From contig NZ_CP123384.1 in NCBI RefSeq assembly GCF_040409955.1, positions 1,146,001 to 1,210,000 on the forward strand: 64,000 nucleotides of DNA. The letters run 5' to 3'. The first letter of the stretch is position 1. The number at the start of each line of letters is the position of its first letter. A model generated the notes under the pieces. It saw nothing but the letters and a program-made list of their open reading frames with translations. It made no database searches and was not told the DNA's origin. The position numbers and the translations under genes are program-made. This DNA comes from Salipiger sp. H15. Its GTDB lineage: Bacteria > Pseudomonadota > Alphaproteobacteria > Rhodobacterales > Rhodobacteraceae. Below are positions 1-64,000 of this stretch, piece by piece.

Positions 1-138
1 TACGACCCGATCTTCCAGCCGCAAGGCTATGACATCACCTTCGCCGAGATGACCGGCGAGGAGAAGAACCGCATCAGCCACCGTGCCGATGCCTTTGCCA
101 AATTCGTGAAAGGCTGCTTTGCCCGCGATGACGCCTGA
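1..138 (+). CDS. rdgB: XTP/dITP diphosphatase, C-terminal end (partial)
   Basis: An open frame runs from base 1 to a TGA at 136-138 and gives the last 45 residues of a protein. The segment starts YDPIFQP and continues through a [11 protein letters not shown] stretch, which is the characteristic C-terminal substrate-binding region of the RdgB/HAM1 non-canonical purine NTP pyrophosphatases. These cytoplasmic enzymes hydrolyse ITP, dITP and XTP to monophosphates so that deaminated bases are not incorporated. The 5' part lies outside the window. The end overlaps the start of hemW by 11 bases, suggesting translational coupling. Family assignment is confident; nothing can be said about the missing catalytic half. 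Confidence 0.85.
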
Positions 139-1300
139 AGCCAGGCCTGAAACCTGGCGAGAAGGAGGCTTCGGCCTCTACGCGCATTGGCCTTTCTGCG
201 AGGCCAAATGCCCCTACTGCGACTTCAACAGCCACGTCGTCCGGTCGATCGACCAGACCCGCTGGGCAGACGCACTCAGCTCCGAGGTCCGCCGCTACGG
301 CGAGATGACCTCGGGGCGCATCCTCAACTCGATCTATTTCGGCGGCGGCACGCCCTCGCTGATGGAACCGGCCACGGTGCAGGCGGTGCTGGACGCCGCC
401 AAGGAGCACTGGACCTGGGCCAACGACATCGAGATCACGCTCGAGGCGAACCCGCGCTCGGTCGAGGTCTCGAAGTTCGAAGGCTTCCGCGAGGCGGGCG
501 TCAACAGGGTCTCCATGGGCATTCAGAGCCTGCGCCCGGACGATCTGCGCCGGCTCGGGCGGCTGCATGACGTGGACGAGGCCATCGTCGCGCTCGAGAC
601 CGCGAAGTCGGTCTTCGAAAGGGTCAACTTCGACCTGATCTACGCGCGCGAGAACCAGACCCTGAAAGGCTGGGAAACCGAGCTGCGCGAGGCGCTCGAT
701 CTCGCCGCCGATCACCTCTCGCTCTACCAGCTGACGATCGAGGAAGGCACGATGTTCTGGGAACGCGCGCAGCGTGGCCAGATGAAACATCTGCCGGACG
801 AGGATCTGGCCGCCGACATGTTCCTCGCGACGCAGGAGATCACTTCGAAGGCGGGTTATTCCCCTTACGAAGTGTCGAACCACGCCCTGCCCGGCGCGCA
901 GTCGCGGCACAATCTCGTCTACTGGCGCGGCGGCGATTATGTCGGCGTCGGTCCGGGCGCGCATGGCCGTGTCACGGTGAACGGCACCCGCCACGCCACC
1001 GAGGCCTGGAAGATGCCCGGCGCCTGGATCGAGAAGGCCGAGGCCGGTCGCGGCGACAGCGTCTTCGACGCGCTCACCACCGAGGACATCATGACCGAAT
1101 TCGTGATGATGGGCCTGCGGCTCGGCGAAGGGATCTCCCTTTCGCGCCTCGCCGCGATCTCTCCGAAACCCCTGCCCGCCCACAAGCTGGCCGAGCTTCA
1201 GGATCTGGGTCTGATCTGGCGCGAAAACGACCTGGTCGGCGCCACGACCGAGGGCCGGCTTGTGCTCAACGGCGTGCTGTCGGAACTGCTGACCAACTGA
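128..1300 (+). CDS. hemW: Radical SAM heme chaperone HemW
   Basis: The 390-residue product has the radical SAM cluster motif CEAKCPYC (Cys24, Cys28, Cys31) preceded by HWPF, then GGGTPSL near residue 75. The HxPFCxxKCxYCDF context is that of HemW, formerly annotated as oxygen-independent coproporphyrinogen III oxidase-like, and not of HemN proper. HemW proteins bind heme and a 4Fe-4S cluster and are thought to deliver heme to respiratory enzymes. I chose the ATG at 128; an in-frame TTG at 119 would add three residues but is a weaker start. The gene overlaps rdgB, as is usual in alphaproteobacteria. Length is normal for the family. Confidence 0.9.
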
Positions 1301-1389
1301 TCCACGTGAAATGTTCTCCACAGGATCCTGTTAGGATCCGGCGGAGATCCTGTGGAGAGATCTCTCCGCTTCAGGGACCTGAATACAAC

Positions 1390-1424
1390 AAAGGCCGAGC
1401 GCAGTGGCTCGGCCTTTGCTTTTC
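1390..1424 (+). terminator. Rho-independent terminator downstream of hemW
   Basis: A 10-bp inverted repeat (AAAGGCCGAG ... CTCGGCCTTT) with a loop of about eight bases is followed by GCTTTT. It sits 90 bp after the hemW stop codon and is oriented to end rdgB-hemW transcription before the oppositely directed parB gene. Confidence 0.75.
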
Positions 1425-1489
1425 TGGACAGATCCGTCGGATCCGGTCAGATCTAGTGGACAATGCGCCCCTCTGAAACCAGCGCGCCG

Positions 1490-1505
1490 CGTTTCATGTG
1501 AAACG
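1490..1505. promoter_or_regulatory. Degenerate parS-like site downstream of parB
   Basis: The 14-bp palindrome core GTTTCATGTGAAAC (1491-1504) differs from the parS core GTTTCACGTGAAAC by one central base; the outer bases are C and G instead of T and A. It is 38 bp from the parB stop codon. Central CG changes usually weaken ParB binding, so activity is doubtful. Confidence 0.4.
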
Positions 1506-1543
1506 GCGCGAGATCTCTCCACAGGATCCTGTGGAGAGATCCG

Positions 1544-2449
1544 TCAGCGCGCGGCGCTGAGGATGGCACAGAGACGGTCGAGTTCCTCGAAGCTCTGGTA
1601 GCTGATCACCAGCTTGCCACTCTCCTGCCCCGGCAGGTTCTGGATCGCGACCTTCATCCCCAGCGCCGCCGAGAGATCGCCCTCGAGCGCACGGGTGTCC
1701 GCGTCTTTCTGCCCTTCGCCAAAGCTGGTTTGACCCTGTTTCGGGGCTTTCTGTGTCTGCGGCTTTGCCAGCTGCTCTGCCTGGCGGACCGAGAGCTTGC
1801 GCCGGACGATCTCTTTCGCGAGCTCTTCCGGGTTCTCCGAAGTGATCAGCGTGCGCGCGTGGCCGGCGGTCAGCACCCCTTCGACGACCATGGTCTGGAC
1901 CGAATCCGGCAGGTTCAAGAGGCGCAGCAGGTTCGCGATGTGGCTGCGGCTCTTGCCGAGCGCTTCCGCGATCTTCTCCTGCGTATGGCCGAAGCGGTTC
2001 ATCAGCTGCTTGTAGCCCGCCGCCTCTTCGATGGCGTTCAGATCCGCGCGCTGGATGTTCTCGATGATCGCGACTTCGAGCACCTCGATGTCGTCGAACT
2101 CGCGCACCAGAGCCGGAACTTCGTGCAGCTGCGCCATCTGCGCAGCCCGCCAGCGACGTTCCCCGGCGACGATCTCGAACTCGCCTTCTGCGTTGGGACG
2201 CGGGCGCACGATGATCGGCTGGATGATCCCCTTGGCGCGGATCGATTCCGAGAGCTCGTTCAGCTGTTCCGGAGTGAAGGACCGCCGCGGCTGGTCCTTG
2301 TTCGGAAAGACCTTCTCGATCGGGATCATCCGATCCGGCTGGCGCGGGGTCGCCTCTTCCTCGACCGCGGCGGGCCGAACGTCCACATCCGACATCAGCG
2401 CCGACAGTCCTCGCCCGAGTCCCCGCCGCATTTCGCGTTTCTCTGCCAT
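1544..2449 (-). CDS. parB: Chromosome partitioning protein ParB
   Basis: The 301-residue protein starts MAEKREMRRGLGRGLSAL, with the basic GRGL segment typical of the ParA-interacting N-terminus. The ParB/Srx nucleotide-binding domain includes GERRWR near residue 96 (the CTP-binding GERRxR patch). A helix-turn-helix follows at about 150-175 (TQEKIAEALGKSRSHIANLL), and a dimerisation tail ends the protein. ParB binds parS, spreads as a CTP-dependent clamp and recruits ParA and SMC. I prefer the ATG at 2449 because GAGGG lies seven bases upstream; a GTG four codons earlier is less well placed. The gene follows parA by 27 bp in one operon, and its parS targets lie within 4.5 kb. Confidence 0.95.
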   Translation of the reverse strand: MAEKREMRRGLGRGLSALMSDVDVRPAAVEEEATPRQPDRMIPIEKVFPNKDQPRRSFTPEQLNELSESIRAKGIIQPIIVRPRPNAEGEFEIVAGERRWRAAQMAQLHEVPALVREFDDIEVLEVAIIENIQRADLNAIEEAAGYKQLMNRFGHTQEKIAEALGKSRSHIANLLRLLNLPDSVQTMVVEGVLTAGHARTLITSENPEELAKEIVRRKLSVRQAEQLAKPQTQKAPKQGQTSFGEGQKDADTRALEGDLSAALGMKVAIQNLPGQESGKLVISYQSFEELDRLCAILSAAR

Positions 2450-2476
2450 AACTGCCCTCACGTCACGTTTTTATGC

Positions 2477-3286
2477 TTATGCCGCCATCTGCGCATTGTT
2501 GCGCAGCAGTTCTTCCGCCAGGGCCCGGTAGGCCACGGCGCCTTTCGAGGTCGGATCGTACGTCAGCACCGGGCAGGCATAGGACGGCGCCTCGCTGACC
2601 CGCACGTTGCGCGGGATCACCGTGTTGAACACCAGGTCGCCAAGGTTCGCCCGGGCATCCTCCTCGACCATGCGCGACAGGTTGTTGCGCGCGTCGAACA
2701 TGGTCAGCACCACCCCCTCGATCCGCAGATCCGGATTGGCGCTCTGCCGCACTTCGCGGATCGTCAGCATCAGCTGCGACAGACCCTCGAGCGCGAAGAA
2801 TTCGCTCTGCAGCGGCACCAGGATCGAATGCGCGGCGACCATCGCGTTGACCGTCAGAAGGTTCAGCGACGGCGGGCAGTCGATCAGGACATAGTCGAAA
2901 TTGAACTCCGCCATGTCCGCCTGGCGCAGCGCGTCGTGCAGCAGGAAGCTGCGCTTTTCATTCGCCACCAGCTCGATGTCCGCCGAGGCCAGATCCACCG
3001 TCGCCGGGATCAGCGACAGGCCCTGGGTCTCGGTCTTCAGGATCATGTCCGAGAGCGGCGCGTCTTCGAGCAGCAATTCGTAGGCGGTGTATTCCCGCGC
3101 TTCCGGCTCGATTCCGAGCCCTGTCGACGAGTTGCCCTGCGGATCGAGATCGACGATCAGCACCTTCATCCCGCGCTCCGCAAGCGCCGCGCCGAGGTTG
3201 ATCGTCGTCGTGGTCTTCCCCACCCCGCCCTTCTGGTTGGCAATGGCAACGATCTTGGCCGCGCCGGGCCGGGGGGTATCAGACAT
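2477..3286 (-). CDS. parA: Chromosome partitioning ATPase ParA
   Basis: The 269-residue protein carries the deviant Walker A motif KGGVGKT (residues 19-25, signature Lys19). The Walker A' segment VLIVDLDPQGNSSTGLG and the Walker B-like VLIDCPPSLNLL follow. This is a chromosomal ParA (Soj) of the deviant Walker A ATPase family. It binds DNA non-specifically as an ATP dimer and is displaced by ParB, which drives origin segregation. The start overlaps the 3' end of rsmG by eight bases, giving the conserved order mnmG-rsmG-parA-parB. Length is normal for a short chromosomal ParA with no N-terminal DNA-binding extension. Confidence 0.96.
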   Translation of the reverse strand: MSDTPRPGAAKIVAIANQKGGVGKTTTTINLGAALAERGMKVLIVDLDPQGNSSTGLGIEPEAREYTAYELLLEDAPLSDMILKTETQGLSLIPATVDLASADIELVANEKRSFLLHDALRQADMAEFNFDYVLIDCPPSLNLLTVNAMVAAHSILVPLQSEFFALEGLSQLMLTIREVRQSANPDLRIEGVVLTMFDARNNLSRMVEEDARANLGDLVFNTVIPRNVRVSEAPSYACPVLTYDPTSKGAVAYRALAEELLRNNAQMAA

Positions 3287-3899
3287 GAGTCAGCGCTCCG
3301 ATTTGCAAGACAACCGCGTGGGGATCCGTCAGGCTTGTATGCCGTACCAGCTCAAACTGCCACATCTTGCGTGCCTCCGCGATTTCTTTTTCGGCCTGCG
3401 CGCCTTTCGGGAAGAGCGCCGTGCCATTCTCGCACAGGTGCCGGTCCGCGAACCCCAGCAGCTTGTCGAGCGAGGCCAGCGCCCGGGCGCTCAGCAGATC
3501 CGCGCCAAGCGGCGGGATTTCCTCGATCCGCCGCGCCTCGACCGTCGCGGGCACGCCGGTCTCCCGAAGCACCGTCCGCAAGAAGGCGCATTTTCGCTGG
3601 TCGCTTTCCACCAGCGTGACGGCCATCTCGGGCGCAAATTCATCGCGCAGGATGGCAACCACGAGCCCGGGAAATCCGCCGCCGCTGCCCAGATCCGCCC
3701 AATGCTGGGGATATCCCTGTGGAATTCCCCAGATCTGCGCGGAATCCACGATGTGGCGCGTCCACGCCTCGGCCAAAGTGGTCGGCGAAACGAGGTTGAT
3801 CCGCGGATTCCACTTCTTCAAGAGGTCCGTGTAGTGCTCGAGGCGGTCCCATGTTTCACGTGAAACACTGAGCCCGCCTCCAAGGTCCATCGCGCTCAT
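3279..3899 (-). CDS. rsmG: 16S rRNA (guanine527-N7)-methyltransferase RsmG
   Basis: This 206-residue Rossmann-fold methyltransferase has the SAM-binding motif [13 protein letters not shown] (about residues 68-80) and the upstream NLVSPTT segment characteristic of RsmG/GidB. It methylates G527 of 16S rRNA in the 530 loop; loss of function in other bacteria gives low-level streptomycin resistance. Codons 12-16 (VSRET) are encoded by a perfect parS site, so this stretch has a double function. The start codon overlaps the mnmG stop by four bases (ATGA), and the 3' end overlaps parA by eight, indicating a tightly coupled operon. Confidence 0.95.
3852..3867. promoter_or_regulatory. parS: parS centromere site inside rsmG
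   Basis: TGTTTCACGTGAAACA is an exact match to the 16-bp bacterial parS consensus and is a perfect palindrome. It lies inside the rsmG coding sequence, where it encodes Val-Ser-Arg-Glu-Thr. It is 0.6 kb from the parA start. Confidence 0.93.
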
Positions 3900-5773
3900 G
3901 CGCTGCGCGCCCGCTCGTTCCGGCGAAGGCGGATGAGAAGCAGCGAGAGCGCTGCCGGGGTCATCCCGTCGACTTTCGCGGCCTGCGCCAGCGTCGAAGG
4001 TTTCGCACGGCCGAGTTTCTGTTTCAGTTCGGTCGAAAGGCCTTCGATCGTCGAGAAATCGAAGTCGGAGGGCACCTGGTAGGTCTCGTCCCGCTTCAGC
4101 GCCTCGACATCGCGCTTCTGGCGGTCGATGTAATTGGCGTAGAGCGCGTCCTTCTCCAACTGTTCACCGGTTTCCGCGTCGATTCGGTCGAGATCAGGCA
4201 CGTGCTGGCGCAGGAAGTCCATCGAGATGTCCGGGAAGGCGAGGAGCTGGAAGAGACTCCGCCGTGCGCCATCCGCGTTCATCTTGAGGCCAAGGTCGCC
4301 AAGCTCGCGCGGCGTCATGGTGATTTCGCTGAGGACTCCCCTGCCCTGCTCGAGCTTTTCGGTCTTGTCGAGGAAGGCCGCCTTGCGGGTCTCGGAGACG
4401 CAGCCGAGGTCGATCGCCATCGGTGTCAGGCGCTGATCGGCGTTGTCGGCGCGCAGCGACAGACGGAATTCCGCGCGCGAGGTGAACATCCGGTAAGGTT
4501 CGGTCACGCCGCGCGAGGTCAGGTCGTCGACCATGACCCCGATATAGCTGTCGGCGCGGCTGAAGGTGATCGCGTCGCGGCCGAGGCTCTCGGCGGCGGC
4601 GTTCAGGCCCGCGACCATGCCCTGCGCAGCGGCTTCCTCGTAGCCCGTGGTGCCGTTGATCTGGCCGGCGAGGTAGAGACCGGGCGCAGCCTTGACCGAA
4701 AGGCGCAGGTCCAGCGCGCGGGGGTCGACGAAATCATACTCGATGGCGTAGCCCGGCTGCAGGATCTTCGCCTCTTCCAGCCCCAGGATGGAGTGAACAT
4801 AGGCCTCCTGCACGTCCTCGGGCAGCGAGGTCGAGATCCCGTTCGGATAGACCGTGAAATCGTCAAGTCCTTCTGGCTCAAGGAAAATCTGGTGAGAGTC
4901 CTTGTCCGAGAAGCGCACGATCTTGTCTTCGATCGAGGGGCAATAGCGCGGGCCTATGCCCTCGATATGGCCGCCGTACATCGCCGAACGCGAAAGGTTG
5001 TCGCGGATCAGCTCATGTGTCCGGGTGTTGGTATGGGTGATCCCGCAGGAGATCTGGCGGACGTAAGGCGCCTTTGACAGGAACGAGAACATCGCCGGAT
5101 CCTCGTCGCCGGGCTGGCTGTCGAGGATGTCCCAGTTGATCGTCCGCCCGTCAAGCCGCGGCGGTGTGCCGGTTTTCAGGCGTCCGAGCGGCAGCGCCAT
5201 CGCGTCGAGGCGCTCCGCGAGCTTGACCGCGGGCTTGTCGCCCATGCGCCCGCCGGGGCGCTTCTGATCTCCGATGTGGATGACGCCGCGCAGGAAAGTG
5301 CCCGTGGTCAGCACCACGGCAACAGATTTGAGTTCGGATCCGTCGCCGAGAACGACGCCGCGCACGAGATCCCCGTCCTTGATCAGGTCGGTCACCTCCC
5401 CTTCCACGATGGAAAGGTTGGGCGCGGCTTCCATCTCGCGCAGCATGGCTTCGCGGTAGAGCTTGCGGTCGGCCTGGGTACGCGGGCCTTGCACCGCGGG
5501 GCCCTTGCGACGGTTGAGAAGCCGGAACTGGATGCCCGCCTGGTCCGCGACGCGGCCCATGACACCGTCCATGGCGTCGATTTCGCGCACCAGGTGGCCT
5601 TTTCCGAGCCCGCCGATCGCCGGATTGCACGACATGACCCCGATCCCTCCTCGGGTCAGGGTGACAAGCGCGGTTTTTGCGCCCATCCGCGCCGAGGCGG
5701 CTGCGGCCTCGGTGCCAGCATGTCCGCCGCCAACGACGACGACGTCGAAATCGAGTTGTTTCACGTGAAACAC
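3896..5773 (-). CDS. mnmG: tRNA uridine 5-carboxymethylaminomethyl modification enzyme MnmG
   Basis: The 625-residue protein begins MFHVKQ and reaches an FAD-binding dinucleotide fold motif, [10 protein letters not shown], near residue 15. Family signatures such as CNPAIGG and the [13 protein letters not shown] segment follow, and a helical C-terminal domain binds MnmE. MnmG and MnmE together install the cmnm5 group at U34 of several tRNAs. The first codons ATG TTT CAC GTG AAA CA lie within a perfect parS sequence, so the translation start overlaps a ParB-binding site. mnmE ends three bases upstream of the start codon, in the same operon. Length is typical. Confidence 0.97.
5757..5772. promoter_or_regulatory. 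parS: parS centromere site at the mnmG start codon
   Basis: A second exact TGTTTCACGTGAAACA lies 1.9 kb from the first. On the minus strand it includes the TG of the mnmG ATG and codons 2-5. ParB bound here would cover the mnmG translation start and the mnmE-mnmG junction. Confidence 0.93.
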
Positions 5774-5776
5774 TCC

Positions 5777-7060
5777 TTACTTACCCAGGCAGAAGCTCGA
5801 GAAGATCTTGTCCAGAAGATTTTCCACGTCGACGCGGCCGATGAGGGCTTCGAGGCGGCGAATCGCGACCCGGACTTCTTCTGCAGCGATATCGTACCGC
5901 TCGGGGCCGAAATCAAGCAATTCCAGCGCGGTTTCCAGTGCAAAGGCGCCTTCCTGAAAGGCGATCCGGTGCCTTTCGCGTGTCGCGAGGCCGCTGGATT
6001 GCACCCTTTCGGAGAGGGTGGCGCCGATCTCGGTGATCAGCGCCTCGATCCCCTGCCCCGTCGCGGCGGAAATCGCCTTCGCGTCGCCCGAGAGATCCCC
6101 CTTCGAGCGGCGGACGATGTCGCCATGACGTGGCGTCACGTCGAGTTGCTCGTCAGCCTCTAGCAGGAAGACGCGAAGATCCGCGAGTTCCGCACGGTCA
6201 CGCGCGCGCTGGATGCCGATTTTTTCGACCGGATCCGCGGCCTCGCGCAGTCCGGCGGTGTCGAGCAGCGTCACCGGAAGCCCGGAGATTTCCATGCGGA
6301 CCTCGATCACGTCACGGGTCGTGCCCGCGTGTTCCGAGGTAATCGCCGCGTCCCGTCCAGCCAAGGTGTTGAGAAGAGTTGATTTTCCGACGTTCGGACG
6401 GCCGATGATCGCGACCTCGAAGCCGGATCTGATACGTTCCGCCGCGTCAACGCCGGCGAGCTCGCGTTCCAGCTCGGCCTTTACCTTGAGGAGCGCCGCA
6501 CGCACGTCCTCGGTGACGTCGACGGGAACCTCCTCGTCGGCGAAATCTATGGTGACCTCGAGCAGAGAGGCGGCGAAGATCAATTCCTCGCGCCAGGCGT
6601 CGACCTTCTTGCCGAGCGCGCCGACGAAGATCGTCATGGCCTGGTTGCGCTGACTCTCGGTTTCCGCCTCGATGAGATCGGCGAGCGCCTCGACCTGCGT
6701 GAGATCCAGACGGTCATGTTCCAGCGCACGGCGGGTGAACTCGCCGGGCTCGGCCTGGCGGATCCCGTCCATCGCGGCAAGTTCGCGCAACACGGCGCGC
6801 AGGATCGCGATGCTGCCGTGCAGGTGGAACTCGACCACCTTTTCACCGGTGAAACTGCGGCCTTCGTCGAAGACCAGGACCAGCGCCTCGTCGAGCACCT
6901 GCCCTGCCCTGTCGGTCAGACGGCGCAGCGCGGTGCGGCGCGGCTCGGGAACGGATCCGCAGAGACGGGAACAGGCGTCCCATGCGGAGGGTCCGGAGAC
7001 CCTCACCACGGAAACGCCTGCTTTGCCGACCGCGCTGGCAAGTGCGAAGATCGTATCCAT
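5777..7060 (-). CDS. mnmE: tRNA modification GTPase MnmE
   Basis: The 427-residue protein has the N-terminal tetrahydrofolate-binding domain (FALASAVGKAGVSVVRVSG; the more usual start is TIFA). A G domain follows, with P-loop GRPNVGKST near residue 220, then SEHAGTTRD and DTAGLREA. The protein ends in CLGK, the CxGK motif that is essential for tRNA modification. It partners with MnmG, encoded three bases downstream. The length is slightly short for the family (usually about 450) but all motifs are present. It is transcribed toward parA, away from rho by 24 bp. Confidence 0.96.
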   Translation of the reverse strand: MDTIFALASAVGKAGVSVVRVSGPSAWDACSRLCGSVPEPRRTALRRLTDRAGQVLDEALVLVFDEGRSFTGEKVVEFHLHGSIAILRAVLRELAAMDGIRQAEPGEFTRRALEHDRLDLTQVEALADLIEAETESQRNQAMTIFVGALGKKVDAWREELIFAASLLEVTIDFADEEVPVDVTEDVRAALLKVKAELERELAGVDAAERIRSGFEVAIIGRPNVGKSTLLNTLAGRDAAITSEHAGTTRDVIEVRMEISGLPVTLLDTAGLREAADPVEKIGIQRARDRAELADLRVFLLEADEQLDVTPRHGDIVRRSKGDLSGDAKAISAATGQGIEALITEIGATLSERVQSSGLATRERHRIAFQEGAFALETALELLDFGPERYDIAAEEVRVAIRRLEALIGRVDVENLLDKIFSSFCLGK

Positions 7061-7084
7061 CCCCGCCTCCTTTGCGGCTTGTCT

Positions 7085-8368
7085 TTAGCTGTTCATCGAG
7101 TCGAAGAACTCGCCGTTCGTCTTCGTCTGCTTCAGCTTCGAGAGCAGGAATTCGATCGCATCGGTCGTGCCCATCGGGTTGAGGATGCGGCGCAGCACGA
7201 AGGTCTTCTGCAGGTCGACCTTGTCGGTGAGCAGATCCTCTTTCCGGGTGCCCGACTTGAGAATGTCGATGGCCGGGAAGACGCGCTTGTCCGCGACCTT
7301 GCGGTCGAGCACGATTTCCGAGTTACCGGTGCCCTTGAATTCTTCGAAGATCACCTCGTCCATGCGCGAGCCGGTGTCGATCAGCGCGGTGGCGATGATG
7401 GTGAGCGAGCCGCCCTCCTCGATGTTCCGCGCCGCGCCGAAGAAGCGCTTCGGACGCTGCAGCGCGTTCGCATCGACGCCACCGGTCAGGACCTTGCCCG
7501 ACGACGGCACGACGGTGTTGAACGCCCTACCAAGTCTTGTGATCGAGTCGAGAAGAATCACAACATCTCGTTTATGTTCAACGAGGCGCTTGGCTTTCTC
7601 GATGACCATTTCCGAAACGGCCACGTGACGGGTCGCGGGTTCGTCGAAGGTCGAGGAGATCACCTCGCCCTTCACCGAGCGCTGCATGTCGGTGACTTCC
7701 TCGGGACGTTCGTCGATCAGCAGGACGATCAGGTAGCACTCGGGGTGGTTCTTCTCGATCGAGCTGGCGATGTTCTGCAGCAGCACCGTCTTACCGGTGC
7801 GCGGCGGCGCCACGATGAGCGACCGCTGGCCCTTGCCGATGGGCGCGACCAGGTCGATGATCCGGGCCGACTTGTCCTTGATCGTCGGATCCTCGATTTC
7901 CATCTTCAGGCGCTCGTCGGGATAGAGCGGCGTCAGGTTGTCGAAGGCGATCTTGTGGCGCGCGCGCTCCGGATCCTCGAAGTTGATCGCCGAGACGTCG
8001 ACCAGCGCGAAGTAGCGCTCTTCGTTGTCGGGGGCACGGATCTCGCCCTCGATCGTGTCGCCGGTGCGCAGCGAGTACTTCCGGATCATGTCCGGCGAGA
8101 CATAGATGTCGTCGGGACCCGGCAGGTAGTTCGCCTCGGGCGAGCGCAGGAAGCCGAAACCGTCCTGCAGAACTTCCAGAACGCCGTCGCCGAAGATGAT
8201 CCAGCCCTCGTCCGCGCGCTCGCGCAGGATCTGGAACATCATCTCGCCCTTGCGCATGGTCGAGGCGTTCTCGATCTCGAGTTCCTCGGCCATCGCCAGG
8301 AGATCCTTCGGGCTCTGCGCCTTGAGATCGGACAGGTTCAGACGCTCGATGCTTTCGGCATCAGTCAT
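7085..8368 (-). CDS. rho: Transcription termination factor Rho
   Basis: The 427-residue protein begins [20 protein letters not shown]. It has the N-terminal helical and cold-shock RNA-binding region ([22 protein letters not shown]), a Walker [12 protein letters not shown] near residue 180, [13 protein letters not shown], and the Q- and R-loop region around [13 protein letters not shown]. Rho is a hexameric RNA-DNA helicase that releases RNA polymerase. I chose the ATG at 8368 because GGAGG lies seven bases upstream; a longer in-frame reading of 23 residues lacks this. rho is the first gene of the leftward operon and abuts the proposed replication origin, as it does near the Caulobacter origin. 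Confidence 0.96.
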
Positions 8369-8907
8369 GCATTCCTCCGGGCCGGGGTCGGCCGTAGCTT
8401 TCGCAGGTATATTCTTGGTCTTCTGGGAAGGTCCCACCCGGACGGGTGTTGAGAAGATGCCTATCCCCTCCCCCCCTCGAAGTCAATTCCTGCCCGGACA
8501 CAGGCTCGCGGCGCGGCCTTACGAAAAATTAAGAAAGAAAAAAGAAGAGATGATTTTGGTTAAGGGTAACCCGACTCCAGTGGATAAAATGTTTCACGGA
8601 GCTCTGTCCACGGCGGATCCCTCTGTGGATAGATCTGCGGAGATCTGTCGGCGGAGCTTTGGGCGAATCTTCGTTCGGATCATGTAAAAAAGGCCTTTGA
8701 ATGGATAGACCCCCACTGGGGATAGATCTTTGAAAGATCTCGCGGGATCCGGTTCTCCACAGTGGGGAGTTATCAAAACCCACAGACTCAGGAATCACCG
8801 TGACTCTGCGGGAGCCTGAAGAGATCTCCCCAGCCTTGAAACCGGGGGCGATTTTCCCCAGAAGCTTCCCCTGACAAAGACCCAACTGTGCGAACAGGTT
8901 TATCCCC
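8369..8907. other. oriC: Proposed chromosomal replication origin (oriC) between rho and maf
   Basis: This 539-bp interval has no credible gene. It holds an A-rich stretch at 8521-8562, a possible unwinding element in a high-GC chromosome. DnaA-box-like 9-mers with one mismatch to TTATCCACA or its complement lie at 8579-8587, 8624-8632, 8753-8761 and 8900-8908, with two-mismatch copies at 8717-8725 and 8770-8778. There are six GANTC sites (8573, 8665, 8785, 8792, 8802, 8910), seven RGATCY hexamers in 8615-8827, and a parS half-site TGTTTCACG at 8590-8598. The flanking genes match the surroundings of the Caulobacter origin, between the rho-parAB side and the maf-aroE-coaE-dnaQ side. No full CtrA site is seen. 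Promoters for rho and maf must also lie here. Confidence 0.7.
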
Positions 8908-9507
8908 ATGAGTCTTCCGCTGATCCTCGCCTCCGGCTCGCAGATCCGTGCCGATCTGCTGCGCGCCGCGGGCGTTCCCTTCGGAATCGAGGTGGCGCGG
9001 GTCGATGAATCCTCGATTCGCGACTCGCTCCTGCAGGAGGGCGCGCCGCCGCGCGACGTGGCGGATGCGCTGGCCGAGTACAAGGCGCGCAAGGTGGCCG
9101 CCCGCAATCCCGGCGCGCTGGTGCTTGGCTGCGACCAGGTGCTGAGTTGCAACGGCAAGCTCTATTCGAAGCCGGAAAGCCCGGAAGAGGCGCGCGCGCA
9201 GCTCATGGAACTGCGTGACCAGCGGCTTCACCTTCTTTCCGCCGCGGTGATCTACGAGAATGCCGAGCCGGTCTGGCGCCACGTGGGTGTCGCGCGTCTC
9301 AAGATGCGCGCCTTCTCCGAGGCCTATCTCGACGACTATATAGAGAGAAACTGGGACAGCCTGCGCAGCTCGGTCGGAGGCTTCAAACTGGAGGAGGAAG
9401 GCGTGAGGCTTTTCGCGAGTATCGAGGGCAGCCATTTCACCATCCTGGGCCTGCCCCTGCTGGAGCTTCTCGGGTTCCTCGAAGTTCGCGGGGTGATTGC
9501 GGGATGA
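8908..9507 (+). CDS. maf: Maf family nucleoside triphosphate pyrophosphatase
   Basis: The 199-residue protein starts MSLPLILASGSQIRADLLRAAG, the Maf signature (LASxSxxR). It contains GCDQVLSCNG near residue 72, the conserved acidic catalytic segment. Maf/YhdE/YceF proteins hydrolyse nucleotide pyrophosphates, including modified or canonical pyrimidine nucleotides; the exact substrate class cannot be read from sequence with certainty. The ATG at 8908 overlaps the last base of a DnaA-box-like 9-mer. It is the first gene of an overlapping run maf-aroE-coaE-dnaQ reading away from the proposed origin. Confidence 0.92.
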   Translation: MSLPLILASGSQIRADLLRAAGVPFGIEVARVDESSIRDSLLQEGAPPRDVADALAEYKARKVAARNPGALVLGCDQVLSCNGKLYSKPESPEEARAQLMELRDQRLHLLSAAVIYENAEPVWRHVGVARLKMRAFSEAYLDDYIERNWDSLRSSVGGFKLEEEGVRLFASIEGSHFTILGLPLLELLGFLEVRGVIAG

Positions 9508-10334
9508 GCGGCGAAAAGATCCCCCTGGCGGGCGTCATCGGCTCGCCCATCTCCCATTCGCGCTCTCCCCTGCTGCACGGTCACTGGCTGCGGACCTACG
9601 GCCTGCCCGGTCACTACATCCCGATGGACGTGCCCGCGGCAAAGCTTGAAGAGACGCTGCGGCTGCTGCCGCAGATCGGCTTCGTGGGGGTGAACATCAC
9701 CATCCCGCACAAGGAGCGGGTGATGGAGATCGCCGACGTCGTGTCGGACCGCGCCACGCTGATCGGGGCGGCCAACACGCTGACCTTCCGCGAGGGCGGC
9801 ATGATCTATGCCGACAACACCGACGGATACGGCTTCATCGAGAACCTTCGGCAGGGCGCGCCCGGCTGGCGGGCCGATACCGGCCCGGCGGTGGTGCTGG
9901 GTGCGGGCGGAGCCGCGCGGGCGGTGATCGCCTCGCTGCTCGAGGCGGGCGTGCCCAAGCTCTATCTCAGCAACCGCACCCGGTTGCGCGCCGAGAAGCT
10001 GCGCGAGGACTTCGGCCAGCGCGTGCACGTGATCGACTGGGTGCACGCGGGCAACGTGCTCGAAGAGGCGAACCTGGTGGTCAACACCAGCTCGCTCGGC
10101 ATGGTCGGGAATGCCGAGCTGCGCGTGCCGCTCGACGGGCTCCGGCCGGGCACCTTCGTCACCGACATCGTCTACACGCCGCTCGAGACCCGGCTCCTGC
10201 GCATCGGGCGCGAGATGGGCTGCACCTGCGTCGACGGGCTCGGCATGCTGCTGCACCAGGCGGTGCCCGGCTTCGAGCGCTGGTTCGGCAAGCGCCCCGT
10301 GGTGGACCAGGCGACGCGGGCCGCGGTGCTCTGA
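9504..10334 (+). CDS. aroE: Shikimate dehydrogenase
   Basis: The 276-residue protein begins with GVIGSPISHSRSPLLH, the shikimate-binding N-terminus. It has the catalytic segment GVNITIPHKE (conserved Lys, about residue 70), NTDGYGF for substrate binding, and an NADP-binding GAGGAARA with NRTR after the following strand. AroE reduces 3-dehydroshikimate to shikimate using NADPH in aromatic amino acid synthesis. It overlaps maf by four bases and shares one base with coaE, so the four genes are probably translated from one message. Length is standard. Confidence 0.96.
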   Translation: MSGEKIPLAGVIGSPISHSRSPLLHGHWLRTYGLPGHYIPMDVPAAKLEETLRLLPQIGFVGVNITIPHKERVMEIADVVSDRATLIGAANTLTFREGGMIYADNTDGYGFIENLRQGAPGWRADTGPAVVLGAGGAARAVIASLLEAGVPKLYLSNRTRLRAEKLREDFGQRVHVIDWVHAGNVLEEANLVVNTSSLGMVGNAELRVPLDGLRPGTFVTDIVYTPLETRLLRIGREMGCTCVDGLGMLLHQAVPGFERWFGKRPVVDQATRAAVL

Positions 10335-10924
10335 TGCGCTTCCGGCTCGGCCTCACCGGCTCGATCGGCATGGGAAAGTCGCAGACGGCGGCCTTCTTCG
10401 CCGAGGCCGGTTGCCCGGTCTGGGACGCGGATGCGGCGGTGCACCGGCTCTACGGTGCCGGCGGCGCGGCGGTCGGCCCGATCGCGGCGGCCTTTCCGGC
10501 GGCCGTCACGGACGGCGCGGTTTCACGTGAGGCGCTGCGCGGGATTATCGCGGCGGATCCCGGCGCGCTGGCGCGGATCGAGGCGATCGTGCATCCGCTG
10601 GTGCGCGAGGACCGCGCGCGCTTTGCCGAGTGCCATCCCGGGGCCATCGGGGTCTTCGACATTCCCCTGCTCTACGAGACCGGATCCGAGGCCGAGTTCG
10701 ACGCTGTGGCCTGCGTCACCGTCCCCGGGGAGATCCAGCGCGAACGGGTGCTGGCGCGCGGCACGATGAGCGAGGCGGATCTCGACCGCATCCTTGCCCG
10801 CCAGATGCCGACTGCCGAGAAATGCGCCCGCGCGGATTTTGTGATCACAACGGACACGCTGGACCATGCCCGCGCGCAGGTTCAGGATGTGCTGAAGGAA
10901 ATCGAAAGGCGGACCGATGCGTGA
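10334..10924 (+). CDS. coaE: Dephospho-CoA kinase
   Basis: This 196-residue P-loop kinase begins MRFRLGLTGSIGMGKSQTA, with Walker A GSIGMGKS at residues 9-16. VWDADAAVHRLY and the central HPLVRED and DIPLLYE segments of CoaE follow. It phosphorylates the ribose 3' hydroxyl of dephospho-CoA, the last step in coenzyme A synthesis. The start overlaps the aroE stop by one base and the end overlaps dnaQ by eight. Codons around 10519-10534 resemble a parS site but match only 12 of 16 bases. Confidence 0.95.
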   Translation: MRFRLGLTGSIGMGKSQTAAFFAEAGCPVWDADAAVHRLYGAGGAAVGPIAAAFPAAVTDGAVSREALRGIIAADPGALARIEAIVHPLVREDRARFAECHPGAIGVFDIPLLYETGSEAEFDAVACVTVPGEIQRERVLARGTMSEADLDRILARQMPTAEKCARADFVITTDTLDHARAQVQDVLKEIERRTDA

Positions 10925-11609
10925 GATTGTTCTCGATACGGAAACAACGGGCTTCGAACCGGAGCAGGGCGACCGGATCGTCGAGATCGGCGCCGTCGAG
11001 CTCTACAATCACGTGCCCACGGGCAAGGTCTACCACCAGTACATCAACCCCGAGCGGTCGATGCCGCAGGAGGCCTTCGAGGTGCACGGGCTGGGTGACG
11101 ACTTCCTGCGCGACAAGCCGGTCTTCGCGAAGATCGTCGACGACTTCCTTGCCTTCATCGGCACCGATGCCAAGCTGGTGATCCACAACGCCACATTCGA
11201 CGTGAAATTCCTGAACGCCGAGCTGAAATGGGCGAACCGCCCGCTGCTGCCGAAGGATTGCGCCATCGACACGCTGATGATCGCGCGCAAGAAGTTCCCC
11301 GGCTCGCCCGCCTCGCTCGACGCGCTCTGCCGCCGCTTCGGCATCGACAACTCGAGCCGGACGCTGCACGGCGCGCTGCTCGACAGCGAGATCCTCGCGG
11401 ATGTCTACCTGGAACTGATCGGCGGCAAGCAGCCCGACCTCGTGCTGGCGCCGGTCTCCGCCGGGCGCTCGAACTCGGGCACGGACGAGGAATGGCGCCC
11501 GGCGCGGCGCCCGGTGCCGCTGGCCTCGCGGATCACCGATGAAGAAAAGGCGGCTCACGCCGCCTTTGTCGAGAAACTCGGAGAGAAGGCGCTCTGGTCG
11601 CGGGGCTGA
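10917..11609 (+). CDS. dnaQ: DNA polymerase III epsilon subunit (3'-5' proofreading exonuclease)
   Basis: The 230-residue protein starts MREIVLDTETTGFEP, the Exo I motif with the catalytic Asp-Glu pair. It continues with Exo II (VIHNATFDVKFLN) and Exo III with its histidine (SRTLHGALLDSEILA), so it belongs to the DEDDh class. The C-terminal extension past residue 180 would carry the alpha-subunit-binding region. It proofreads for the replicative polymerase. Its position beside coaE near the origin is conserved in alphaproteobacteria. The last codons contain a strong inverted repeat (11546-11567), which may reduce read-through into the convergent secB gene. Confidence 0.95.
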   Translation: MREIVLDTETTGFEPEQGDRIVEIGAVELYNHVPTGKVYHQYINPERSMPQEAFEVHGLGDDFLRDKPVFAKIVDDFLAFIGTDAKLVIHNATFDVKFLNAELKWANRPLLPKDCAIDTLMIARKKFPGSPASLDALCRRFGIDNSSRTLHGALLDSEILADVYLELIGGKQPDLVLAPVSAGRSNSGTDEEWRPARRPVPLASRITDEEKAAHAAFVEKLGEKALWSRG

Positions 11610-11631
11610 GGCCCCGCCACCCTGCCCGCGC

Positions 11632-12159
11632 TCAGGCGTCGAGCTTGCGCTCTTCCGGAGCCGGCGCGCTGGCCTGCTGACGGCGGAGGATCTCGTTGCG
11701 GTAGAGCGCGACGAAATCGATGGTCTCGAGGTTCAGCGGCGGGAAGCCACCGTCGCGGGTCACGTCCGACACGATGCGGCGCACGAAGGGGAAGAGCATC
11801 CGCGGGCATTCGATCAGCAGGAACGGGTGCAGCTGCTCCTGCGGCACGCCTTCGATGTTGAACACGCCGGCATAGTCGAGCTCGAGCAGGAACAGCATGT
11901 CGCCGCTGGCCTTCGACTTGGACTCGACCTTCAGCTTCAGCACCACCTCGTACTGGTTCTCGGCCGAGCGCTTCTTGGCGTCGAGGTTGACCTGCACCTG
12001 CACATCGGGCTGGACCTCGCCGCTCACACCCTTCTGCGCGAGGATGTTCTCGAAGCTCATGTCGCGCACGAACTGCGCAAGCACGTTCATCTTCACCGCC
12101 GCCGGGGCCTGCTGCGCCGCTGCCGCGCCGTTTTCGTTCATTTCGCTGATTTCAGCCAT
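11632..12159 (-). CDS. secB: Protein export chaperone SecB
   Basis: The 175-residue protein contains the SecB core: KMNVLAQFVRDMSFENI in the first strand, VNLDAKK, YEVVLKLKVESKS, the acidic LLELDYAGVFNIEGV and CPRMLFPFVRRIVSDVTRDGGFPPLNLE. SecB is a tetrameric cytoplasmic chaperone that holds preproteins unfolded and passes them to SecA. The Gln- and Ala-rich N- and C-terminal tails are typical of alphaproteobacterial SecB. It is convergent with dnaQ and separated by 22 bp. It is followed upstream by fxsA on the same strand. Confidence 0.96.
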   Translation of the reverse strand: MAEISEMNENGAAAAQQAPAAVKMNVLAQFVRDMSFENILAQKGVSGEVQPDVQVQVNLDAKKRSAENQYEVVLKLKVESKSKASGDMLFLLELDYAGVFNIEGVPQEQLHPFLLIECPRMLFPFVRRIVSDVTRDGGFPPLNLETIDFVALYRNEILRRQQASAPAPEERKLDA

Positions 12160-12210
12160 GAGAAGCTCCTGTTGGATTTTCCTCCGGAATAGCAGCCCCC
12201 GGCTAACGGC

Positions 12211-12723
12211 TCAATGCTTAGTCCAGCCTGACCCAGGGTGATTGGGGCGCTTGGAGCCCGGGATCTCGGTGAATTCCCCCTCGATCACGTCATCTTGTGC
12301 GGCGGGGCCCGGACGGTAGGGCTCGGTGCGCGGTCGTGCGCCCGTGGTGCTCTGACCACCCATCTCGATGCGCTGCACCTTGATGCGGCTCGACAGGTAC
12401 CGCATCACCCAGTCCCGCACCGCCGGGATCAGCAGCGCGAAGCCGCAGGCGTCGGTGAAGAAACCGGGGGTCAGCAGCAGCGCGCCCGACAGCAGGATCA
12501 TCGCGCCATGGGCCAGCGGCCGCGTCGGATCCTGCAGCCGCGAGAACGAGCTCTGCAGGTCGGTCAGCGCCCGCAGACCCTCGCGCCGGACCAGCGACGT
12601 GCCGAGGATGGCGGTCAGCACGACGATCAGCAGCGTCGGCCAGAGACCGATCAGCCCCCCGACCTGGATGAACAGCGTGATCTCGATCAGCGGCACCGCG
12701 ACGAATGCCAGAAACAGCCACAT
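12211..12723 (-). CDS. fxsA: FxsA family membrane protein
   Basis: The 170-residue protein begins MWLFLAFVAVPLIEITLFIQVGGLIGLWPTL and has three to four hydrophobic segments within the first 115 residues. These include the RREGLRALTDLQ loop and GALLLTPGFFTDACGFALLIP, all hallmarks of the FxsA (cytoplasmic membrane) family. FxsA was named for suppressing F-plasmid exclusion of phage T7 when overexpressed; its normal role is not established. The hydrophilic C-terminus is probably cytoplasmic and ends in a proline-rich tail. It is divergent from the Tim44-like gene. Confidence 0.88.
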   Translation of the reverse strand: MWLFLAFVAVPLIEITLFIQVGGLIGLWPTLLIVVLTAILGTSLVRREGLRALTDLQSSFSRLQDPTRPLAHGAMILLSGALLLTPGFFTDACGFALLIPAVRDWVMRYLSSRIKVQRIEMGGQSTTGARPRTEPYRPGPAAQDDVIEGEFTEIPGSKRPNHPGSGWTKH

Positions 12724-12827
12724 GGCCTCTCTCCTTTTCCGTGGGAGCGCACCGGTAGACTTGGCCGCGCCCAGTGCCTACATAGGAAGGCACCAAGAGA
12801 TTTTCCATGTTTGCCCAAGAGGTGCCG

Positions 12828-13487
12828 ATGAATATGCCGATCGTCCAGCTGCTGGTACTTGCCGCGATCGCGATCTTCCTGATCCTGCGTCTGCGGAGCG
12901 TGCTGGGCACACGCGACGGGTTCGAGAAACCGCCGGTACAGGCCCCGAGCCGCCGCGACGACAGCCGTCGGGGCTTCGAGGTGATCGAGGGCGGACCGGA
13001 TCACGACATCATCGACCACGCGCCCGAGGGCAGCCCCGCGGCCAAGGCGCTTGCGCGCATGAAGGCGGTGGAGCCCAGCTTCAACGTCGGGGAGTTCCTC
13101 GGCGGTGCCCGCGGCGCCTACGAGATGATCCTGATGGGCTTCGAGCGCGGCGAGGTCGAGGAGCTGAAGCCCTTCCTCGCGCCCGATGTCTATGACAGCT
13201 TCGCCGAGGTGGTCGAAACCCGCCGCCAGCAGGGGCTGACCATCGAGTCCGAATTCGTCGGCGTGCGCGAGATGTCCCTCGTCGACGCGAGCTTCGACGA
13301 GGACAGCGGCCTTGCCGAGATCACCGTGCGCTACACCGGCGAGCTGACCTCGGTGGTGAAGGATGCGACCGGTTCGGTGATCGAGGGCAGCCCGACTTCG
13401 GTGAAACGTCAGAAGGACGTCTGGACCTACGCCCGCAACATGGGTAGCGACGATCCCAACTGGCAGCTGGTCGCGACCGACGAATGA
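12828..13487 (+). CDS. Tim44/TimA domain membrane-anchored protein
   Basis: The 219-residue protein has a single N-terminal membrane anchor (IVQLLVLAAIAIFLILRLRSVLG). An Arg/Asp-rich linker and a Tim44-like domain follow from about residue 85, with the FLGGARGAYEMILMGFERG helix followed by a beta-rich sheet and FVGVREMSLVDASF. Mitochondrial Tim44 tethers Hsp70 to the import channel; bacterial relatives are membrane-associated and of uncertain function. I chose the ATG at 12828, which has GAGGT a few bases upstream, rather than the ATG at 12807. It overlaps mltA by four bases. The pairing of secB, this gene and mltA is common in Rhodobacteraceae and suggests an envelope role. Confidence 0.85.
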   Translation: MNMPIVQLLVLAAIAIFLILRLRSVLGTRDGFEKPPVQAPSRRDDSRRGFEVIEGGPDHDIIDHAPEGSPAAKALARMKAVEPSFNVGEFLGGARGAYEMILMGFERGEVEELKPFLAPDVYDSFAEVVETRRQQGLTIESEFVGVREMSLVDASFDEDSGLAEITVRYTGELTSVVKDATGSVIEGSPTSVKRQKDVWTYARNMGSDDPNWQLVATDE

Positions 13488-14551
13488 AGGGCGCGATCCG
13501 GGCGGCCGTGCTGACAGGAGCGATACTGACAGGTGCCATGGCCGCTGCGGAAAGCGATACCAGCTACGAGATCCTGAGCTTCAGCGATCTCGACGGATGG
13601 GCGACGGATGATCATTCCGCCGCCCTTTCGGTTTTTCTAAATACCTGCCGCGACATGAACGATCCCGACTGGGTGTCGCTCTGCGCCTTGGCGCGCGATG
13701 CCGGCGACGCGCGGGAGTTCTTCGAGCTGTTCTTCCGCCCGGTGCTGATCTCCGGCGCGCCCGAGGATGCCGAGGAAGGCACCGGCGGGCTCTTCACCGG
13801 CTATTTCGAACCCGAGATCGACGGCGCGTTGCAGCCTGACGAGCGCTACAGCCACCCGATCTACCGCCTTCCGCCCGAGATCGGGGAAACCGAGGGCCCC
13901 TGGCTCACCCGCCGCGACATCGTCACCGGCGACGCGATGAAGGACCGCGGGCTCGAGATCGCGTGGATCGCCGATCCGGTGGAGCTGTTCTTCCTGCAGG
14001 TGCAGGGTTCGGGCCGCATCCGCCTGCCCGACGGGCATCACCTGCGGGTGGGTTACGGCGGTGCCAACGGCCATCCCTACCGCTCGATCGGCAAGGAGCT
14101 GGTTGCGCGCGGCACCTTCACCCCGCACGAGGTCTCGGCCCAGGTCATCAAGACCTGGGTGCGCGAGAACCCCGAGGACGGGGCCGAACTGCTGATGCAC
14201 AACCCCTCCTACGTGTTCTTCCGCGAGGTGAACGAGGTTCCGGCCGATCTCGGCCCGCTCGGCGCGATGAACCGCTCGATCACCGCGCTGCGCTCGATCG
14301 CCGTGGACCCGGCCTTCGTGCCGCTGGGCGCGCCTGTCTGGATCGAGAAGGAAGGCGCGGAACCCATGCACCGGCTGATGATCGCGCAGGACACGGGGTC
14401 CGCCATCAAGGGCCCGCAGCGCGCCGACATCTTCATGGGCACCGGCGACGAGGCCGGGCGCCGCGCCGGCACGATGAAGGATCCGGGCCGCCTCGTGGTG
14501 CTGCTGCCGATCCAGCGCGCCTATGCGCTGTTGCCGGAGTCGGTGCTGTGA
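13484..14551 (+). CDS. mltA: Membrane-bound lytic murein transglycosylase A (MltA family)
   Basis: The 355-residue protein has an N-terminal hydrophobic export signal (AAVLTGAILTGAMAAAES) without a clear lipobox. The MltA specific domain follows, with GLFTGYFEPEIDGA and VELFFLQVQGSGRIRLPDG. A C-terminal 3D domain ends with the catalytic acidic segment AQDTGSAIKGPQRADIF. MltA enzymes cleave the MurNAc-GlcNAc bond of peptidoglycan with formation of a 1,6-anhydro ring. Absence of a lipobox suggests it may be periplasmic and not outer-membrane anchored. It overlaps both the Tim44-like gene and the smr gene, forming a three-gene unit. Confidence 0.92.
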   Translation: MKGAIRAAVLTGAILTGAMAAAESDTSYEILSFSDLDGWATDDHSAALSVFLNTCRDMNDPDWVSLCALARDAGDAREFFELFFRPVLISGAPEDAEEGTGGLFTGYFEPEIDGALQPDERYSHPIYRLPPEIGETEGPWLTRRDIVTGDAMKDRGLEIAWIADPVELFFLQVQGSGRIRLPDGHHLRVGYGGANGHPYRSIGKELVARGTFTPHEVSAQVIKTWVRENPEDGAELLMHNPSYVFFREVNEVPADLGPLGAMNRSITALRSIAVDPAFVPLGAPVWIEKEGAEPMHRLMIAQDTGSAIKGPQRADIFMGTGDEAGRRAGTMKDPGRLVVLLPIQRAYALLPESVL

Positions 14552-15138
14552 GCCGCCGCAAGCTGCGCCCCGAGGAGGTCGAGCTCTGGGAGCTTGTCGC
14601 GCGCAGCGCCGAGAAGCTGCCCGGGCGCAAGCTGGCGCCCGAAGCCCCTGCCGCGAAACCCGCCAAGCTGCGCAAGCCGGTGCTGCCGCGCGACCCGGTG
14701 CCCGACTTCGCGCTGGGCGTGCGGGCGCCGAGCCCGCAGGAGCGCCACGACTTCTACGCCTCGACCTCGGACCGGCTGTCGCAGGAGCCGGTGCGCATGG
14801 ACGCCAAGGCCTTCGGCCGGCTCAAGCGCGGCAAGCTGCAGCCCGAGGCACGCATCGACCTGCACGGCATGACGCTGGACCAGGCGCATCGCGAGCTGGC
14901 GGGCTTCATCCTCGGCACGCATATGCGGGGGTTCCGGCTGGTGCTGGTGATCACCGGCAAGGGTATGCGCGAGGACCCGCATGACCCGATGCCGCGTCGG
15001 CGCGGCGTGCTGAAGACGCAGGTGCCGCTGTGGCTGCGCCTGCCGCCGCTTTCGGCCTGCGTGTTGCAGGTCGCCGAGGCGCATCTCAAGCACGGCGGCG
15101 GCGGGGCTTATTACGTCTATCTCAGCAAGCGTCGCTGA
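14548..15138 (+). CDS. Smr domain protein
   Basis: This 196-residue protein starts with a GTG at 14548 that overlaps the mltA TGA (GTGA). The N-terminal half is basic and proline-rich. The C-terminal Smr domain begins near residue 103 with IDLHGMTLDQAHREL (LDLHG-type motif) and contains VITGKGMRED (TGxG motif). Smr domains, also found at the C-terminus of MutS2, bind and often nick nucleic acids. A single stand-alone Smr protein downstream of mltA is common in alphaproteobacteria, but its cellular job is unclear. The function is inferred from the domain only. Confidence 0.88.
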   Translation: MSRRKLRPEEVELWELVARSAEKLPGRKLAPEAPAAKPAKLRKPVLPRDPVPDFALGVRAPSPQERHDFYASTSDRLSQEPVRMDAKAFGRLKRGKLQPEARIDLHGMTLDQAHRELAGFILGTHMRGFRLVLVITGKGMREDPHDPMPRRRGVLKTQVPLWLRLPPLSACVLQVAEAHLKHGGGGAYYVYLSKRR

Positions 15139-15153
15139 CGCGCCGCGCCGGGC

Positions 15154-15669
15154 TCAGCCGAGGATCATCTCGACATGCTCGGCAAGGTAGATGCGCAGCC
15201 ACGGCGTGAAGGCCTCGGGCCTTGCCTCGATCCGGGCCCGCAGCTCGGGCAGGGTGAGCCAGTCCGTGTCCATGACCTCGGCGGCGTTCGGGGCGGGCTC
15301 GGTCCCTGCCCCGGCCTCGGCGACGAAGATGTCCACCAGCTCGTGCTCGGTCATGCCGCCGCCCACCTCGGCGCGGTACTCCACCTGCCCGCGATACACC
15401 GGGTTCAGCCCGTGCAGGCCAAGCTCCTCGTCGAGCCGGCGCAGCGCGCAGTCGCGCGGCGTCTCGTCCCAGTGCGGATGGGTGCAGCAGGTGTTCGCCC
15501 AGAGACCCGGCGTGTGGTACTTCCCGAGCGCCCGGCGCTGCAGCAGCGTGCGGCCCTCGCGCATGACGAAGACCGAGACCGCCTTGTGGCGCAGCCCCCG
15601 GAAATGCACTTCGAGCTTGTCCGCCGGCACCAGCTGGCCGTCGATCCATGCGGGGATGTCCTGAGCCAT
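15154..15669 (-). CDS. idi: Isopentenyl-diphosphate delta-isomerase, type I
   Basis: The 171-residue Nudix-fold protein contains GLRHKAVSVFVM, the catalytic cysteine segment LWANTCCTHPHWDE near residue 65 and the Nudix-like RLDEELGL. It ends with PWLRIYLAEH. Type I Idi interconverts isopentenyl and dimethylallyl diphosphates, feeding ubiquinone, hopanoid or carotenoid synthesis. Bacteria using the MEP pathway make both isomers, so the enzyme balances pools and is not strictly required. It is convergent with the smr gene and transcribed away from the cytochrome c gene. The ATG at 15669 gives a full-length family member. Confidence 0.93.
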   Translation of the reverse strand: MAQDIPAWIDGQLVPADKLEVHFRGLRHKAVSVFVMREGRTLLQRRALGKYHTPGLWANTCCTHPHWDETPRDCALRRLDEELGLHGLNPVYRGQVEYRAEVGGGMTEHELVDIFVAEAGAGTEPAPNAAEVMDTDWLTLPELRARIEARPEAFTPWLRIYLAEHVEMILG

Positions 15670-15818
15670 GCCGCGCCTCCTTCTGAGGCGCCTGTTTCCC
15701 TTGTGCCCGCGGCAAGGTCAAGAAGCGGCGATTTCGCGGTCGCAGGCATTACGTCGCAGCGCATCCTGCGGCAATGTGATCTAAGCCCGTCCCAGGAGAC
15801 GCGTACCGGGAGATGTGT

Positions 15819-16232
15819 ATGTACAACAAGATGATACTGGCTGCCGCATGGGTGCTCGCCGCGGGAGCCGCGCAGGCCGGTGACGCCGAGGCCGGCAAGA
15901 CCGTCTTCGAGCAGCGCTGCCGCGCCTGCCACATGATGCAGGCCGCCGACGGCACGCTCGTGCAGAAGGGCGGCAAGACCGGCCCCAACCTCTACGGGGT
16001 GATCGGCCGGGTCGCGGGCAGCGAGGACGGCTACCGCTACAAGGCCTCGATCGTCGCGGCGGGGGAAAAGGGCCTCGTCTGGGACGAGGCGAGCTTCACC
16101 ACCTACGTGCAGGACCCCTCGGCCTTCCTGCAGGACTATCTGGGCGACGCCGGCGCGCGCTCGGGCATGACGTTCAAGCTCAAGAAGGGCATGGAGGACG
16201 TCTTCGCCTACCTCGCCTCGGTCTCCGAGTAG
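15819..16232 (+). CDS. Class I cytochrome c (c550/c2-like), periplasmic
   Basis: The 137-residue precursor has a Sec signal peptide ending near AAQAGD (cleavage about residue 20) and a single heme motif CRACH (Cys34, Cys37, His38). GKTGPNLYGVIGR follows, and the probable Met ligand is in RSGMTFKLKK near residue 118. This matches small soluble class I cytochromes c that shuttle electrons between the bc1 complex and terminal oxidases or reductases. I chose the ATG at 15819, since GGGAG lies six bases upstream; the ATG at 15813 directly abuts it. The isolated context gives no specific redox partner. A strong hairpin terminator follows. Confidence 0.9.
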   Translation: MYNKMILAAAWVLAAGAAQAGDAEAGKTVFEQRCRACHMMQAADGTLVQKGGKTGPNLYGVIGRVAGSEDGYRYKASIVAAGEKGLVWDEASFTTYVQDPSAFLQDYLGDAGARSGMTFKLKKGMEDVFAYLASVSE

Positions 16233-16256
16233 GAATTTTCCGCGACACGGAACGAC

Positions 16257-16284
16257 AAAGGGCACTCCCGCGGGAGTGCCCTTT
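16257..16284. terminator. Bidirectional terminator between cytochrome c and the polysaccharide export gene
   Basis: A perfect 28-bp palindrome (AAAGGGCACTCCCG and its complement) has A-rich bases on one side and T-rich bases on the other. It stands between two converging genes and can work on both strands. Confidence 0.88.
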
Positions 16285-16311
16285 CCTTTTCGGTGCGTGC
16301 GGATGGCGCCG

Positions 16312-17439
16312 TCAGAACGCGTTCGCGACGTTCACCGTGCGCTGCGTCGTGGAGACGCCGGTGTTCACGATGCTCAGCAGCGTCTGCAGGCCGGCCATCG
16401 GGCTTTCGGTGGCGAGCACGACGTCGTCGGGGTAGATCTGGAACTTGCGCGCGGCAAAGAGACCGTCGGCGCTGGTCAGGTCGAAGGTGAAGACCACCTG
16501 CTGCATGTTCGGCGCGCTGCCGTCGGAGCGCAGCTGGCGCGGGCTGTATTCGCGCAGCACCATGACCCCGGTGGGATCGGCGCGCACATCATAAAGACCG
16601 CCGACCAGCGACAGCGCCTCGAGCGCGTTGATCTCTTCCTTGGGGAAGTTCACCAGCGTCTGCCGCGACGAGGCGCCGATGCCGGTGAAGGTGCGGTAAT
16701 CCTCCTCGACGACGACGGTGTCGCCCGGCAGCAGCAGCGTGTTGTAGCGCGCGTCCTGCATCAGCGTGCGGGCCGAGATCTCGTAGGTCGCACCCTGGCG
16801 GATGAGCCGCACCAGCGGGTTCTTCAGGCTGGTGCTGATCCCGCCGGCGTCGGCGAAGAGCCCGAGGATCTTGTAGTTGCGCGAGGGCATCGGGAAGCTG
16901 CCGGGCTTGGACACGCCGCCGACCATCTCGATGGCATTGCCGCGGCCCTCGGTGAGGCTGACCTGCACCTGCGCGGTGGGCACGATCGTCTCGAGCTTTT
17001 CCTGGATGCGCTGGCGGGCGACGTTGGGGCTGAGCCCGCGCACGAAGACCTCGTCGACGTAAGGCAGGAAGATCGCGCCGTTCGGGCCGACCTCGATGCC
17101 GGGAAGGATCGTCGATTTCTCCGACCCGTTGGTCAGCAGCGAGTTCTCCTGGCTGTCCCAGATGCGGACCTCGAGCAGGTCGCCGGTCTGGATCACGCTC
17201 TGGTTCACGCCGGTCGAGGTGCCGAGCCAGTTGCTGTCCATCTCAGGGCCGGTGCGCGGCCACGACGCGATCAGCGGCATGTTCGCCCGGCTCACCTTGA
17301 TCACCTGGAAGCTGGGATGCGCCTTGTCGGGCTGAGACAGGATCTCGGACTGCACCGCCGCACCGCGTGGCAGAGCGCAGCCCCCGAGAAGAGCAAGGCT
17401 CGCCGCCAGGGCGATGAAACGTCGCGAGAAAGTCAGCAC
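16312..17439 (-). CDS. Wza-type polysaccharide biosynthesis/export outer-membrane lipoprotein
   Basis: The 375-residue product has a lipoprotein signal with lipobox LLGGC (Cys21). A polysaccharide export (Poly_export) domain follows, then SLBB-like repeats, for example PTAQVQVSLTEGRGNAIEMVGGVSKPGSFP. The start is a GTG at 17439 with GGAG six bases upstream; a longer reading of 42 codons has no ribosome site. Such proteins form octameric outer-membrane channels for capsule or exopolysaccharide. It diverges from a sugar-phosphate transferase gene and neighbours yjbF and yjbH homologues, so the four genes probably make and export one surface polymer. Confidence 0.88.
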   Translation of the reverse strand: MLTFSRRFIALAASLALLGGCALPRGAAVQSEILSQPDKAHPSFQVIKVSRANMPLIASWPRTGPEMDSNWLGTSTGVNQSVIQTGDLLEVRIWDSQENSLLTNGSEKSTILPGIEVGPNGAIFLPYVDEVFVRGLSPNVARQRIQEKLETIVPTAQVQVSLTEGRGNAIEMVGGVSKPGSFPMPSRNYKILGLFADAGGISTSLKNPLVRLIRQGATYEISARTLMQDARYNTLLLPGDTVVVEEDYRTFTGIGASSRQTLVNFPKEEINALEALSLVGGLYDVRADPTGVMVLREYSPRQLRSDGSAPNMQQVVFTFDLTSADGLFAARKFQIYPDDVVLATESPMAGLQTLLSIVNTGVSTTQRTVNVANAF

Positions 17440-17582
17440 GGTGAACTCCAGGTCATTCGGAGGGTTTCTAAAGCTCTGACCGGGGTGATAGACAGTTTCA
17501 AGCTTCGGGAAAAGGCGATGGTATCCCGGGTGGGCATTTCTTCGCAACGCGTTGCGCGGTTGCATGCTGGGAGAGGACGGGA

Positions 17583-18194
17583 ATGACGGTCACGAAGCGG
17601 TTGCTGGACATTGCAATTGCCGCATTTCTCCTGATCCTCCTGTCGCCCCTGATCCTCGGAATCTGCCTCGTCATCCTGCTGCGCGACGGCGGGCCGGTTC
17701 TTTACCTTTCCGAAAGGATGAAGACGCCGGACGAGGGCTTCCGGCTGTGGAAATTCCGCACGATGCGCCCGGATGCGGGCGACCGGGGCGTGTCAGGCGG
17801 CGACAAGTCCAGCCGAATCTCTGAAACGGGAAAATTTCTCAGGCAGTATCGGCTCGACGAGCTTCCGCAGCTCTGGAACATCCTGCGCGGCGACATCAGC
17901 TTCGTCGGGCCCCGCCCGCCGCTGCGCCGCTACACCGAGATGTTCCCGGAGCTATATGCCGAGGTGCTGCGCGCCCGGCCCGGGGTGACCGGCCTTGCCA
18001 CCCTCGCCTTCCACCGCACCGAGGAACGGTTGCTCGCGCCCTGCCGCAATGCCGACGAGACCGAGGCGGTCTATTGCCGGCGCTGCGTGCCGCGCAAGGC
18101 AAGGCTCGACCTGATCTACGCCCGCCGCCGCAGCCTCTGCTACGATCTTCGCCTGATGGCGGCGACCGTGGTCAGGCGCATTGGGCTGCACTGA
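17583..18194 (+). CDS. Sugar-phosphate transferase (undecaprenyl-phosphate glycosyl-1-phosphate transferase type)
   Basis: The 203-residue protein has one N-terminal membrane helix (LLDIAIAAFLLILLSPLILG). The small monotopic phosphoglycosyl transferase core follows: LWKFRTMRPDAG, TGKFLRQYRLDELPQLWNILRGDISFVGPRPP and ARPGVTGLATL. Family members transfer a sugar phosphate to undecaprenyl phosphate, the first membrane step in exopolysaccharide or capsule assembly. The DE pair in the LDELPQ motif is catalytic in the family. Cysteine pairs in the C-terminal tail (CRNADETEAVYCRRC) are unusual for the family. It stands alone on the plus strand among minus-strand genes of the same pathway. Confidence 0.88.
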   Translation: MTVTKRLLDIAIAAFLLILLSPLILGICLVILLRDGGPVLYLSERMKTPDEGFRLWKFRTMRPDAGDRGVSGGDKSSRISETGKFLRQYRLDELPQLWNILRGDISFVGPRPPLRRYTEMFPELYAEVLRARPGVTGLATLAFHRTEERLLAPCRNADETEAVYCRRCVPRKARLDLIYARRRSLCYDLRLMAATVVRRIGLH

Positions 18195-18869
18195 TCAGCG
18201 CTGGAGCTGCTGCATCGTGATGTAGCCGGTGGTCTCGCCCAGCCACTGCCGCGAGGCGACGATCTCGCCGCCGTCATCGACCACGTAGTAGTCGACGAAG
18301 GGCGCGCCGGTCTCGCTGGTGCAGGCTGCGACCATCTCGGTGCCGGTGGTCCGCACCTTGCCCTGCGCCGCCTCGACACGCTTGTCCGGCTCGACGTTGC
18401 AATGGTAGCTGATCTCTTCGGTCACGTCCTCGGGGGTGAGGAAGCGCTGCACGTAGACCGCCTGCCCCGCCTTGCGCCCGCGCACGAGGCCGAGCACGCG
18501 GTCCTCCTCGACCGACATCAGGTCACCGCCGAGACCGCGCGTGCCGGTGATCATCCCGTGGCGCAGCACGATCGCCTGGCGCTCGGCCGTGGCATAGGTC
18601 CGGTGCTCGCCGTTCTGCTCGATCTGCAGCGCCAGCGCCTCGGACTTGCGCTCGACGATGCGCAACCGGATGACCGGCAGATCGGTGGCCGCGAGCGTCT
18701 GGGCGACGGCCTTCTCGGAGATGCCCGCGGGCTCCTTGTCGTCGCCGCCGAAGATGGTGGCATAGGCGCTTTCCAGGATCGGGTCGCGGCGCTGGTCGTT
18801 GCCGCAGGCGGCCAACGAGGCGATCACCCCTGCAAGAAGCGCGACGCGGCAGGTTTTTTCGAAGGTCAT
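18195..18869 (-). CDS. yjbF: YjbF family outer-membrane lipoprotein
   Basis: The 224-residue protein starts MTFEKTCRVALLAGV and has a lipobox SLAAC (Cys22). A beta-rich domain follows with VIRLRIVERKSEALALQIEQNG, GMITGTRGLGGDLMS and a C-terminal YYVVDDGGEIVASRQW. This pattern fits the YjbF/GfcB-like lipoproteins of the yjbEFGH and group 4 capsule loci. They are secreted to the periplasmic face of the outer membrane and needed for polymer export by an unknown mechanism. Its start overlaps the yjbH stop by four bases (ATGA), so the two are coupled. YjbE and YjbG homologues are not seen. Confidence 0.82.
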   Translation of the reverse strand: MTFEKTCRVALLAGVIASLAACGNDQRRDPILESAYATIFGGDDKEPAGISEKAVAQTLAATDLPVIRLRIVERKSEALALQIEQNGEHRTYATAERQAIVLRHGMITGTRGLGGDLMSVEEDRVLGLVRGRKAGQAVYVQRFLTPEDVTEEISYHCNVEPDKRVEAAQGKVRTTGTEMVAACTSETGAPFVDYYVVDDGGEIVASRQWLGETTGYITMQQLQR

Positions 18870-21004
18870 CGCCAGAATCTTCCCCAGGAAGCGGCCACGT
18901 CGGGCTCGTGATTTTCGCGGATACGCTCGTAGAGCCGGTTGTCGATGGCCAGTTTCGCGCCGCCGTCCCGCTGCACCGAGCGCAGGGTCAGCGTGCTGTC
19001 GTTGCGCGACGGCTGGCCGGTGCCGATGGCGACCGGGATGGTGAACATCAGGCCCTTGTCGAACGAGCCCTCGCCGAAGTCCTCGGTCGAGACGTCGGTG
19101 ACCGTGGCAAAGGCGCCGATGCGCCAGCCGTTGACGAACTCGCGGGTGAAGGTCAGCGTCGCGCCGGTGTCGCCGGCGATGTAGCGGCCGACGTCGAGCT
19201 GCGCGTTGAAGCCGCCACCGATGTCGTAATAGGCCGAGACGTGGCCGTTCACGTGCGGGAAGCTGCGGGTGATGCCCGAGACCGGGTCGGTGGTCTCGTT
19301 GCCCTGCAGGCCGAACAGCATGTCGAAGTCGCGCCGTTCGACGTAGTTGAGCTCGGCGCCGAGCGCGAAGCGGCTGTCGACCGGCTTCCACAGGAGCTCG
19401 GCCGAGGCGCCGGCGTACATCGGCTCGAGATAGCCGAGCGTCAGGCGGCTGTAGAGCTGCGAGGCGGGCTTGCCGTAGAAGGCCAGCGTCAGGCGCGGGA
19501 TCTTCGGATCGGCCTCGCGCGCGTAGTCGCCGTAGTCGGTGCGCACGCGCGGCAGGTGCGATTCCGAAACCCGCGTGACCTCGTCGAGGTTGCCGACCAC
19601 CTTCTTGTTGATCGAGCCCGAGGCGATGATGTTCGGGGTGATCTGGAATTCACCGCCCAGCGACGCGCCGATGTCGATGCGGAACGGGCCGTCGGGGTCG
19701 AAGGTGCTGTAGCTGTAGTAGGGCGCCAGCGACCACAGGAAGCGCGGGTATTCCTCGAGCTCCATCCGCGGCGTGTCCTTCGGCGCCTCGTCGAAGCGCG
19801 TGCGGGCCAGCATGTCGACCGCGGCCTCGTTCTCGAGCGCCTCGAGATCCGAGCGGCGCAGCGTGATCGCCGAGGCGGGCATGCCGCGCTCGGAGGGAAC
19901 GATGACGAATTCCTCGACCGAGCCGGGCAGGATGCGCGACATGATCCGGGCGGCACGACCGACGGCCTGCGCCGGTGCGCCGTAGGTGTCGTTGCGCAGG
20001 CGCAGCGTGGCCCGGCGCGGCTGCAGGTCGAAGCCCTCGAGCGCGAGGTCCTCGCGGTCGAGGCTGCGGGCGAGCCGGTCGCGGGTCGAGGCTTCGGCCG
20101 AGACCATGTCGGCGGTCCAGCCGAGATCCGCGGCATCGGCGGCAGAGCGCGGGCTGACCGGGGTCGGCGCGCTTTCGATGCCGCCCGGGATGCCGAGCGT
20201 CTTGGGGTTGATCGCGTAGGTGACCTGCGCTCCGAACGTGTTGCCGTAGGCGTAGTAGAGCGACAGCTGCGTGCCGTTCTTGAAACGGTAGTCCATGCCG
20301 AGGTTGATCGGCGACTCGTGCTCGAACCCGGCAAGCTCGGTCTCGGTGACATACTCGTCCGAGGAATATTCGAGCTTGAAGGTCAGCCGCTCGTTCGGCG
20401 ACCAGGAGATGCCGCCGAAGGGCGCGATGTCGCCGCGGAACCAGCGGTCGGTGGTGGGCTGGCCGCCGGTGCCGAGGATCTCCGCGGACCGATCGCCGAA
20501 GCCCTCGAAGCCGTTGTGGCTGGCAAGGCGCCCCCAGCCGAGACCGCCGGTCACCTGCACGCCGCGGCCGAGCGTCTTGGTCGCGACGAGGTACTCGGCG
20601 CTGTAGATGCCGGTTCCGATGAAGTCCTGCAGGCCGACCACCACGGAGGGCCGCCAGCCGCTCTCGGTCAGGATCTGGAAGCGCAGGTCGAAGCTGCGGT
20701 CGTAGTAGATCCCGTCCGCCGAGGCGCTGTGGTCGAAATCGCCGATGCCGGTGTAGCGGAAGGTGCCGACCAGCCGCGGCATGATCTGGAAGCTCACCGA
20801 GCCGCGGTTGGCCGTGTCCATGCGACCGTAGGTCATCCCCAGCGTCGCATCCGGTGCCATGTTGGCATCGGGCATGTCGATCAGGCCGGGAAGGCCGTAG
20901 AGGTTGAAGCTCGGCACCGTGTCCGCACGGACGGCGCCGGCCAGCACCGTTGCCAGTGCCGTGGCTCCGGCCAGCATTGCCGCGAATCCTGCCCGTCGTG
21001 CCAT
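18866..21004 (-). CDS. yjbH: YjbH domain outer-membrane protein for exopolysaccharide
   Basis: The 712-residue protein has a signal peptide (about residues 1-27, ending VRADTV). A long beta-rich sequence begins with FNLYGLPGLIDMPDANMAPDATLG, the YjbH opening, and has repeated aromatic-ended strands consistent with outer-membrane barrels. The E. coli relative YjbH belongs to the yjbEFGH exopolysaccharide operon. I chose the ATG at 21004, with GAGG a few bases upstream. The 3' end overlaps yjbF. It diverges from motB, with a promoter region of about 200 bp that must serve both surface polysaccharide and motility genes, two traits often regulated in opposite directions. Confidence 0.85.
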   Translation of the reverse strand: MARRAGFAAMLAGATALATVLAGAVRADTVPSFNLYGLPGLIDMPDANMAPDATLGMTYGRMDTANRGSVSFQIMPRLVGTFRYTGIGDFDHSASADGIYYDRSFDLRFQILTESGWRPSVVVGLQDFIGTGIYSAEYLVATKTLGRGVQVTGGLGWGRLASHNGFEGFGDRSAEILGTGGQPTTDRWFRGDIAPFGGISWSPNERLTFKLEYSSDEYVTETELAGFEHESPINLGMDYRFKNGTQLSLYYAYGNTFGAQVTYAINPKTLGIPGGIESAPTPVSPRSAADAADLGWTADMVSAEASTRDRLARSLDREDLALEGFDLQPRRATLRLRNDTYGAPAQAVGRAARIMSRILPGSVEEFVIVPSERGMPASAITLRRSDLEALENEAAVDMLARTRFDEAPKDTPRMELEEYPRFLWSLAPYYSYSTFDPDGPFRIDIGASLGGEFQITPNIIASGSINKKVVGNLDEVTRVSESHLPRVRTDYGDYAREADPKIPRLTLAFYGKPASQLYSRLTLGYLEPMYAGASAELLWKPVDSRFALGAELNYVERRDFDMLFGLQGNETTDPVSGITRSFPHVNGHVSAYYDIGGGFNAQLDVGRYIAGDTGATLTFTREFVNGWRIGAFATVTDVSTEDFGEGSFDKGLMFTIPVAIGTGQPSRNDSTLTLRSVQRDGGAKLAIDNRLYERIRENHEPDVAASWGRFWR

Positions 21005-21151
21005 CACGTCCTCACTGCTCTTGCTCTCGCGCGTTTTGGACAGAGCTAGAGCCAAACCGGGCGACTGTCCATTCATCCGCGACCGAGCGGCGCGCGGTTG
21101 TGGGTTCTGCGGCACGGTGCCCGGAGGGCATTCTCCGAAGATTTCGATCTT

Positions 21152-21166
21152 TTAAGCCAGGGGTAA
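21152..21166. promoter_or_regulatory. CtrA-like site upstream of motB
   Basis: TTAA-N7-GTAA matches seven of the eight defined bases of the CtrA consensus TTAA-N7-TTAA. It lies 47 bp upstream of the motB start codon. The spacing fits, but the prediction rests on a short motif. Confidence 0.4.
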
Positions 21167-21212
21167 CCGCACCCGGGCTATCCCGGTCCGGGGTGCTTGG
21201 AAGGTGGTGGAC

Positions 21213-22046
21213 ATGACGGTCGACAGCAATGTCGCGCCAGTCATCATCAAGCGGAAGAAGAAGGGCGGCGGCCATGGTCACCATGGCGGCGCCTGGAAGG
21301 TCGCCTACGCGGATTTCGTGACCGCGATGATGGCCTTCTTCATGCTGATGTGGCTGCTCAACGCGACGACAGAGAAGCAGCGCAAGGGTCTGGCGGACTA
21401 CTTCAACCCGACCATCGCGGTCGCCCGCATCTCGGGCGGCGGCGACGGGCTGATGGGGGGCGAGAGCACCTTCTCCGAGAACGTCCTGCCGCGCATGGGC
21501 ACCGGCGCGACCGCGATGGAGGCGACCGAGAAGGACGCCGCGCGCGGCAGCGAGACCACGGGCAAGTCCGATCCCGACAGCGCCGAGCAGGCGGCTCTCG
21601 AAGAGCTGCGCGACCGGCTTACCGGCCGCACTGGCGAAAGCATGGTGGACGACGGGCTGATGCGCCACGTGGTGACCCGGGTCACCGACGAGGGGCTGGT
21701 GGTCGAGCTGTTCGAGACCGCGGACGCGCCGCTCTTCGGGCCGGACGGCAGCCCGACCTTCCTGCTGCGTCGGCTCGCGCAGATCATCGCCGGGGCGGGC
21801 AGGGCGGTGCGCAACCCGGTGGCGATCGAGGGCCACGTTCCCGCGTCGCCCATCGTGCTCGCACAGGACAGGTCCTGGGATCTGTCGGCGGACCGCGCCG
21901 CCTGGATGCGCGAGCTGTTGCAGGAGGCGGGCGTGCCCAAGTCGCGCATCGCCCGGACCACGGCGCATGCCGACCGCGAACCCGCGCGCAGCAACCCGAT
22001 GGACGCCCGCAACAGCCGGGTCGAGGTGATCTTCCTGCGCAAGTGA
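21213..22046 (+). CDS. motB: Flagellar stator protein MotB
   Basis: The 277-residue protein has a basic N-terminus and a single membrane helix containing the proton-binding aspartate (YADFVTAMMAFFMLMWLL, Asp34). A linker and a C-terminal OmpA-like peptidoglycan-binding domain (from about residue 140) follow, ending with NSRVEVIFLRK. MotB anchors the MotA4-6/MotB2 stator to peptidoglycan and carries the proton path. I chose the ATG at 21213, eight bases after GGAAGG. Its partner motA lies 5.2 kb downstream (27242), separated by hook, junction and P-ring genes. Confidence 0.93.
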   Translation: MTVDSNVAPVIIKRKKKGGGHGHHGGAWKVAYADFVTAMMAFFMLMWLLNATTEKQRKGLADYFNPTIAVARISGGGDGLMGGESTFSENVLPRMGTGATAMEATEKDAARGSETTGKSDPDSAEQAALEELRDRLTGRTGESMVDDGLMRHVVTRVTDEGLVVELFETADAPLFGPDGSPTFLLRRLAQIIAGAGRAVRNPVAIEGHVPASPIVLAQDRSWDLSADRAAWMRELLQEAGVPKSRIARTTAHADREPARSNPMDARNSRVEVIFLRK

Positions 22047-22124
22047 GGGCAGGGCGGCGCGCCGCGCGCGTTCGTCGCACGCTGGGCGCTGCACCGGCCC
22101 CGGATATTCCCGCGATTTTACCTG

Positions 22125-22139
22125 TTAGCCCGCCGTTAA
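22125..22139. promoter_or_regulatory. CtrA-like site upstream of flgE
   Basis: TTAG-N7-TTAA matches seven of eight defined CtrA consensus positions and lies 58 bp upstream of the flgE start. The 150-bp gap after motB suggests flgE has its own promoter. Confidence 0.4.
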
Positions 22140-22196
22140 GTCCCCGCCCGTACTGTCCTCGGAGACGGGAACGGATGACAGCAGAAAGGCGCGCCC

Positions 22197-23495
22197 ATGA
22201 CCATCTCTTCGTCTCTCAACGCAGGCGTCTCGGGGCTCACGGCGAACGCCAGCCGCCTGGCGGCGATCTCGGACAATATCGCCAACTCCTCCACCTACGG
22301 CTACCGCCGGGCAGAGACCGAGTTCAACTCGCTGGTGATGACCGATGGCGGGCGCTCCTACACGGCAGGGGGCGTGATGTCCTCGAACCTGCGGGTGATC
22401 GACCAGAAGGGCTCGCTCGTCACCACGAGCAACGCGACCGACCTTGCGGTGCGGGGCAGGGGCATGCTGCCCGTCGTCGCCGGCTCGCAATACGAGGCGA
22501 ACCCGACCGAGCCCGAGCTGCTGCTGACCTCCACCGGCTCCTTCCGGATCAACGAGGAAGGCTACCTGGCGAACGAGCTCGGCTATTTCCTGATGGGCTG
22601 GCCCGCCGACATGGACGGGACGATCCCCAACTTCCCGCGCGACACGGTGGACGGGCTCGAGCCGGTGCGCTTCAGTCTCAACCTGCAGGGCGATCCGACC
22701 ACCGCCGTGGAAATGAGCCTGAACCTGCCCGCCACCGCCACGATGTCGGATTCCGACGGCGCGTCGGAAACGCTCTCGGTCGAGTATTTCGACAATCTCG
22801 GCGTCTCGCAGAACATCTCGATGACCTTCACCCCGACCGTGCCGGCCACCGGCATGTCCAACGAGTGGACGATCGTGATGACCGATTCCGCCTCGGCCGG
22901 CGCGGTGATCGGCGAATACGTGGTGACCTTCGACGACACCCGCGCCGCGGGCGGCAAGATCAGCACCGTCACCACGGTCTCCGGCGGCGCCTACTCCGCG
23001 GCGACGGGCATCGTCACCGTGACGGTCGACGGCGGCCCGATCGAGATCGACATCGGCGCGGTCGGCGACACCAACGGGCTGTCGCAGCTCTCGAACAGCT
23101 TCGCCCCGATCTCGATCACCAAGGACGGCTCGCCCGTGGGCAACATGGTCTCGGTCGAAGTGGACGAGAACGGCTTCGTGAATGCGCTCTACGACAGCGG
23201 TGTGAGCAAGACGCTCTACCAGATCCCGCTCGCCGATCTGCCGAATCCGAACGGCATGATCCCGATGGACAACCAAACCTTCAAACCCTCGCCGGAAAGC
23301 GGATCCTATTTCCTCTGGGACGCGGGCGACGGCCCGACCGGCGACATCAAGTCCTACGCGCGCGAGGAATCCACAACCGACGTGGCGCAGGAACTGACAG
23401 ACATGATCCAGACGCAGCGCGCCTATTCCTCGAACGCCAAGGTCATCCAGACGGTCGACGAGATGCTGCAGGAGACGACGAACATCAAGCGCTGA
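22197..23495 (+). CDS. flgE: Flagellar hook protein FlgE
   Basis: The 432-residue protein opens with SSLNAGVSGLTANASRLAAISDNIANSSTYGYRRAETEF, the Flg_bb_rod domain with the SDNIANSxTxGYK signature. A central D1-D2 hook domain follows, and the C-terminal Flg_bbr motif includes DMIQTQRAYSSNAKVIQTVDEMLQ. Length and both termini fit the hook protein and not a rod protein. It polymerises into the universal joint outside the outer membrane. It is exported by the flagellar type III system with help from the FlgD cap (48538). flgK follows after 85 bp. Confidence 0.95.
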   Translation: MTISSSLNAGVSGLTANASRLAAISDNIANSSTYGYRRAETEFNSLVMTDGGRSYTAGGVMSSNLRVIDQKGSLVTTSNATDLAVRGRGMLPVVAGSQYEANPTEPELLLTSTGSFRINEEGYLANELGYFLMGWPADMDGTIPNFPRDTVDGLEPVRFSLNLQGDPTTAVEMSLNLPATATMSDSDGASETLSVEYFDNLGVSQNISMTFTPTVPATGMSNEWTIVMTDSASAGAVIGEYVVTFDDTRAAGGKISTVTTVSGGAYSAATGIVTVTVDGGPIEIDIGAVGDTNGLSQLSNSFAPISITKDGSPVGNMVSVEVDENGFVNALYDSGVSKTLYQIPLADLPNPNGMIPMDNQTFKPSPESGSYFLWDAGDGPTGDIKSYAREESTTDVAQELTDMIQTQRAYSSNAKVIQTVDEMLQETTNIKR

Positions 23496-23580
23496 CCACG
23501 ATCCCGCGCCGCGCCTGACCTGGCGGCGCGGCGGGGCGACACCGCAGCTCGCGACAGTTTCAGCCCGAGGAGGCACGCGC

Positions 23581-25041
23581 ATGTCCCTGACCGGAGCCCT
23601 TTCCAACGCGACGAGCGGTCTCGTCGCCAACAGCCGGGCGGCCACCGTGGTCGCGTCCAACATCGCCAATGCCACCACTGAAAGCTATGGCCGGCGCGAG
23701 CTCGACACCGCCTCGCGGGGCAGCGGCAGCCATGGCGGCGTGTCGGTGCTCGGGGTGGTGCGCCTCGTCGATGCCGCGGTGCTGTCCGACCGGCGCCTTT
23801 CGGACGCGGGCACCGGCTTCGCCTCGGACATGCAGACCTTCGCCACGCGGTTCGAGGCGCTGGTCGGCGAGAGCGGCGCGCTGGGCTCGCTCACCGGGCG
23901 CTACGCCGCATTTGAGACGGCGCTGGTCTCCGCCGCGGCCGACCCGGCCTCGACCCAGCGCCTCGAGACGCTGGCGCAGGCCGCGCTCGACTTCACCGAC
24001 AAGCTCAACGCGCTCAGCACCGAACTGCAGCAGGGCCGGGTCGAGGCCGACGCCTCGGTCGCGGGGCAGGTGGACAGGCTGAACACCGGGCTCGACCGGG
24101 TGCGCTCACTGAATGAGGCGATCTCGGCCGAGGTGATCCGCGGCGGGGACGCGTCCTCGCTGCAGGACGAACGCCAGCGGGTGATCGACGAGCTGGCGGA
24201 CATCGTGCCGCTGCGCGTCGTCGACCGTCCCTTCGGGGCGCAGGCGCTCTACGCCGCCTCCGGCACGGTGCTTTACGACCCGACGATCAACAGCGCCCCG
24301 GTCGAGATCGGCTTCACCGCCACCGGGGCGATCGACGCGACCATGACCCTTGCCGGCGGGGCGCTGTCCGGGCTGACCATCAATGGCGTCGCGATCTCCA
24401 GCGGCAACAGCGGCCCGCTCGGCGGCGGCACGCTGGGCGCGCAGCTGCAGATTCGCGACGGGCTCGCGCCCGAGCTGCAGGCCGGGCTCGACGGTCTGTC
24501 GCGCGACCTCATCGAACGCTTCGCCCCGGGCGGGCCGGACGGAACGCTCGCCGCGGGTGACCCGGGGCTCTTCACCGACGCGGGCGCGGCCTTCGACCCG
24601 CTCGACGAGGCCGGGCTGGCGGGGCGGATCACGCTGAACGCGCTGGTCGACCCCGAGGGCAACGGCACCTGGCGGCTGCGCGACGGGCTCGGCGCGACGA
24701 GCCAGGGCGCGGTGGGGGACGCGACGCTGCTCAGCGGCTACATGACGGCGCTGGAAACCCTGACCGTGCCCTCCTCGGCGAGCCTTGGCGCCGGAAGCAA
24801 GGGCTTTGCGCAGCACGTCGCTGAATTCCATTCGGCGCTGTCGCTGACCCGGGTGCGGGCCGAGGACGAGCTGAGTTTCACCCAGGCCCAGAACACCGCG
24901 CTGCGCGAGATCGAGCTGTCCAACGGCGTCGACAGCGACGCCGAGCTGCAGGCGTTGATCAGGATCGAACAGAGCTATGCCGCGAATGCCCGGGTGATCA
25001 GCGTGATCGACGAGCTGATGCAGCGGCTTCTCGCCATCTGA
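23581..25041 (+). CDS. flgK: Flagellar hook-associated protein FlgK (HAP1)
   Basis: The 486-residue protein begins with the rod/hook N-terminal motif (SGLVANSRAATVVASNIANATTESYGRRE), has a long variable centre, and ends with a Flg_bbr domain (LQALIRIEQSYAANARVISVIDELMQRLLAI). FlgK forms the first junction ring between hook and filament. The flgL gene begins 11 bp downstream. Codon use and GC content are like the neighbours. It is intact, in contrast with flgL. Confidence 0.94.
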   Translation: MSLTGALSNATSGLVANSRAATVVASNIANATTESYGRRELDTASRGSGSHGGVSVLGVVRLVDAAVLSDRRLSDAGTGFASDMQTFATRFEALVGESGALGSLTGRYAAFETALVSAAADPASTQRLETLAQAALDFTDKLNALSTELQQGRVEADASVAGQVDRLNTGLDRVRSLNEAISAEVIRGGDASSLQDERQRVIDELADIVPLRVVDRPFGAQALYAASGTVLYDPTINSAPVEIGFTATGAIDATMTLAGGALSGLTINGVAISSGNSGPLGGGTLGAQLQIRDGLAPELQAGLDGLSRDLIERFAPGGPDGTLAAGDPGLFTDAGAAFDPLDEAGLAGRITLNALVDPEGNGTWRLRDGLGATSQGAVGDATLLSGYMTALETLTVPSSASLGAGSKGFAQHVAEFHSALSLTRVRAEDELSFTQAQNTALREIELSNGVDSDAELQALIRIEQSYAANARVISVIDELMQRLLAI

Positions 25042-25052
25042 GGAGGATGAAG

Positions 25053-26054
25053 ATGGAATCCGTGGGAGACCTGGCGCGCAATCTCGTCCTGACCGCGCAT
25101 CACACCCGGCTCAACCGCGAGCTAGACCAGCTCGGGGTCGAGATCGCGACCGGCTTCGTGCGCGACCCGGCGCGGCACCTCCAGGGCGACGTCACCGGGT
25201 TGGTCGCGCTCGACCGCGACCTCTCCCGGCTCGAGGCCTTCCGCGTCAGCACGACCGAGGCGGGCGCTCGGGCCGCCACCATGCAGACCACGCTCGACGA
25301 AATACAGAGCCGCGCCGAGCTTCTCTCGCAGGTGCTGCTCTCGGCCGAGCTGACCCCCACGCAGGAAATGCGCGAGACCTTCTCGGAAGAGGCGCGCAAC
25401 GCCATGGGGCAGGTCCTGAACGGGCTGAATCGCAACATCGGCGGGCGGTTCCTCTTCTCCGGCACGGCCAGCGACACCCCAAGCGTCGCGGGGCTCGACA
25501 CGATGCTTGCGGACCTGCGGACCGCCCTGGCCGGGCAGGCCACGGCGGCGGATGTGGACACGGCGCTCGACACCTAGTTCGACGCGGCGGGCGGCGGTTT
25601 CGAGACCAGCGGTTATCTTGGCGCCACGGACGACGCGAGCCCGATCCGCATCGGCAGCGGCGAGTCGGTCGCGCTGGACATCCGCGGCGACGATCTGGTC
25701 TTCCGTAGGCTGCTGAAATCCGTGGCCAAGGCGGCGCTTGCCGCAGACAGCACCCTGGCCCTCGCGCCCGAGGTGCAGACCGAGCTTCTCTCGCAGGCGG
25801 GTCGCGAGCTGCTCGGCGACCAGCAGGGGCTGGTCGAATTGCGCGCCGGTCTGGGTGCCAAGGAAGCCCGGATCGAAGAGGTCACCACGCGCAATTCCGC
25901 CGAACGCAGCGCGCTCAGCATGACGCGGGTCGATCTGGTCGGCGCGGACAGTTTCGAGGCGGCGGCGCGCTACGAGAACGTGCGGACGCAGCTTGAAAGC
26001 CTCTATGCCATCACCGCGCGCTCGTCGCAGCTGTCGCTCGTGGACTTCCTCTGA
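25053..26054 (+). pseudogene. flgL: Flagellar hook-associated protein FlgL (HAP3) with internal amber stop
   Basis: One continuous frame from 25053 to 26054 encodes a FlgL-like protein of normal length (333 positions), but codon 175 (25575-25577) is TAG. The N-terminal half (174 residues) has the flagellin-like helix LARNLVLTAHHTRLNRELDQLG and FLFSGTASDTPSV. The C-terminal half ends with the flagellin-type helix ENVRTQLESLYAITARSSQLSLVDFL. The local context, ...DVDTALDT-stop-FDAAGGGFET, fits an original Trp codon TGG changed by a single G-to-A transition. AGGAGG ends six bases before the ATG at 25053. flgI starts at the stop codon. Truncated FlgL would lack the C-terminal half needed for junction assembly, so filament formation should fail unless the stop is suppressed or is a sequencing error. 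Confidence 0.85.
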
Positions 26055-27178
26055 TGCGGGCCCTGCTGCTCCGCTCGCTCCTGGCGCTGTCTACAGTAGC
26101 CCTGCTTTTCGACGTGGCGGAGCCCTGCGCGGCGCAGGCCGTCCGGATCAAGGACCTCGTCGAGCTTGACGGTGTCCGGTCCAACGACCTGGTGGGCTAC
26201 GGGCTCGTGGTCGGCCTCAACGCCACCGGAGACGGGTTGCGCAAGGCTCCCTTCACCGAGGAGATCATGCAGAACATCCTCGAACGGCTCGGCGTCAATG
26301 TGACTGGCGAACAGTTCCGGCCCCGCAACGTTGCGGCTGTCTTCGTGACCGGCCGCCTGCCGCCCTTCGGCCGTGCCGGAAGCCAGATTGACGTCACCGT
26401 CTCCGCCATCGGCGACGCCAGCAGCCTGCTCGGCGGGACATTGATCATGACCCCGCTGAACGCCGCGGACGGCGAGATCTACGCTGTGGCGCAGGGAACG
26501 GTGATCGCGGGAGGGGCCTCGGCGCAGGGCGACGCGGCGCGGGTCGTTCAGGGGGTTCCGACATCAGGCGTCATACCCGCCGGGGCCCGGATCGAGCGCG
26601 AGGTCGATTTCGACTTCACCCAGATCTCGACGCTGCGCCTTGCGTTGCGCGAGCCTGATTTCACGACGGCCGGGCGGATCGAGCGCGTGATCAACGGCGC
26701 GGTCGGCGGTGGGGCCGCGCGCATGCTCGACGCGGGGACGGTGGCGGTCGACCTTCGCCGCACCGGCGCCGGCTCACCCGCGCGCGCGGTCGTGGCGATC
26801 GAGAATCTACCTGTCGAGCCGCAGCGCCGTGCCCGTGTGGTGGTCGACCAGCGATCCGGCACGATCGTCATGGGTGAGGATGTGCGGATTTCCCGCGTCG
26901 CGGTTTCGCAGGGCAATCTCACCCTGCGCATCGACGAGACGCCGCTGGTCGTCCAGCCCAACCCCTTTGCCGAGGGTCAGACCATCGTCGTGCCCAGAAC
27001 AAACGCGAACATCACCGAGGATCCGGGGGTCTCGCTGGCCGAAGTGCCGGGCGGCACCTCGCTGTCCGAGGTGATTGCCGGACTGAACGCGCTTGGGGTC
27101 TCGCCGCGCGACATGATCGACATTCTCAAGAGCATCAAGGCGGCGGGCGCTCTCCATGCTGAATTCGTCGTCATGTGA
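26054..27178 (+). CDS. flgI: Flagellar P-ring protein FlgI
   Basis: The 374-residue precursor has a signal peptide ending near AAQA (about residue 28). The FlgI signature RIKDLVELDGVRSNDLVGYGLVVGLNATGD follows, and the protein continues through a family-typical C-terminus (GLNALGVSPRDMIDILKSIKAAGALHAEFVVM). FlgI assembles in the periplasm as the P-ring bushing around the rod, with the FlgA chaperone (36954). The ATG shares a base with the flgL stop (TGATG), so translation is coupled, and the amber stop in flgL could exert polarity on flgI. Confidence 0.95.
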   Translation: MRALLLRSLLALSTVALLFDVAEPCAAQAVRIKDLVELDGVRSNDLVGYGLVVGLNATGDGLRKAPFTEEIMQNILERLGVNVTGEQFRPRNVAAVFVTGRLPPFGRAGSQIDVTVSAIGDASSLLGGTLIMTPLNAADGEIYAVAQGTVIAGGASAQGDAARVVQGVPTSGVIPAGARIEREVDFDFTQISTLRLALREPDFTTAGRIERVINGAVGGGAARMLDAGTVAVDLRRTGAGSPARAVVAIENLPVEPQRRARVVVDQRSGTIVMGEDVRISRVAVSQGNLTLRIDETPLVVQPNPFAEGQTIVVPRTNANITEDPGVSLAEVPGGTSLSEVIAGLNALGVSPRDMIDILKSIKAAGALHAEFVVM

Positions 27179-27241
27179 GACGGGCCAGGGACCGGCGCCG
27201 TGCCTGTCCAGGCCGAAAACCTGTGGTGAAGGAGTCACCGG

Positions 27242-28111
27242 ATGCTCGGCATCATCGGCATAGTGGTCATCTTCGGCATGGTTTTCGGCGGGTATCTCGC
27301 CGCCGGTGGCAAGATGGCGATCATCCTGAAGTCGCTTCCCTTCGAGATGATGATGATCGGCGGCGCGGCGGCGGGTGCTTTCCTGCTGGGCAACGATGGC
27401 GGCGTGGTGAAGCACACGTTCAAGGACATCGGCATGGTGTTCAAGGGCGTGAAGTGGAAACCGAATGATTACAAGGAACTGCTCTGCCTGCTCTTCGAGC
27501 TGATCAAGCTCGCGCGGCAGAGCCCCGTGGCGATCGAGGAACACGTGGAGTCGCCCGGCGAGTCCGCGATCTTCTCGAAATATCCCAAGATCCAGGGTGA
27601 CAAGGTCGCCATCGAGCTGATCTGCGACACCATGCGCTCGATGTCGATGAACTACGACGATCCGCACCAGGTGGAAGAGGTGCTCGACAAGCGGATCGAG
27701 GCGCTGGAAGAGCACCGCATGCATTCGAGCCACGCGCTGCAGAGCATGGCGGATTCGCTACCCGCGCTGGGCATCGTGGCGGCGGTGCTCGGTGTGATCA
27801 AGACCATGGCCTCGATCGACCAGCCGCCCGAGGTCCTGGGCAAGCTCATCGGCGGTGCGCTGGTCGGCACCTTTCTCGGCGTGTTCCTCGCCTACGGGTT
27901 CATGGGCCCCTTCGCCAACAAGGTGAAGGCAGTGGTCGGCGAGGATCTTCATTTCTACAAGCTGATCCGCGAGGTGCTGGTGGCGAACCTGCACAACCAC
28001 GCGACGAACATCTGCATCGAGGTCGGGCGGCAGAACACCCCGGCGCATTTCCGTCCCAGCTTCGTCGACCTCGAGGAAGCGCTGAAATCCGTCAAGCAGG
28101 AGGCGGCATGA
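27242..28111 (+). CDS. motA: Flagellar stator protein MotA
   Basis: The 289-residue integral membrane protein has helices at about 1-20 and 30-50. A large cytoplasmic loop carries charged residues (DKRIEALEEHR), and two helices follow near 175-220 (SLPALGIVAAVLGVIKTM and GGALVGTFLGVFLAYGFMGP), the pattern of MotA. The conserved prolines of the third and fourth helices are present. With MotB it forms the ion-driven stator acting on the FliG C-ring. GAAGGAG precedes the start by about five bases. The following gene overlaps by four bases. Confidence 0.94.
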   Translation: MLGIIGIVVIFGMVFGGYLAAGGKMAIILKSLPFEMMMIGGAAAGAFLLGNDGGVVKHTFKDIGMVFKGVKWKPNDYKELLCLLFELIKLARQSPVAIEEHVESPGESAIFSKYPKIQGDKVAIELICDTMRSMSMNYDDPHQVEEVLDKRIEALEEHRMHSSHALQSMADSLPALGIVAAVLGVIKTMASIDQPPEVLGKLIGGALVGTFLGVFLAYGFMGPFANKVKAVVGEDLHFYKLIREVLVANLHNHATNICIEVGRQNTPAHFRPSFVDLEEALKSVKQEAA

Positions 28112-30405
28112 GCCGTGGGAGGCGGACATCCGGCGGATGGCGCCTTCTAATTGCCGTTCTGGCGTCCTGGCTGCCGGAGTTGGCGGTCGCGCAACAGATC
28201 GAGATGCGCAGTGGCGAGCACGGCGGGTTCACGCGGCTTGTGCTCGACATTCCCGCCGGGCTCGGCTGGCGGGCAGGGTCCTCGGGTCCTGCATCCTACC
28301 GGGTGGAATTCGACAAGGGCGGTTTCCAGTTCGGGTTCGACGCCGTGTACCGGCGCATCACGCGCGACCGGGTCAGCAATGTCGCGGCTCTTGCAGATGG
28401 TGCCGGCGTGGACCTCGCCCTTGCCTGCGACTGCGTCGTCGAGGCCTCTCAACAGGGTGGAGGGATGATCGTGATGGATGTCCGGCCTCGCCGCGCCGGA
28501 GACCCGCCACCCGCGCCTCTTCCGGTACCGGTTGCACAAGTGGATGAACCGACGCCACTGGTATCGCCGAGCGCGGCACCCGTTCTCGATCTTGGCATCC
28601 TTCCCGGAGATATCGGTCATTCCGCTGCGCGGGCTCTGCTGCCTTCCTTCGATCCGGGGCCGCGGCTTGCCGCGGAAATCGGGACATCGCCTGAGGATCG
28701 GGCGATTGCCGAGAGTTTTGGCCAATCGCTGGCCGAGCAGCTGGCGCTGGGTGCAACGCGCGGCCTGCTCGACGCTGACGGACCGCTCTCGCAGCTGCCG
28801 GCAACGGAGGAGCTGCCGAAGCATGGTGATGGCGAACCCGGGGTGGCACGGGATCCGCCCGGAGCGGCGCCCGACCATTCGATGAGTGCCGAGATGCTGA
28901 CCGGCCCAGCCTCCCGCGGGTTCGGAGCGTCCTCGGTCCTGCGCATCGGCGGTCAGAAGGCCTGCCTGGACGATCGGCGGCTCGACCTTCCCGGCTGGTT
29001 CGGGTCCGACGGAGAAGAGGCCGCCCTCGCGCGGCTGGGGGCGTTGCGCGCCCGTCTGGTGGGAGAGTTCGATCGCATCGACACTCGCGTGCAGCGCGAG
29101 CTGGCGCAGCTCTACATCTCGCTCGGCTTCGGGGCCGAGGCGCGGGCGCTCCTTCAGCTCGAAGACGATATCCCCGACCCGGTGCTCATGACCCTCGCCA
29201 CGCTGGTCGACGGCGGTGGCGATCCGGCTGGCGTCTTCGCCGGGCAAAGCGAGTGCCACGGCCGCGCCGCGCTCTGGGCGGTGCTGGGAGCGAAGGAACT
29301 GCCCGCCTCGGCGGAAATCGCGGCGCCCGCGGTCCTCGCCACTTTCGAGGAGCTGCCGCTTTCCCTGCGCAGGACCCTCGGCCCACGGCTCGCGGAACGG
29401 CTGACCGAGGAGGGGCAGGCCGATCTTGCCAGCAACGTGCTCGCCCGAATGGCGCGCGCGCTCGGGCGCACGACAGAGGAGATGCAGCTTGCGGCGGCTG
29501 GGATCGCCCGCGCGAGTGGCGCCCCGGACCGGGCGGAGGCCTTGCTCTCGGGCCTGATCTCGGCCCCCGGCGAGCTCGGCGTCGCGGCTGCCGTAGCAAG
29601 CGTCGACCTCGCCACCGAGGAGGGGCGACCGGTCGCGCCGGCCATGGTCGATCTGACCGCCGCCTACAGCACTGAGGGGCGCAGCACCGAAGATCGCGAT
29701 GCACTGTGGCTCGCTCACGTGCGTGCCGCCTGGGCAAATGCCGAGTTCGACCGGGCCTTCGGCGAGATCGACGCCCCCGGCGAGGTTGTGGCCGAGACCC
29801 GCCTGAAGGCGCGGATCGAGGCGCTGGGCGCGCTCGCCACCTCGGGCGACGACGGCACCTTCCTGCGCCTTGCGCTCGATCCGGGCAATATTGCCTTGGC
29901 GCCCGCTGCCGCGGCCCTCGCGCTCGAGATCGCGGGGCGGTTCCTTGCGCTGGGCCTTCCCGACCCGGCCGGCCGCTGGCTCGCCGGGCCCGTTCCACCC
30001 GGAAGGGAGCATGACTGGCGTCTGCTGGAGGCGCGCCTGTCCCTCGCGAAGGGGGACGCCCAGGCGGCGGAAATCGCGCTGGTCGGGCTGCAAGGCGAGG
30101 ATGTTCTGCGGCTGCGGGCGGAGGCGCGCGAGGCGATGGGGGACTACGCGTTCGCCCGCTCCGCCTATGCCGAACTTGGCGACAGTGCCAACGCGGCGCG
30201 CCTGGCCTGGCTCGCGGGCGATCTCGCGGCAAGCACGGCTGGCGGTGACCCGGTCCGCGCCGAGGCGGCAGCGATCGCTCTCGCCGAGCCCCCCGTCACC
30301 GCGGCGCCGTCGCTGGCCGAGAGCAAGGCTCTGGCCGACAGCGGCGGTGCCACGATCGAGGCGATCCGGGCCCTGCTCGCGCAGAGCGCGATCCCCGAGA
30401 TGTGA
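28108..30405 (+). CDS. Uncharacterised secreted protein coupled to motA
   Basis: The 765-residue product has a signal peptide (about residues 1-28, ending AVAQQ). An N-terminal beta-rich segment follows with GEHGGFTRLVLDIP, which resembles AMIN-type envelope domains. Then come a Pro-rich linker and a long Ala-, Leu- and Glu-rich helical region (about 270-760) with repeat-like helices that could be TPR or SEL1-like. I do not recognise a named family. The four-base overlap with motA and the position before sltF and flhA argue for a periplasmic role in the motor or its insertion through peptidoglycan. The large Rhodobacter motor protein MotF is a candidate comparison, but I cannot establish homology by eye. 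Confidence 0.7.
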   Translation: MSRGRRTSGGWRLLIAVLASWLPELAVAQQIEMRSGEHGGFTRLVLDIPAGLGWRAGSSGPASYRVEFDKGGFQFGFDAVYRRITRDRVSNVAALADGAGVDLALACDCVVEASQQGGGMIVMDVRPRRAGDPPPAPLPVPVAQVDEPTPLVSPSAAPVLDLGILPGDIGHSAARALLPSFDPGPRLAAEIGTSPEDRAIAESFGQSLAEQLALGATRGLLDADGPLSQLPATEELPKHGDGEPGVARDPPGAAPDHSMSAEMLTGPASRGFGASSVLRIGGQKACLDDRRLDLPGWFGSDGEEAALARLGALRARLVGEFDRIDTRVQRELAQLYISLGFGAEARALLQLEDDIPDPVLMTLATLVDGGGDPAGVFAGQSECHGRAALWAVLGAKELPASAEIAAPAVLATFEELPLSLRRTLGPRLAERLTEEGQADLASNVLARMARALGRTTEEMQLAAAGIARASGAPDRAEALLSGLISAPGELGVAAAVASVDLATEEGRPVAPAMVDLTAAYSTEGRSTEDRDALWLAHVRAAWANAEFDRAFGEIDAPGEVVAETRLKARIEALGALATSGDDGTFLRLALDPGNIALAPAAAALALEIAGRFLALGLPDPAGRWLAGPVPPGREHDWRLLEARLSLAKGDAQAAEIALVGLQGEDVLRLRAEAREAMGDYAFARSAYAELGDSANAARLAWLAGDLAASTAGGDPVRAEAAAIALAEPPVTAAPSLAESKALADSGGATIEAIRALLAQSAIPEM

Positions 30406-30492
30406 GGCCAAGGCAGAGCGGAGCCCTTCACGACCCGCAAGGAAATCGAAAGCTTTCGCCGCTAGAGCGGAAGCAGGTCTGCAGGATGCGGA

Positions 30493-31263
30493 ATGACGAT
30501 CTTGGAACAGAGCTCACCCCTTCGATGCGCCATGCCCCCTGCCGCCACGTCCGGCGCCCGGAGCGTCCGGCGGCGCGGCGGTGCGGGGGGAGGTCTCCGC
30601 AACATGGTCCTTGGCGTGGGACTGGCGCTGGGGCTGGGCATGGCAGGGACCATCGCGCGCGCGGCAACCGATGACACCCTGCGCTGCGACCAGGCCGCGG
30701 TCCGGGCGGCGCACACGCTCGGCGTGCCCGACCCGGTCATGCGCGCCATCACCCGGGTGGAGACCGGGCGCAGCCGCGATGGCGGCCTGCAGCCCTGGCC
30801 CTGGACGGTGAACCTCGGCGGCGACGGGTTCTGGTTCGACAGCGCGGCCGAGGCGCGGGCCTTCGCCGCGGGGCAGGTGGCGCGCGGCAGGCGGAACATG
30901 GACATCGGCTGCTTCCAGGTGAATGTCCGTTGGCACGGCGAGGCCTTCCGCTCCACCGACGAGATGTTCGACCCCGAGACCAACGCGCTCTATGCCGCGG
31001 GTTTCCTCAAGCGGTTGCACGACGAGCACGGCGACTGGGACAGCGCGGTCGCCGCCTATCACAGCCGCACGCCCGAATATGCGCAGCGCTACATCGCACG
31101 CTATCGCAGCGTCCGCGCCGCGCTCGAGTCGCTGCCGCCCTTGGCGCAGCCGCGTGCCGCGAACGGGTTTCCGCTGCTGCTGGGTGGCGGCGCGCGCTCG
31201 CCGGGATCGCTGACGCCGCTGGCCGGGGCGGGGCGGCCGCTGATCGACTTCTCGGGGGGCTGA
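30493..31263 (+). CDS. sltF: Flagellar-locus lytic transglycosylase (SltF-like)
   Basis: The 256-residue protein has an N-terminal hydrophobic signal (MVLGVGLALGLGMAGTIARA). An SLT family 1-type domain follows with the catalytic Glu in AITRVETGR, then GCFQVNVRWHG and YAAGFLKRLHDEHGDWDSAVAAYHS. In Rhodobacter sphaeroides, SltF is the dedicated peptidoglycan hydrolase that opens the wall for the rod, because FlgJ there lacks an enzyme domain. The same split is seen here (FlgJ-like protein at 45555). The start is uncertain: downstream ATG codons at 30532 or 30604 would also leave a signal peptide. It ends one base before flhA. Confidence 0.85.
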   Translation: MTILEQSSPLRCAMPPAATSGARSVRRRGGAGGGLRNMVLGVGLALGLGMAGTIARAATDDTLRCDQAAVRAAHTLGVPDPVMRAITRVETGRSRDGGLQPWPWTVNLGGDGFWFDSAAEARAFAAGQVARGRRNMDIGCFQVNVRWHGEAFRSTDEMFDPETNALYAAGFLKRLHDEHGDWDSAVAAYHSRTPEYAQRYIARYRSVRAALESLPPLAQPRAANGFPLLLGGGARSPGSLTPLAGAGRPLIDFSGG

Positions 31264-31264
31264 G

Positions 31265-33352
31265 ATGGCCGAGACCGCCGCCGCCCCAAGCCTTTTCAAG
31301 CCCACCGTGCTGCTTGCGGTGGCGCTGATGGCGATTATCGTCATGATGATCCTGCCGATGCCCTCGATCGTGCTCGACCTCGGCCTCGCCGCCTCCTTCG
31401 GCCTCGCCATCCTGATCTTCACCGTCACGCTCTTCATCGAGCGGCCGCTGGATTTCTCGTCCTTCCCGACCATCCTGCTCGGCTCGCTGATGCTCCGGCT
31501 CTCGCTCAACGTCAGTTCGACCAAGCTGATCATCGGCCAGGGCCACACCGGTACCGGCGCCGCCGGCGACGTGATCGAGGGATTCGCCAATTTCGTCATG
31601 GGCGGCAGCGTTTTCCTCGGCCTCGTGGTCTTCGGCGTGCTGATGATCGTGAATTTCGCGGTGATCACCAAGGGGGCCGCGCGCATGGCCGAGGTCGGGG
31701 CGCGCTTTGCCCTCGACGGCATGCCGGGCAAGCAGCTGGCGATCGACAGTGACATGTCGGCCGGAGCCATCGACCACGCCGAGGCGAAGCTGCGGCGCGA
31801 GCGCGAACAGCAGGAGACGACCTTCTTCGGCTCGCTCGACGGCGCGTCGAAATTCGTCAAGGGCGACGCGGTGGCGGGGCTGCTGATCACCCTTCTGAAC
31901 CTCGTCATGGGCATGATCATGGGGGTCTTCGTGCATGGCATGGCCCTGCGCAATGCCTTCGAGACCTACGCGATCCTCACCGTGGGCGACGGGCTGGTCT
32001 CGCAGATCCCGGCGGTGATCATCTCGATCGCCTCGGGCCTGCTGCTCGCGCGCGGCGGCGCGACCGGCGCGACCGATGTCGCCGTGGCGGGGCAGCTCGC
32101 GCGGTACCCGGCGGCGCTCGGCACCGTCGGCGTGCTCATGGCGCTCTTCGCGCTGGTGCCGGGCCTGCCCTTCCTGCCCTTCATGCTGGGCGCGGCGACG
32201 CTCTGCGGGCTGGTGCTGCGCCTGCGACGGCGGATGATCGAGGCGGCGACCGCCCCGCCAGCCGCCGCGCGGGCCGAGGCACCGCGCGACCGGCCGATCG
32301 GCGACGTGCTCGACCTTGACGAGATCCATCTCGAATTCGCGCCGGACCTCGTCAACATGGTGCTCGATCCCGGCACCGGGCTCGACATCCGCATCGCCAA
32401 CATGCGGCGTCACGTGGCGGCGAGCTACGGGCTGATCCTGCCAGAGATCCGGCTCACCGACGCCCCCGCGCGGCCAACCGGGGTCTACGTGATCCTCGTG
32501 CATGGGGTCGAGGTCGCGCGGGGTGAGCTGAACCCTGATCTCGTGCTCGCGCTGATGCCCGACGACGCCCGCGCCCTGCCCGACGGGCGCGACGTGAGCG
32601 AGCCGGTCTACGGCGCCCCCGCCCGCTGGATCCGACCCGAGGACCAGGACCGCGCGGCGCTGACCGGCGTCACGATTGTCACCCCGGCCGAGGTGCTCGC
32701 GACGCACCTGCTCGAGGTGATCAAGCGCAATTTCGGCCGTCTCCTCACGCTCAAGGCGCTGCGCCGGCTGCTCGACGAGATGGTCTCGCTCACCGATGCC
32801 GCAAGGGCCGAGGCCAACCGGCGGCTGCTCGACGAGCTGATCCCCGACAAGGTGCAGGTCGACACGCTGCACGCGGTGCTGCGCCTGCTGCTCGAGGAAC
32901 AGGTGAGCATCCGCAATCTGCCGCTGATCCTCGAGGCGGTGGCCGAAATGCGCGGCCAGCAGGGTACGCCCGAGGCGATCTGTGAACACGTCCGCCAGCG
33001 GCTCGGCTTCCAGCTCGTCGCCGGGATGCGGCGCGAGGACGGGACGATCCCGCTGATCCAGCTCGCCGCCGAGTGGGAGGACACCTTCGCCAGCCACCAG
33101 GTCGACGGTGGCCGCGGCGTGCTCGACGTGGCGCTGCCGCCCGAAACCTTCGAGGCGCTGACCCGGGGCATCGCCGAGGAGGTGGGCAACGCGGGCAGCC
33201 GCGGCATCTACCCGGCGCTGGTGACCTCCTCGCGCCGCCGCCGCTTCCTGCGCACGATCATGGCCGCCAAGGGCCTGTCGACCCCGGTGCTCTCCTTCGA
33301 GGAGATCGGGCTCGAGGCGCGGCCTGCGCTGGTCGGGCTGGTCGCCGCATGA
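31265..33352 (+). CDS. flhA: Flagellar export gate protein FlhA
   Basis: The 695-residue protein has about eight membrane helices in the first 330 residues and the FHIPEP-type signature region (MLRLSLNVSSTKLII, FVITKGAARMAEVGARFALDGMPGKQLAID). A cytoplasmic domain follows, with substrate-chaperone docking surfaces and a C-terminal FEEIGLEARPALVGL. FlhA is the ion-conducting gate of the flagellar type III secretion apparatus. The stop overlaps the fliR start by four bases and flhB follows, so the three gate genes form one unit. Confidence 0.96.
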   Translation: MAETAAAPSLFKPTVLLAVALMAIIVMMILPMPSIVLDLGLAASFGLAILIFTVTLFIERPLDFSSFPTILLGSLMLRLSLNVSSTKLIIGQGHTGTGAAGDVIEGFANFVMGGSVFLGLVVFGVLMIVNFAVITKGAARMAEVGARFALDGMPGKQLAIDSDMSAGAIDHAEAKLRREREQQETTFFGSLDGASKFVKGDAVAGLLITLLNLVMGMIMGVFVHGMALRNAFETYAILTVGDGLVSQIPAVIISIASGLLLARGGATGATDVAVAGQLARYPAALGTVGVLMALFALVPGLPFLPFMLGAATLCGLVLRLRRRMIEAATAPPAAARAEAPRDRPIGDVLDLDEIHLEFAPDLVNMVLDPGTGLDIRIANMRRHVAASYGLILPEIRLTDAPARPTGVYVILVHGVEVARGELNPDLVLALMPDDARALPDGRDVSEPVYGAPARWIRPEDQDRAALTGVTIVTPAEVLATHLLEVIKRNFGRLLTLKALRRLLDEMVSLTDAARAEANRRLLDELIPDKVQVDTLHAVLRLLLEEQVSIRNLPLILEAVAEMRGQQGTPEAICEHVRQRLGFQLVAGMRREDGTIPLIQLAAEWEDTFASHQVDGGRGVLDVALPPETFEALTRGIAEEVGNAGSRGIYPALVTSSRRRRFLRTIMAAKGLSTPVLSFEEIGLEARPALVGLVAA

Positions 33353-34116
33353 CCGGGCTCGCGGCGCTGCTGGAACTCGGCGGTCAGGGGCTCTGGCTCG
33401 GCCTGCTGGTCTTCCTGCGCGTCGGCGCCGCGCTCTTCGCCCTGCCGGGGCTGGGCGAGTCCTGGGTGCCGCTGCGGTTGCGACTGGCGCTGGCCCTGAC
33501 GCTGAGCGCCGCGATCCTGCCGGCGGTCGCCGCGGGGCTTCCGTCGGACCCGCCGTCGCTGCCGCTCTTCCTGCGCGCGGTGGCGAGCGAGACTCTCGCC
33601 GGCCTCTTCCTCGGGCTCATGCTGCGGCTCTTCGTCTTTGCCCTGCAGACCGCCGGCACGATCGCCGCGCAGGCGACCTCGCTCTCGCAGCTTCTCGGCA
33701 ATGCCGCGGCCGAGCCGATGCCGGCGCTCGGGCATATCCTCAGCGTCGCCGCGCTCGCCCTACTCATGGCCACGGGCTTTCACGTCAAGGCGGCGGCCTA
33801 CCTCATCCTGTCCTACCGGCTGCTGCCCGCGCTCGCGCTGCCGGACCCGGCGGTGCTGGCGCAGGCCAGCCGCGCTGAGGTCAGCCACGCCTTCGCGCTC
33901 GCCTTCTCGCTGGCGGCGCCCTTCGTGATCCTGTCGGCGCTCTACAACCTGACGCTCGGCTTCATCAACAAGGCGATGCCGCAGCTGATGGTCGCCTTCG
34001 TCGGCGCGCCGGTGATCACGCTCGGCGCCGTGGCCCTGATGGGGCTGGTCGCGCCGCTGCTGCTGGCGGCCTGGCTGGCGCAGGTCGACGCCTTCCTCTC
34101 GGCGCCGTTCCGGTAG
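33349..34116 (+). CDS. fliR: Flagellar export protein FliR
   Basis: The 255-residue, very hydrophobic protein has about six membrane segments. It includes RVGAALFALPGLGESWVPLRLRLALAL, the FliR opening, ASETLAGLFLGLMLRLFVFALQTAGTIAAQ, and a C-terminal LGFINKAMPQLMVAFVGAPV. With FliP and FliQ it builds the helical export channel. FliQ is encoded at 38892; FliP is not in this window. The ATG at 33349 overlaps the flhA stop; flhB begins six bases after the fliR stop. Confidence 0.93.
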   Translation: MTGLAALLELGGQGLWLGLLVFLRVGAALFALPGLGESWVPLRLRLALALTLSAAILPAVAAGLPSDPPSLPLFLRAVASETLAGLFLGLMLRLFVFALQTAGTIAAQATSLSQLLGNAAAEPMPALGHILSVAALALLMATGFHVKAAAYLILSYRLLPALALPDPAVLAQASRAEVSHAFALAFSLAAPFVILSALYNLTLGFINKAMPQLMVAFVGAPVITLGAVALMGLVAPLLLAAWLAQVDAFLSAPFR

Positions 34117-34122
34117 CGCGTC

Positions 34123-35217
34123 ATGGCGGCCGAGGACGGCGGGGAAAAGAGCCACGAACCCTCCCAGCGCAAGCTCTCCGAGGCCCGGCGCAAGGGCGAC
34201 ATCGCGCGCGCGCCCGACCTGCTCACGGCCGCCGCCTACCTTGGCCTGCTGCTGGTCGCGGACGCCTTCGGCCCGGGCTCGCTGGAGGCGCTTGGCGCGG
34301 TGCTGATCGCGCCGATCGACCGGCCGGACCGGCTTCTTCCGCTGATCTTCGAGGACCCGGCCGCCGGCCCGGTCGGCGGGCTGATGAGCGGGGTCCTGCA
34401 GGCGATATGGCCCTGGCTTCTCGCCCCGGCCCTCGCGGTGCTGCTGGCGCTGCTGGCGACGCGCGGGCTGGTCTTCACCCCGTCGAAACTTGCGCCGAAG
34501 CCGTCGCGCCTCTCGCCGCTGGAGAACGCGCGCAACAAGTACGGGCCGCGCGGGCTCTTCGAATTCTTCAAGAGTTTCGGCAAGCTCTGCCTCTACTCGC
34601 TGGTGCTGGGCGTCTTCCTCAGCTCGCGGCTCGAGCAGATCACCGCCAGCGTCGCGCTCTCGTCGGGTGCGGCGGCGGCGCTGCTGGCCGGGCTCATGCG
34701 CGACCTTCTCGGGCTGGCGGTGCTGCTGGCGCTGGTGCTGGGCGTCGTCGACCAGCTCTGGCAGCGCGAGGATCACCTGCGGCGTCACCGAATGTCGCAG
34801 AAGGAGCTGCGCGACGAGCAGAAAGAGGCGGAGGGCGACCCGATGTTCCGCCAGCACCGCCGCGCGCGGGCGCAGGAGATCGCGCTCAGCCGGATGTTCG
34901 CCGACCTGCCGCGCGCCGACGTGGTGATCACCAACCCCACCCACTACGCCGTGGCGTTGCGCTGGGAGCGGACGCCCGGCTCGGCCCCGGTCTGCGTCGC
35001 CAAGGGCCAGGACGAGGTGGCGCGGCGCATCCGCGAGGTCGCCGCCGAACACGGGGTGCCGCTGCATTCCGATCCGGCGACGGCGCGGGCGCTCTACGCG
35101 ACGACCGAGATCGGTGCGCAGGTCGCGCCGGAATTCTACCGGCCCGTCGCCGCCGCCATCCGCTTCTCGGAGGACATGCGCGCCCGCGCCCGCCGGGGCT
35201 GGAGGCGCGGGCGATGA
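34123..35217 (+). CDS. flhB: Flagellar export switch protein FlhB
   Basis: The 364-residue protein starts with the FlhB N-terminal motif (GGEKSHEPSQRKLSEARRKGDIARAPDL), followed by four membrane helices. The cytoplasmic domain contains the autocleavage site NPTH near residue 271 in VVITNPTHYAVALRWE. Cleavage between Asn and Pro switches export from rod/hook to filament substrates, in concert with FliK (45909). It follows fliR by six bases and overlaps the next gene by four. Confidence 0.95.
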   Translation: MAAEDGGEKSHEPSQRKLSEARRKGDIARAPDLLTAAAYLGLLLVADAFGPGSLEALGAVLIAPIDRPDRLLPLIFEDPAAGPVGGLMSGVLQAIWPWLLAPALAVLLALLATRGLVFTPSKLAPKPSRLSPLENARNKYGPRGLFEFFKSFGKLCLYSLVLGVFLSSRLEQITASVALSSGAAAALLAGLMRDLLGLAVLLALVLGVVDQLWQREDHLRRHRMSQKELRDEQKEAEGDPMFRQHRRARAQEIALSRMFADLPRADVVITNPTHYAVALRWERTPGSAPVCVAKGQDEVARRIREVAAEHGVPLHSDPATARALYATTEIGAQVAPEFYRPVAAAIRFSEDMRARARRGWRRGR

Positions 35218-35645
35218 CGGTCCCGGATGCCGAGCTGCTGCGCGTCTCCGAGGTCCTGCGTGATCGCGCGCTGGCGCGCTTCCGCCGCGATCTCGAGGCC
35301 GAGGCCCGGCTGGGCGCCGAGCGGGAGCGGATCGACGCGCTGCGCCGCGCCGCGCTCGCCGAGGCCGGCGCCTTCGGCGCGCACCAGATCACCGGGATGA
35401 GCGGGCTCTGGCAGGGGGAGCTTCTGCGCCGGCGCGCGGCGATCCAGCTGGGCATCGCCGAGGCGCGCGCCCGGCAGGGCTACAGCGGCGCGGCGGCCCG
35501 CGCGGACTTTTCCCGGGACGCGGCGGCGCGGGCGCTGGCCGAAGCGGCGCGCGCGGCCCGCGCCGCGAAGCGCCTCGCGGCGGAGGAGCGCGCGCTCGAG
35601 GAACTGGCCGTCCTGCGTCTCTGGCTGAGCGGGGACAGGGGGTGA
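35214..35645 (+). CDS. Uncharacterised Ala/Arg-rich helical protein after flhB
   Basis: The 143-residue protein overlaps the flhB stop (ATGA). It has no signal or membrane segment and is almost entirely predicted helix, rich in Ala, Arg and Glu, with heptad-like stretches (RFRRDLEAEARLGAERERIDALRRAA and the C-terminal AARAARAAKRLAAEERALEEL). The size and coiled-coil character recall FliJ-type export chaperones or stalk proteins. No FliJ is otherwise seen in the window, but the sequence is too low in complexity for assignment. Its coupling to flhB supports an export role. Confidence 0.65.
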   Translation: MTVPDAELLRVSEVLRDRALARFRRDLEAEARLGAERERIDALRRAALAEAGAFGAHQITGMSGLWQGELLRRRAAIQLGIAEARARQGYSGAAARADFSRDAAARALAEAARAARAAKRLAAEERALEELAVLRLWLSGDRG

Positions 35646-35652
35646 GCCGGGG

Positions 35653-36210
35653 TCAGTTGTCCTGCCGGGCGATGTCGGTGATCAGCACGTCGCGCACCCG
35701 GGCGCCAAGGATGTTGCGCGCGGTCTCGAACAGCACGCGGCGCAGCGCATCCATGCGCGGGGTTTCGGTGAAATTGCCGTCGAATCCGCCGATATTGGCG
35801 TGATCGAAGAGCGTGCGGAGGAACCCGTCGCGCAGCTTCGGCTCTTCCTCGAAGGTGGCGGCAGCGCTGCCGGCAGCGACCTCGAGCGAGATCGACAGCA
35901 CCACCAGCGCGGCGACGCGCGAATCCTCGACCACGGGCACGACGAACTGGTTGTTGAGCTTGACGTATTCCGTCCCGCTTTCGCCCTCGCCATGCTCCGA
36001 TCCGCCATGCTCCGAGGCGCCCTGATCCGCGGCGGTGTGATCGCCGGACCCCGCGGCGGGCTCGGCCGGATGACCGCCGTCCTGCGCGGTGCCGGGCTCG
36101 GCCGAGGCATGCTCGGCGCCGCTGTCGGGGGAAGGTGCGAGGAAGAGCCCCGCGCCGATGCCCGCGCCGGTGCCGATGAGGGCGAGGAGGAGGGGGAGAA
36201 GCTTCTTCAC
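35653..36210 (-). CDS. fliL: Flagellar basal body-associated protein FliL
   Basis: The 185-residue protein has an N-terminal membrane helix (LLPLLLALIGTGAGIGAGLF) and a His/Gly/Glu-rich periplasmic linker (about residues 30-80, with repeated HGGSEHGEG). A FliL domain follows: YVKLNNQFVVPVVEDSRVAALVVLSISLEV and MDALRRVLFETARNILG. FliL surrounds the stator and supports torque or stator stability. It is the last gene of a leftward nine-gene operon starting at flgB and is convergent with the flhB operon, leaving only seven bases between stop codons. Confidence 0.88.
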   Translation of the reverse strand: MKKLLPLLLALIGTGAGIGAGLFLAPSPDSGAEHASAEPGTAQDGGHPAEPAAGSGDHTAADQGASEHGGSEHGEGESGTEYVKLNNQFVVPVVEDSRVAALVVLSISLEVAAGSAAATFEEEPKLRDGFLRTLFDHANIGGFDGNFTETPRMDALRRVLFETARNILGARVRDVLITDIARQDN

Positions 36211-36221
36211 GCGGCGCCCCT

Positions 36222-36950
36222 TCAGAACGGCAGGATCATGTCGAGCGCCTGCTGGCCGTAGCGCGGCTGCTGCATGTCGGTGATCTGGCCGCGGCCGCCG
36301 TAGGAGATCCGGGCCGAGGCGATCTTGTCATAGGTAATCTCGTTCTGGCGCGAGATGTCCTCGGGGCGCACGAAGCCTGTGACGTTCAGCTCGCGCAGCT
36401 CGAAATTCACCCGGACCTCCTGCAGGCCCGAGATCTCGAGCACGCCGTTGGGCAGCACCTTGGTGATCGTCGCGGCGATGCGCAGGGTCAGCTTCTCGTT
36501 GCGCTTCACCGATCCGTCGCCGCTGGCGCTGCTCGAGCCGGAAATGTCCACCGCGGTCGCCAGCGAGGTGCCGTCGGTCATCGTCGCCTCGTGGCGCTGC
36601 GGGTAGCCGAAGAACTCGGGGATGCCGAGGCTTTCGGAGCCGGAGCGCGACCGGTCGGTGGAATTGGAAATCTCGGCCTGGTCGTCGATCTCGATCACCA
36701 CGGTGAGGATGTCGCCGGTCTCCATGGCGCGGCGGTCGCCGAGCAGCGAGCCGCGGCCGCCGCTCCAGAGCGAGGCATGATCGGTGACCCGCAGCGGCAG
36801 GCCCGGGTCGCGCGCCGAGGAATAGGCCATGGCGGCATGTTCGGCGCCGCTCTCCGTCGGGGTGAAGCTGGGCGGGCGCCCGAGGTGGTCGAGCCGGTCG
36901 CAACCGGAAAGGCAGAGGACGGCGACGAGCAGGGTGCGGCGGTTGGTCAT
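36222..36950 (-). CDS. flgH: Flagellar L-ring lipoprotein FlgH
   Basis: The 242-residue precursor begins MTNRRTLLVAVLCLSGCDRLD with a lipobox (Cys17). It contains the FlgH signature segments SLWSGGRGSLLGDRRAMETGDILTVVIEIDD and, later, LPNGVLEISGLQEVRVNFELRELNVTGFVRPEDI, ending PRYGQQALDMILPF. FlgH forms the outer-membrane L-ring around the distal rod. It sits between flgA and fliL, three bases after flgA. Confidence 0.95.
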   Translation of the reverse strand: MTNRRTLLVAVLCLSGCDRLDHLGRPPSFTPTESGAEHAAMAYSSARDPGLPLRVTDHASLWSGGRGSLLGDRRAMETGDILTVVIEIDDQAEISNSTDRSRSGSESLGIPEFFGYPQRHEATMTDGTSLATAVDISGSSSASGDGSVKRNEKLTLRIAATITKVLPNGVLEISGLQEVRVNFELRELNVTGFVRPEDISRQNEITYDKIASARISYGGRGQITDMQQPRYGQQALDMILPF

Positions 36951-36953
36951 GGT

Positions 36954-37373
36954 CTACTCCGGCGAGACGTCGATGCGGCCGCCCGGGCCGATCGTGCCGA
37001 CGAGAAGGCTGCGGGAGGCCAGGTTCATCACCCGGATGCGGTCCCCTGCGGCGCCGCGCGACATGGCGCGCCCCTCTGTGACGATGCGCAGCCCGGCGTG
37101 TTCGTAGACCAGCTCGACCAGCTGGTTGCGCTCGACCAGCGCGGGTTCGGTCAGCTGCGCGGTCATGACGGGCTGGCCGGCATAGACGGCGACGAGGCTC
37201 TCCCGCCCGATCGCGGCGCCGAGCGCGTCTGCGGCACCGGACACCACCCGCGGGTCGAGCCGGACCGCGTCGGCCGCGATAACCTCCTGCGCGCGGATCG
37301 TGCGCGTCGCCACGACGCTTTCCGCCCCGGCCGGCGCGGCGACAAGCAGCAGGAGGAGGGTGCCGCGCCGCAT
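36954..37373 (-). CDS. flgA: Flagella basal body P-ring formation chaperone FlgA
   Basis: The 139-residue protein has a signal peptide (RRGTLLLLLVAAPAGAES, cleavage near residue 18) and a SAF/ChapFlgA domain. That domain includes TIRAQEVIAADAVRLDPRVV, GRESLVAVYAGQPVMTAQL and GAAGDRIRVMNLASRSLLVGTIG. FlgA is a periplasmic chaperone that promotes FlgI polymerisation into the P-ring. It is shorter than enterobacterial FlgA (about 220) but normal for the Rhodobacteraceae form. It lies two bases downstream of flgG and upstream of flgH. Confidence 0.92.
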   Translation of the reverse strand: MRRGTLLLLLVAAPAGAESVVATRTIRAQEVIAADAVRLDPRVVSGAADALGAAIGRESLVAVYAGQPVMTAQLTEPALVERNQLVELVYEHAGLRIVTEGRAMSRGAAGDRIRVMNLASRSLLVGTIGPGGRIDVSPE

Positions 37374-37375
37374 GG

Positions 37376-38161
37376 TCAGCGCACCTGCACGGTCGCGGCG
37401 AGCATCTGGTCCGCGGCGGTGATCACCTTCGAGTTGAGCTCGTAGCCGCGCTGCGCCTCGATCAGCTCGGTGATCTCGTAGATCGGATCGACGCTGCTTT
37501 CCTCGAGATAGCCCTGCCGCAGCATGCCCAGCCCGTCCACCCCGGCGGTGCCCTGCAGCGGCGGGCCGGAGGCCTCGGTCTCGGTGAAGAGGTTGCTGCC
37601 GATCGCCTCGAGCCCGCGCGGGTTGGTGAAGCCGGTCAGGGTGAACTGGCCGAGGAGCTGCGCGGGAACGGTGCCGTCGAAATAGGCGTAGACCTCGCCC
37701 TGCTGGTTGATCGAAATGCTCTTTGCATCGCCCGGGATGGTGATCTCGGGTGCCACGGGCAGGCCCTCGGAGGTGACGATCAACCCGTCGGCGCTGCGCT
37801 TGAGCGCGCCGTCGCGGGTATAGGCCGCCGCGCCCGAGGGCAGCGTGACCTCGAGATAGCCCTTGCCCTCGATGGCGACGTCGAGGTCGCCGCCGGTGGC
37901 CGAGGAACTGCCCTGCGCGAGGTTCACCGAGACCGCCGCGGGTCGGACCCCGAGGCCGAGCTGGACGCCTGTGGGCAGCATGGTGCCGTCCGAGGCGCTG
38001 ATCGTGCCGGCGCGGTGCAACTGCTGGTAGTGCAGGTCGGCAAACTCGGCGCGGCGGGCGTTGTAACCCGTGGTGCTCATGTTCGAGAGGTTGTGCGAGA
38101 TCACCTCGACCCGCATCTGCTGGGCACTCATTCCTGTGGCGGCGATTTTCAGGGCACGCAT
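37376..38161 (-). CDS. flgG: Flagellar distal rod protein FlgG
   Basis: The 261-residue protein opens MRALKIAATGMSAQQMRVEVISHNLSNMSTTGYNARRAEF, the FlgG N-terminus with a HNLxNxxTxGY motif. It has the FlgG-specific DLHYQQLHRAG segment and ends with Flg_bbr (YLEESSVDPIYEITELIEAQRGYELNSKVITAADQMLAATVQVR). It forms the distal rod. flgA follows two bases downstream, while flgF lies 15 bases upstream in the same operon. Confidence 0.95.
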   Translation of the reverse strand: MRALKIAATGMSAQQMRVEVISHNLSNMSTTGYNARRAEFADLHYQQLHRAGTISASDGTMLPTGVQLGLGVRPAAVSVNLAQGSSSATGGDLDVAIEGKGYLEVTLPSGAAAYTRDGALKRSADGLIVTSEGLPVAPEITIPGDAKSISINQQGEVYAYFDGTVPAQLLGQFTLTGFTNPRGLEAIGSNLFTETEASGPPLQGTAGVDGLGMLRQGYLEESSVDPIYEITELIEAQRGYELNSKVITAADQMLAATVQVR

Positions 38162-38176
38162 GGGCGGCTCTCCGGG

Positions 38177-38890
38177 TCAGGTGAACAGGGTCTTGATGGC
38201 GGTCTTCAGGCGATCGTCCTCGCGGTCGAGGAAGTTCTGGCCCATCTCGTAGGCGCGCTGGACCTCGATCAGCCGCGCGAGCTGCAGGATCGGATCGACG
38301 TTGGAGGATTCCAGCGCCCCCTGGATGATCTTCGGGTCGTCGACCGGCTCGGTGCCGCCGGGCGCGCGGAAGAGCGTCCCGCCCTCGCGCTCGAGGTCCT
38401 TCGGGTTGGGCGGGCGGACGAGGCCGATCTGGCCGACCGGCTGGCCGCCGCTGCTGAGCGTGCCGTCGCGCGCCACCGCGAGGTCGGCCGCGCCGGGCGG
38501 CACGAAGACCGGCCCGCCCCCTGCGCTCAGCACCGGGTAGCCGTCATGGGTGACGAGATCGCCCTGCGCGCTGGTGGTGAAGGCGCCGTTCCGGGTGAGC
38601 CGCTCGCCCGCGGGGGTCTGCACCAGGAAGAAGCCCTCGCCCTCGATCGCGAGATCCAGCGCCGCCCCGGTGCGGGTGATCGCCCCCTGGGCGAAGGAAC
38701 TGTCGCGCACATGCGCTGCGCTCATCGAGACCGAGCCGCCGCGGCCCGTCTCGCGGATGTATTCCGAGAAGATCAGCCCCTGCTGGCGGTAGCCGGTGGT
38801 GTTGGCATTGGCGACGTTGTTGGCGATCAGCTGCAGCTCGCGCATGAGCCCGGTCTGGCGGGAGAGGACGGTGTAGCCGGCGGTTTCCAT
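38177..38890 (-). CDS. flgF: Flagellar proximal rod protein FlgF
   Basis: The 237-residue protein begins METAGYTVLSRQTGLMRELQLIANNVANANTTGYRQQG, the FlgF form of the rod N-terminal domain. A central domain follows with LDLAIEGEGFFLVQTPAGERLTRNGAF, and a C-terminal ARLIEVQRAYEMGQNFLDREDDRLKTAI closes it. It is a minor proximal rod protein between FlgC/FlgB and FlgG. fliQ ends one base upstream of its start codon. Confidence 0.94.
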   Translation of the reverse strand: METAGYTVLSRQTGLMRELQLIANNVANANTTGYRQQGLIFSEYIRETGRGGSVSMSAAHVRDSSFAQGAITRTGAALDLAIEGEGFFLVQTPAGERLTRNGAFTTSAQGDLVTHDGYPVLSAGGGPVFVPPGAADLAVARDGTLSSGGQPVGQIGLVRPPNPKDLEREGGTLFRAPGGTEPVDDPKIIQGALESSNVDPILQLARLIEVQRAYEMGQNFLDREDDRLKTAIKTLFT

Positions 38891-38891
38891 C

Positions 38892-39161
38892 TCAGCCTCC
38901 GTTAATCATCGGGATGACGCGGGACTGGAAGAAGGCCACCAGCGTCTCGGTCATGAAACTCATCGAGATCCAGAAGGTGATGACGATGGCGAGGAGCTTC
39001 GGCACGAAGGTGAGGGTCATTTCCTGGATCGAGGTGAGCGCCTGGAAGAGCCCGACGCCGACCCCGGCGAGCAGCGCGGCGGTGAGGATCGGCAGCGAGG
39101 TGAGCGTGGCGACCCAGAGCCCCTGGCGCAGCGTGTCGAAGAAGATGGTTTCGGTCAGCAT
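38892..39161 (-). CDS. fliQ: Flagellar export protein FliQ
   Basis: The 89-residue protein has two membrane helices (LWVATLTSLPILTAALLAGVGVGLFQALT and FVPKLLAIVITFWISMSFM) and the connecting SIQEMTLTFVPK motif that identifies FliQ. It joins FliP and FliR in the export channel of the flagellar type III machine. It lies between fliE (three bases upstream) and flgF (one base downstream). Size is exactly typical. Confidence 0.94.
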   Translation of the reverse strand: MLTETIFFDTLRQGLWVATLTSLPILTAALLAGVGVGLFQALTSIQEMTLTFVPKLLAIVITFWISMSFMTETLVAFFQSRVIPMINGG

Positions 39162-39164
39162 GGG

Positions 39165-39455
39165 TCAGACCGGCATCCGCAGGATTTCCTGGTAGGCTTC
39201 GACCACCTTGTTGCGGATCGTCACCACGGTCTCGACCGCGAGCTCGGACTGGGCGAGGGCCTGGACCAGCGCATGCGGATCGGCATCGCCGGTCATCGCC
39301 GCGGTGGAGGCCCGCTCGGCCTCGCCGAGCGTCGCGGTGAAGTCCTGCACCGCGGCGGCAAGCCGGGCGCCGGCACCGCCGCCTTCGGTCTCGGGGTCTG
39401 TGGCGGGACGCGCCGCCGCGTATTGCTGCGCGGCGAAAAGCGATCGGATATCCAT
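39165..39455 (-). CDS. fliE: Flagellar hook-basal body complex protein FliE
   Basis: The 96-residue protein has a short variable N-terminus. The FliE core follows with AVQDFTATLGEAERASTAAM, DPHALVQALAQSELAVETVVTIRNKVVEAYQEILRMPV, including the characteristic C-terminal rod-type helix. FliE is the adaptor between the MS-ring/export gate and the rod. The order flgB-flgC-fliE-fliQ is conserved in alphaproteobacteria. Confidence 0.93.
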   Translation of the reverse strand: MDIRSLFAAQQYAAARPATDPETEGGGAGARLAAAVQDFTATLGEAERASTAAMTGDADPHALVQALAQSELAVETVVTIRNKVVEAYQEILRMPV

Positions 39456-39499
39456 TCTGAATTCCTTTCACGTTTGGTCTGTGGCCTGGCCGCGAGGGA

Positions 39500-39892
39500 T
39501 CACCGTCGCAGCAGGTCGAGAAGGTCCGAGCCCATCCTTCGGGTCTGCTCGAACATCTGCAGGTTGGCCTCGTAGCTGCGCTGCGCCTCGCGGGCGTCGG
39601 CGATCTCGATCAGCAGGTCGACGTTCGAGCCGAGGTAATGCCCGGTCGCGTCGGCGAGCGGGTGGGCAGGGTCGTAGATCTCGGCAAGGTCCTTGCGGTC
39701 GAGCGACACGCGGCCGGGCCGGACAAGGGACATGTCGGTGCCGCCGTCCTCCTCCGTCTCGAAGGGGATGGTCTTGCGCCGGTAGCCTGGCGTGTCGGCG
39801 TTGGCGATGTTCTCGGCGAGCGTGCGCAGCCGCAGGGACTGGGCCCGCAGCCCGCTCGCGGTGACCGAGAGGGCATCCGAAAAGGCGCTCAT
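39500..39892 (-). CDS. flgC: Flagellar proximal rod protein FlgC
   Basis: The 130-residue protein starts with SDALSVTASGLRAQSLRLRTLAENIANADTPGYRRKTIPF. It ends with NVDLLIEIADAREAQRSYEANLQMFEQTRRMGSDLLDLLRR, the two coiled rod helices of FlgC. It builds the proximal rod with FlgB and FlgF. It is 62 bases downstream of flgB and 44 bases upstream of fliE. Confidence 0.94.
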   Translation of the reverse strand: MSAFSDALSVTASGLRAQSLRLRTLAENIANADTPGYRRKTIPFETEEDGGTDMSLVRPGRVSLDRKDLAEIYDPAHPLADATGHYLGSNVDLLIEIADAREAQRSYEANLQMFEQTRRMGSDLLDLLRR

Positions 39893-39954
39893 CCTGTGCT
39901 CCTTTCTGCGTGGGGTTCGCCGCGATTTCAGCAGGCGCTTGCGTGGCGGGAGGG

Positions 39955-40329
39955 TCAGGTGCCGAGGCTGGTTCGCAACAGTGTGAGGTTCGAGCGGTAG
40001 ATCGCGAGCGCTCGTTCATGGGCCCGCTGCGCTTCGACGGCATCGAGCATCTCGGCCTCGAGCGAGACGGTGTTGCCGTTGGGATCCTCCGCCCGCCTGC
40101 GTTCCACGAGTTCGAACGCATCGGGCGGGTCACCTCCTAGATGGCCGGGCCGCGTGCTTCGCATGGCGTTCTGCGGGTGACGGAGCGTGTCCTCGAAGGC
40201 CGGCAGCGTCACGCCGCGGTAGCCGGGCGTGTCGGCGTTGGCGATGTTCTGCGCGCTTGCTGCCTGTGCGGCGCCGGCGTGGCGGGCCATGGCAATGGCG
40301 GTACGAAACACGTCCAGGGTCTGGAACAT
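39955..40329 (-). CDS. flgB: Flagellar proximal rod protein FlgB
   Basis: The 124-residue protein begins MFQTLDVFRTAIAMARHAGAAQAASAQNIANADTPGYRGVTLPAFED, the FlgB N-terminus, and ends with a helix EAEMLDAVEAQRAHERALAIYRSNLTLLRTSLGT. It is the first gene of the leftward operon flgB-flgC-fliE-fliQ-flgF-flgG-flgA-flgH-fliL. I chose the ATG at 40329; a much longer frame through the intergenic region and fliI has no support. It is divergent from fliI with an 85-bp shared control region. Confidence 0.93.
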   Translation of the reverse strand: MFQTLDVFRTAIAMARHAGAAQAASAQNIANADTPGYRGVTLPAFEDTLRHPQNAMRSTRPGHLGGDPPDAFELVERRRAEDPNGNTVSLEAEMLDAVEAQRAHERALAIYRSNLTLLRTSLGT

Positions 40330-40352
40330 CGGGGCTTCTCCCTCGATTGGCT

Positions 40353-40367
40353 TCAACCAAGGCTTAA
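40353..40367. promoter_or_regulatory. CtrA-like site in the flgB/fliI divergent promoter
   Basis: TCAA-N7-TTAA matches seven of eight defined CtrA positions and lies 24 bp from the flgB start and 48 bp from the fliI start. The 85-bp gap must contain both promoters. Confidence 0.35.
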
Positions 40368-40414
40368 CGGTGATTCCTTTAGAAATGGTTTGAACCTGGG
40401 GAAGGGATCGCCCG

Positions 40415-41788
40415 ATGGAAGAGAGCGAGATCGCCTCGCTGCGCCGACGCATTGCGGGGGTGCAGCCGGTGCGAGCGGTAGGGCGCGTGCGCTCGGTCGA
40501 AGGGACGATCATCTGGGTGCGGGGCCTGGCGCACCAGGCACGGATCGGGGATCGGCTGAGGTTGATGCGCGCCGCCGGTCCGCTCGGGGGCGAGGTGTTG
40601 CGCATCCGCGAGGAGCTAGTCGCCATGCTTCCTGACGACGGGGTCGAGGGCGTGTCGCAGGGGGATCGCGTCGCGGTGCTGGGCGCGCCGGGCCTCGCGC
40701 CGTCGGATGGCTGGATCGGTCGGGTGATCGACCCCTACGGCGTGCCGCTCGACGGTGCGCCGATCGCGCCCGGACCGCAGCTGCGCTCGATCCGCGGCAG
40801 CCCGCCCCCCGCGGCGTGGCGGCGTGGGCTCGGCGCGCGGCTGGCCACGGGCCTGGCGGCTTTCGACACCTTGCTGCCCATCGTGCGCGGTCAGCGGATC
40901 GGCCTCTTCGCCGGCTCGGGGGTCGGCAAGTCGCGGCTGCTCGCGGCGCTGGCACGGGGCATGGCGGCCGAGGTCGTGGTGCTTGCCCTGGTCGGCGAAC
41001 GTGGCCGCGAACTGCATGATTTCGTTCACGATGTCCTGGGGCCAGAGGGCATGGCGCGGGCGGTGGTCGTGGCGGCTACCTCGGACCGGTCACCACTTGA
41101 GCGCCGGCGCTGTGCCATGGCGGCGATGACGGTGGCCGAGCATTTTCGCGACCAGGGTCGGCAGGTGCTCTTCCTGGCCGATTCCATCACCCGTTTCGCC
41201 GAGGCGCATCGCGAGGTGGCTATCGCCGCGGGCGAATTGCCGGCGCTGCGGGGGTTCCCACCCTCAACCGCGCACCAGATCATGCGGCTCGCCGAACGGG
41301 CCGGGCCGGGGGTGGCGGGCAGCGGCGACATCACGGCGGTGTTTTCGGTCCTCGTCGCCGGGTCGGACATGGAGGAGCCGATCGCCGACATCCTGCGCGG
41401 CGTGCTCGACGGGCACACGGTGTTGAGCCGCGAGATCGCCGAGCGCGGGCGCTACCCGTCGATCGACATCCTGCGCTCGGTCTCGCGCAGCCTGCCCGAG
41501 GCGGCGAGCCCGGCCGAGAACGAGATCCTCCTGAAGGTGCGCCAGCTGCTCGGGGCCTATTCGAGGTCCGAGGCGATGATCCGCGCTGGGCTCTACCGGG
41601 ACGGAGAGGATGCCGTGCTCGACCAGGCGATCCGCATCTGGGCCGAGCTGGACGGGTTCTTCGCCGAAGCGTCGCCGCACGGGCCGGCGGCGGCATTCTC
41701 GAGGCTCGAATTGCTTCTGCGCCGCGCGGGCTCCGGCACAGCAGGGAGTTTTGGTGCAGCGGTCGGGCGCGGTCGGCAGGTGGGGTAG
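40415..41788 (+). CDS. fliI: Flagellum-specific export ATPase FliI
   Basis: The 457-residue protein resembles the F1 beta subunit. Walker A is GLFAGSGVGKSRLL near residue 165, ALVGERGRELHDFV follows, and Walker B is VLFLADSITRFAEAHRE. GRYPSIDILRSVSRSLPE is specific for FliI and related type III ATPases. FliI energises substrate unloading at the export gate, normally with FliH and FliJ, neither of which is clearly present here. It stands alone on the plus strand, divergent from flgB and convergent with the DUF1217 gene. Confidence 0.95.
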   Translation: MEESEIASLRRRIAGVQPVRAVGRVRSVEGTIIWVRGLAHQARIGDRLRLMRAAGPLGGEVLRIREELVAMLPDDGVEGVSQGDRVAVLGAPGLAPSDGWIGRVIDPYGVPLDGAPIAPGPQLRSIRGSPPPAAWRRGLGARLATGLAAFDTLLPIVRGQRIGLFAGSGVGKSRLLAALARGMAAEVVVLALVGERGRELHDFVHDVLGPEGMARAVVVAATSDRSPLERRRCAMAAMTVAEHFRDQGRQVLFLADSITRFAEAHREVAIAAGELPALRGFPPSTAHQIMRLAERAGPGVAGSGDITAVFSVLVAGSDMEEPIADILRGVLDGHTVLSREIAERGRYPSIDILRSVSRSLPEAASPAENEILLKVRQLLGAYSRSEAMIRAGLYRDGEDAVLDQAIRIWAELDGFFAEASPHGPAAAFSRLELLLRRAGSGTAGSFGAAVGRGRQVG

Positions 41789-41869
41789 GCTCGAATTGCG
41801 TGTTTCGCGGGCTGTCTGCGGGTGTCGCTCCATGGACTCTGCTTGGGGCGCAGACCTGTGCCCTCGGGC

Positions 41870-42679
41870 CTAGAGCGCGTCCCATCGCGGCAAGTTCTGC
41901 AAGAGGGTTAGTGCGATTTGCCCAGTTCCGGCGGCCTTGAAATCCTTGACCTGCTCCTGCAGCAGGTAGGTCTGCGCGATCTTGGCCAGGGTCTCGTGCG
42001 CGGACAGCTCGGAGACGTCGCTGGATCCGAACCGGGCTGCGGCCTTGTCCTTGAACACCTCGAGTTGCTGATCGATGTCGAGCTGGCCCAGCGAGCTTGG
42101 CAGGCCGAGCGCGCCCTCGAACACGGTGCGCAGCGGTTGGTTCCCCATGATGCGGAACCACTTGGTATCGTTGGAGACCGCGGCTGAGCCAATTTCCGGG
42201 AGGCTGCGCTGCAGCGCGAGGGAGAGACGCAGGGCATTGTCCTGCTCGCCGACAGCGACCTCGAACTGCTGGGCACGGAACTTGGCGATGATCTCTTCCG
42301 CGAAGTCCGGGTAGCCGGTGCGCGGTCCGCCGAGCCGGTCGAAACCGAAGCTCCGCGTCATTGCCTTGTAGCGCTCATCCGCCAGTTTGTTGGCCAGCGC
42401 ATCCGTCGCGGTCGTCCCTTCCTCGAGCAATTTGCGGATGAAGAACTTGCTGTCGATGTCATCCTGCAGGCCGAAGGCCCCGAGCGCGACGCGCAGGAGG
42501 CGGCGGTCGGCCACAAGATTCTCAGCCGTGGTGATCCCGGCGATCTTTTCCGCGAAATAGTCGGTGTCGCGGACAAGCGAAGGGCTGGCGTCGAAGCTCG
42601 CCTGTTGGACGTCGCGCGTGCTCCGAAGGAACTGCCAGGCGACGAGGCCACTGCCGACGATGATGGGTTGAAAGCTCAT
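41870..42679 (-). CDS. DUF1217 family protein in the flagellin operon
   Basis: The 269-residue protein has two related halves: TTAENLVADRRLLRVALGAFGLQDDIDSKFFIRKLLEEG and the later QFEVAVGEQDNALRLSLALQR, GLPSSLGQLDIDQQLEVFKDKAAARFG. This is the DUF1217 pattern found in flagellar clusters of alphaproteobacteria. It has no signal peptide. The start overlaps the flbT stop by four bases, placing it at the end of fliC-flaF-flbT. Its role is unknown; a part in flagellin secretion or filament assembly is inferred only from context. Confidence 0.82.
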   Translation of the reverse strand: MSFQPIIVGSGLVAWQFLRSTRDVQQASFDASPSLVRDTDYFAEKIAGITTAENLVADRRLLRVALGAFGLQDDIDSKFFIRKLLEEGTTATDALANKLADERYKAMTRSFGFDRLGGPRTGYPDFAEEIIAKFRAQQFEVAVGEQDNALRLSLALQRSLPEIGSAAVSNDTKWFRIMGNQPLRTVFEGALGLPSSLGQLDIDQQLEVFKDKAAARFGSSDVSELSAHETLAKIAQTYLLQEQVKDFKAAGTGQIALTLLQNLPRWDAL

Positions 42680-43080
42680 GCGCGACCCGCCGCCAGGAGC
42701 CTGTCCTCGCGCGGGATGAGCGCGCGGAGCGATTTCAGGCATTGGTAGAAATGTTCGTCGAGCAGCGCTTCGGTCGCGCGGGTGAGCAGCGTGCGGCTGT
42801 CGGGATCGGTGAGGATGCGGCTCAACTCCTCGATATTGCGTAGAAGATCGGCCTTGGTCCTTTCCGCCGGTACGTCGCCGGTCAGGACGAGCTGCGCGGT
42901 GTAGCACAGGCGCCGCACGGGCGTGAGCGCCTCGTCAGGGTGGATCGCATCCTTGAGCCGCAGGATGTTTGCGCCCGGGGTCATGATCGACAGCTTGCTG
43001 CGGCGATCACCATTTTCGATCACCGCGCCGTTGATCAGCAGGCGTTCGTGCGGGCCGAGCTTGAGAACCAGGCCACTCAT
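42676..43080 (-). CDS. flbT: Flagellin biosynthesis repressor FlbT
   Basis: The 134-residue protein begins MSGLVLKLGPHERLLINGAVIENGDRRSKLSI, then NILRLKDAIHPDEALTPVRRLCYTAQLVLTGD, matching the FlbT family. In Caulobacter, FlbT binds the flagellin mRNA leader and promotes its decay until the hook is complete; FlaF acts in the opposite or a coupled sense. Here flbT overlaps flaF by five bases and lies downstream of the single flagellin gene, so the same checkpoint is likely. No signal peptide is present, as expected. Confidence 0.93.
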   Translation of the reverse strand: MSGLVLKLGPHERLLINGAVIENGDRRSKLSIMTPGANILRLKDAIHPDEALTPVRRLCYTAQLVLTGDVPAERTKADLLRNIEELSRILTDPDSRTLLTRATEALLDEHFYQCLKSLRALIPREDRLLAAGRA

Positions 43081-43535
43081 CGCATCTGCGCCTGGGAAAC
43101 CGCGCCGGCCTGGTGTCTCGGAGCGATCTGAGCCGCAGGGGAGGCGGACTCGGCGGTGACGCTGCGTGCCGGGCGGGCGTTGAGACCTGCGAGAATGGCG
43201 CTGTTCACCTCGATGAGCGGCGCGAGTCTGGCCTTTCGCGAGAGCACCTTGGCCGTGTGAACCTGGACGAATTGCGACAGGTAGAAGATCTGCGCCCGCA
43301 GGTCCGGCGGCAGCTTGTTGTCCTGGTCGGCCACGTCCACGGCCAGCGCGGTCCAGAGCTTGCAGTTGTCGTGCAGCGCGGCGACGAGGGCGGGGTAGTG
43401 GCGCGGACCGGCTTCGGCGGCGCTCTTGATGCGGTGGGTGATCCGCGCGATCAGCTCGTATTCGATGGCGCGGTCGGTGCGTGTGCTGGCGTTCGAGTGC
43501 GCATAGGCGCGGCGCGCCATGAAATTTGCATTCAT
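43077..43535 (-). CDS. flaF: Flagellar biosynthesis regulator FlaF
   Basis: The 152-residue protein begins MNANFMARRAYAHSNASTRTDRAIEYELIARITHRIK and includes LVAALHDNCKLWTALAVDVADQDNKLPPDLRAQIFYLSQFV, the conserved FlaF core. FlaF is required for flagellin synthesis or secretion in alphaproteobacteria and works with FlbT. I chose the ATG at 43535 because the resulting start matches the family and AAGGG lies about eight bases upstream. It is 83 bases downstream of fliC. The C-terminal 35 residues are longer and less conserved than usual. Confidence 0.9.
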   Translation of the reverse strand: MNANFMARRAYAHSNASTRTDRAIEYELIARITHRIKSAAEAGPRHYPALVAALHDNCKLWTALAVDVADQDNKLPPDLRAQIFYLSQFVQVHTAKVLSRKARLAPLIEVNSAILAGLNARPARSVTAESASPAAQIAPRHQAGAVSQAQMR

Positions 43536-43582
43536 CACTAGGCCCTTCATCCTTGGTCCCGTGCCATCCGCGTGGGTGAGGA

Positions 43583-43609
43583 CCCGGGGCCGGGCAGGCC
43601 AGCCCCGGG
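43583..43609 (-). terminator. Hairpin between fliC and flaF
   Basis: An 8-bp inverted repeat CCCGGGGC...GCCCCGGG with an 11-base loop follows the fliC stop codon by ten bases. No U-run follows, so it may stabilise or attenuate the fliC message and not fully terminate it. Confidence 0.4.
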
Positions 43610-43618
43610 AAGGTCACG

Positions 43619-44929
43619 TCAGCGGAAGAGCGACAGGAGCGATTGCGGTGCCTGGTTGGCGATCGACAGGGCCTGCACGCCGAGCTGCTGCTGGACCTGA
43701 AGCGCCTGCAGGCGGGCAGAGGCCTCTTCCATGTCGGCGTCCACCAGCGTGCCGATGCCCGACTTCAGCGCATCCGTGAGGCCCGAGATGAAGGCGGTCT
43801 GCGTTTCGATCCGGCCCTGGGTCGAGCCGAAAGCAGAGGCCGAGTCGATGGCCGTCTGGATCAGCCCCTCGATCTGGTCGAGCGCGGAATCCACCCCGGA
43901 CTGCGTGGTCACGTCAAGGTTGCTGAGCTGCTCGAGCTTGCCGCCGATGGTGTTGCCCTGGGAGGCGTTGACTGAGGACATGGTCACCGCGACCGTGTCG
44001 GTCGCATCGGTGATGGCCGAGGTGAAGGTCAGCGTGTCGCCGGAGACGGCAACGTCGATCACGTCGGTATCAAGCTCGTTGGAAGCCATGAAGCTCTTGA
44101 ACGAGGCCTGCAGACCCTTGGCGACGTCAGTCGCGGTGTCGCCTTCACGCGCAACATAGACGATCGAGAGGGTCGGCACTTCGGTGGCCGTGGGGCCGGC
44201 AGCGCTGGTCTCGCGATAGTCGGTCTGCGTGAACTTCGAGTTGTCGGCATCGGTGCCGAAGACGTTGAGCGTGTAGGCGGTTCCGGCGGTGAAGCCGCTG
44301 TTGGTGGTGCCGATGTCGATCGTGTCGCTTTGCGTGGCGTTGAGCGTCACGCTGTCGACCGAGGCGGTGAGCGCGGTCGCGGCGACGGTCGACGCGATCG
44401 CGGCGGCGCCGGTGCCGAGGTCCTGCTTGGTCACGTTGATGTCGGAGGCGGTGACGCCGGTCACCGAGCGGTCGAGCGAGGCCAGCACGTTGATGCTGCC
44501 GGAGCCCACGGTTTCATCGACGTTCGACAGCAGGTTCAGGCCGTTGAATTGCGCGGCGCTGACCACGGCGCCGATCTGGCCCCGCAGCGCGTCGATGTCG
44601 GCCTGGATCTTCACGCGATCGACGTTCTCTTCCTGGGCGGCGACGATCTTGCCCTTCACGTCGGTCAGCAGCTCGGTCACCGTTTCGGCGGCCTGGCGGG
44701 CCACGGCGACGGTGGACTGGCCGAGGTTGAGGCTGTCGGAAATGCCCTTGAAGCCCTTCACATCGGCTTCCATCACCTTGGAAATCGCCCAGACGGCGGC
44801 ATTGTCCTTGGCGCTGGCGACGCTCTTGCCGGTCGAGATCTCGCCCTGCGTGGTGGCCAGGTTCATGTTGATCGTCTTGAGGGTCTGCAGCGCGACCATC
44901 GCGCCATTGTTCGTCAGGATGCTAGACAT
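43619..44929 (-). CDS. fliC: Flagellin
   Basis: The 436-residue protein has the conserved flagellin N-terminus (SSILTNNGAMVALQTLKTINMNLATTQGEISTGKSVASAKDNAA). The C-terminal helix is also conserved (SARLQALQVQQQLGVQALSIANQAPQSLLSLFR). A variable Thr/Ser/Asp-rich centre covers about residues 155-330. It is the only flagellin gene in the window. Composition of the centre differs from the GC-rich surroundings in being richer in Thr and Ser codons, as expected for exposed domains. Regulation is probably both transcriptional (CtrA-like site upstream) and post-transcriptional through FlaF/FlbT. Confidence 0.95.
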   Translation of the reverse strand: MSSILTNNGAMVALQTLKTINMNLATTQGEISTGKSVASAKDNAAVWAISKVMEADVKGFKGISDSLNLGQSTVAVARQAAETVTELLTDVKGKIVAAQEENVDRVKIQADIDALRGQIGAVVSAAQFNGLNLLSNVDETVGSGSINVLASLDRSVTGVTASDINVTKQDLGTGAAAIASTVAATALTASVDSVTLNATQSDTIDIGTTNSGFTAGTAYTLNVFGTDADNSKFTQTDYRETSAAGPTATEVPTLSIVYVAREGDTATDVAKGLQASFKSFMASNELDTDVIDVAVSGDTLTFTSAITDATDTVAVTMSSVNASQGNTIGGKLEQLSNLDVTTQSGVDSALDQIEGLIQTAIDSASAFGSTQGRIETQTAFISGLTDALKSGIGTLVDADMEEASARLQALQVQQQLGVQALSIANQAPQSLLSLFR

Positions 44930-45186
44930 GTTTTTCGTCCTTGAATGCGGCGCTTTGCGCCATTCCTGTCACCGGTCGCGAGCCACCTGTCTCGCGGCGG
45001 TGCCAACAGGCACCGACCCGCGGGTCTGCGTAGGTCGCGACCTCTCCGGACGCCTTTCTGACGAAGCAGTCAGGGACCCTGTCCCCCTGCGCCATCCAGT
45101 CATGGATGCCGCGTCACGCTAGCGCGGAAGGTCTTAAGCCAAGGCTAAGCCGGAACCCGATTTCGCGGCGTGACGCCCGAGGATGA
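44930..45186. promoter_or_regulatory. fliC upstream region and leader, with CtrA-like site
   Basis: This 257-bp gap is upstream of fliC on the minus strand. TTAA-N7-CTAA at 45134-45148 matches seven of eight CtrA positions, about 205 bp from the fliC start, implying a long mRNA leader. In Caulobacter the flagellin leader is where FlbT acts. Several short inverted repeats (for example around 44983-45005) could fold in that leader. I see no clear sigma-28 or sigma-54 promoter. Confidence 0.4.
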
Positions 45187-45558
45187 TTAAAGTTTCTTTT
45201 GAATCCTGCCGATTTGACCCTGCCCGATCGGGGTCCTTCGGCCCTTGGGACCGTAGGTGTCCATCTGCTGCAGAAGCGCCTGTTGCGACGCGAGCCTGGC
45301 CCGCGCCGCGGCGAGCCCCTGCATCGCGCATTCCAGCAGGCGCTGGTTGCGCCGCAGCGCCGCAAGGAGCCGGGGCGCGTGACGCAGCCCCGCCTTCTGC
45401 GCCGCGAAATGCGCAAGCTGAGCCTCCTTCGCGCGCGCGTAGTCCGCCAGCCCGGCCAGGTCGCCGGAAAGTAGCGCGCGCCGTTCGGCGTCGAGCACCG
45501 CGGCCAGCTCCGCCGCATGGCGGTCGGCGCGCGACCGGGAGGCAGATGACCCGCTCAT
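45187..45558 (-). CDS. FlgN-like flagellar export chaperone (tentative)
   Basis: The 123-residue protein is nearly all helix: ADRHAAELAAVLDAERRALLSGDLAGLADYARAKEAQL, then LLAALRRNQRLLECAMQGLAAARARLASQQALLQQMDTYGPKG. The layout of an early acidic helix with RRALLSGDLAGL, a long second helix and a closing TYGPKG/DxxG-type tail is like FlgN-family chaperones, which escort FlgK and FlgL to the export gate. Identification rests on general pattern and context only. It overlaps the FlgJ-like gene by four bases and precedes fliC on the same strand. Confidence 0.65.
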   Translation of the reverse strand: MSGSSASRSRADRHAAELAAVLDAERRALLSGDLAGLADYARAKEAQLAHFAAQKAGLRHAPRLLAALRRNQRLLECAMQGLAAARARLASQQALLQQMDTYGPKGRRTPIGQGQIGRIQKKL

Positions 45559-45785
45559 CCGCGGGGCCCGCGTGCGACCGACGCCTCCGGCAGGAACTGC
45601 ACCCGGTCGGCGAGGCGCGCGGCATATTCCTCGCGCAGGAAGGAGGCGAATTGCGCCTCGCCGTCGCCGCCCCCAAAGGATCCGCGCGCGGAGAAGGCAT
45701 TGGAAAACTGCAACATCTGCGAGATGAAGAGCCGGTTCATCAGGCTGCGCTGCGTGGAAGCTGCCTGGTCGATCTGCGCGGACAT
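45555..45785 (-). CDS. flgJ: Rod-binding protein, FlgJ-like (no enzyme domain)
   Basis: The 76-residue protein (SAQIDQAASTQRSLMNRLFISQMLQFSNAFSARGSFGGGDGEAQFASFLREEYAARLAD) resembles the N-terminal rod-binding domain of FlgJ: a hydrophobic helix, a Gly-rich loop with GGGxxExxFxSFLxxEYA, and a second helix. It has no muramidase domain. In Rhodobacter, FlgJ is a short scaffold that works with the separate SltF enzyme (30493 here). I chose the ATG at 45785, which gives the expected size. It starts the leftward run flgJ-flgN and is divergent from fliK. Confidence 0.78.
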   Translation of the reverse strand: MSAQIDQAASTQRSLMNRLFISQMLQFSNAFSARGSFGGGDGEAQFASFLREEYAARLADRVQFLPEASVARGPRG

Positions 45786-45908
45786 GTCGTCGCTCCTCCG
45801 GTCGAGTCGGATACGTGGTTGCGGCAATGTTTAAAATGACCGGGGTAAAGGTATTCTTAGCGAGTCCCGGGTTAGCGTCGCGGCATCGCAGGAACCGGGA
45901 TCGACAGA

Positions 45909-48509
45909 ATGCTCCCCATGCCCTTGGATACGCCTCCGCCCTCAGCGCGGCCCTGGCCGACGACCCAGCCCGGAGTCGAAACCCGCGCGGAGATGCCGGA
46001 CGCGCTTGTCGTCGGCGCGACGCGCGTCTCGGGTGCGGATTTTGGGACGGCCTTCCGGGAGGCGATGCGGGATATCCAGCCCGAAGAGCTCGGAAACGAG
46101 GCTGGGCCCGTCATGAGTGATACGCCAATGGCCACGTGCAAAGATGATCTCATCGCGGCTCGTTCCGAGGCGCCTGATCAGAGTGCCGGGATGGGGGAGA
46201 GTCCGGAGGTCACTGAGGAGGAGCATCGCTGGTACGGAATTGAGCCCCTCGACGACATTGCACTTCCCGAACTCGTTGAAAAGAACATTGGGACACCTGA
46301 GATACTGCGGGGCCTAAATATTCTTTCGCCCGAGCCCGACGAAGAAGGGGTGGGCGACCCGAGCATTGTGAGCATCCAGCGGTCCGGTCCCGACAATGCG
46401 TTGCAGATGACGACTGGGCCACGCTTAGGAGGTCCGATGGTGCTGCAGCACTTTCTGGAGGCCGTTCTCTTCCAGGCCGATGCGGAAGCCGCACCGCCGA
46501 AGAACCCTGCCTTGCGGGAGGCCGACTGTGGCTATCGAACCAGCGAGCCGAGGCTGGCGGGCGACGAGAGCGCGTCGCCCGCGCTGCCCGAAGTGAGCCG
46601 GGCTCAGGACGGGATTCCAAATGTCTCGCCCATGGCTATGCCCTTGCTGCCGCGGTCGAAATCACCCGAAGTTATTTCCTCTGTGCTGCGTGAAGCGCGT
46701 CCGGACGGACAAAAATCCCAAGAGGGCTCCGAGCAAGAGATGGCGGATTCAGGCGTCTTGGCAAAGGACGAAATCGCTTCTGGAGAGTTCCCCGCGCGCT
46801 GGCGCCCGGATCCCGGCCACGTGCGGCCTGCGGACGAATCTCCTGCGCCAGTCCGGCGGGTAAATTCCGATGGGGATAACGCATATCCGCGCAAAGCGTT
46901 CGAGGAGACCGAGGCCATATCCGCAGGACCACGCGCGCTGCTCGCGTGGGACGCGGCTCGCGAGCGGAAGGCCAATCCCGATCGCCCACCGTCAGGCAGA
47001 CAGAGGGTTCATACCGCGCACCAACAGGTCGCCGCCCGCAAACTCGGGGAGGAGTCCGAGGCGCGCGGACGATCCACGCCTTCCGGCAAACCACGCTCAG
47101 ATGCGCGGTCGATCCAGCCAGCCAGCGAGTCTCAAAGTCTGTCTGTGGCTGTTGGCGCCAGTGCGAGCGCACCGGGCGTCATGCTTTCGAACGTCTCTCT
47201 TCCAGTCATTCAACATGGGAAGGGCAGTGCCCACCGATCCTCAGGGGCCGAGCCTCGGTCCGCGGAATTGCAGGAGAAGATAATGGCTCGGAGCGTTTCC
47301 GCCGTCCGCGCGCCCTCCGAGCCATCGGCCTCAACGGGCCCGGACGTCGAGCGTCGCGCACGTCCTTGGGAGCAGCGACCGTCGCCAGAATTGCCGGCGA
47401 CGGTCACTGCGGTGATCGAACCGGAGGACCGCGACAGCGAGAGTGTGCAACCAGAAGCGCGTCGCCTGCGCGGCACTGCAGCACCCGCGCCGTCGATCTC
47501 CGAAACACTTCAATCCGAGTCGGACGTGAGACCCGCAGATGTCCGATCACGCGACCGGCGTCCGGTAACTCCTCGCGCGTCGGGCAAACTGCCAGCGAGG
47601 CTGGGGACGGACAGACAGTCAGAAGCGGGGTTCCCGGTGGCAGTTCGTCCAGACCGAACAGAGACCGGCGGATCCATGTCGGCGGATGGGCGTGGTTCAA
47701 GCGCCCCTGAATGGAGGGCCTTGGGCTGGGGTAAGGCGGGCGGACGCGATCCGGAACTTGCGGAGGGACATTCGAGAGGGGATCCTGCCGACGTGAATAA
47801 GCAAATTTTCCTGCGGAAAGAACCGGGAAAGGCTCATGTATCGGCGGTTGAGATGCGATCAACGCGCTTGCATCCCCCAAGCAACGCTGCGCCTCCGCAG
47901 CCCTTGCCAGACATGTCGGTTCGTGACGCGGGGCAGAGCAAATCTTCGGTCGCCAAGCCGGAGACGCGCGCCGTCGTCGAGGCGGTGAATGGGTTGCTCT
48001 CCGAGCCGAAGCCTCTGCGCAGCCGCGACAGCGACGAGCCGTTAAGCGAGGCCCTGTTGCCCCGTGCCCCGGCTTCGGTGCTTCCCGCAAGAGACTCGGG
48101 TCCGGTGCCGCGAAACGTGCCGATGTCGCCGCTTCGTCAGGTCGCGGAGGCGATCGTTGCCGGCGCGGAGGGAGAGGTGGATATCCGACTCGAACCCGAG
48201 GAGCTGGGGCGGGTCAGGTTTCATATCCAGCTCACCGACCATGGTGTCGCGCTGCATGTGAGCGCGGACCGACCCGAAACGCTCGAGATGCTGCGGCGGA
48301 ATGTCGACCAACTTGCGCGGTACCTGTCGGAGTCGGACATACAGAGCAGCAACTTCAGCTTTTCCGGGGAGCGCCGGGGCCGGCCCGCCGCCGCGCCAAG
48401 TACAAAAGGCCCCGGAGCCCAGGCCACCTCCGAACGCGTGTCGGGAGGGAGGTCGGACGCCGTGGCGCACTGGCGGATTTCGCCGAAGGGAATGGATCTC
48501 AGGCTGTAG
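45909..48509 (+). CDS. fliK: Flagellar hook-length control protein FliK
   Basis: The 866-residue protein is mostly low-complexity, Ser/Pro/Glu/Arg-rich and probably disordered. It ends in a typical Flg_hook (FliK C-terminal) domain at about residues 740-815: VDIRLEPEELGRVRFHIQLTDHGVALHVSADRPETLEMLRRNVDQLARYL. FliK measures the hook and triggers the FlhB specificity switch. At 866 residues it is longer than the 400-600 common in the family. Base composition of the disordered part is less GC-biased than the neighbours, consistent with relaxed selection. It is followed 28 bases later by flgD. The start may be the ATG at 45909 or the one at 45918. Confidence 0.88.
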   Translation: MLPMPLDTPPPSARPWPTTQPGVETRAEMPDALVVGATRVSGADFGTAFREAMRDIQPEELGNEAGPVMSDTPMATCKDDLIAARSEAPDQSAGMGESPEVTEEEHRWYGIEPLDDIALPELVEKNIGTPEILRGLNILSPEPDEEGVGDPSIVSIQRSGPDNALQMTTGPRLGGPMVLQHFLEAVLFQADAEAAPPKNPALREADCGYRTSEPRLAGDESASPALPEVSRAQDGIPNVSPMAMPLLPRSKSPEVISSVLREARPDGQKSQEGSEQEMADSGVLAKDEIASGEFPARWRPDPGHVRPADESPAPVRRVNSDGDNAYPRKAFEETEAISAGPRALLAWDAARERKANPDRPPSGRQRVHTAHQQVAARKLGEESEARGRSTPSGKPRSDARSIQPASESQSLSVAVGASASAPGVMLSNVSLPVIQHGKGSAHRSSGAEPRSAELQEKIMARSVSAVRAPSEPSASTGPDVERRARPWEQRPSPELPATVTAVIEPEDRDSESVQPEARRLRGTAAPAPSISETLQSESDVRPADVRSRDRRPVTPRASGKLPARLGTDRQSEAGFPVAVRPDRTETGGSMSADGRGSSAPEWRALGWGKAGGRDPELAEGHSRGDPADVNKQIFLRKEPGKAHVSAVEMRSTRLHPPSNAAPPQPLPDMSVRDAGQSKSSVAKPETRAVVEAVNGLLSEPKPLRSRDSDEPLSEALLPRAPASVLPARDSGPVPRNVPMSPLRQVAEAIVAGAEGEVDIRLEPEELGRVRFHIQLTDHGVALHVSADRPETLEMLRRNVDQLARYLSESDIQSSNFSFSGERRGRPAAAPSTKGPGAQATSERVSGGRSDAVAHWRISPKGMDLRL

Positions 48510-48537
48510 TCACGGCCCAGTTCAGCAGGAGGACGAC

Positions 48538-49200
48538 ATGGATCTTTCGGCACTGACGCAGGTTTCGACCGGCACCTCGAGCACGGGAACTGCCGCGAGC
48601 AGTGCAAGTGCCAGCGATTTCGACACGTTTCTGAAGATGCTGACCACCCAGGCGCAGAACCAGGACCCGTTCAATCCGGTCGACGCGACGGAATATGCCT
48701 CGCAGCTCGCCAGCTTTTCCGCCGTCGAGCAGCAGGTCATGACCAACGAGCTGCTGAGCAGTCTCACCGCGCTGGCGGGGGCTGGCGGGTTCGAGCGGCT
48801 GGCGTCCTGGATCGGGCTGGAAACCCTTGCACCGGGGGCGGCGCGGTTCGACGGCGCGCCGGTCGATCTCTATTTCGATCCCGTGGAAGAAACGGAAAGC
48901 GTGGTGCTGGTCCTGCGGGACGCGTCCGGTTCCGTGCAGAGCCGGATCACCCTGCCGGCGGGCAGCGACAGCTATACCTGGGAGGGCAGCGACCTCGCCG
49001 GTGCTGCCCTGCCCGACGGGATTTACGGGGCAGAGATCGAGGTCACCCGCGACGGTGTGCTGGCCGAGACGCGCGACGCCTATTCCTACATGCGGATCGA
49101 CGAGGTGAGCCGCGGTGAGGACGGTCTGGTGCTCACCCTGCGCGGGGGCGACACGCTCGACGCATCGTCGGCGGCCGCGGTGCGCCGCCCGGCAACGTGA
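48538..49200 (+). CDS. flgD: Flagellar hook capping protein FlgD
   Basis: The 220-residue protein has the FlgD N-terminus (FDTFLKMLTTQAQNQDPFNPVDATEYASQLASFSAVEQQVMTNELL). FLGD_ig-like and tudor-like beta domains follow: VDLYFDPVEETESVVLVLRDASG and YTWEGSDLAGAALPDGIYGAEIEVTRDG. FlgD caps the growing hook to allow FlgE addition. AGGAGG precedes the ATG at 48538 by five bases. It is the last gene of the flagellar locus and converges on ubiB with a 22-bp gap. Confidence 0.94.
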   Translation: MDLSALTQVSTGTSSTGTAASSASASDFDTFLKMLTTQAQNQDPFNPVDATEYASQLASFSAVEQQVMTNELLSSLTALAGAGGFERLASWIGLETLAPGAARFDGAPVDLYFDPVEETESVVLVLRDASGSVQSRITLPAGSDSYTWEGSDLAGAALPDGIYGAEIEVTRDGVLAETRDAYSYMRIDEVSRGEDGLVLTLRGGDTLDASSAAAVRRPAT

Positions 49201-49222
49201 CCGGACGGCGGCTCCGGCAGTG

Positions 49223-50755
49223 TCAGAAGATCGACAGCAGGACCAGCGTCAGGCCGGCCCCGGAAATCAGGCCGCCGATGCCCCAGCCGAGGCGGCGCGT
49301 CCATTTCGACTCGAGTTCGTTCGCGATGCCCTGGGTCTGGCGGATCAGCGCTTCCTCGACGAGCCCGGGCAGGCGCGGGCCGAAACGCGCCATGACCCGC
49401 GCGGTCTTGGCGAAGTCGCGCAGCGCGGCGCGGGGGCCGATGGAGGTCTTGATGTATTGCTCAACCACGGGGCGAGCAACGCTCCAGATGTTCATATGGG
49501 GATTCAGCGAACGTGCGACGCCCTCGACAACCACCATGGTGCGCTGCAGCAGGATCAGCTCGGTGCGGGTCTGCATGCCGAAACGCTCGGTCACCTCGAA
49601 GAGGTAGTTCAGCAGCCGGCCCATGGAGATGCGGGTCGAATCCATGCCGAAGATCGGCTCGCCAACGGCGCGCAGGGCGCGGGCAAACTCGTCGACATCC
49701 TGGTTGGCGGGCACGTAGCCGGCCTCGAAATGCACCTCGGCGACGCGGCGGTAGTCGCGGCGGATGAAGCCGTAGAGAATCTCGGCATAGACCCGGCGCG
49801 TGTACTCGTCGATGTGCCCCATGATGCCGAAATCGTAGGCGATGATGTCGCCGTCGGGGGCGACCTTCAGGTTGCCCTGGTGCATGTCGGCGTGGAAGAA
49901 ACCGTCGCGCAGGGCGTGGTTGAGGAAGAGCTGCAGCACCCGCTCACTGAGCAGCACCCGGTCATGCCCGGCAGCGTCGAGCGCGGCATTGTCGCCGAGC
50001 GGCACGCCCTCGGCCCAGCTCATCGTCATCACGCGGCGGCCCGACAGGCCCCAGATCACCTCGGGCAGCTGGAAGCCTTCGTCATCGACCGTGTTGGCGG
50101 CGAACTCGCTGGCCGAGGCGCTTTCGAGCCGCAGGTCCAGCTCGCCGTTCACCACGCCCTCGAAATGGGCGATCACGTCGCGCGGGCGCAGCCGGCGCGA
50201 GGCGGGCGACAGGAAGTTGATCGCGTCGGCGGCCAGCCAGAAGGCGTCGATATCCTTGCGGAAGGCGCGCTCGATCCCGGGGCGCAGCACCTTCACGGCG
50301 ACGGTCTCGCCGGTCTCGGCCAGCCGCGCCTTGTGCACCTGCGCGATCGAGGCCGCGGCAACGGCTTCGCTGAACTCGGAATAGACCTCGTCGACCTTCA
50401 CGCCGAGCTCGGTCTCGACCTGAGCCTTGGCGGCCTCGACGGGGAAGGGCGGCAGCTTGTCCTGCAGCACGCGCAGCTGGTTCGCCAGCTCCTCGCCAAC
50501 CACGTCGGGACGGGTCGAAAGCACCTGGCCGAACTTGATGTAGGCGGGGCCAAGCGCGGTCAGCGCACGGGTGACCGGCGGCATGGCGGGATCGCCCTCG
50601 TAGCCGAGCCACTTGAAGGGCCAGGCGAGGATGCGGGAGGCAGCGCGCAGGGCCGGCGGCGCATCGACGGCATCGAGCACGACGCGCATCGCGCCGGTGC
50701 GTTCGAAGGTGGCGCCGGTGCGAACCAGCCGCAGGATGTTGTGCGGGCCCTTCAC
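49223..50755 (-). CDS. ubiB: Ubiquinone biosynthesis kinase-like protein UbiB
   Basis: The 510-residue protein carries the UbiB/ABC1 signatures: the KxGQ motif in [34 protein letters not shown] with the nucleotide-binding lysine, [11 protein letters not shown] and [12 protein letters not shown]. Two C-terminal membrane helices are suggested by [21 protein letters not shown]. UbiB is an atypical kinase-fold ATPase that promotes aerobic ubiquinone synthesis, probably by extracting quinone intermediates from the membrane. It is one base downstream of ubiE, in the conserved alphaproteobacterial pair. Confidence 0.95.
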
Positions 50756-50756
50756 G

Positions 50757-51509
50757 TCAGAGCTTCCAGCCGGAATGCAGGCAGGCGATGCCCATGCTCA
50801 GGTTGCGGTACTTGGCGTTGCCGAAGCCGGCGGCGCGCACCATGCCGAGGAAGGTCTCCTGGTCGGGGAACTTGCGGATCGATTCCACCAGGTACTGGTA
50901 GCTGTCGCGGTCGCCCGCGATCACCTGGCCCATGCGCGGGATCAGGTTGAAGGAATAAAGATCGTAGACCTTCTGCATGAGGTCGTTCGGGATCTGGCTG
51001 AACTCGAGCACCATGAGCCGTCCGCCGGGTTTCAGCACCCTGTAGGCCTCGTTCAGCGCCTCCTGCGGCCGGGTCACGTTCCGGATGCCGAAGGAGATCG
51101 TGTAGACGTCGAAGGTGTTGTCGGCGAAGGGCAGGGCCATCGCGTCCCCCACCACCCAGTCGAGCTGGCTGGCCATGGCATCCGCCTCGGCGCGCTTGCG
51201 GCCCTCGACCAGCATGGGCTCGGTGAGGTCGCAGACCGTGGCATGGCCATGGCCCGCGCGCTTGAGGAAGCGGAACGAGATGTCGCCGGTGCCGCCCGCC
51301 ACGTCGAGCAGTTTCTGCCCGGGGCGCGGTGCCAGCCAGTCCATCATCGCGTCCTTCCAGATGCGGTGGATGCCGAAGGACATGGCATCGTTCATCACGT
51401 CGTATTTCGACGCGACCGAGCCGAAGACCCCGCGCACGCGGCCGGCCTTCTCCTCTTCGGGGATGTCGGTGAACCCGAAATGGGTGGTTTTTCCGGTCTC
51501 TTTGGTCAT
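50757..51509 (-). CDS. ubiE: Ubiquinone/menaquinone methyltransferase UbiE
   Basis: The 250-residue class I methyltransferase contains [26 protein letters not shown], the UbiE opening. The SAM-binding motif [15 protein letters not shown] and the family signature [33 protein letters not shown] follow. It performs the C-methylation of the demethylated quinone ring in ubiquinone synthesis. The ATG at 51509 gives an N-terminus ([13 protein letters not shown]) of usual length. The gene diverges from mutM with an 81-bp gap. Confidence 0.96.
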
Positions 51510-51590
51510 GGGCCTTGCCGTCCTGTGTCCGACACTCCTTATAGAGCCCGCGCGCCGCGCTGCAATGCGGCCCATTGGAAAGGATCCGTG

Positions 51591-52442
51591 ATGCCCGAAC
51601 TTCCCGAGGTGGAAACCGTCCGTGCGGGGCTGGCCCCGGTGATGGAAAACGAGGTGATCGCCGAGGCGAAGGTGAACCGGCCCGACCTGCGCTGGCCCTT
51701 CCCCGAACGCATGGCCGAGCGGCTGACCGGCGCGCGGGTGCTGCGGCTGCGGCGGCGGTCCAAGTACATCCTCGCCGACCTCGACACCGGGGAGACGCTG
51801 CTGATCCACCTCGGCATGTCGGGGCGGATGCTGGTCTCGGGCGATCCGCTCGGGCGCTTCGTGCATGAGCATCCCGCGCCGGAAAAGCACGACCACGTGG
51901 TCTTCGAGATGGCCAGCGGCGCGCGGATCACCTTCAACGACCCGCGACGTTTCGGCGCAATGGATCTGATGCAGACCGCCGCCGCCGAGGCGCATCCGCT
52001 GCTGGCGGCGATCGGCCCCGAGCCGCTGGGCAACGCCTTCAGCGAATCCCATCTGGTGGCGGCACTGAAGGGGCGCAGCATGCCGATCAAGACCGCGCTG
52101 CTTGACCAGAAGATTGTTGCCGGTCTGGGGAATATCTACGTCTGCGAAGCCCTGTTCCGCGCCGGCATCCGTCCTTCACGCCGCGTCAACCAAATCTCGG
52201 AAAAGCGCATCGCCTCGCTGGTGCCGATCATCCGGCAGGTCCTGACCGACGCCATCGCTGCGGGCGGCTCCTCGCTCAAGGATTACCGCCAAGCCGATGG
52301 AGAACTTGGATATTTTCAGCACAGCTTCGATGTCTACGGGCGCGAGGGCCAGCCCTGCCGGGGCGATGGTTGCGCCAACATGGTACACCGAATCGTGCAA
52401 TCCGGCCGGTCCTCCTTCTACTGTCCGAGCTGTCAAAGATAA
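51591..52442 (+). CDS. mutM: Formamidopyrimidine-DNA glycosylase MutM (Fpg)
   Basis: The 283-residue protein begins [16 protein letters not shown] with catalytic Pro2-Glu3. It carries the helix-two-turn-helix region ([27 protein letters not shown]) and ends with a zinc finger ([29 protein letters not shown]) in which the first cysteine pair is spaced CX4C. Fpg removes 8-oxoguanine and other oxidised purines and cleaves the strand. The next gene follows 64 bp later on the same strand, and the ubiE promoter is on the other side. Confidence 0.96.
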
Positions 52443-52506
52443 CTTGATTGCGAGGGGCAAGTTGGTAAGGCTGCGCGACAATGCCAACGGACGGGAGCCC
52501 GAAGAC

Positions 52507-53283
52507 ATGGCCTATGAGACGATTATCGTCGAAGTAGAGGACGATGTTGCCACTATTACCCTGAACCGCCCGGACGCCCTGAATGCGCTGAACAGCCAAC
52601 TGCTTGGCGAGCTCGCGCAGGCGCTGACCGAGGCGGATGCCAACGAGAAAGTGCGCTGCATCATCCTCACCGGGTCGGCCAAGGCCTTCGCCGCCGGGGC
52701 GGACATCAAGGAAATGTCGGAAAAGACCTTCGTCGAGATGTTCCTCGGCGATTTCTTCGAGCCGGCGACGGAGGCGGTCGCGAAGGTGCGCAAGCCGGTG
52801 ATCGCGGCGGTCAGCGGCTACGCGCTCGGCGGCGGCTGCGAGCTGGCGATGATGTGCGACTTCATCATCGCGTCGGAGACCGCCAAGTTCGGTCAGCCCG
52901 AGATCAACCTCGGTGTCATCGCCGGGATCGGCGGCACGCAGCGCCTTCCGCGCTACGTCGGCAAGGCCAAGGCGATGGACATGCACCTCACCGGGCGCTT
53001 CATGGATGCCGAGGAGGCCGAACGGTCCGGCCTCGTCAGCCGTGTGGTGCCGGTGAAACAGCTCATGGAAGAGGCGCAGAGCGCCGCGGCCAAGATCGCC
53101 GAGAAGTCGATGCTGGCCTCGATCGCCGCCAAGCAGGCAGTGAACCGCGCCTACGAGACCACGCTCAGCGAGGGGCTGCTCTTCGAGCGGCGGCTGTTCC
53201 ACTCGCTCTTCAACACCGAGGATCAGAAGGAAGGCATGTCGGCCTTCCTCGAGAAGCGGACCGCGCAGTTCCGCGACCGCTGA
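52507..53283 (+). CDS. Enoyl-CoA hydratase
   Basis: The 258-residue crotonase-fold protein begins [28 protein letters not shown]. It contains [11 protein letters not shown] (oxyanion hole), [16 protein letters not shown] with the first catalytic Glu (near residue 115) and [30 protein letters not shown] with the second Glu (near 135). Both glutamates of short-chain enoyl-CoA hydratase are present, so it is likely to hydrate trans-2-enoyl-CoA in beta-oxidation. The link to the mutM-rpsT-dnaA region is positional and conserved in Rhodobacteraceae and Caulobacter. Confidence 0.92.
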
Positions 53284-53289
53284 GGCTTC

Positions 53290-53332
53290 TGCGGCCAATC
53301 TTGCGGCCAATCTTGCGGCCAATCTTGCGGCC
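53290..53332. repeat. Tandem 12-bp repeat after the enoyl-CoA hydratase gene
   Basis: TGCGGCCAATCT occurs three times head to tail (53290-53325), followed by a partial copy TGCGGCC. It begins six bases after the stop codon and runs into a GC-rich palindrome (GTCCCCGCGGGGAC) that may serve as the terminator. Replication slippage is a sufficient explanation. Confidence 0.85.
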
Positions 53333-53365
53333 TGTCCCCGCGGGGACGGGCCGCATCTTGAATCG

Positions 53366-53548
53366 TCAGGATTGCAGCGGACCGCGCGCCTGACGGATGG
53401 CCGCCTGGATGGCGCGCCAGGTTTCGGCCTCCTGCTTTGCCCCCCTCCGCTCGTTCTCGCGCACCTTCGCGGCGGCCTCGGCCTCGGCCTTGCCGCCATG
53501 GGCGCGGTAGAGCGCCTGGGCGGTCTGGTTGATCTGCATCGCGTTCAC
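53366..53548 (-). CDS. Small hypothetical protein (60 aa)
   Basis: The 60-residue sequence MNAMQINQTAQALYRAHGGKA... followed by EAEAAAKVRENERRGAKQEAETWRAIQAAIRQARG is predicted helical and soluble, without a signal. A GTG start at 53548 is preceded eight bases upstream by AAGGAGG, an excellent ribosome site, which supports real translation. I do not recognise a named family beyond uncharacterised small alphaproteobacterial proteins encoded beside rpsT. It is convergent with the enoyl-CoA hydratase gene and divergent from rpsT. Confidence 0.7.
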   Translation of the reverse strand: MNAMQINQTAQALYRAHGGKAEAEAAAKVRENERRGAKQEAETWRAIQAAIRQARGPLQS

Positions 53549-53653
53549 GGCTGATTCCTCCTTTTCAGTCAGAAGCGCCCCGCGGCAGGGGCCGCAGGGG
53601 GCTCCAGACTAGCCGATTCCCACCCGGATCCCCAAGTTTTGCTGCCAGCCCCT

Positions 53654-53681
53654 TTGCAACCGGCGGAAAATGGGCTATGCG
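53654..53681 (+). promoter_or_regulatory. Possible promoter of rpsT
   Basis: TTGCAA (53654-53659), a 16-bp spacer and TATGCG (53676-53681) resemble a sigma-70 promoter. A start near 53688 would give a leader of about 125 bases before rpsT. It is the best-looking match in the gap 53549-53815, but is only moderate. Confidence 0.35.
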
Positions 53682-53815
53682 CCCCGCCTACATGCGTGTG
53701 ATGCCCGCTCAGGCAAGAATCGGTCCGGCGACGACAGATCCGGGTCTGGTGGATATTGCACGTCCGAAATTCAGACCCAGGCCTTGTCGGCCACAGACAC
53801 ACAGGACCGATCATC

Positions 53816-54079
53816 ATGGCAAATTCGCCCCAGTCCAAGAAGCGCGCGCGTCAGAACGAGAAGCGCTATGCCGTCAACAAGGCACGCCGTTCGCGCATCC
53901 GCACCTTCCTCCGCAAGGTCGAGGAAGCAATCGCTTCGGGCGACAAGGAAGCAGCAACCGCAGCCCTCGTCGCAGCTCAGCCCGAGCTGATGCGCGGCGT
54001 GACCCGCGGCGTCTTCCACAAGAACACCGCCTCGCGCAAAATGTCGCGCCTCTCCTCCCGGGTGAAGGCGCTCGGCTGA
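53816..54079 (+). CDS. rpsT: 30S ribosomal protein S20
   Basis: The 87-residue basic protein ([39 protein letters not shown], then [22 protein letters not shown]) is a clear S20. It binds 16S rRNA early in 30S assembly. A strong terminator follows. The arrangement rpsT followed by dnaA is conserved across alphaproteobacteria. A leader of more than 100 bases may mediate translational autoregulation, as in other bacteria, but no S20-binding structure was identified. Confidence 0.97.
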
Positions 54080-54611
54080 ACACGCCAAGTGTACGGCTGA
54101 AATGACACACCTATAAAGTGTGTGACCGAAAAGGCATCGCCAACGGTGGTGCCTTTTTTCATGACTCACACCATATTTTGAAGGCCGAGATTCTTTTTTC
54201 GGATTCCATTGAGTCAAGTTTGAAGTTCGGTTGCTGCCCTTCTCGGAACAGGAGTAATTTCATCGAGCGAGTCACATCGCTGGGGGGACAGGCAATCGGG
54301 GACCAAGCCACTTGTAGAGTGGAAATGTTTCCGTCGATTCGGTCGTCTGATCAAAGGACGCCGAAACCGGGGTGATTTCATCCTGCCAGTCCAATTGTAA
54401 AACGGGTGAGTAGTGCGCCTTGACAGGTCGCTTCGGGATACTGGGAGTCCCGGGGAGTCCTTTTGCGTCGCTATTTCACCGGGCGGGAAAATCGCCCGAC
54501 TCATGCCTCTGGCATGGGACCGTGTTTTGCGTCCCCGCGATGTCTCGAACGGGCGTGTGTGTGTTGCCCGAGGGACAGAGAAGAACCGGTGAAGACACGG
54601 AGCGGGGATAA
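54080..54611. promoter_or_regulatory. dnaA upstream region, rich in GANTC sites
   Basis: This 532-bp gap contains the rpsT terminator and then the dnaA promoter and leader. Nine GANTC sites occur between 54163 and 54502 (54163, 54189, 54202, 54211, 54269, 54336, 54445, 54455, 54498), where one or two would be expected by chance. It is also less GC-rich than the flanks. GANTC is the target of the alphaproteobacterial cell-cycle methylase CcrM, and dnaA of Caulobacter is controlled by promoter methylation. No good -35/-10 pair or DnaA box was found. No ORF in it looks real. Confidence 0.6.
54129..54159 (+). terminator. Rho-independent terminator of rpsT
   Basis: AAAAGGCA...TGCCTTTTTT forms an eight-pair stem with a loop containing further pairs (TCGCCAACGGTGG), followed by a six-T run, 50 bases after the rpsT stop. 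Confidence 0.88.
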
Positions 54612-56009
54612 ATGACGCAGGAACAATGGGGCGCGCTGCAAGACAGGCTGAGCAGCACGATCGGGGAAAACAATTACCGAACCTGGATCAAGCCCCTCGA
54701 ATATAAAGGTCTGGAGGCCGACGGGGTGGCGGTCTTCCTGGCACCAACGAATTTTATCGGCACCTATGTGTCGCAGAATTTCGGCGATCTGCTGCTGTCG
54801 CAGATCTCGACCGTGGATTCGCAGGTCAGACGCCTGCAGTTCCGCGTGAGCAACGCGCCGCGTCCGGCGGCGGGCCGTCCGAGCCCGCGCCCGGTGGCGG
54901 CGCAGCCCGAGCAGATGGCGCAGGCCAATGGCGGCGCGGCGCAGGCCGCGCAGGGCGGAAGTGACCTGCTGCCGAGCGCGCCGCTCGACGCACGCTTCAC
55001 CTTCGACAACTTCATCGTCGGCAAGCCGAACGAGCTGGCCCATGCCGCCGCGCGCCGCGTGGCGGAGGCCGAGACCGTGACCTTCAACCCGCTGTTCCTC
55101 TACGGCGGCGTGGGCCTCGGCAAGACGCACCTGATGCACGCGATCACCTGGGAGCTGCGCAACCGCCGCCCCGACCTGAACGTGCTCTATCTCTCGGCCG
55201 AGCAGTTCATGTACCGCTTCGTGCAGGCCCTTCGCGAACGCCGCATGATGGACTTCAAGGAACTGTTCCGCTCGGTCGACGTGCTGATGGTCGACGACGT
55301 GCAGTTCATCGCCGGCAAGGACTCGACGCAGGAAGAGTTCTTCCACACGTTCAACGCGCTGGTGGACCAGAATAAGCAGATCGTCATCTCGGCCGACCGC
55401 GCGCCGGACGAGATCAAGGATCTCGAGAACCGCATCCGCTCGCGCCTGCAGTCCGGCCTCGTGGTCGACCTGCACCCGACGGATTACGAGCTGCGCCTCG
55501 GCATCCTGCAGTCCAAGGTCGACACCTACCGCAAGCAGTACCCGTCGCTGCAGCTCGACGCGGGCATCCTCGAGTTCCTGGCGCACCGGATCTCGACCAA
55601 CGTGCGCGTGCTCGAGGGGGCGCTGACCCGTCTCTTCGCCTTCGCCTCGCTGGTCGGCCAGCCGATCACCATGGAGCTGACGCAGGACTGCCTCGCGGAC
55701 GTGCTGCGCGCCTCGGACCGCAAGATCTCGATCGAGGAGATCCAGCGCAAGGTGGCGGACCACTACAACATCCGCCTTTCGGACCTCATCGGCCCGAAGC
55801 GCGTGCGCAACTTCGCGCGCCCGCGCCAGGTCGCGATGTACCTGTGCAAGCAGCTGACCTCGCGGTCGCTTCCCGAGATCGGCCGCCGCTTCGGCGGGCG
55901 TGACCACACCACCGTCATGCACGGGGTGAAGCGGATCGAGGAACTGCGCATGCAGGACAGCCAGATCGCCGACGACATCGAGCTGCTGCGCCGCGCGCTC
56001 GAGGCTTGA
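54612..56009 (+). CDS. dnaA: Chromosomal replication initiator DnaA
   Basis: The 465-residue protein has domain I ([26 protein letters not shown]) and a short Ala/Pro/Gln-rich domain II (about 80-120). AAA+ domain III has Walker [12 protein letters not shown] near residue 165, Walker [12 protein letters not shown] and a sensor region ([21 protein letters not shown]). Domain IV carries the DnaA signature [21 protein letters not shown]. DnaA-ATP melts the origin. It is about 46 kb from the proposed origin at 8369-8907. dnaN follows 191 bp later. Confidence 0.97.
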
Positions 56010-56200
56010 GGCCGGCATCTGGGACCCGGGCCCGGGAGCTGGGCCTGAGACCGCACGACCACATTTGGGAACGGGGCTGCCCTCGGGCAGTCCCGCGGCC
56101 TTGACGCTCGCGACAATCCGTCGGATCAATCAGCAAAGAATTTTGGAGTAGCTTCGCAAAAGCGCCAAGCTGCCCCTTCGGCCAACCGAGGAACAGGGCG

Positions 56201-57319
56201 ATGAAAGTCAGCATAGAACGGGCGACGCTGCTCAAGGCAGTCAGCCAGGCACAGTCGGTGGTCGAACGCCGGAACACCATCCCGATCCTTGCGAACGTCC
56301 TGATCGAGGCCGAGGGCAACACCGCGAGCTTCCGCGCCACCGATCTCGACATCGAGGTGCTCGACCGCGCCCCCGCGGTGGTCGAGCAGGCCGGTGCCAC
56401 CACCGTCTCGGCGGTGACCCTGCACGAGATCGTCCGCAAGCTGCCCGACGGCGCGCTGGTCCAGCTGACCGCCGACAACGCCGCGGGCCGCCTGACGGTG
56501 GCCGCGGGCCGTTCGAACTTCAGCCTCGCGACGCTGCCGAAGGAAGACTTCCCGGTCATGGCAACCTCGGAATATTCCTCGAACTTCACCGCCAAGGCCG
56601 AGGTGCTGCGCCGGCTCTTCGACAAGTCGAAATTCGCCATCTCGACCGAGGAGACCCGCTACTACCTCAACGGCGTCTACATGCATGTCGCCGAGAGCGA
56701 GGATGGCCGGGTGCTGCGCTGCGTCGCCACCGACGGGCACCGCCTCGCCCGGATCGACGCGCCGCTGCCCGCCGGGGCCGAGTCGATGCCCGGCGTGATC
56801 GTGCCGCGCAAGACCGTGGGCGAGCTGCGCAAGCTGCTCGACGAGGATGACATGGACATCGCCGTGTCGGTCTCGGAGACCAAGGTGCGCTTCGCCACGC
56901 CCGACATCACCCTGACCTCGAAGGTCATCGACGGCACCTTCCCGGACTATTCGCGCGTCATCCCGATGCACAACACCCGCCGGCTCGAGGTCGACGCGGG
57001 CGAGTTCGCCAAGGCGGTGGACCGCGTCGCGACCGTCTCGTCCGAGCGCTCGCGCGCCGTGAAGCTGCAGCTCGACGAGGACCGGCTGGTGCTCTCGGTC
57101 AATGCGCCCGACAGCGGCGCCGCCGAGGAAGAGCTGGCCGTGGCCTATGGCGACGAGCCGCTGGAGATCGGCTTCAACGCCAAGTACCTGCTCGAGATCG
57201 CCAGCCAGGTCGACCGCGAGAACGCCGTCTTCATGTTCAACTCCTCGGGCGATCCGACCCTTATGCGCGAAGGCACCGACACCTCGGCCGTCTACGTCGT
57301 CATGCCGATGCGGGTCTGA
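56201..57319 (+). CDS. dnaN: DNA polymerase III beta sliding clamp
   Basis: The 372-residue protein has three repeated clamp domains, beginning MKVSIERATLLKAVSQAQSVVERRNTIPILANVLIEAEGN. Middle-domain signatures (GVYMHVAESEDGRVLRCVATDGHRLARIDAPLP) and a canonical C-terminus (NSSGDPTLMREGTDTSAVYVVMPMRV) with the MPMR motif of the protein-binding pocket follow. The clamp gives processivity to DNA polymerase III and binds many repair proteins. It lies between dnaA and recF in the usual order. Confidence 0.97.
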   Translation: MKVSIERATLLKAVSQAQSVVERRNTIPILANVLIEAEGNTASFRATDLDIEVLDRAPAVVEQAGATTVSAVTLHEIVRKLPDGALVQLTADNAAGRLTVAAGRSNFSLATLPKEDFPVMATSEYSSNFTAKAEVLRRLFDKSKFAISTEETRYYLNGVYMHVAESEDGRVLRCVATDGHRLARIDAPLPAGAESMPGVIVPRKTVGELRKLLDEDDMDIAVSVSETKVRFATPDITLTSKVIDGTFPDYSRVIPMHNTRRLEVDAGEFAKAVDRVATVSSERSRAVKLQLDEDRLVLSVNAPDSGAAEEELAVAYGDEPLEIGFNAKYLLEIASQVDRENAVFMFNSSGDPTLMREGTDTSAVYVVMPMRV

Positions 57320-57336
57320 CGGCACCGCCGCGACAT

Positions 57337-57401
57337 GAGTATTTGAAGAAAGATGAAAGGCAGGGGCGCGGCTTCTGCCTTTCATCTTTCCAAAAATACT
57401 C
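57337..57401. repeat. Long inverted repeat after dnaN (Rhodobacteraceae-type intergenic palindrome and terminator)
   Basis: GAGTATTT...AAATACTC flank an inner stem, GAAAGATGAAAGGCAG and CTGCCTTTCATCTTTC, with an 11-base loop (GGGCGCGGCTT). The unit begins 18 bases after the dnaN stop. The motif CATCTTTCC-A-rich-ATACTC with its complement is familiar from intergenic regions of Rhodobacteraceae genomes, as I recall. The strong stem can terminate dnaN transcription. Confidence 0.75.
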
Positions 57402-57439
57402 ACTTCCCGACCGCGCCGCATCGCGCTACCGCCTGAGCC

Positions 57440-61043
<3,604 letters not shown>

Positions 61044-61064
61044 TCCGCGCGACAGCGAAGACTT

Positions 61065-61100
61065 GAAGACGGCGCGCAGGGACCTGCGCGCCGTCTTTTC
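61065..61100 (+). terminator. Rho-independent terminator of gyrB
   Basis: A 15-bp stem AAGACGGCGCGCAGG/CCTGCGCGCCGTCTT with a very short loop is followed by TTTC. It lies 22 bases after the gyrB stop and before the convergent GFA gene. Confidence 0.88.
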
Positions 61101-61121
61101 ATGTGCGGAAGGGGCGGGGCC

Positions 61122-61568
61122 TCAGCGCCGCGTGAAACCTTCGAGCAGCATCGGGAAATCCGCCTCGGGCGGGAATCCCTCGTAGCTGTGCTGCGCCGGG
61201 GTCGCGGCCCAGGGCAGTTTCTCGGCGGTCATCGTCTCGATGAAGGGCACGCACCAGTCGGGCACGTCGAACATCGTGGGTCGGACGTTCACGAAAAGAT
61301 CGAGGCCGGTGATGCGGGTGAACATCCAGCTGCCGCACTCGGGGCACATGTAATGGTCGAGCTGCGGGCCCTTGATGCCGCCCTTCACCGGGTCCCCCGA
61401 GACCACCCGGATCCCCTCGGACGGAATCATCATCGTCAGGGAAAAGGCGCTGGCGCTCATCTTCTGGCAGCCGCGGCAATGGCAGGCGGCGGTCATCATC
61501 GGTGGCGCGCTCACCTCGATCCGGGTTGCGCCGCAGCGGCAGCTTCCGGTTTGGGGCAGGTCGGTCAT
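61122..61568 (-). CDS. GFA (CENP-V/GFA) domain zinc protein
   Basis: The 148-residue protein has the zinc-binding pattern of the GFA family: SCRCGATRIEV, then ACHCRGCQKMSASAF, and HYMCPECGSWMF. The namesake enzyme Gfa was reported to speed S-hydroxymethylglutathione formation, but most family members are uncharacterised, so the reaction here is unknown. All zinc-ligand cysteines are present. It is convergent with gyrB. On its upstream side a terminator separates it from the NDUFA9-like gene on the same strand. Confidence 0.88.
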   Translation of the reverse strand: MTDLPQTGSCRCGATRIEVSAPPMMTAACHCRGCQKMSASAFSLTMMIPSEGIRVVSGDPVKGGIKGPQLDHYMCPECGSWMFTRITGLDLFVNVRPTMFDVPDWCVPFIETMTAEKLPWAATPAQHSYEGFPPEADFPMLLEGFTRR

Positions 61569-61599
61569 GACGGTCTCCCTCGGTGCGGGCGGCGATCGC

Positions 61600-61630
61600 C
61601 CAAAGAAAAAGCCGGCCCCGGGGCCGGCTT
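61600..61630 (-). terminator. Terminator of the NDUFA9-like gene
   Basis: A perfect 22-bp palindrome AAGCCGGCCCC/GGGGCCGGCTT (61609-61630) is followed on the minus strand by TTTCTTTGGG. It lies seven bases beyond the stop codon at 61638. Confidence 0.85.
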
Positions 61631-61637
61631 CCTGATC

Positions 61638-62621
61638 TCACTCGGTCCGCAGGCCGGCAGCCGATTCCTTGATCGCGTCGTATTGCCCGCCCGGGCGGAA
61701 GCGCCACAGGTAGTCCGGGATGACCGCCTCGGGGGCGACGGGGGTGATGCCGAGATCGGCCAGCCCCTTCGCGCCTTCGGAGACGACGTTGTCCTTGCGC
61801 AGCATCACCACCTGGTCGCGGGTGATCGGCGCGGTGAAGAGCCCGCCGGTGATCCGCTGCGCGAATTCCGACACGCGGCCGATCACCGAGGCGAGCCCGT
61901 AGGGCAGGTTCACCAGCATCTTGCGGCGACGGATGACGGTCAGCATCTCCTCGATGAAGGCGCGGAAGCTCTTCACCTCGGGACCGCCCAGCTCGTAGAT
62001 GCCCGCGGGCGCCTCGCCGGTCAGCCCCTTGGTCGCGGCCTCGGCGACGTTGTCCACGTAGACCGGCTGGAAGTTGCGGTCGGCACCGACCAGCGCCAGC
62101 ACCGGGCCCATGCGCGACATCGAGGCGAAGCGGTTGAAGAACTTGTCCTCCATCCCGAAGATCACCGAGGGGCGCAGGATCATCGCGCCAGGGAAGGCGG
62201 CCAGCACGGCCTCTTCGCCAAGCGCCTTGGTCCGCGCGTAGCCGCTGCGGCTGTCCTTGTCGGCGCCGATGGCCGAGACATGCACCAGCGCGCCGACACC
62301 CTGCTCGGCCGCGATCCGCGCGATGCGGCCCGCACCCTCGACCTGGATGGCGTCGAAGTTGTTCTTGCCGCGCGCGGCAAAGGTCCCGACGCAGTTCACC
62401 ACCGCATCGGCGCCCTGCATCACGCTGCGCACCGACTCGTCGTCGCGGATGTTGCAGAACACCGGCTCGACCTGGCCGACGGAGCCATAAGGCTTCACGA
62501 AGAGCGCTTCGTTGGGACGGCGGACGGCGACGCGGACGCGCCAGCCGAGCTTGGCCATCCGGCGGGCAACATAGCGTCCGACAAATCCGGATCCGCCGTA
62601 AATGGTGACGAGCTTGCTCAT
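61638..62621 (-). CDS. NAD-dependent epimerase/dehydratase, complex I NDUFA9-like subunit
   Basis: The 327-residue atypical short-chain dehydrogenase begins [39 protein letters not shown], with a GGxGFxG nucleotide-binding motif. [62 protein letters not shown] and a C-terminal [13 protein letters not shown] follow. This is the family of the accessory complex I subunit NDUFA9, found in alphaproteobacteria such as Paracoccus, which binds NADPH and stabilises complex I. Enzymatic activity is not expected. The gene is monocistronic, bounded by a terminator and by tRNA-Leu. Confidence 0.88.
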
Positions 62622-62769
62622 CTGGCTACTCCTGCTCCGAGGTTCTGAGACCTTGAATACCGGCCCGTCCGGCACCCGGCAAGGCGGCTCCGTAAGGTAA
62701 GTTGCACAAATTGAAAAATCTGCGTTGACACTCCCTGCGGACATATTTAAACGCCCCTCTACCACCTGT

Positions 62770-62856
62770 GCCCAGGTGGCGGAATTGGTAGACGCGCTGG
62801 TTTCAGGTACCAGTGGCTTAACGGCCGTGGAGGTTCGAGTCCTCTCCTGGGCACCA
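62770..62856 (+). tRNA. tRNA-Leu (anticodon CAG)
   Basis: An 87-base gene has acceptor arms GCCCAGG and CCTGGGC, followed by ACCA with the CCA encoded. The D arm contains GGAATTGGTAGACGCG. The anticodon stem CTGGT/ACCAG encloses the loop TTCAGGT with anticodon CAG. A class II variable arm (TGGCTTAACGGCCGTGG region) and the T arm GGTTCGAGTCC complete the fold. It reads CUG leucine codons, the most common Leu codon in this GC-rich genome. Confidence 0.97.
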
Positions 62857-62858
62857 TG

Positions 62859-62896
62859 GAAAGCCCTTGGAAATCGCAAGATTTCCAAGGGCTTTC
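62859..62896 (+). terminator. Terminator of tRNA-Leu
   Basis: A 16-bp perfect stem GAAAGCCCTTGGAAAT/ATTTCCAAGGGCTTTC with a six-base loop starts three bases after the tRNA and is followed by TTGTTT. Confidence 0.88.
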
Positions 62897-62948
62897 TTGT
62901 TTCCGGAACAGGGCTTTCCCCGGCGCGCGCGACCGTCCCGTCCGGCCG

Positions 62949-63425
62949 CTACTGCCAGAAGCCGCGGTGCCCCTCGGCGACCTCTTCCTCGATCTCGACA
63001 TAGGGGCCGCGGGTCTCGACCTTGCGCTGGCCCGCGCGGAACACCTCCTCGCAGGGCAGGTCGAGCGTCAGGTTCTCGGGGTTGTCGCCGGTCAGCATGG
63101 CAAGGCGCTTCTCGGTCATGCCGTAGACCACGGTGCCGATCCCGGCCCAGTAGCAGGCGCCGGCGCACATGCAGCAGTGCTCCACCGAGGTATAGAGCGT
63201 GCAGCTCTCGAGGAACTCGGGCGCGTAGCGCCGGCTCGCCTCCTGCGCGACGAGCAACTCGGCATGGCCGACGCCCTTGTCGTCCGCGTAATTGTTGCCG
63301 TGCCGCAGGAGCACCGACCCGTCAGGGCCGACGAGCATCGCACCGAAAGGATGGTTGCCGGCGTCGCGGCTTTCCTGGGCGATGCGGATGGTCTCGCGCA
63401 GGTGTCTGAGGTCGTCGTCCTTCAT
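62949..63425 (-). CDS. Nucleoside/guanine deaminase family protein
   Basis: The 158-residue protein of the cytidine/deoxycytidylate deaminase fold has AQESRDAGNHPFGAMLVGPDGSVLLRHGN, the zinc/catalytic motif HAE in GVGHAELLVAQEAS, and the second zinc motif in SVEHCCMCAGACYWAG, where the usual PCxxC is replaced by HCCMC. The N-terminal DAGNHPFGA and length resemble guanine deaminase (GuaD-type) and related nucleoside deaminases, and not TadA. Substrate cannot be assigned firmly. It is transcribed toward tRNA-Leu and preceded by a long non-coding region. Confidence 0.85.
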   Translation of the reverse strand: MKDDDLRHLRETIRIAQESRDAGNHPFGAMLVGPDGSVLLRHGNNYADDKGVGHAELLVAQEASRRYAPEFLESCTLYTSVEHCCMCAGACYWAGIGTVVYGMTEKRLAMLTGDNPENLTLDLPCEEVFRAGQRKVETRGPYVEIEEEVAEGHRGFWQ

Positions 63426-64000
63426 GACGGCTCCTTGCTCTGGACCCGTCCGCGCCTCGGGCGCGCCGGCACCCTGGCCGGACCGGGAGGGTTGCGGCGT
63501 CTGTCAGGGAAACCAGAGCACACATCGAAACGCGGCTCCAGATCCCCGAACTGCCGGTGTCGCGCCTTCCATGCATGGCAGGGCGTTCGACCCGGCGGCG
63601 CGCGTGGGCCCGCCGCAGTCTTCAGTCACACATATATATGCGCCAAAAGAACCAGGGCGGATCGCCTGTCTCAGGGTAGGCGGCACCGCCGACTCTCCGC
63701 CGCAGACGGGGTGATTTCCGCAAATCCCCCATGGAAGAGCGTGCGCGGTCCGGTCCCAAGCTTCGCAGGGCTGGCACATCGCGGCTTCGGGGCTCGGGCC
63801 GGGAGGTGCGCAGGCCCTGTTTTTAAGCGATTCCGGGGCTCCATGCATTTTTTATGACGAAAAATGAAAAAAGGGGTTGCGGGCCCCGCGTGGAGTACGT
63901 AAATAGCCCCTCACCGGCGGCGCTGAGGCGCGCGACGGGACGCCAGACGGGGCGGCGGCGAGCGGAAACGCGGGGCCGACGATCCGGAGGCGGAACGGAA
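63426..64000. promoter_or_regulatory. Gene-free region with rRNA-type promoter at the right edge
   Basis: I see no convincing gene in these 575 bases. The first 400 bases are the deaminase upstream region with no clear features. From 63845 there is an A/T-rich stretch (63846-63872), followed by TTGCGG (63877-63882), a 17-bp spacer and TAAATA (63900-63905), then GC-rich leader-like sequence. This is the pattern of strong alphaproteobacterial rRNA operon promoters with an UP-like element. An rrn operon probably begins just beyond the window; no 16S sequence is visible yet. Confidence 0.55.

Follow-up and report, generated by a model that had tools for sequence, protein, structure and literature searches.

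The replication origin (oriC) of contig C1 lies very probably in the intergenic gap between the divergent genes rho and maf (8369..8907, without strand), to which DnaA boxes, other motifs, the genus alignment and skew point. This assignment is made because GC skew and the polarity of the octamer GGGNAGGG switch near it, a dif-like site lies roughly opposite, DnaA boxes of the gap are kept in relatives and dnaA wanders between genomes; the same evidence supports the preliminary description, in which the gap had been read as oriC. The gap also contains an array of RGATCY hexamers that is repeated beside parB, a feature that looks unusual and, by a narrow literature search, apparently new.

The window, that is, the whole stretch of 64,000 nucleotides analysed (C1:1146001-1210000), belongs to a genome of 6.11 Mb in seven contigs, with C1 comprising 2,930,083 bases. 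Maf encoded in the window shows 93–95% identity with the proteins of Alloyangia mangrovi, Alloyangia pacifica and Salipiger mangrovisoli, and the organism is therefore regarded as a Rhodobacteraceae member of the Alloyangia/Salipiger mangrovisoli group.

Gene neighbourhood and chromosome arms

Gene names (hemW, parB, gidB, gidA, trmE, rho, maf, aroE and dnaA) were taken from NCBIfam. The bounds given earlier for the gap are exact, since rho (7085..8368, minus strand) starts at 8368 and maf (8908..9507, plus strand) starts at 8908. The gap had also been described as free of genes, and this holds: mechanical open reading frames entering it are not preserved across the genus alignment, in which indels and conserved islands are visible by eye. 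The window further contains parB (1544..2461, minus strand; TIGR00180 over cut-off) and a gene of a parA-like ATPase (2477..3286, minus strand), recognised by ParA/MinD-type models, all below cut-off, and by its place beside parB. In Caulobacter, the origin is flanked by parB-parA-gidB-gidA-trmE-rho on one side and maf-aroE-coaE-dnaQ on the other; Caulobacter crescentus Cori shares the gene neighbourhood, together with the GANTC/CcrM background.

Among loci L005-L049, whose titles place them in Rhodobacterales (some are given just as MAGs of Pseudomonadota), rho was found 0.4–1.9 kb upstream of maf in 43 of 45; a contig end interrupts the remaining two. In many of these loci, rho and maf are separated by about 450 bp more than in Salipiger/Alloyangia, and some have an extra gene beside rho, which in L011 is hemJ-like by eye. 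In most of loci L050-L084, mostly sphingomonads and unaligned, rho is about 3 kb from maf, an approximate value obtained with an out-of-frame rho query.

Two perfect matches to the 16-mer parS consensus, TGTTTCACGTGAAACA, are situated at 3852..3867 and 5757..5772 and a degenerate parS with three mismatches at 1490..1505 (all without strand). Three more parS-like 16-mers with 2–3 mismatches occur at G000:C1:1141484-1142990 (L094 15484-16990), 3–4.5 kb before the window.

C1 was sampled as 84 stretches plus the window, 1.69 of 2.93 Mb (58%), and arm counts were made on 83 of them, without the stretch holding the dif-like site. GC skew is positive in 34 of 39 right-arm stretches and negative in 38 of 44 left-arm ones, with the wrong sign in 11 of 83. 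The octamer GGGNAGGG, the FtsK-orienting sequence of E. coli, occurs on the right arm 230 times in forward and 27 times in reverse orientation and on the left arm 30 and 235 times, respectively. Within the window, GC skew amounts to −0.0135 on the left side of the gap and to +0.032 between it and dnaA. Copies of GGGNAGGG between the gap and dnaA are mixed (10 forward, 6 reverse), still giving a log-likelihood ratio of 6.3 nats for the right arm; on the basis of the skew and these 6.3 nats, the stretch as far as dnaA is assigned to the right arm.

A check proposed earlier was whether the minimum of the cumulative GC skew of the chromosome falls into the gap. In the sampled C1, the polarity does switch near the gap, but the contiguous 394-kb block has its minimum at position 3921 of the window, 4.4 kb outside. 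The cumulative GGGNAGGG minimum of the same block is at 11.6–15.3 kb of the window, and the two minima therefore bracket the gap without pinpointing it, at a resolution of about 10 kb. A dif-like 28-mer was found at C1:2708927, where the GGGNAGGG polarity flips, roughly opposite the gap. The 19-base dif pattern, modelled on published alphaproteobacterial dif sites as given in PMC2731167, has its sole C1 match at this position and a second match on C2. With C1 assumed to be circular, arm lengths come to about 1.55 and 1.38 Mb, and two forks leaving oriC in opposite directions would converge close to the dif-like site (C1:2.709 Mb).

Origin elements and the position of dnaA

Four of the eight one-mismatch DnaA boxes of the 64-kb window are concentrated in the rho-maf gap, as had been stated before. 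The box TTATCCACT at 8579..8587 (minus strand) has a one-mismatch counterpart at this place in 2 of 20 genus genomes. At the place of CTATCCACA (8624..8632, minus strand), 18 of 20 genomes have a box with one mismatch or none, including the perfect TTATCCACA in 8; for TTCTCCACA (8753..8761, plus strand), the corresponding number is 9 of 20. The box TTATCCCCA (8900..8908, plus strand), whose last base is the A of the ATG of maf, has a counterpart at the maf start, with no more than one mismatch, in all 20. None of 2000 dinucleotide shuffles of the gap reached four boxes (shuffle mean 0.07), and the gap is alone in having at least three one-mismatch boxes per 400 bp in the 1.68 Mb of non-N C1 sequence examined.

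The A-rich 42-mer at 8519..8560 (plus strand), with 23.8% GC, is the lowest-GC 42-mer of the window. A low-GC stretch is present at the aligned place in relatives too, and GATGATTTTG (8549-8558) is conserved, in a count made by eye, in 15 of the 20 genus genomes. Within 894 kb of C1, two further places are equally low in GC, so that the 42-mer is rare but not unique. It is probably the duplex unwinding element. From these elements, we infer that DnaA would bind the boxes at 8579, 8624, 8753 and 8900, extend towards the A-rich stretch and open it.

In the basal unwinding system described in PMC8287927, DnaA boxes stand near an A-rich stretch with GATGAT trinucleotides, as is the case here. By our own version of the published DnaA-trio rule, the gap has a run of five trios (6 of 1000 shuffles reach five), which, in contrast to that system, is set on a weak two-mismatch box and is inconsistent in the genus. 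A minimal rule (a box within 16 bp of at least three trios) is obeyed in this genome and matched in one way or another in 13 of the 20 genus genomes, where the boxes differ; 164 of 1000 shuffles also passed it. The basal-unwinding rule was set aside for its inconsistency across the genus.

The motif counts of the preliminary description required one correction: five GANTC sites were counted in the gap instead of six. There is no GANTC enrichment in the gap, as 586 of 2000 dinucleotide shuffles reach five, and a denser GANTC group is located upstream of dnaA; GANTC was consequently dismissed as an origin signal. The parS half-site TGTTTCACG is present at 8590, and the seven RGATCY hexamers were found as noted. 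No shuffle of 2000 reached seven, so the trait known from Dam/SeqA-type origins, dense potential methylation sites at oriC, is present. The CtrA site TTAA-N7-TTAA is absent from the whole 64-kb window, in which the origin differs from Caulobacter Cori, and CtrA control of the origin was set aside for this window. CcrM is the usual methylation mark in Alphaproteobacteria, and we know of no RGATCY array in Caulobacter. According to PMC4285127 and PMC6399470, DnaA sites of Caulobacter crescentus occur at the origin and the centromere, and its high-affinity boxes are TGATCCACA, which differs from the boxes here; those of the present genome are candidate sites recognised by their letters.

An alternative would be that the origin is situated at dnaA (54612..56009, plus strand) and that the rho-maf gap is something else. 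Origins linked to dnaA are common in bacteria, and the gap 5' of this gene (54163-54502) has nine GANTC sites, more densely set than at oriC, which suggests CcrM-timed expression of dnaA. Moreover, dnaA is conserved close to ori in Rhodobacterales by the statement in PMC8116508, which fits the present case at the scale of tens of kilobases and is true only on that scale, not for dnaA as the origin itself. Against this stands the complete lack of one-mismatch DnaA boxes from 46880 to 64000, with one two-mismatch match in the gaps flanking dnaA, as well as the arm polarity, which is opposed to such a location. The distance of 45.7 kb between the rho-maf gap and dnaA agrees with the earlier figure of 46 kb, and it is far from constant in the genus: where dnaA and maf are on one contig (17 of 20 genomes), dnaA is on the maf side in 14, at 23–47 kb, and the remaining three (G003, G008 and G012) have it on the parB side, at 58–131 kb, with the rho-maf gap staying in place. 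An origin at dnaA is accordingly extremely unlikely, and the claim that dnaA is not the origin marker was borne out. For annotation, it means that dnaA, which moves when the rho-maf gap does not, is unfit as an exact origin marker in this genus.

Some observations count against an origin in the rho-maf gap, namely the preservation of the boxes at 8579 and 8753 in just 2 and 9 of 20 genomes at one mismatch and the unenriched GANTC. In PMC6699656, oriCs of 101 Rhodobacteraceae chromosomes were assigned by Ori-Finder with parAB proximity as a criterion. These origins belong to the same family and have a low-GC location and DnaA boxes, parAB and the GC-disparity minimum serving as criteria; the motif set includes TGTTTCACG, found here at 8590. 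The text of that paper covered here names neither the rho-maf gap nor an RGATCY array. Since parAB-linked origins were already predicted across the family (PMC6699656), the location of the present origin is ordinary for Rhodobacteraceae.

Twin RGATCY arrays and the composite motif

The oriC array (8615..8827, without strand) consists of hexamers starting at 8615, 8631, 8641, 8724, 8735, 8745 and 8822, with spacings of 16, 10, 83, 11, 10 and 77 bp. The second array, 7 kb from oriC, occupies the hemW-parB gap (1301..1543, without strand), where ten RGATCY hexamers in 243 bp start at 1323, 1334, 1345, 1358, 1430, 1439, 1449, 1511, 1524 and 1537. Spacing within groups is 9–13 bp, with one of 16, in this genome. 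Stretches of 240 bp with at least five RGATCY were found in the 1.68 Mb of C1 examined just at 1131-1543 and 8615-8827 of the window, with an overlapping few hundred bases; the hits beginning at 1131 and 1201 are contributed by the end of hemW. The 17 hexamers comprise 8 AGATCT, 6 GGATCC and 3 AGATCC, and on the parB side GGATCC (4) is more frequent than AGATCT (3). A strong terminator-like stem at 1389-1418 stands mid-array between hemW and parB and is kept, by eye, in 7 of 7 genomes of the clade.

The arrays are confined to the Alloyangia group. All seven genomes of this clade (G000, which is our own, G005, G009, G010, G013, G014 and G015) have 6–8 RGATCY at oriC and 9–10 in the hemW-parB gap. 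In twelve other genomes of the genus, each gap has 0–1 and the array is absent, and G016 is intermediate, with five RGATCY at oriC and no parB-side gap. The hemW-parB gap measures 240–252 bp in the clade versus 0–93 bp in the 13 non-clade genomes, so the latter offer little room for an array and lack most of the gap along with it; the oriC gap is alike in both (513–541 bp). Tight RGATCY triplets fall into the two gaps in 10 of 13 cases in G009, 8 of 16 in G013, 10 of 14 in both G005 and G010, and 10 of 15 in G015, and in 0 of 78 over the ten non-clade genomes listed in full (the tally was made without G000, G001, G011, G014 and G017). On the parB side, 37 of 60 columns inside the hexamers are identical against 61 of 189 outside. 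At oriC, hexamers are hardly more conserved than their surroundings (27 of 42 versus 313 of 509 columns identical).

A plasmid origin was considered for either array and rejected, as neither gap had a match in PLSDB in distant mode. The maf contigs are 2.7–2.9 Mb long in three array-bearing species (C1 of G000, G010 and G014) and 4.1–4.6 Mb in three array-free species (G006 C5, G017 C1 and G019 C6). Possession of the array may be associated with a smaller main chromosome accompanied by other large replicons.

At both gaps, RGATCY is joined to a DnaA-box core in a fixed arrangement, the 13-mer RGATCY-N-TCCMCA. The pattern scan found it at oriC as AGATCTATCCACA (8624..8636, minus strand) and AGATCTATCCCCA (8717..8729, minus strand) and in the hemW-parB gap as AGATCTCTCCACA at 1351..1363 (minus strand). 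Beside the parB stop, AGATCTCTCCACA at 1511..1523 (plus strand) and GGATCTCTCCACA at 1530..1542 (minus strand) form the left and right halves of a near-perfect palindrome. These five, three beside parB and two at oriC, are all the composites of the 6.11-Mb genome. A reversed control pattern has no match in the own genome and 0–2 per strand in the 20 genus genomes. The composite was drawn up after the sites had been viewed, and its exact form is therefore fitted to them. The tally of relatives is a fairer test, though the genomes are related and not independent: the seven clade genomes have 28 of their 34 composites at the two gaps, and the remaining 13 of the genus have 0 of 33 there. The hemW-parB gap also has five DnaA boxes with at most two mismatches, four of them with two; 1 of 1000 random sequences reaches that number.

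The position of the palindrome between the convergent hemW and parB, where terminators are expected, could mean that it is an RNA hairpin or terminator and resembles oriC by chance. This is very unlikely in view of several findings. Terminator-like sites were located at 1389-1418 (plus strand) and 1234-1249 (minus strand) and none at the palindrome, and a search of 1-12000 against Rfam returned nothing at gathering score. Besides, the composite is confined in this genome to the hemW-parB gap and oriC, and oriC is flanked on both sides by gene starts rather than by a 3' end.

Possible readers of the RGATCY hexamers

RGATCY is crowded into oriC in the Alloyangia group and, to some extent, in G016, with some copies fused to box cores and others set in rows about one helical turn apart. 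The arrangement is best explained if the two arrays make up one regulatory module working with DnaA, in which initiation and partition would answer the same signal, either DnaA-ATP loading, adenine methylation of RGATCY, or both. We consider a shared DnaA-linked module at oriC and parB slightly more probable than not, the coupling being what we infer from the arrangement of the sites. The helix-turn-helix of DnaA without clade-specific change and the two mismatches in four of the five parB-side boxes count against it, as does the presence of GGATCC in 6 of 17 hexamers, which is not predicted by the E. coli 6-mer. Changed DnaA specificity as a cause of the arrays was rejected: the DNA-binding helices contain no clade-specific residue, and the sole one in domain IV is residue 447, near the C-terminus. 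Similar connections of partition and initiation are known. In Vibrio cholerae chromosome II, by the account in PMC6399470, the rctA/parS2 partition locus lies near the origin and has initiator sites, as here, with the difference that its initiator is RctB with iterons and the present sites are DnaA-like cores with RGATCY.

What would recognise the hexamers can be explained in several ways. It is a real possibility, held tentatively and at less than even weight, that the arrays are adenine-methylation marks whose half-methylated state after passage of the fork delays re-initiation and tags the new centromere, a Dam/SeqA-like arrangement that would have evolved independently. In E. coli oriC, where Dam and SeqA act, GATC-containing sites are likewise crowded among DnaA boxes; the present case differs in having RGATCY and not GATC, in the lack of a PF02086 match and in the repetition of the array beside parB. 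RGATCY, together with GANTC, is a 6-methyladenine motif in all Sulfitobacter genomes of the study reported in PMC9025767. In the two gaps, 17 of 18 GATC are RGATCY, against 1681 of 14,195 outside the window, and in the composite five hexamers adjoin the core of a DnaA box or overlap with it. The mixture of AGATCT, GGATCC and AGATCC corresponds to the R/Y freedom of a methyltransferase site and fits a methyltransferase better than sites for ATP-DnaA. Searches for the enzyme speak against methylation: there is no Dam-type PF02086 in the own genome at E 0.001, and the single PF01555 gene, presumably CcrM, has strong matches in 20 of 20 genus genomes. PF00145, the cytosine type, has eight matched stretches in the own genome and none in G005 or G014, both of the clade. 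In the sampled C1 (58%), scanning for catalytic motifs gave 15 hits, by eye a piece of a type I-like methylase, RNA or protein methylases, or spurious frames, with no likely enzyme among them. Thus, a clade-shared PF00145 or an extra PF01555 was not found as the RGATCY enzyme, nor was PF02086 found in the own genome, to which its search was confined. No SeqA-like reader is known to us here. The ccrM-like PF01555 gene is on C2 in G000 (G000:C2:895626) and G010 (G010:C2:295240) and on the maf-bearing contig in G014 (G014:C1:1157934), pointing to transfer between replicons.

A second reading, possible and somewhat doubtful, is that RGATCY hexamers are low-affinity ATP-DnaA sites, along which box-anchored DnaA would spread over AGATCT-like hexamers, giving opening at oriC and titration or a partition trigger at parB. 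AGATCT is the E. coli 6-mer ATP-DnaA box (PMC4285127, PMC10225481), and according to PMC6399470 DnaA binds Caulobacter parS and RctB binds the centromere of V. cholerae chromosome II. The composite sets RGATCY against TCCMCA, and the 9–13 bp spacing (one of 16) fits a DnaA filament. However, AGATCT is outnumbered by GGATCC on the parB side, it is described in PMC4285127 as bound single-stranded and so far for E. coli alone, and the DNA-binding helices of DnaA domain IV are unchanged in the clade. This and the methylation reading can both be true, as for GATC and DnaA in E. coli. It is also conceivable, and on the whole unlikely, that a clade-specific protein other than DnaA, such as an origin-anchoring or nucleoid factor, binds the rows of RGATCY. 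The confinement of the arrays to two ori-par loci, in 7 of 7 clade genomes versus 0 of 12 others with G016 intermediate, agrees with such a protein, which leaves the fusion with DnaA-box cores unexplained.

Returning to the methylation reading, its most specific form is that a CcrM-bearing group evolved a second origin mark, with RGATCY adenine-methylated as in Sulfitobacter, twin arrays fused to box cores and half-methylation timing both re-initiation and centromere movement. As a whole, we regard this as improbable enough to be offered as a conjecture. If true, it would mean a Dam/SeqA-like switch that reads the origin and the centromere together. The array hexamer matches a motif for which methylation has been reported within the order. 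The twin arrays provide a test of the coupling of replication start with centromere movement, for which the array-free sister species are natural controls.
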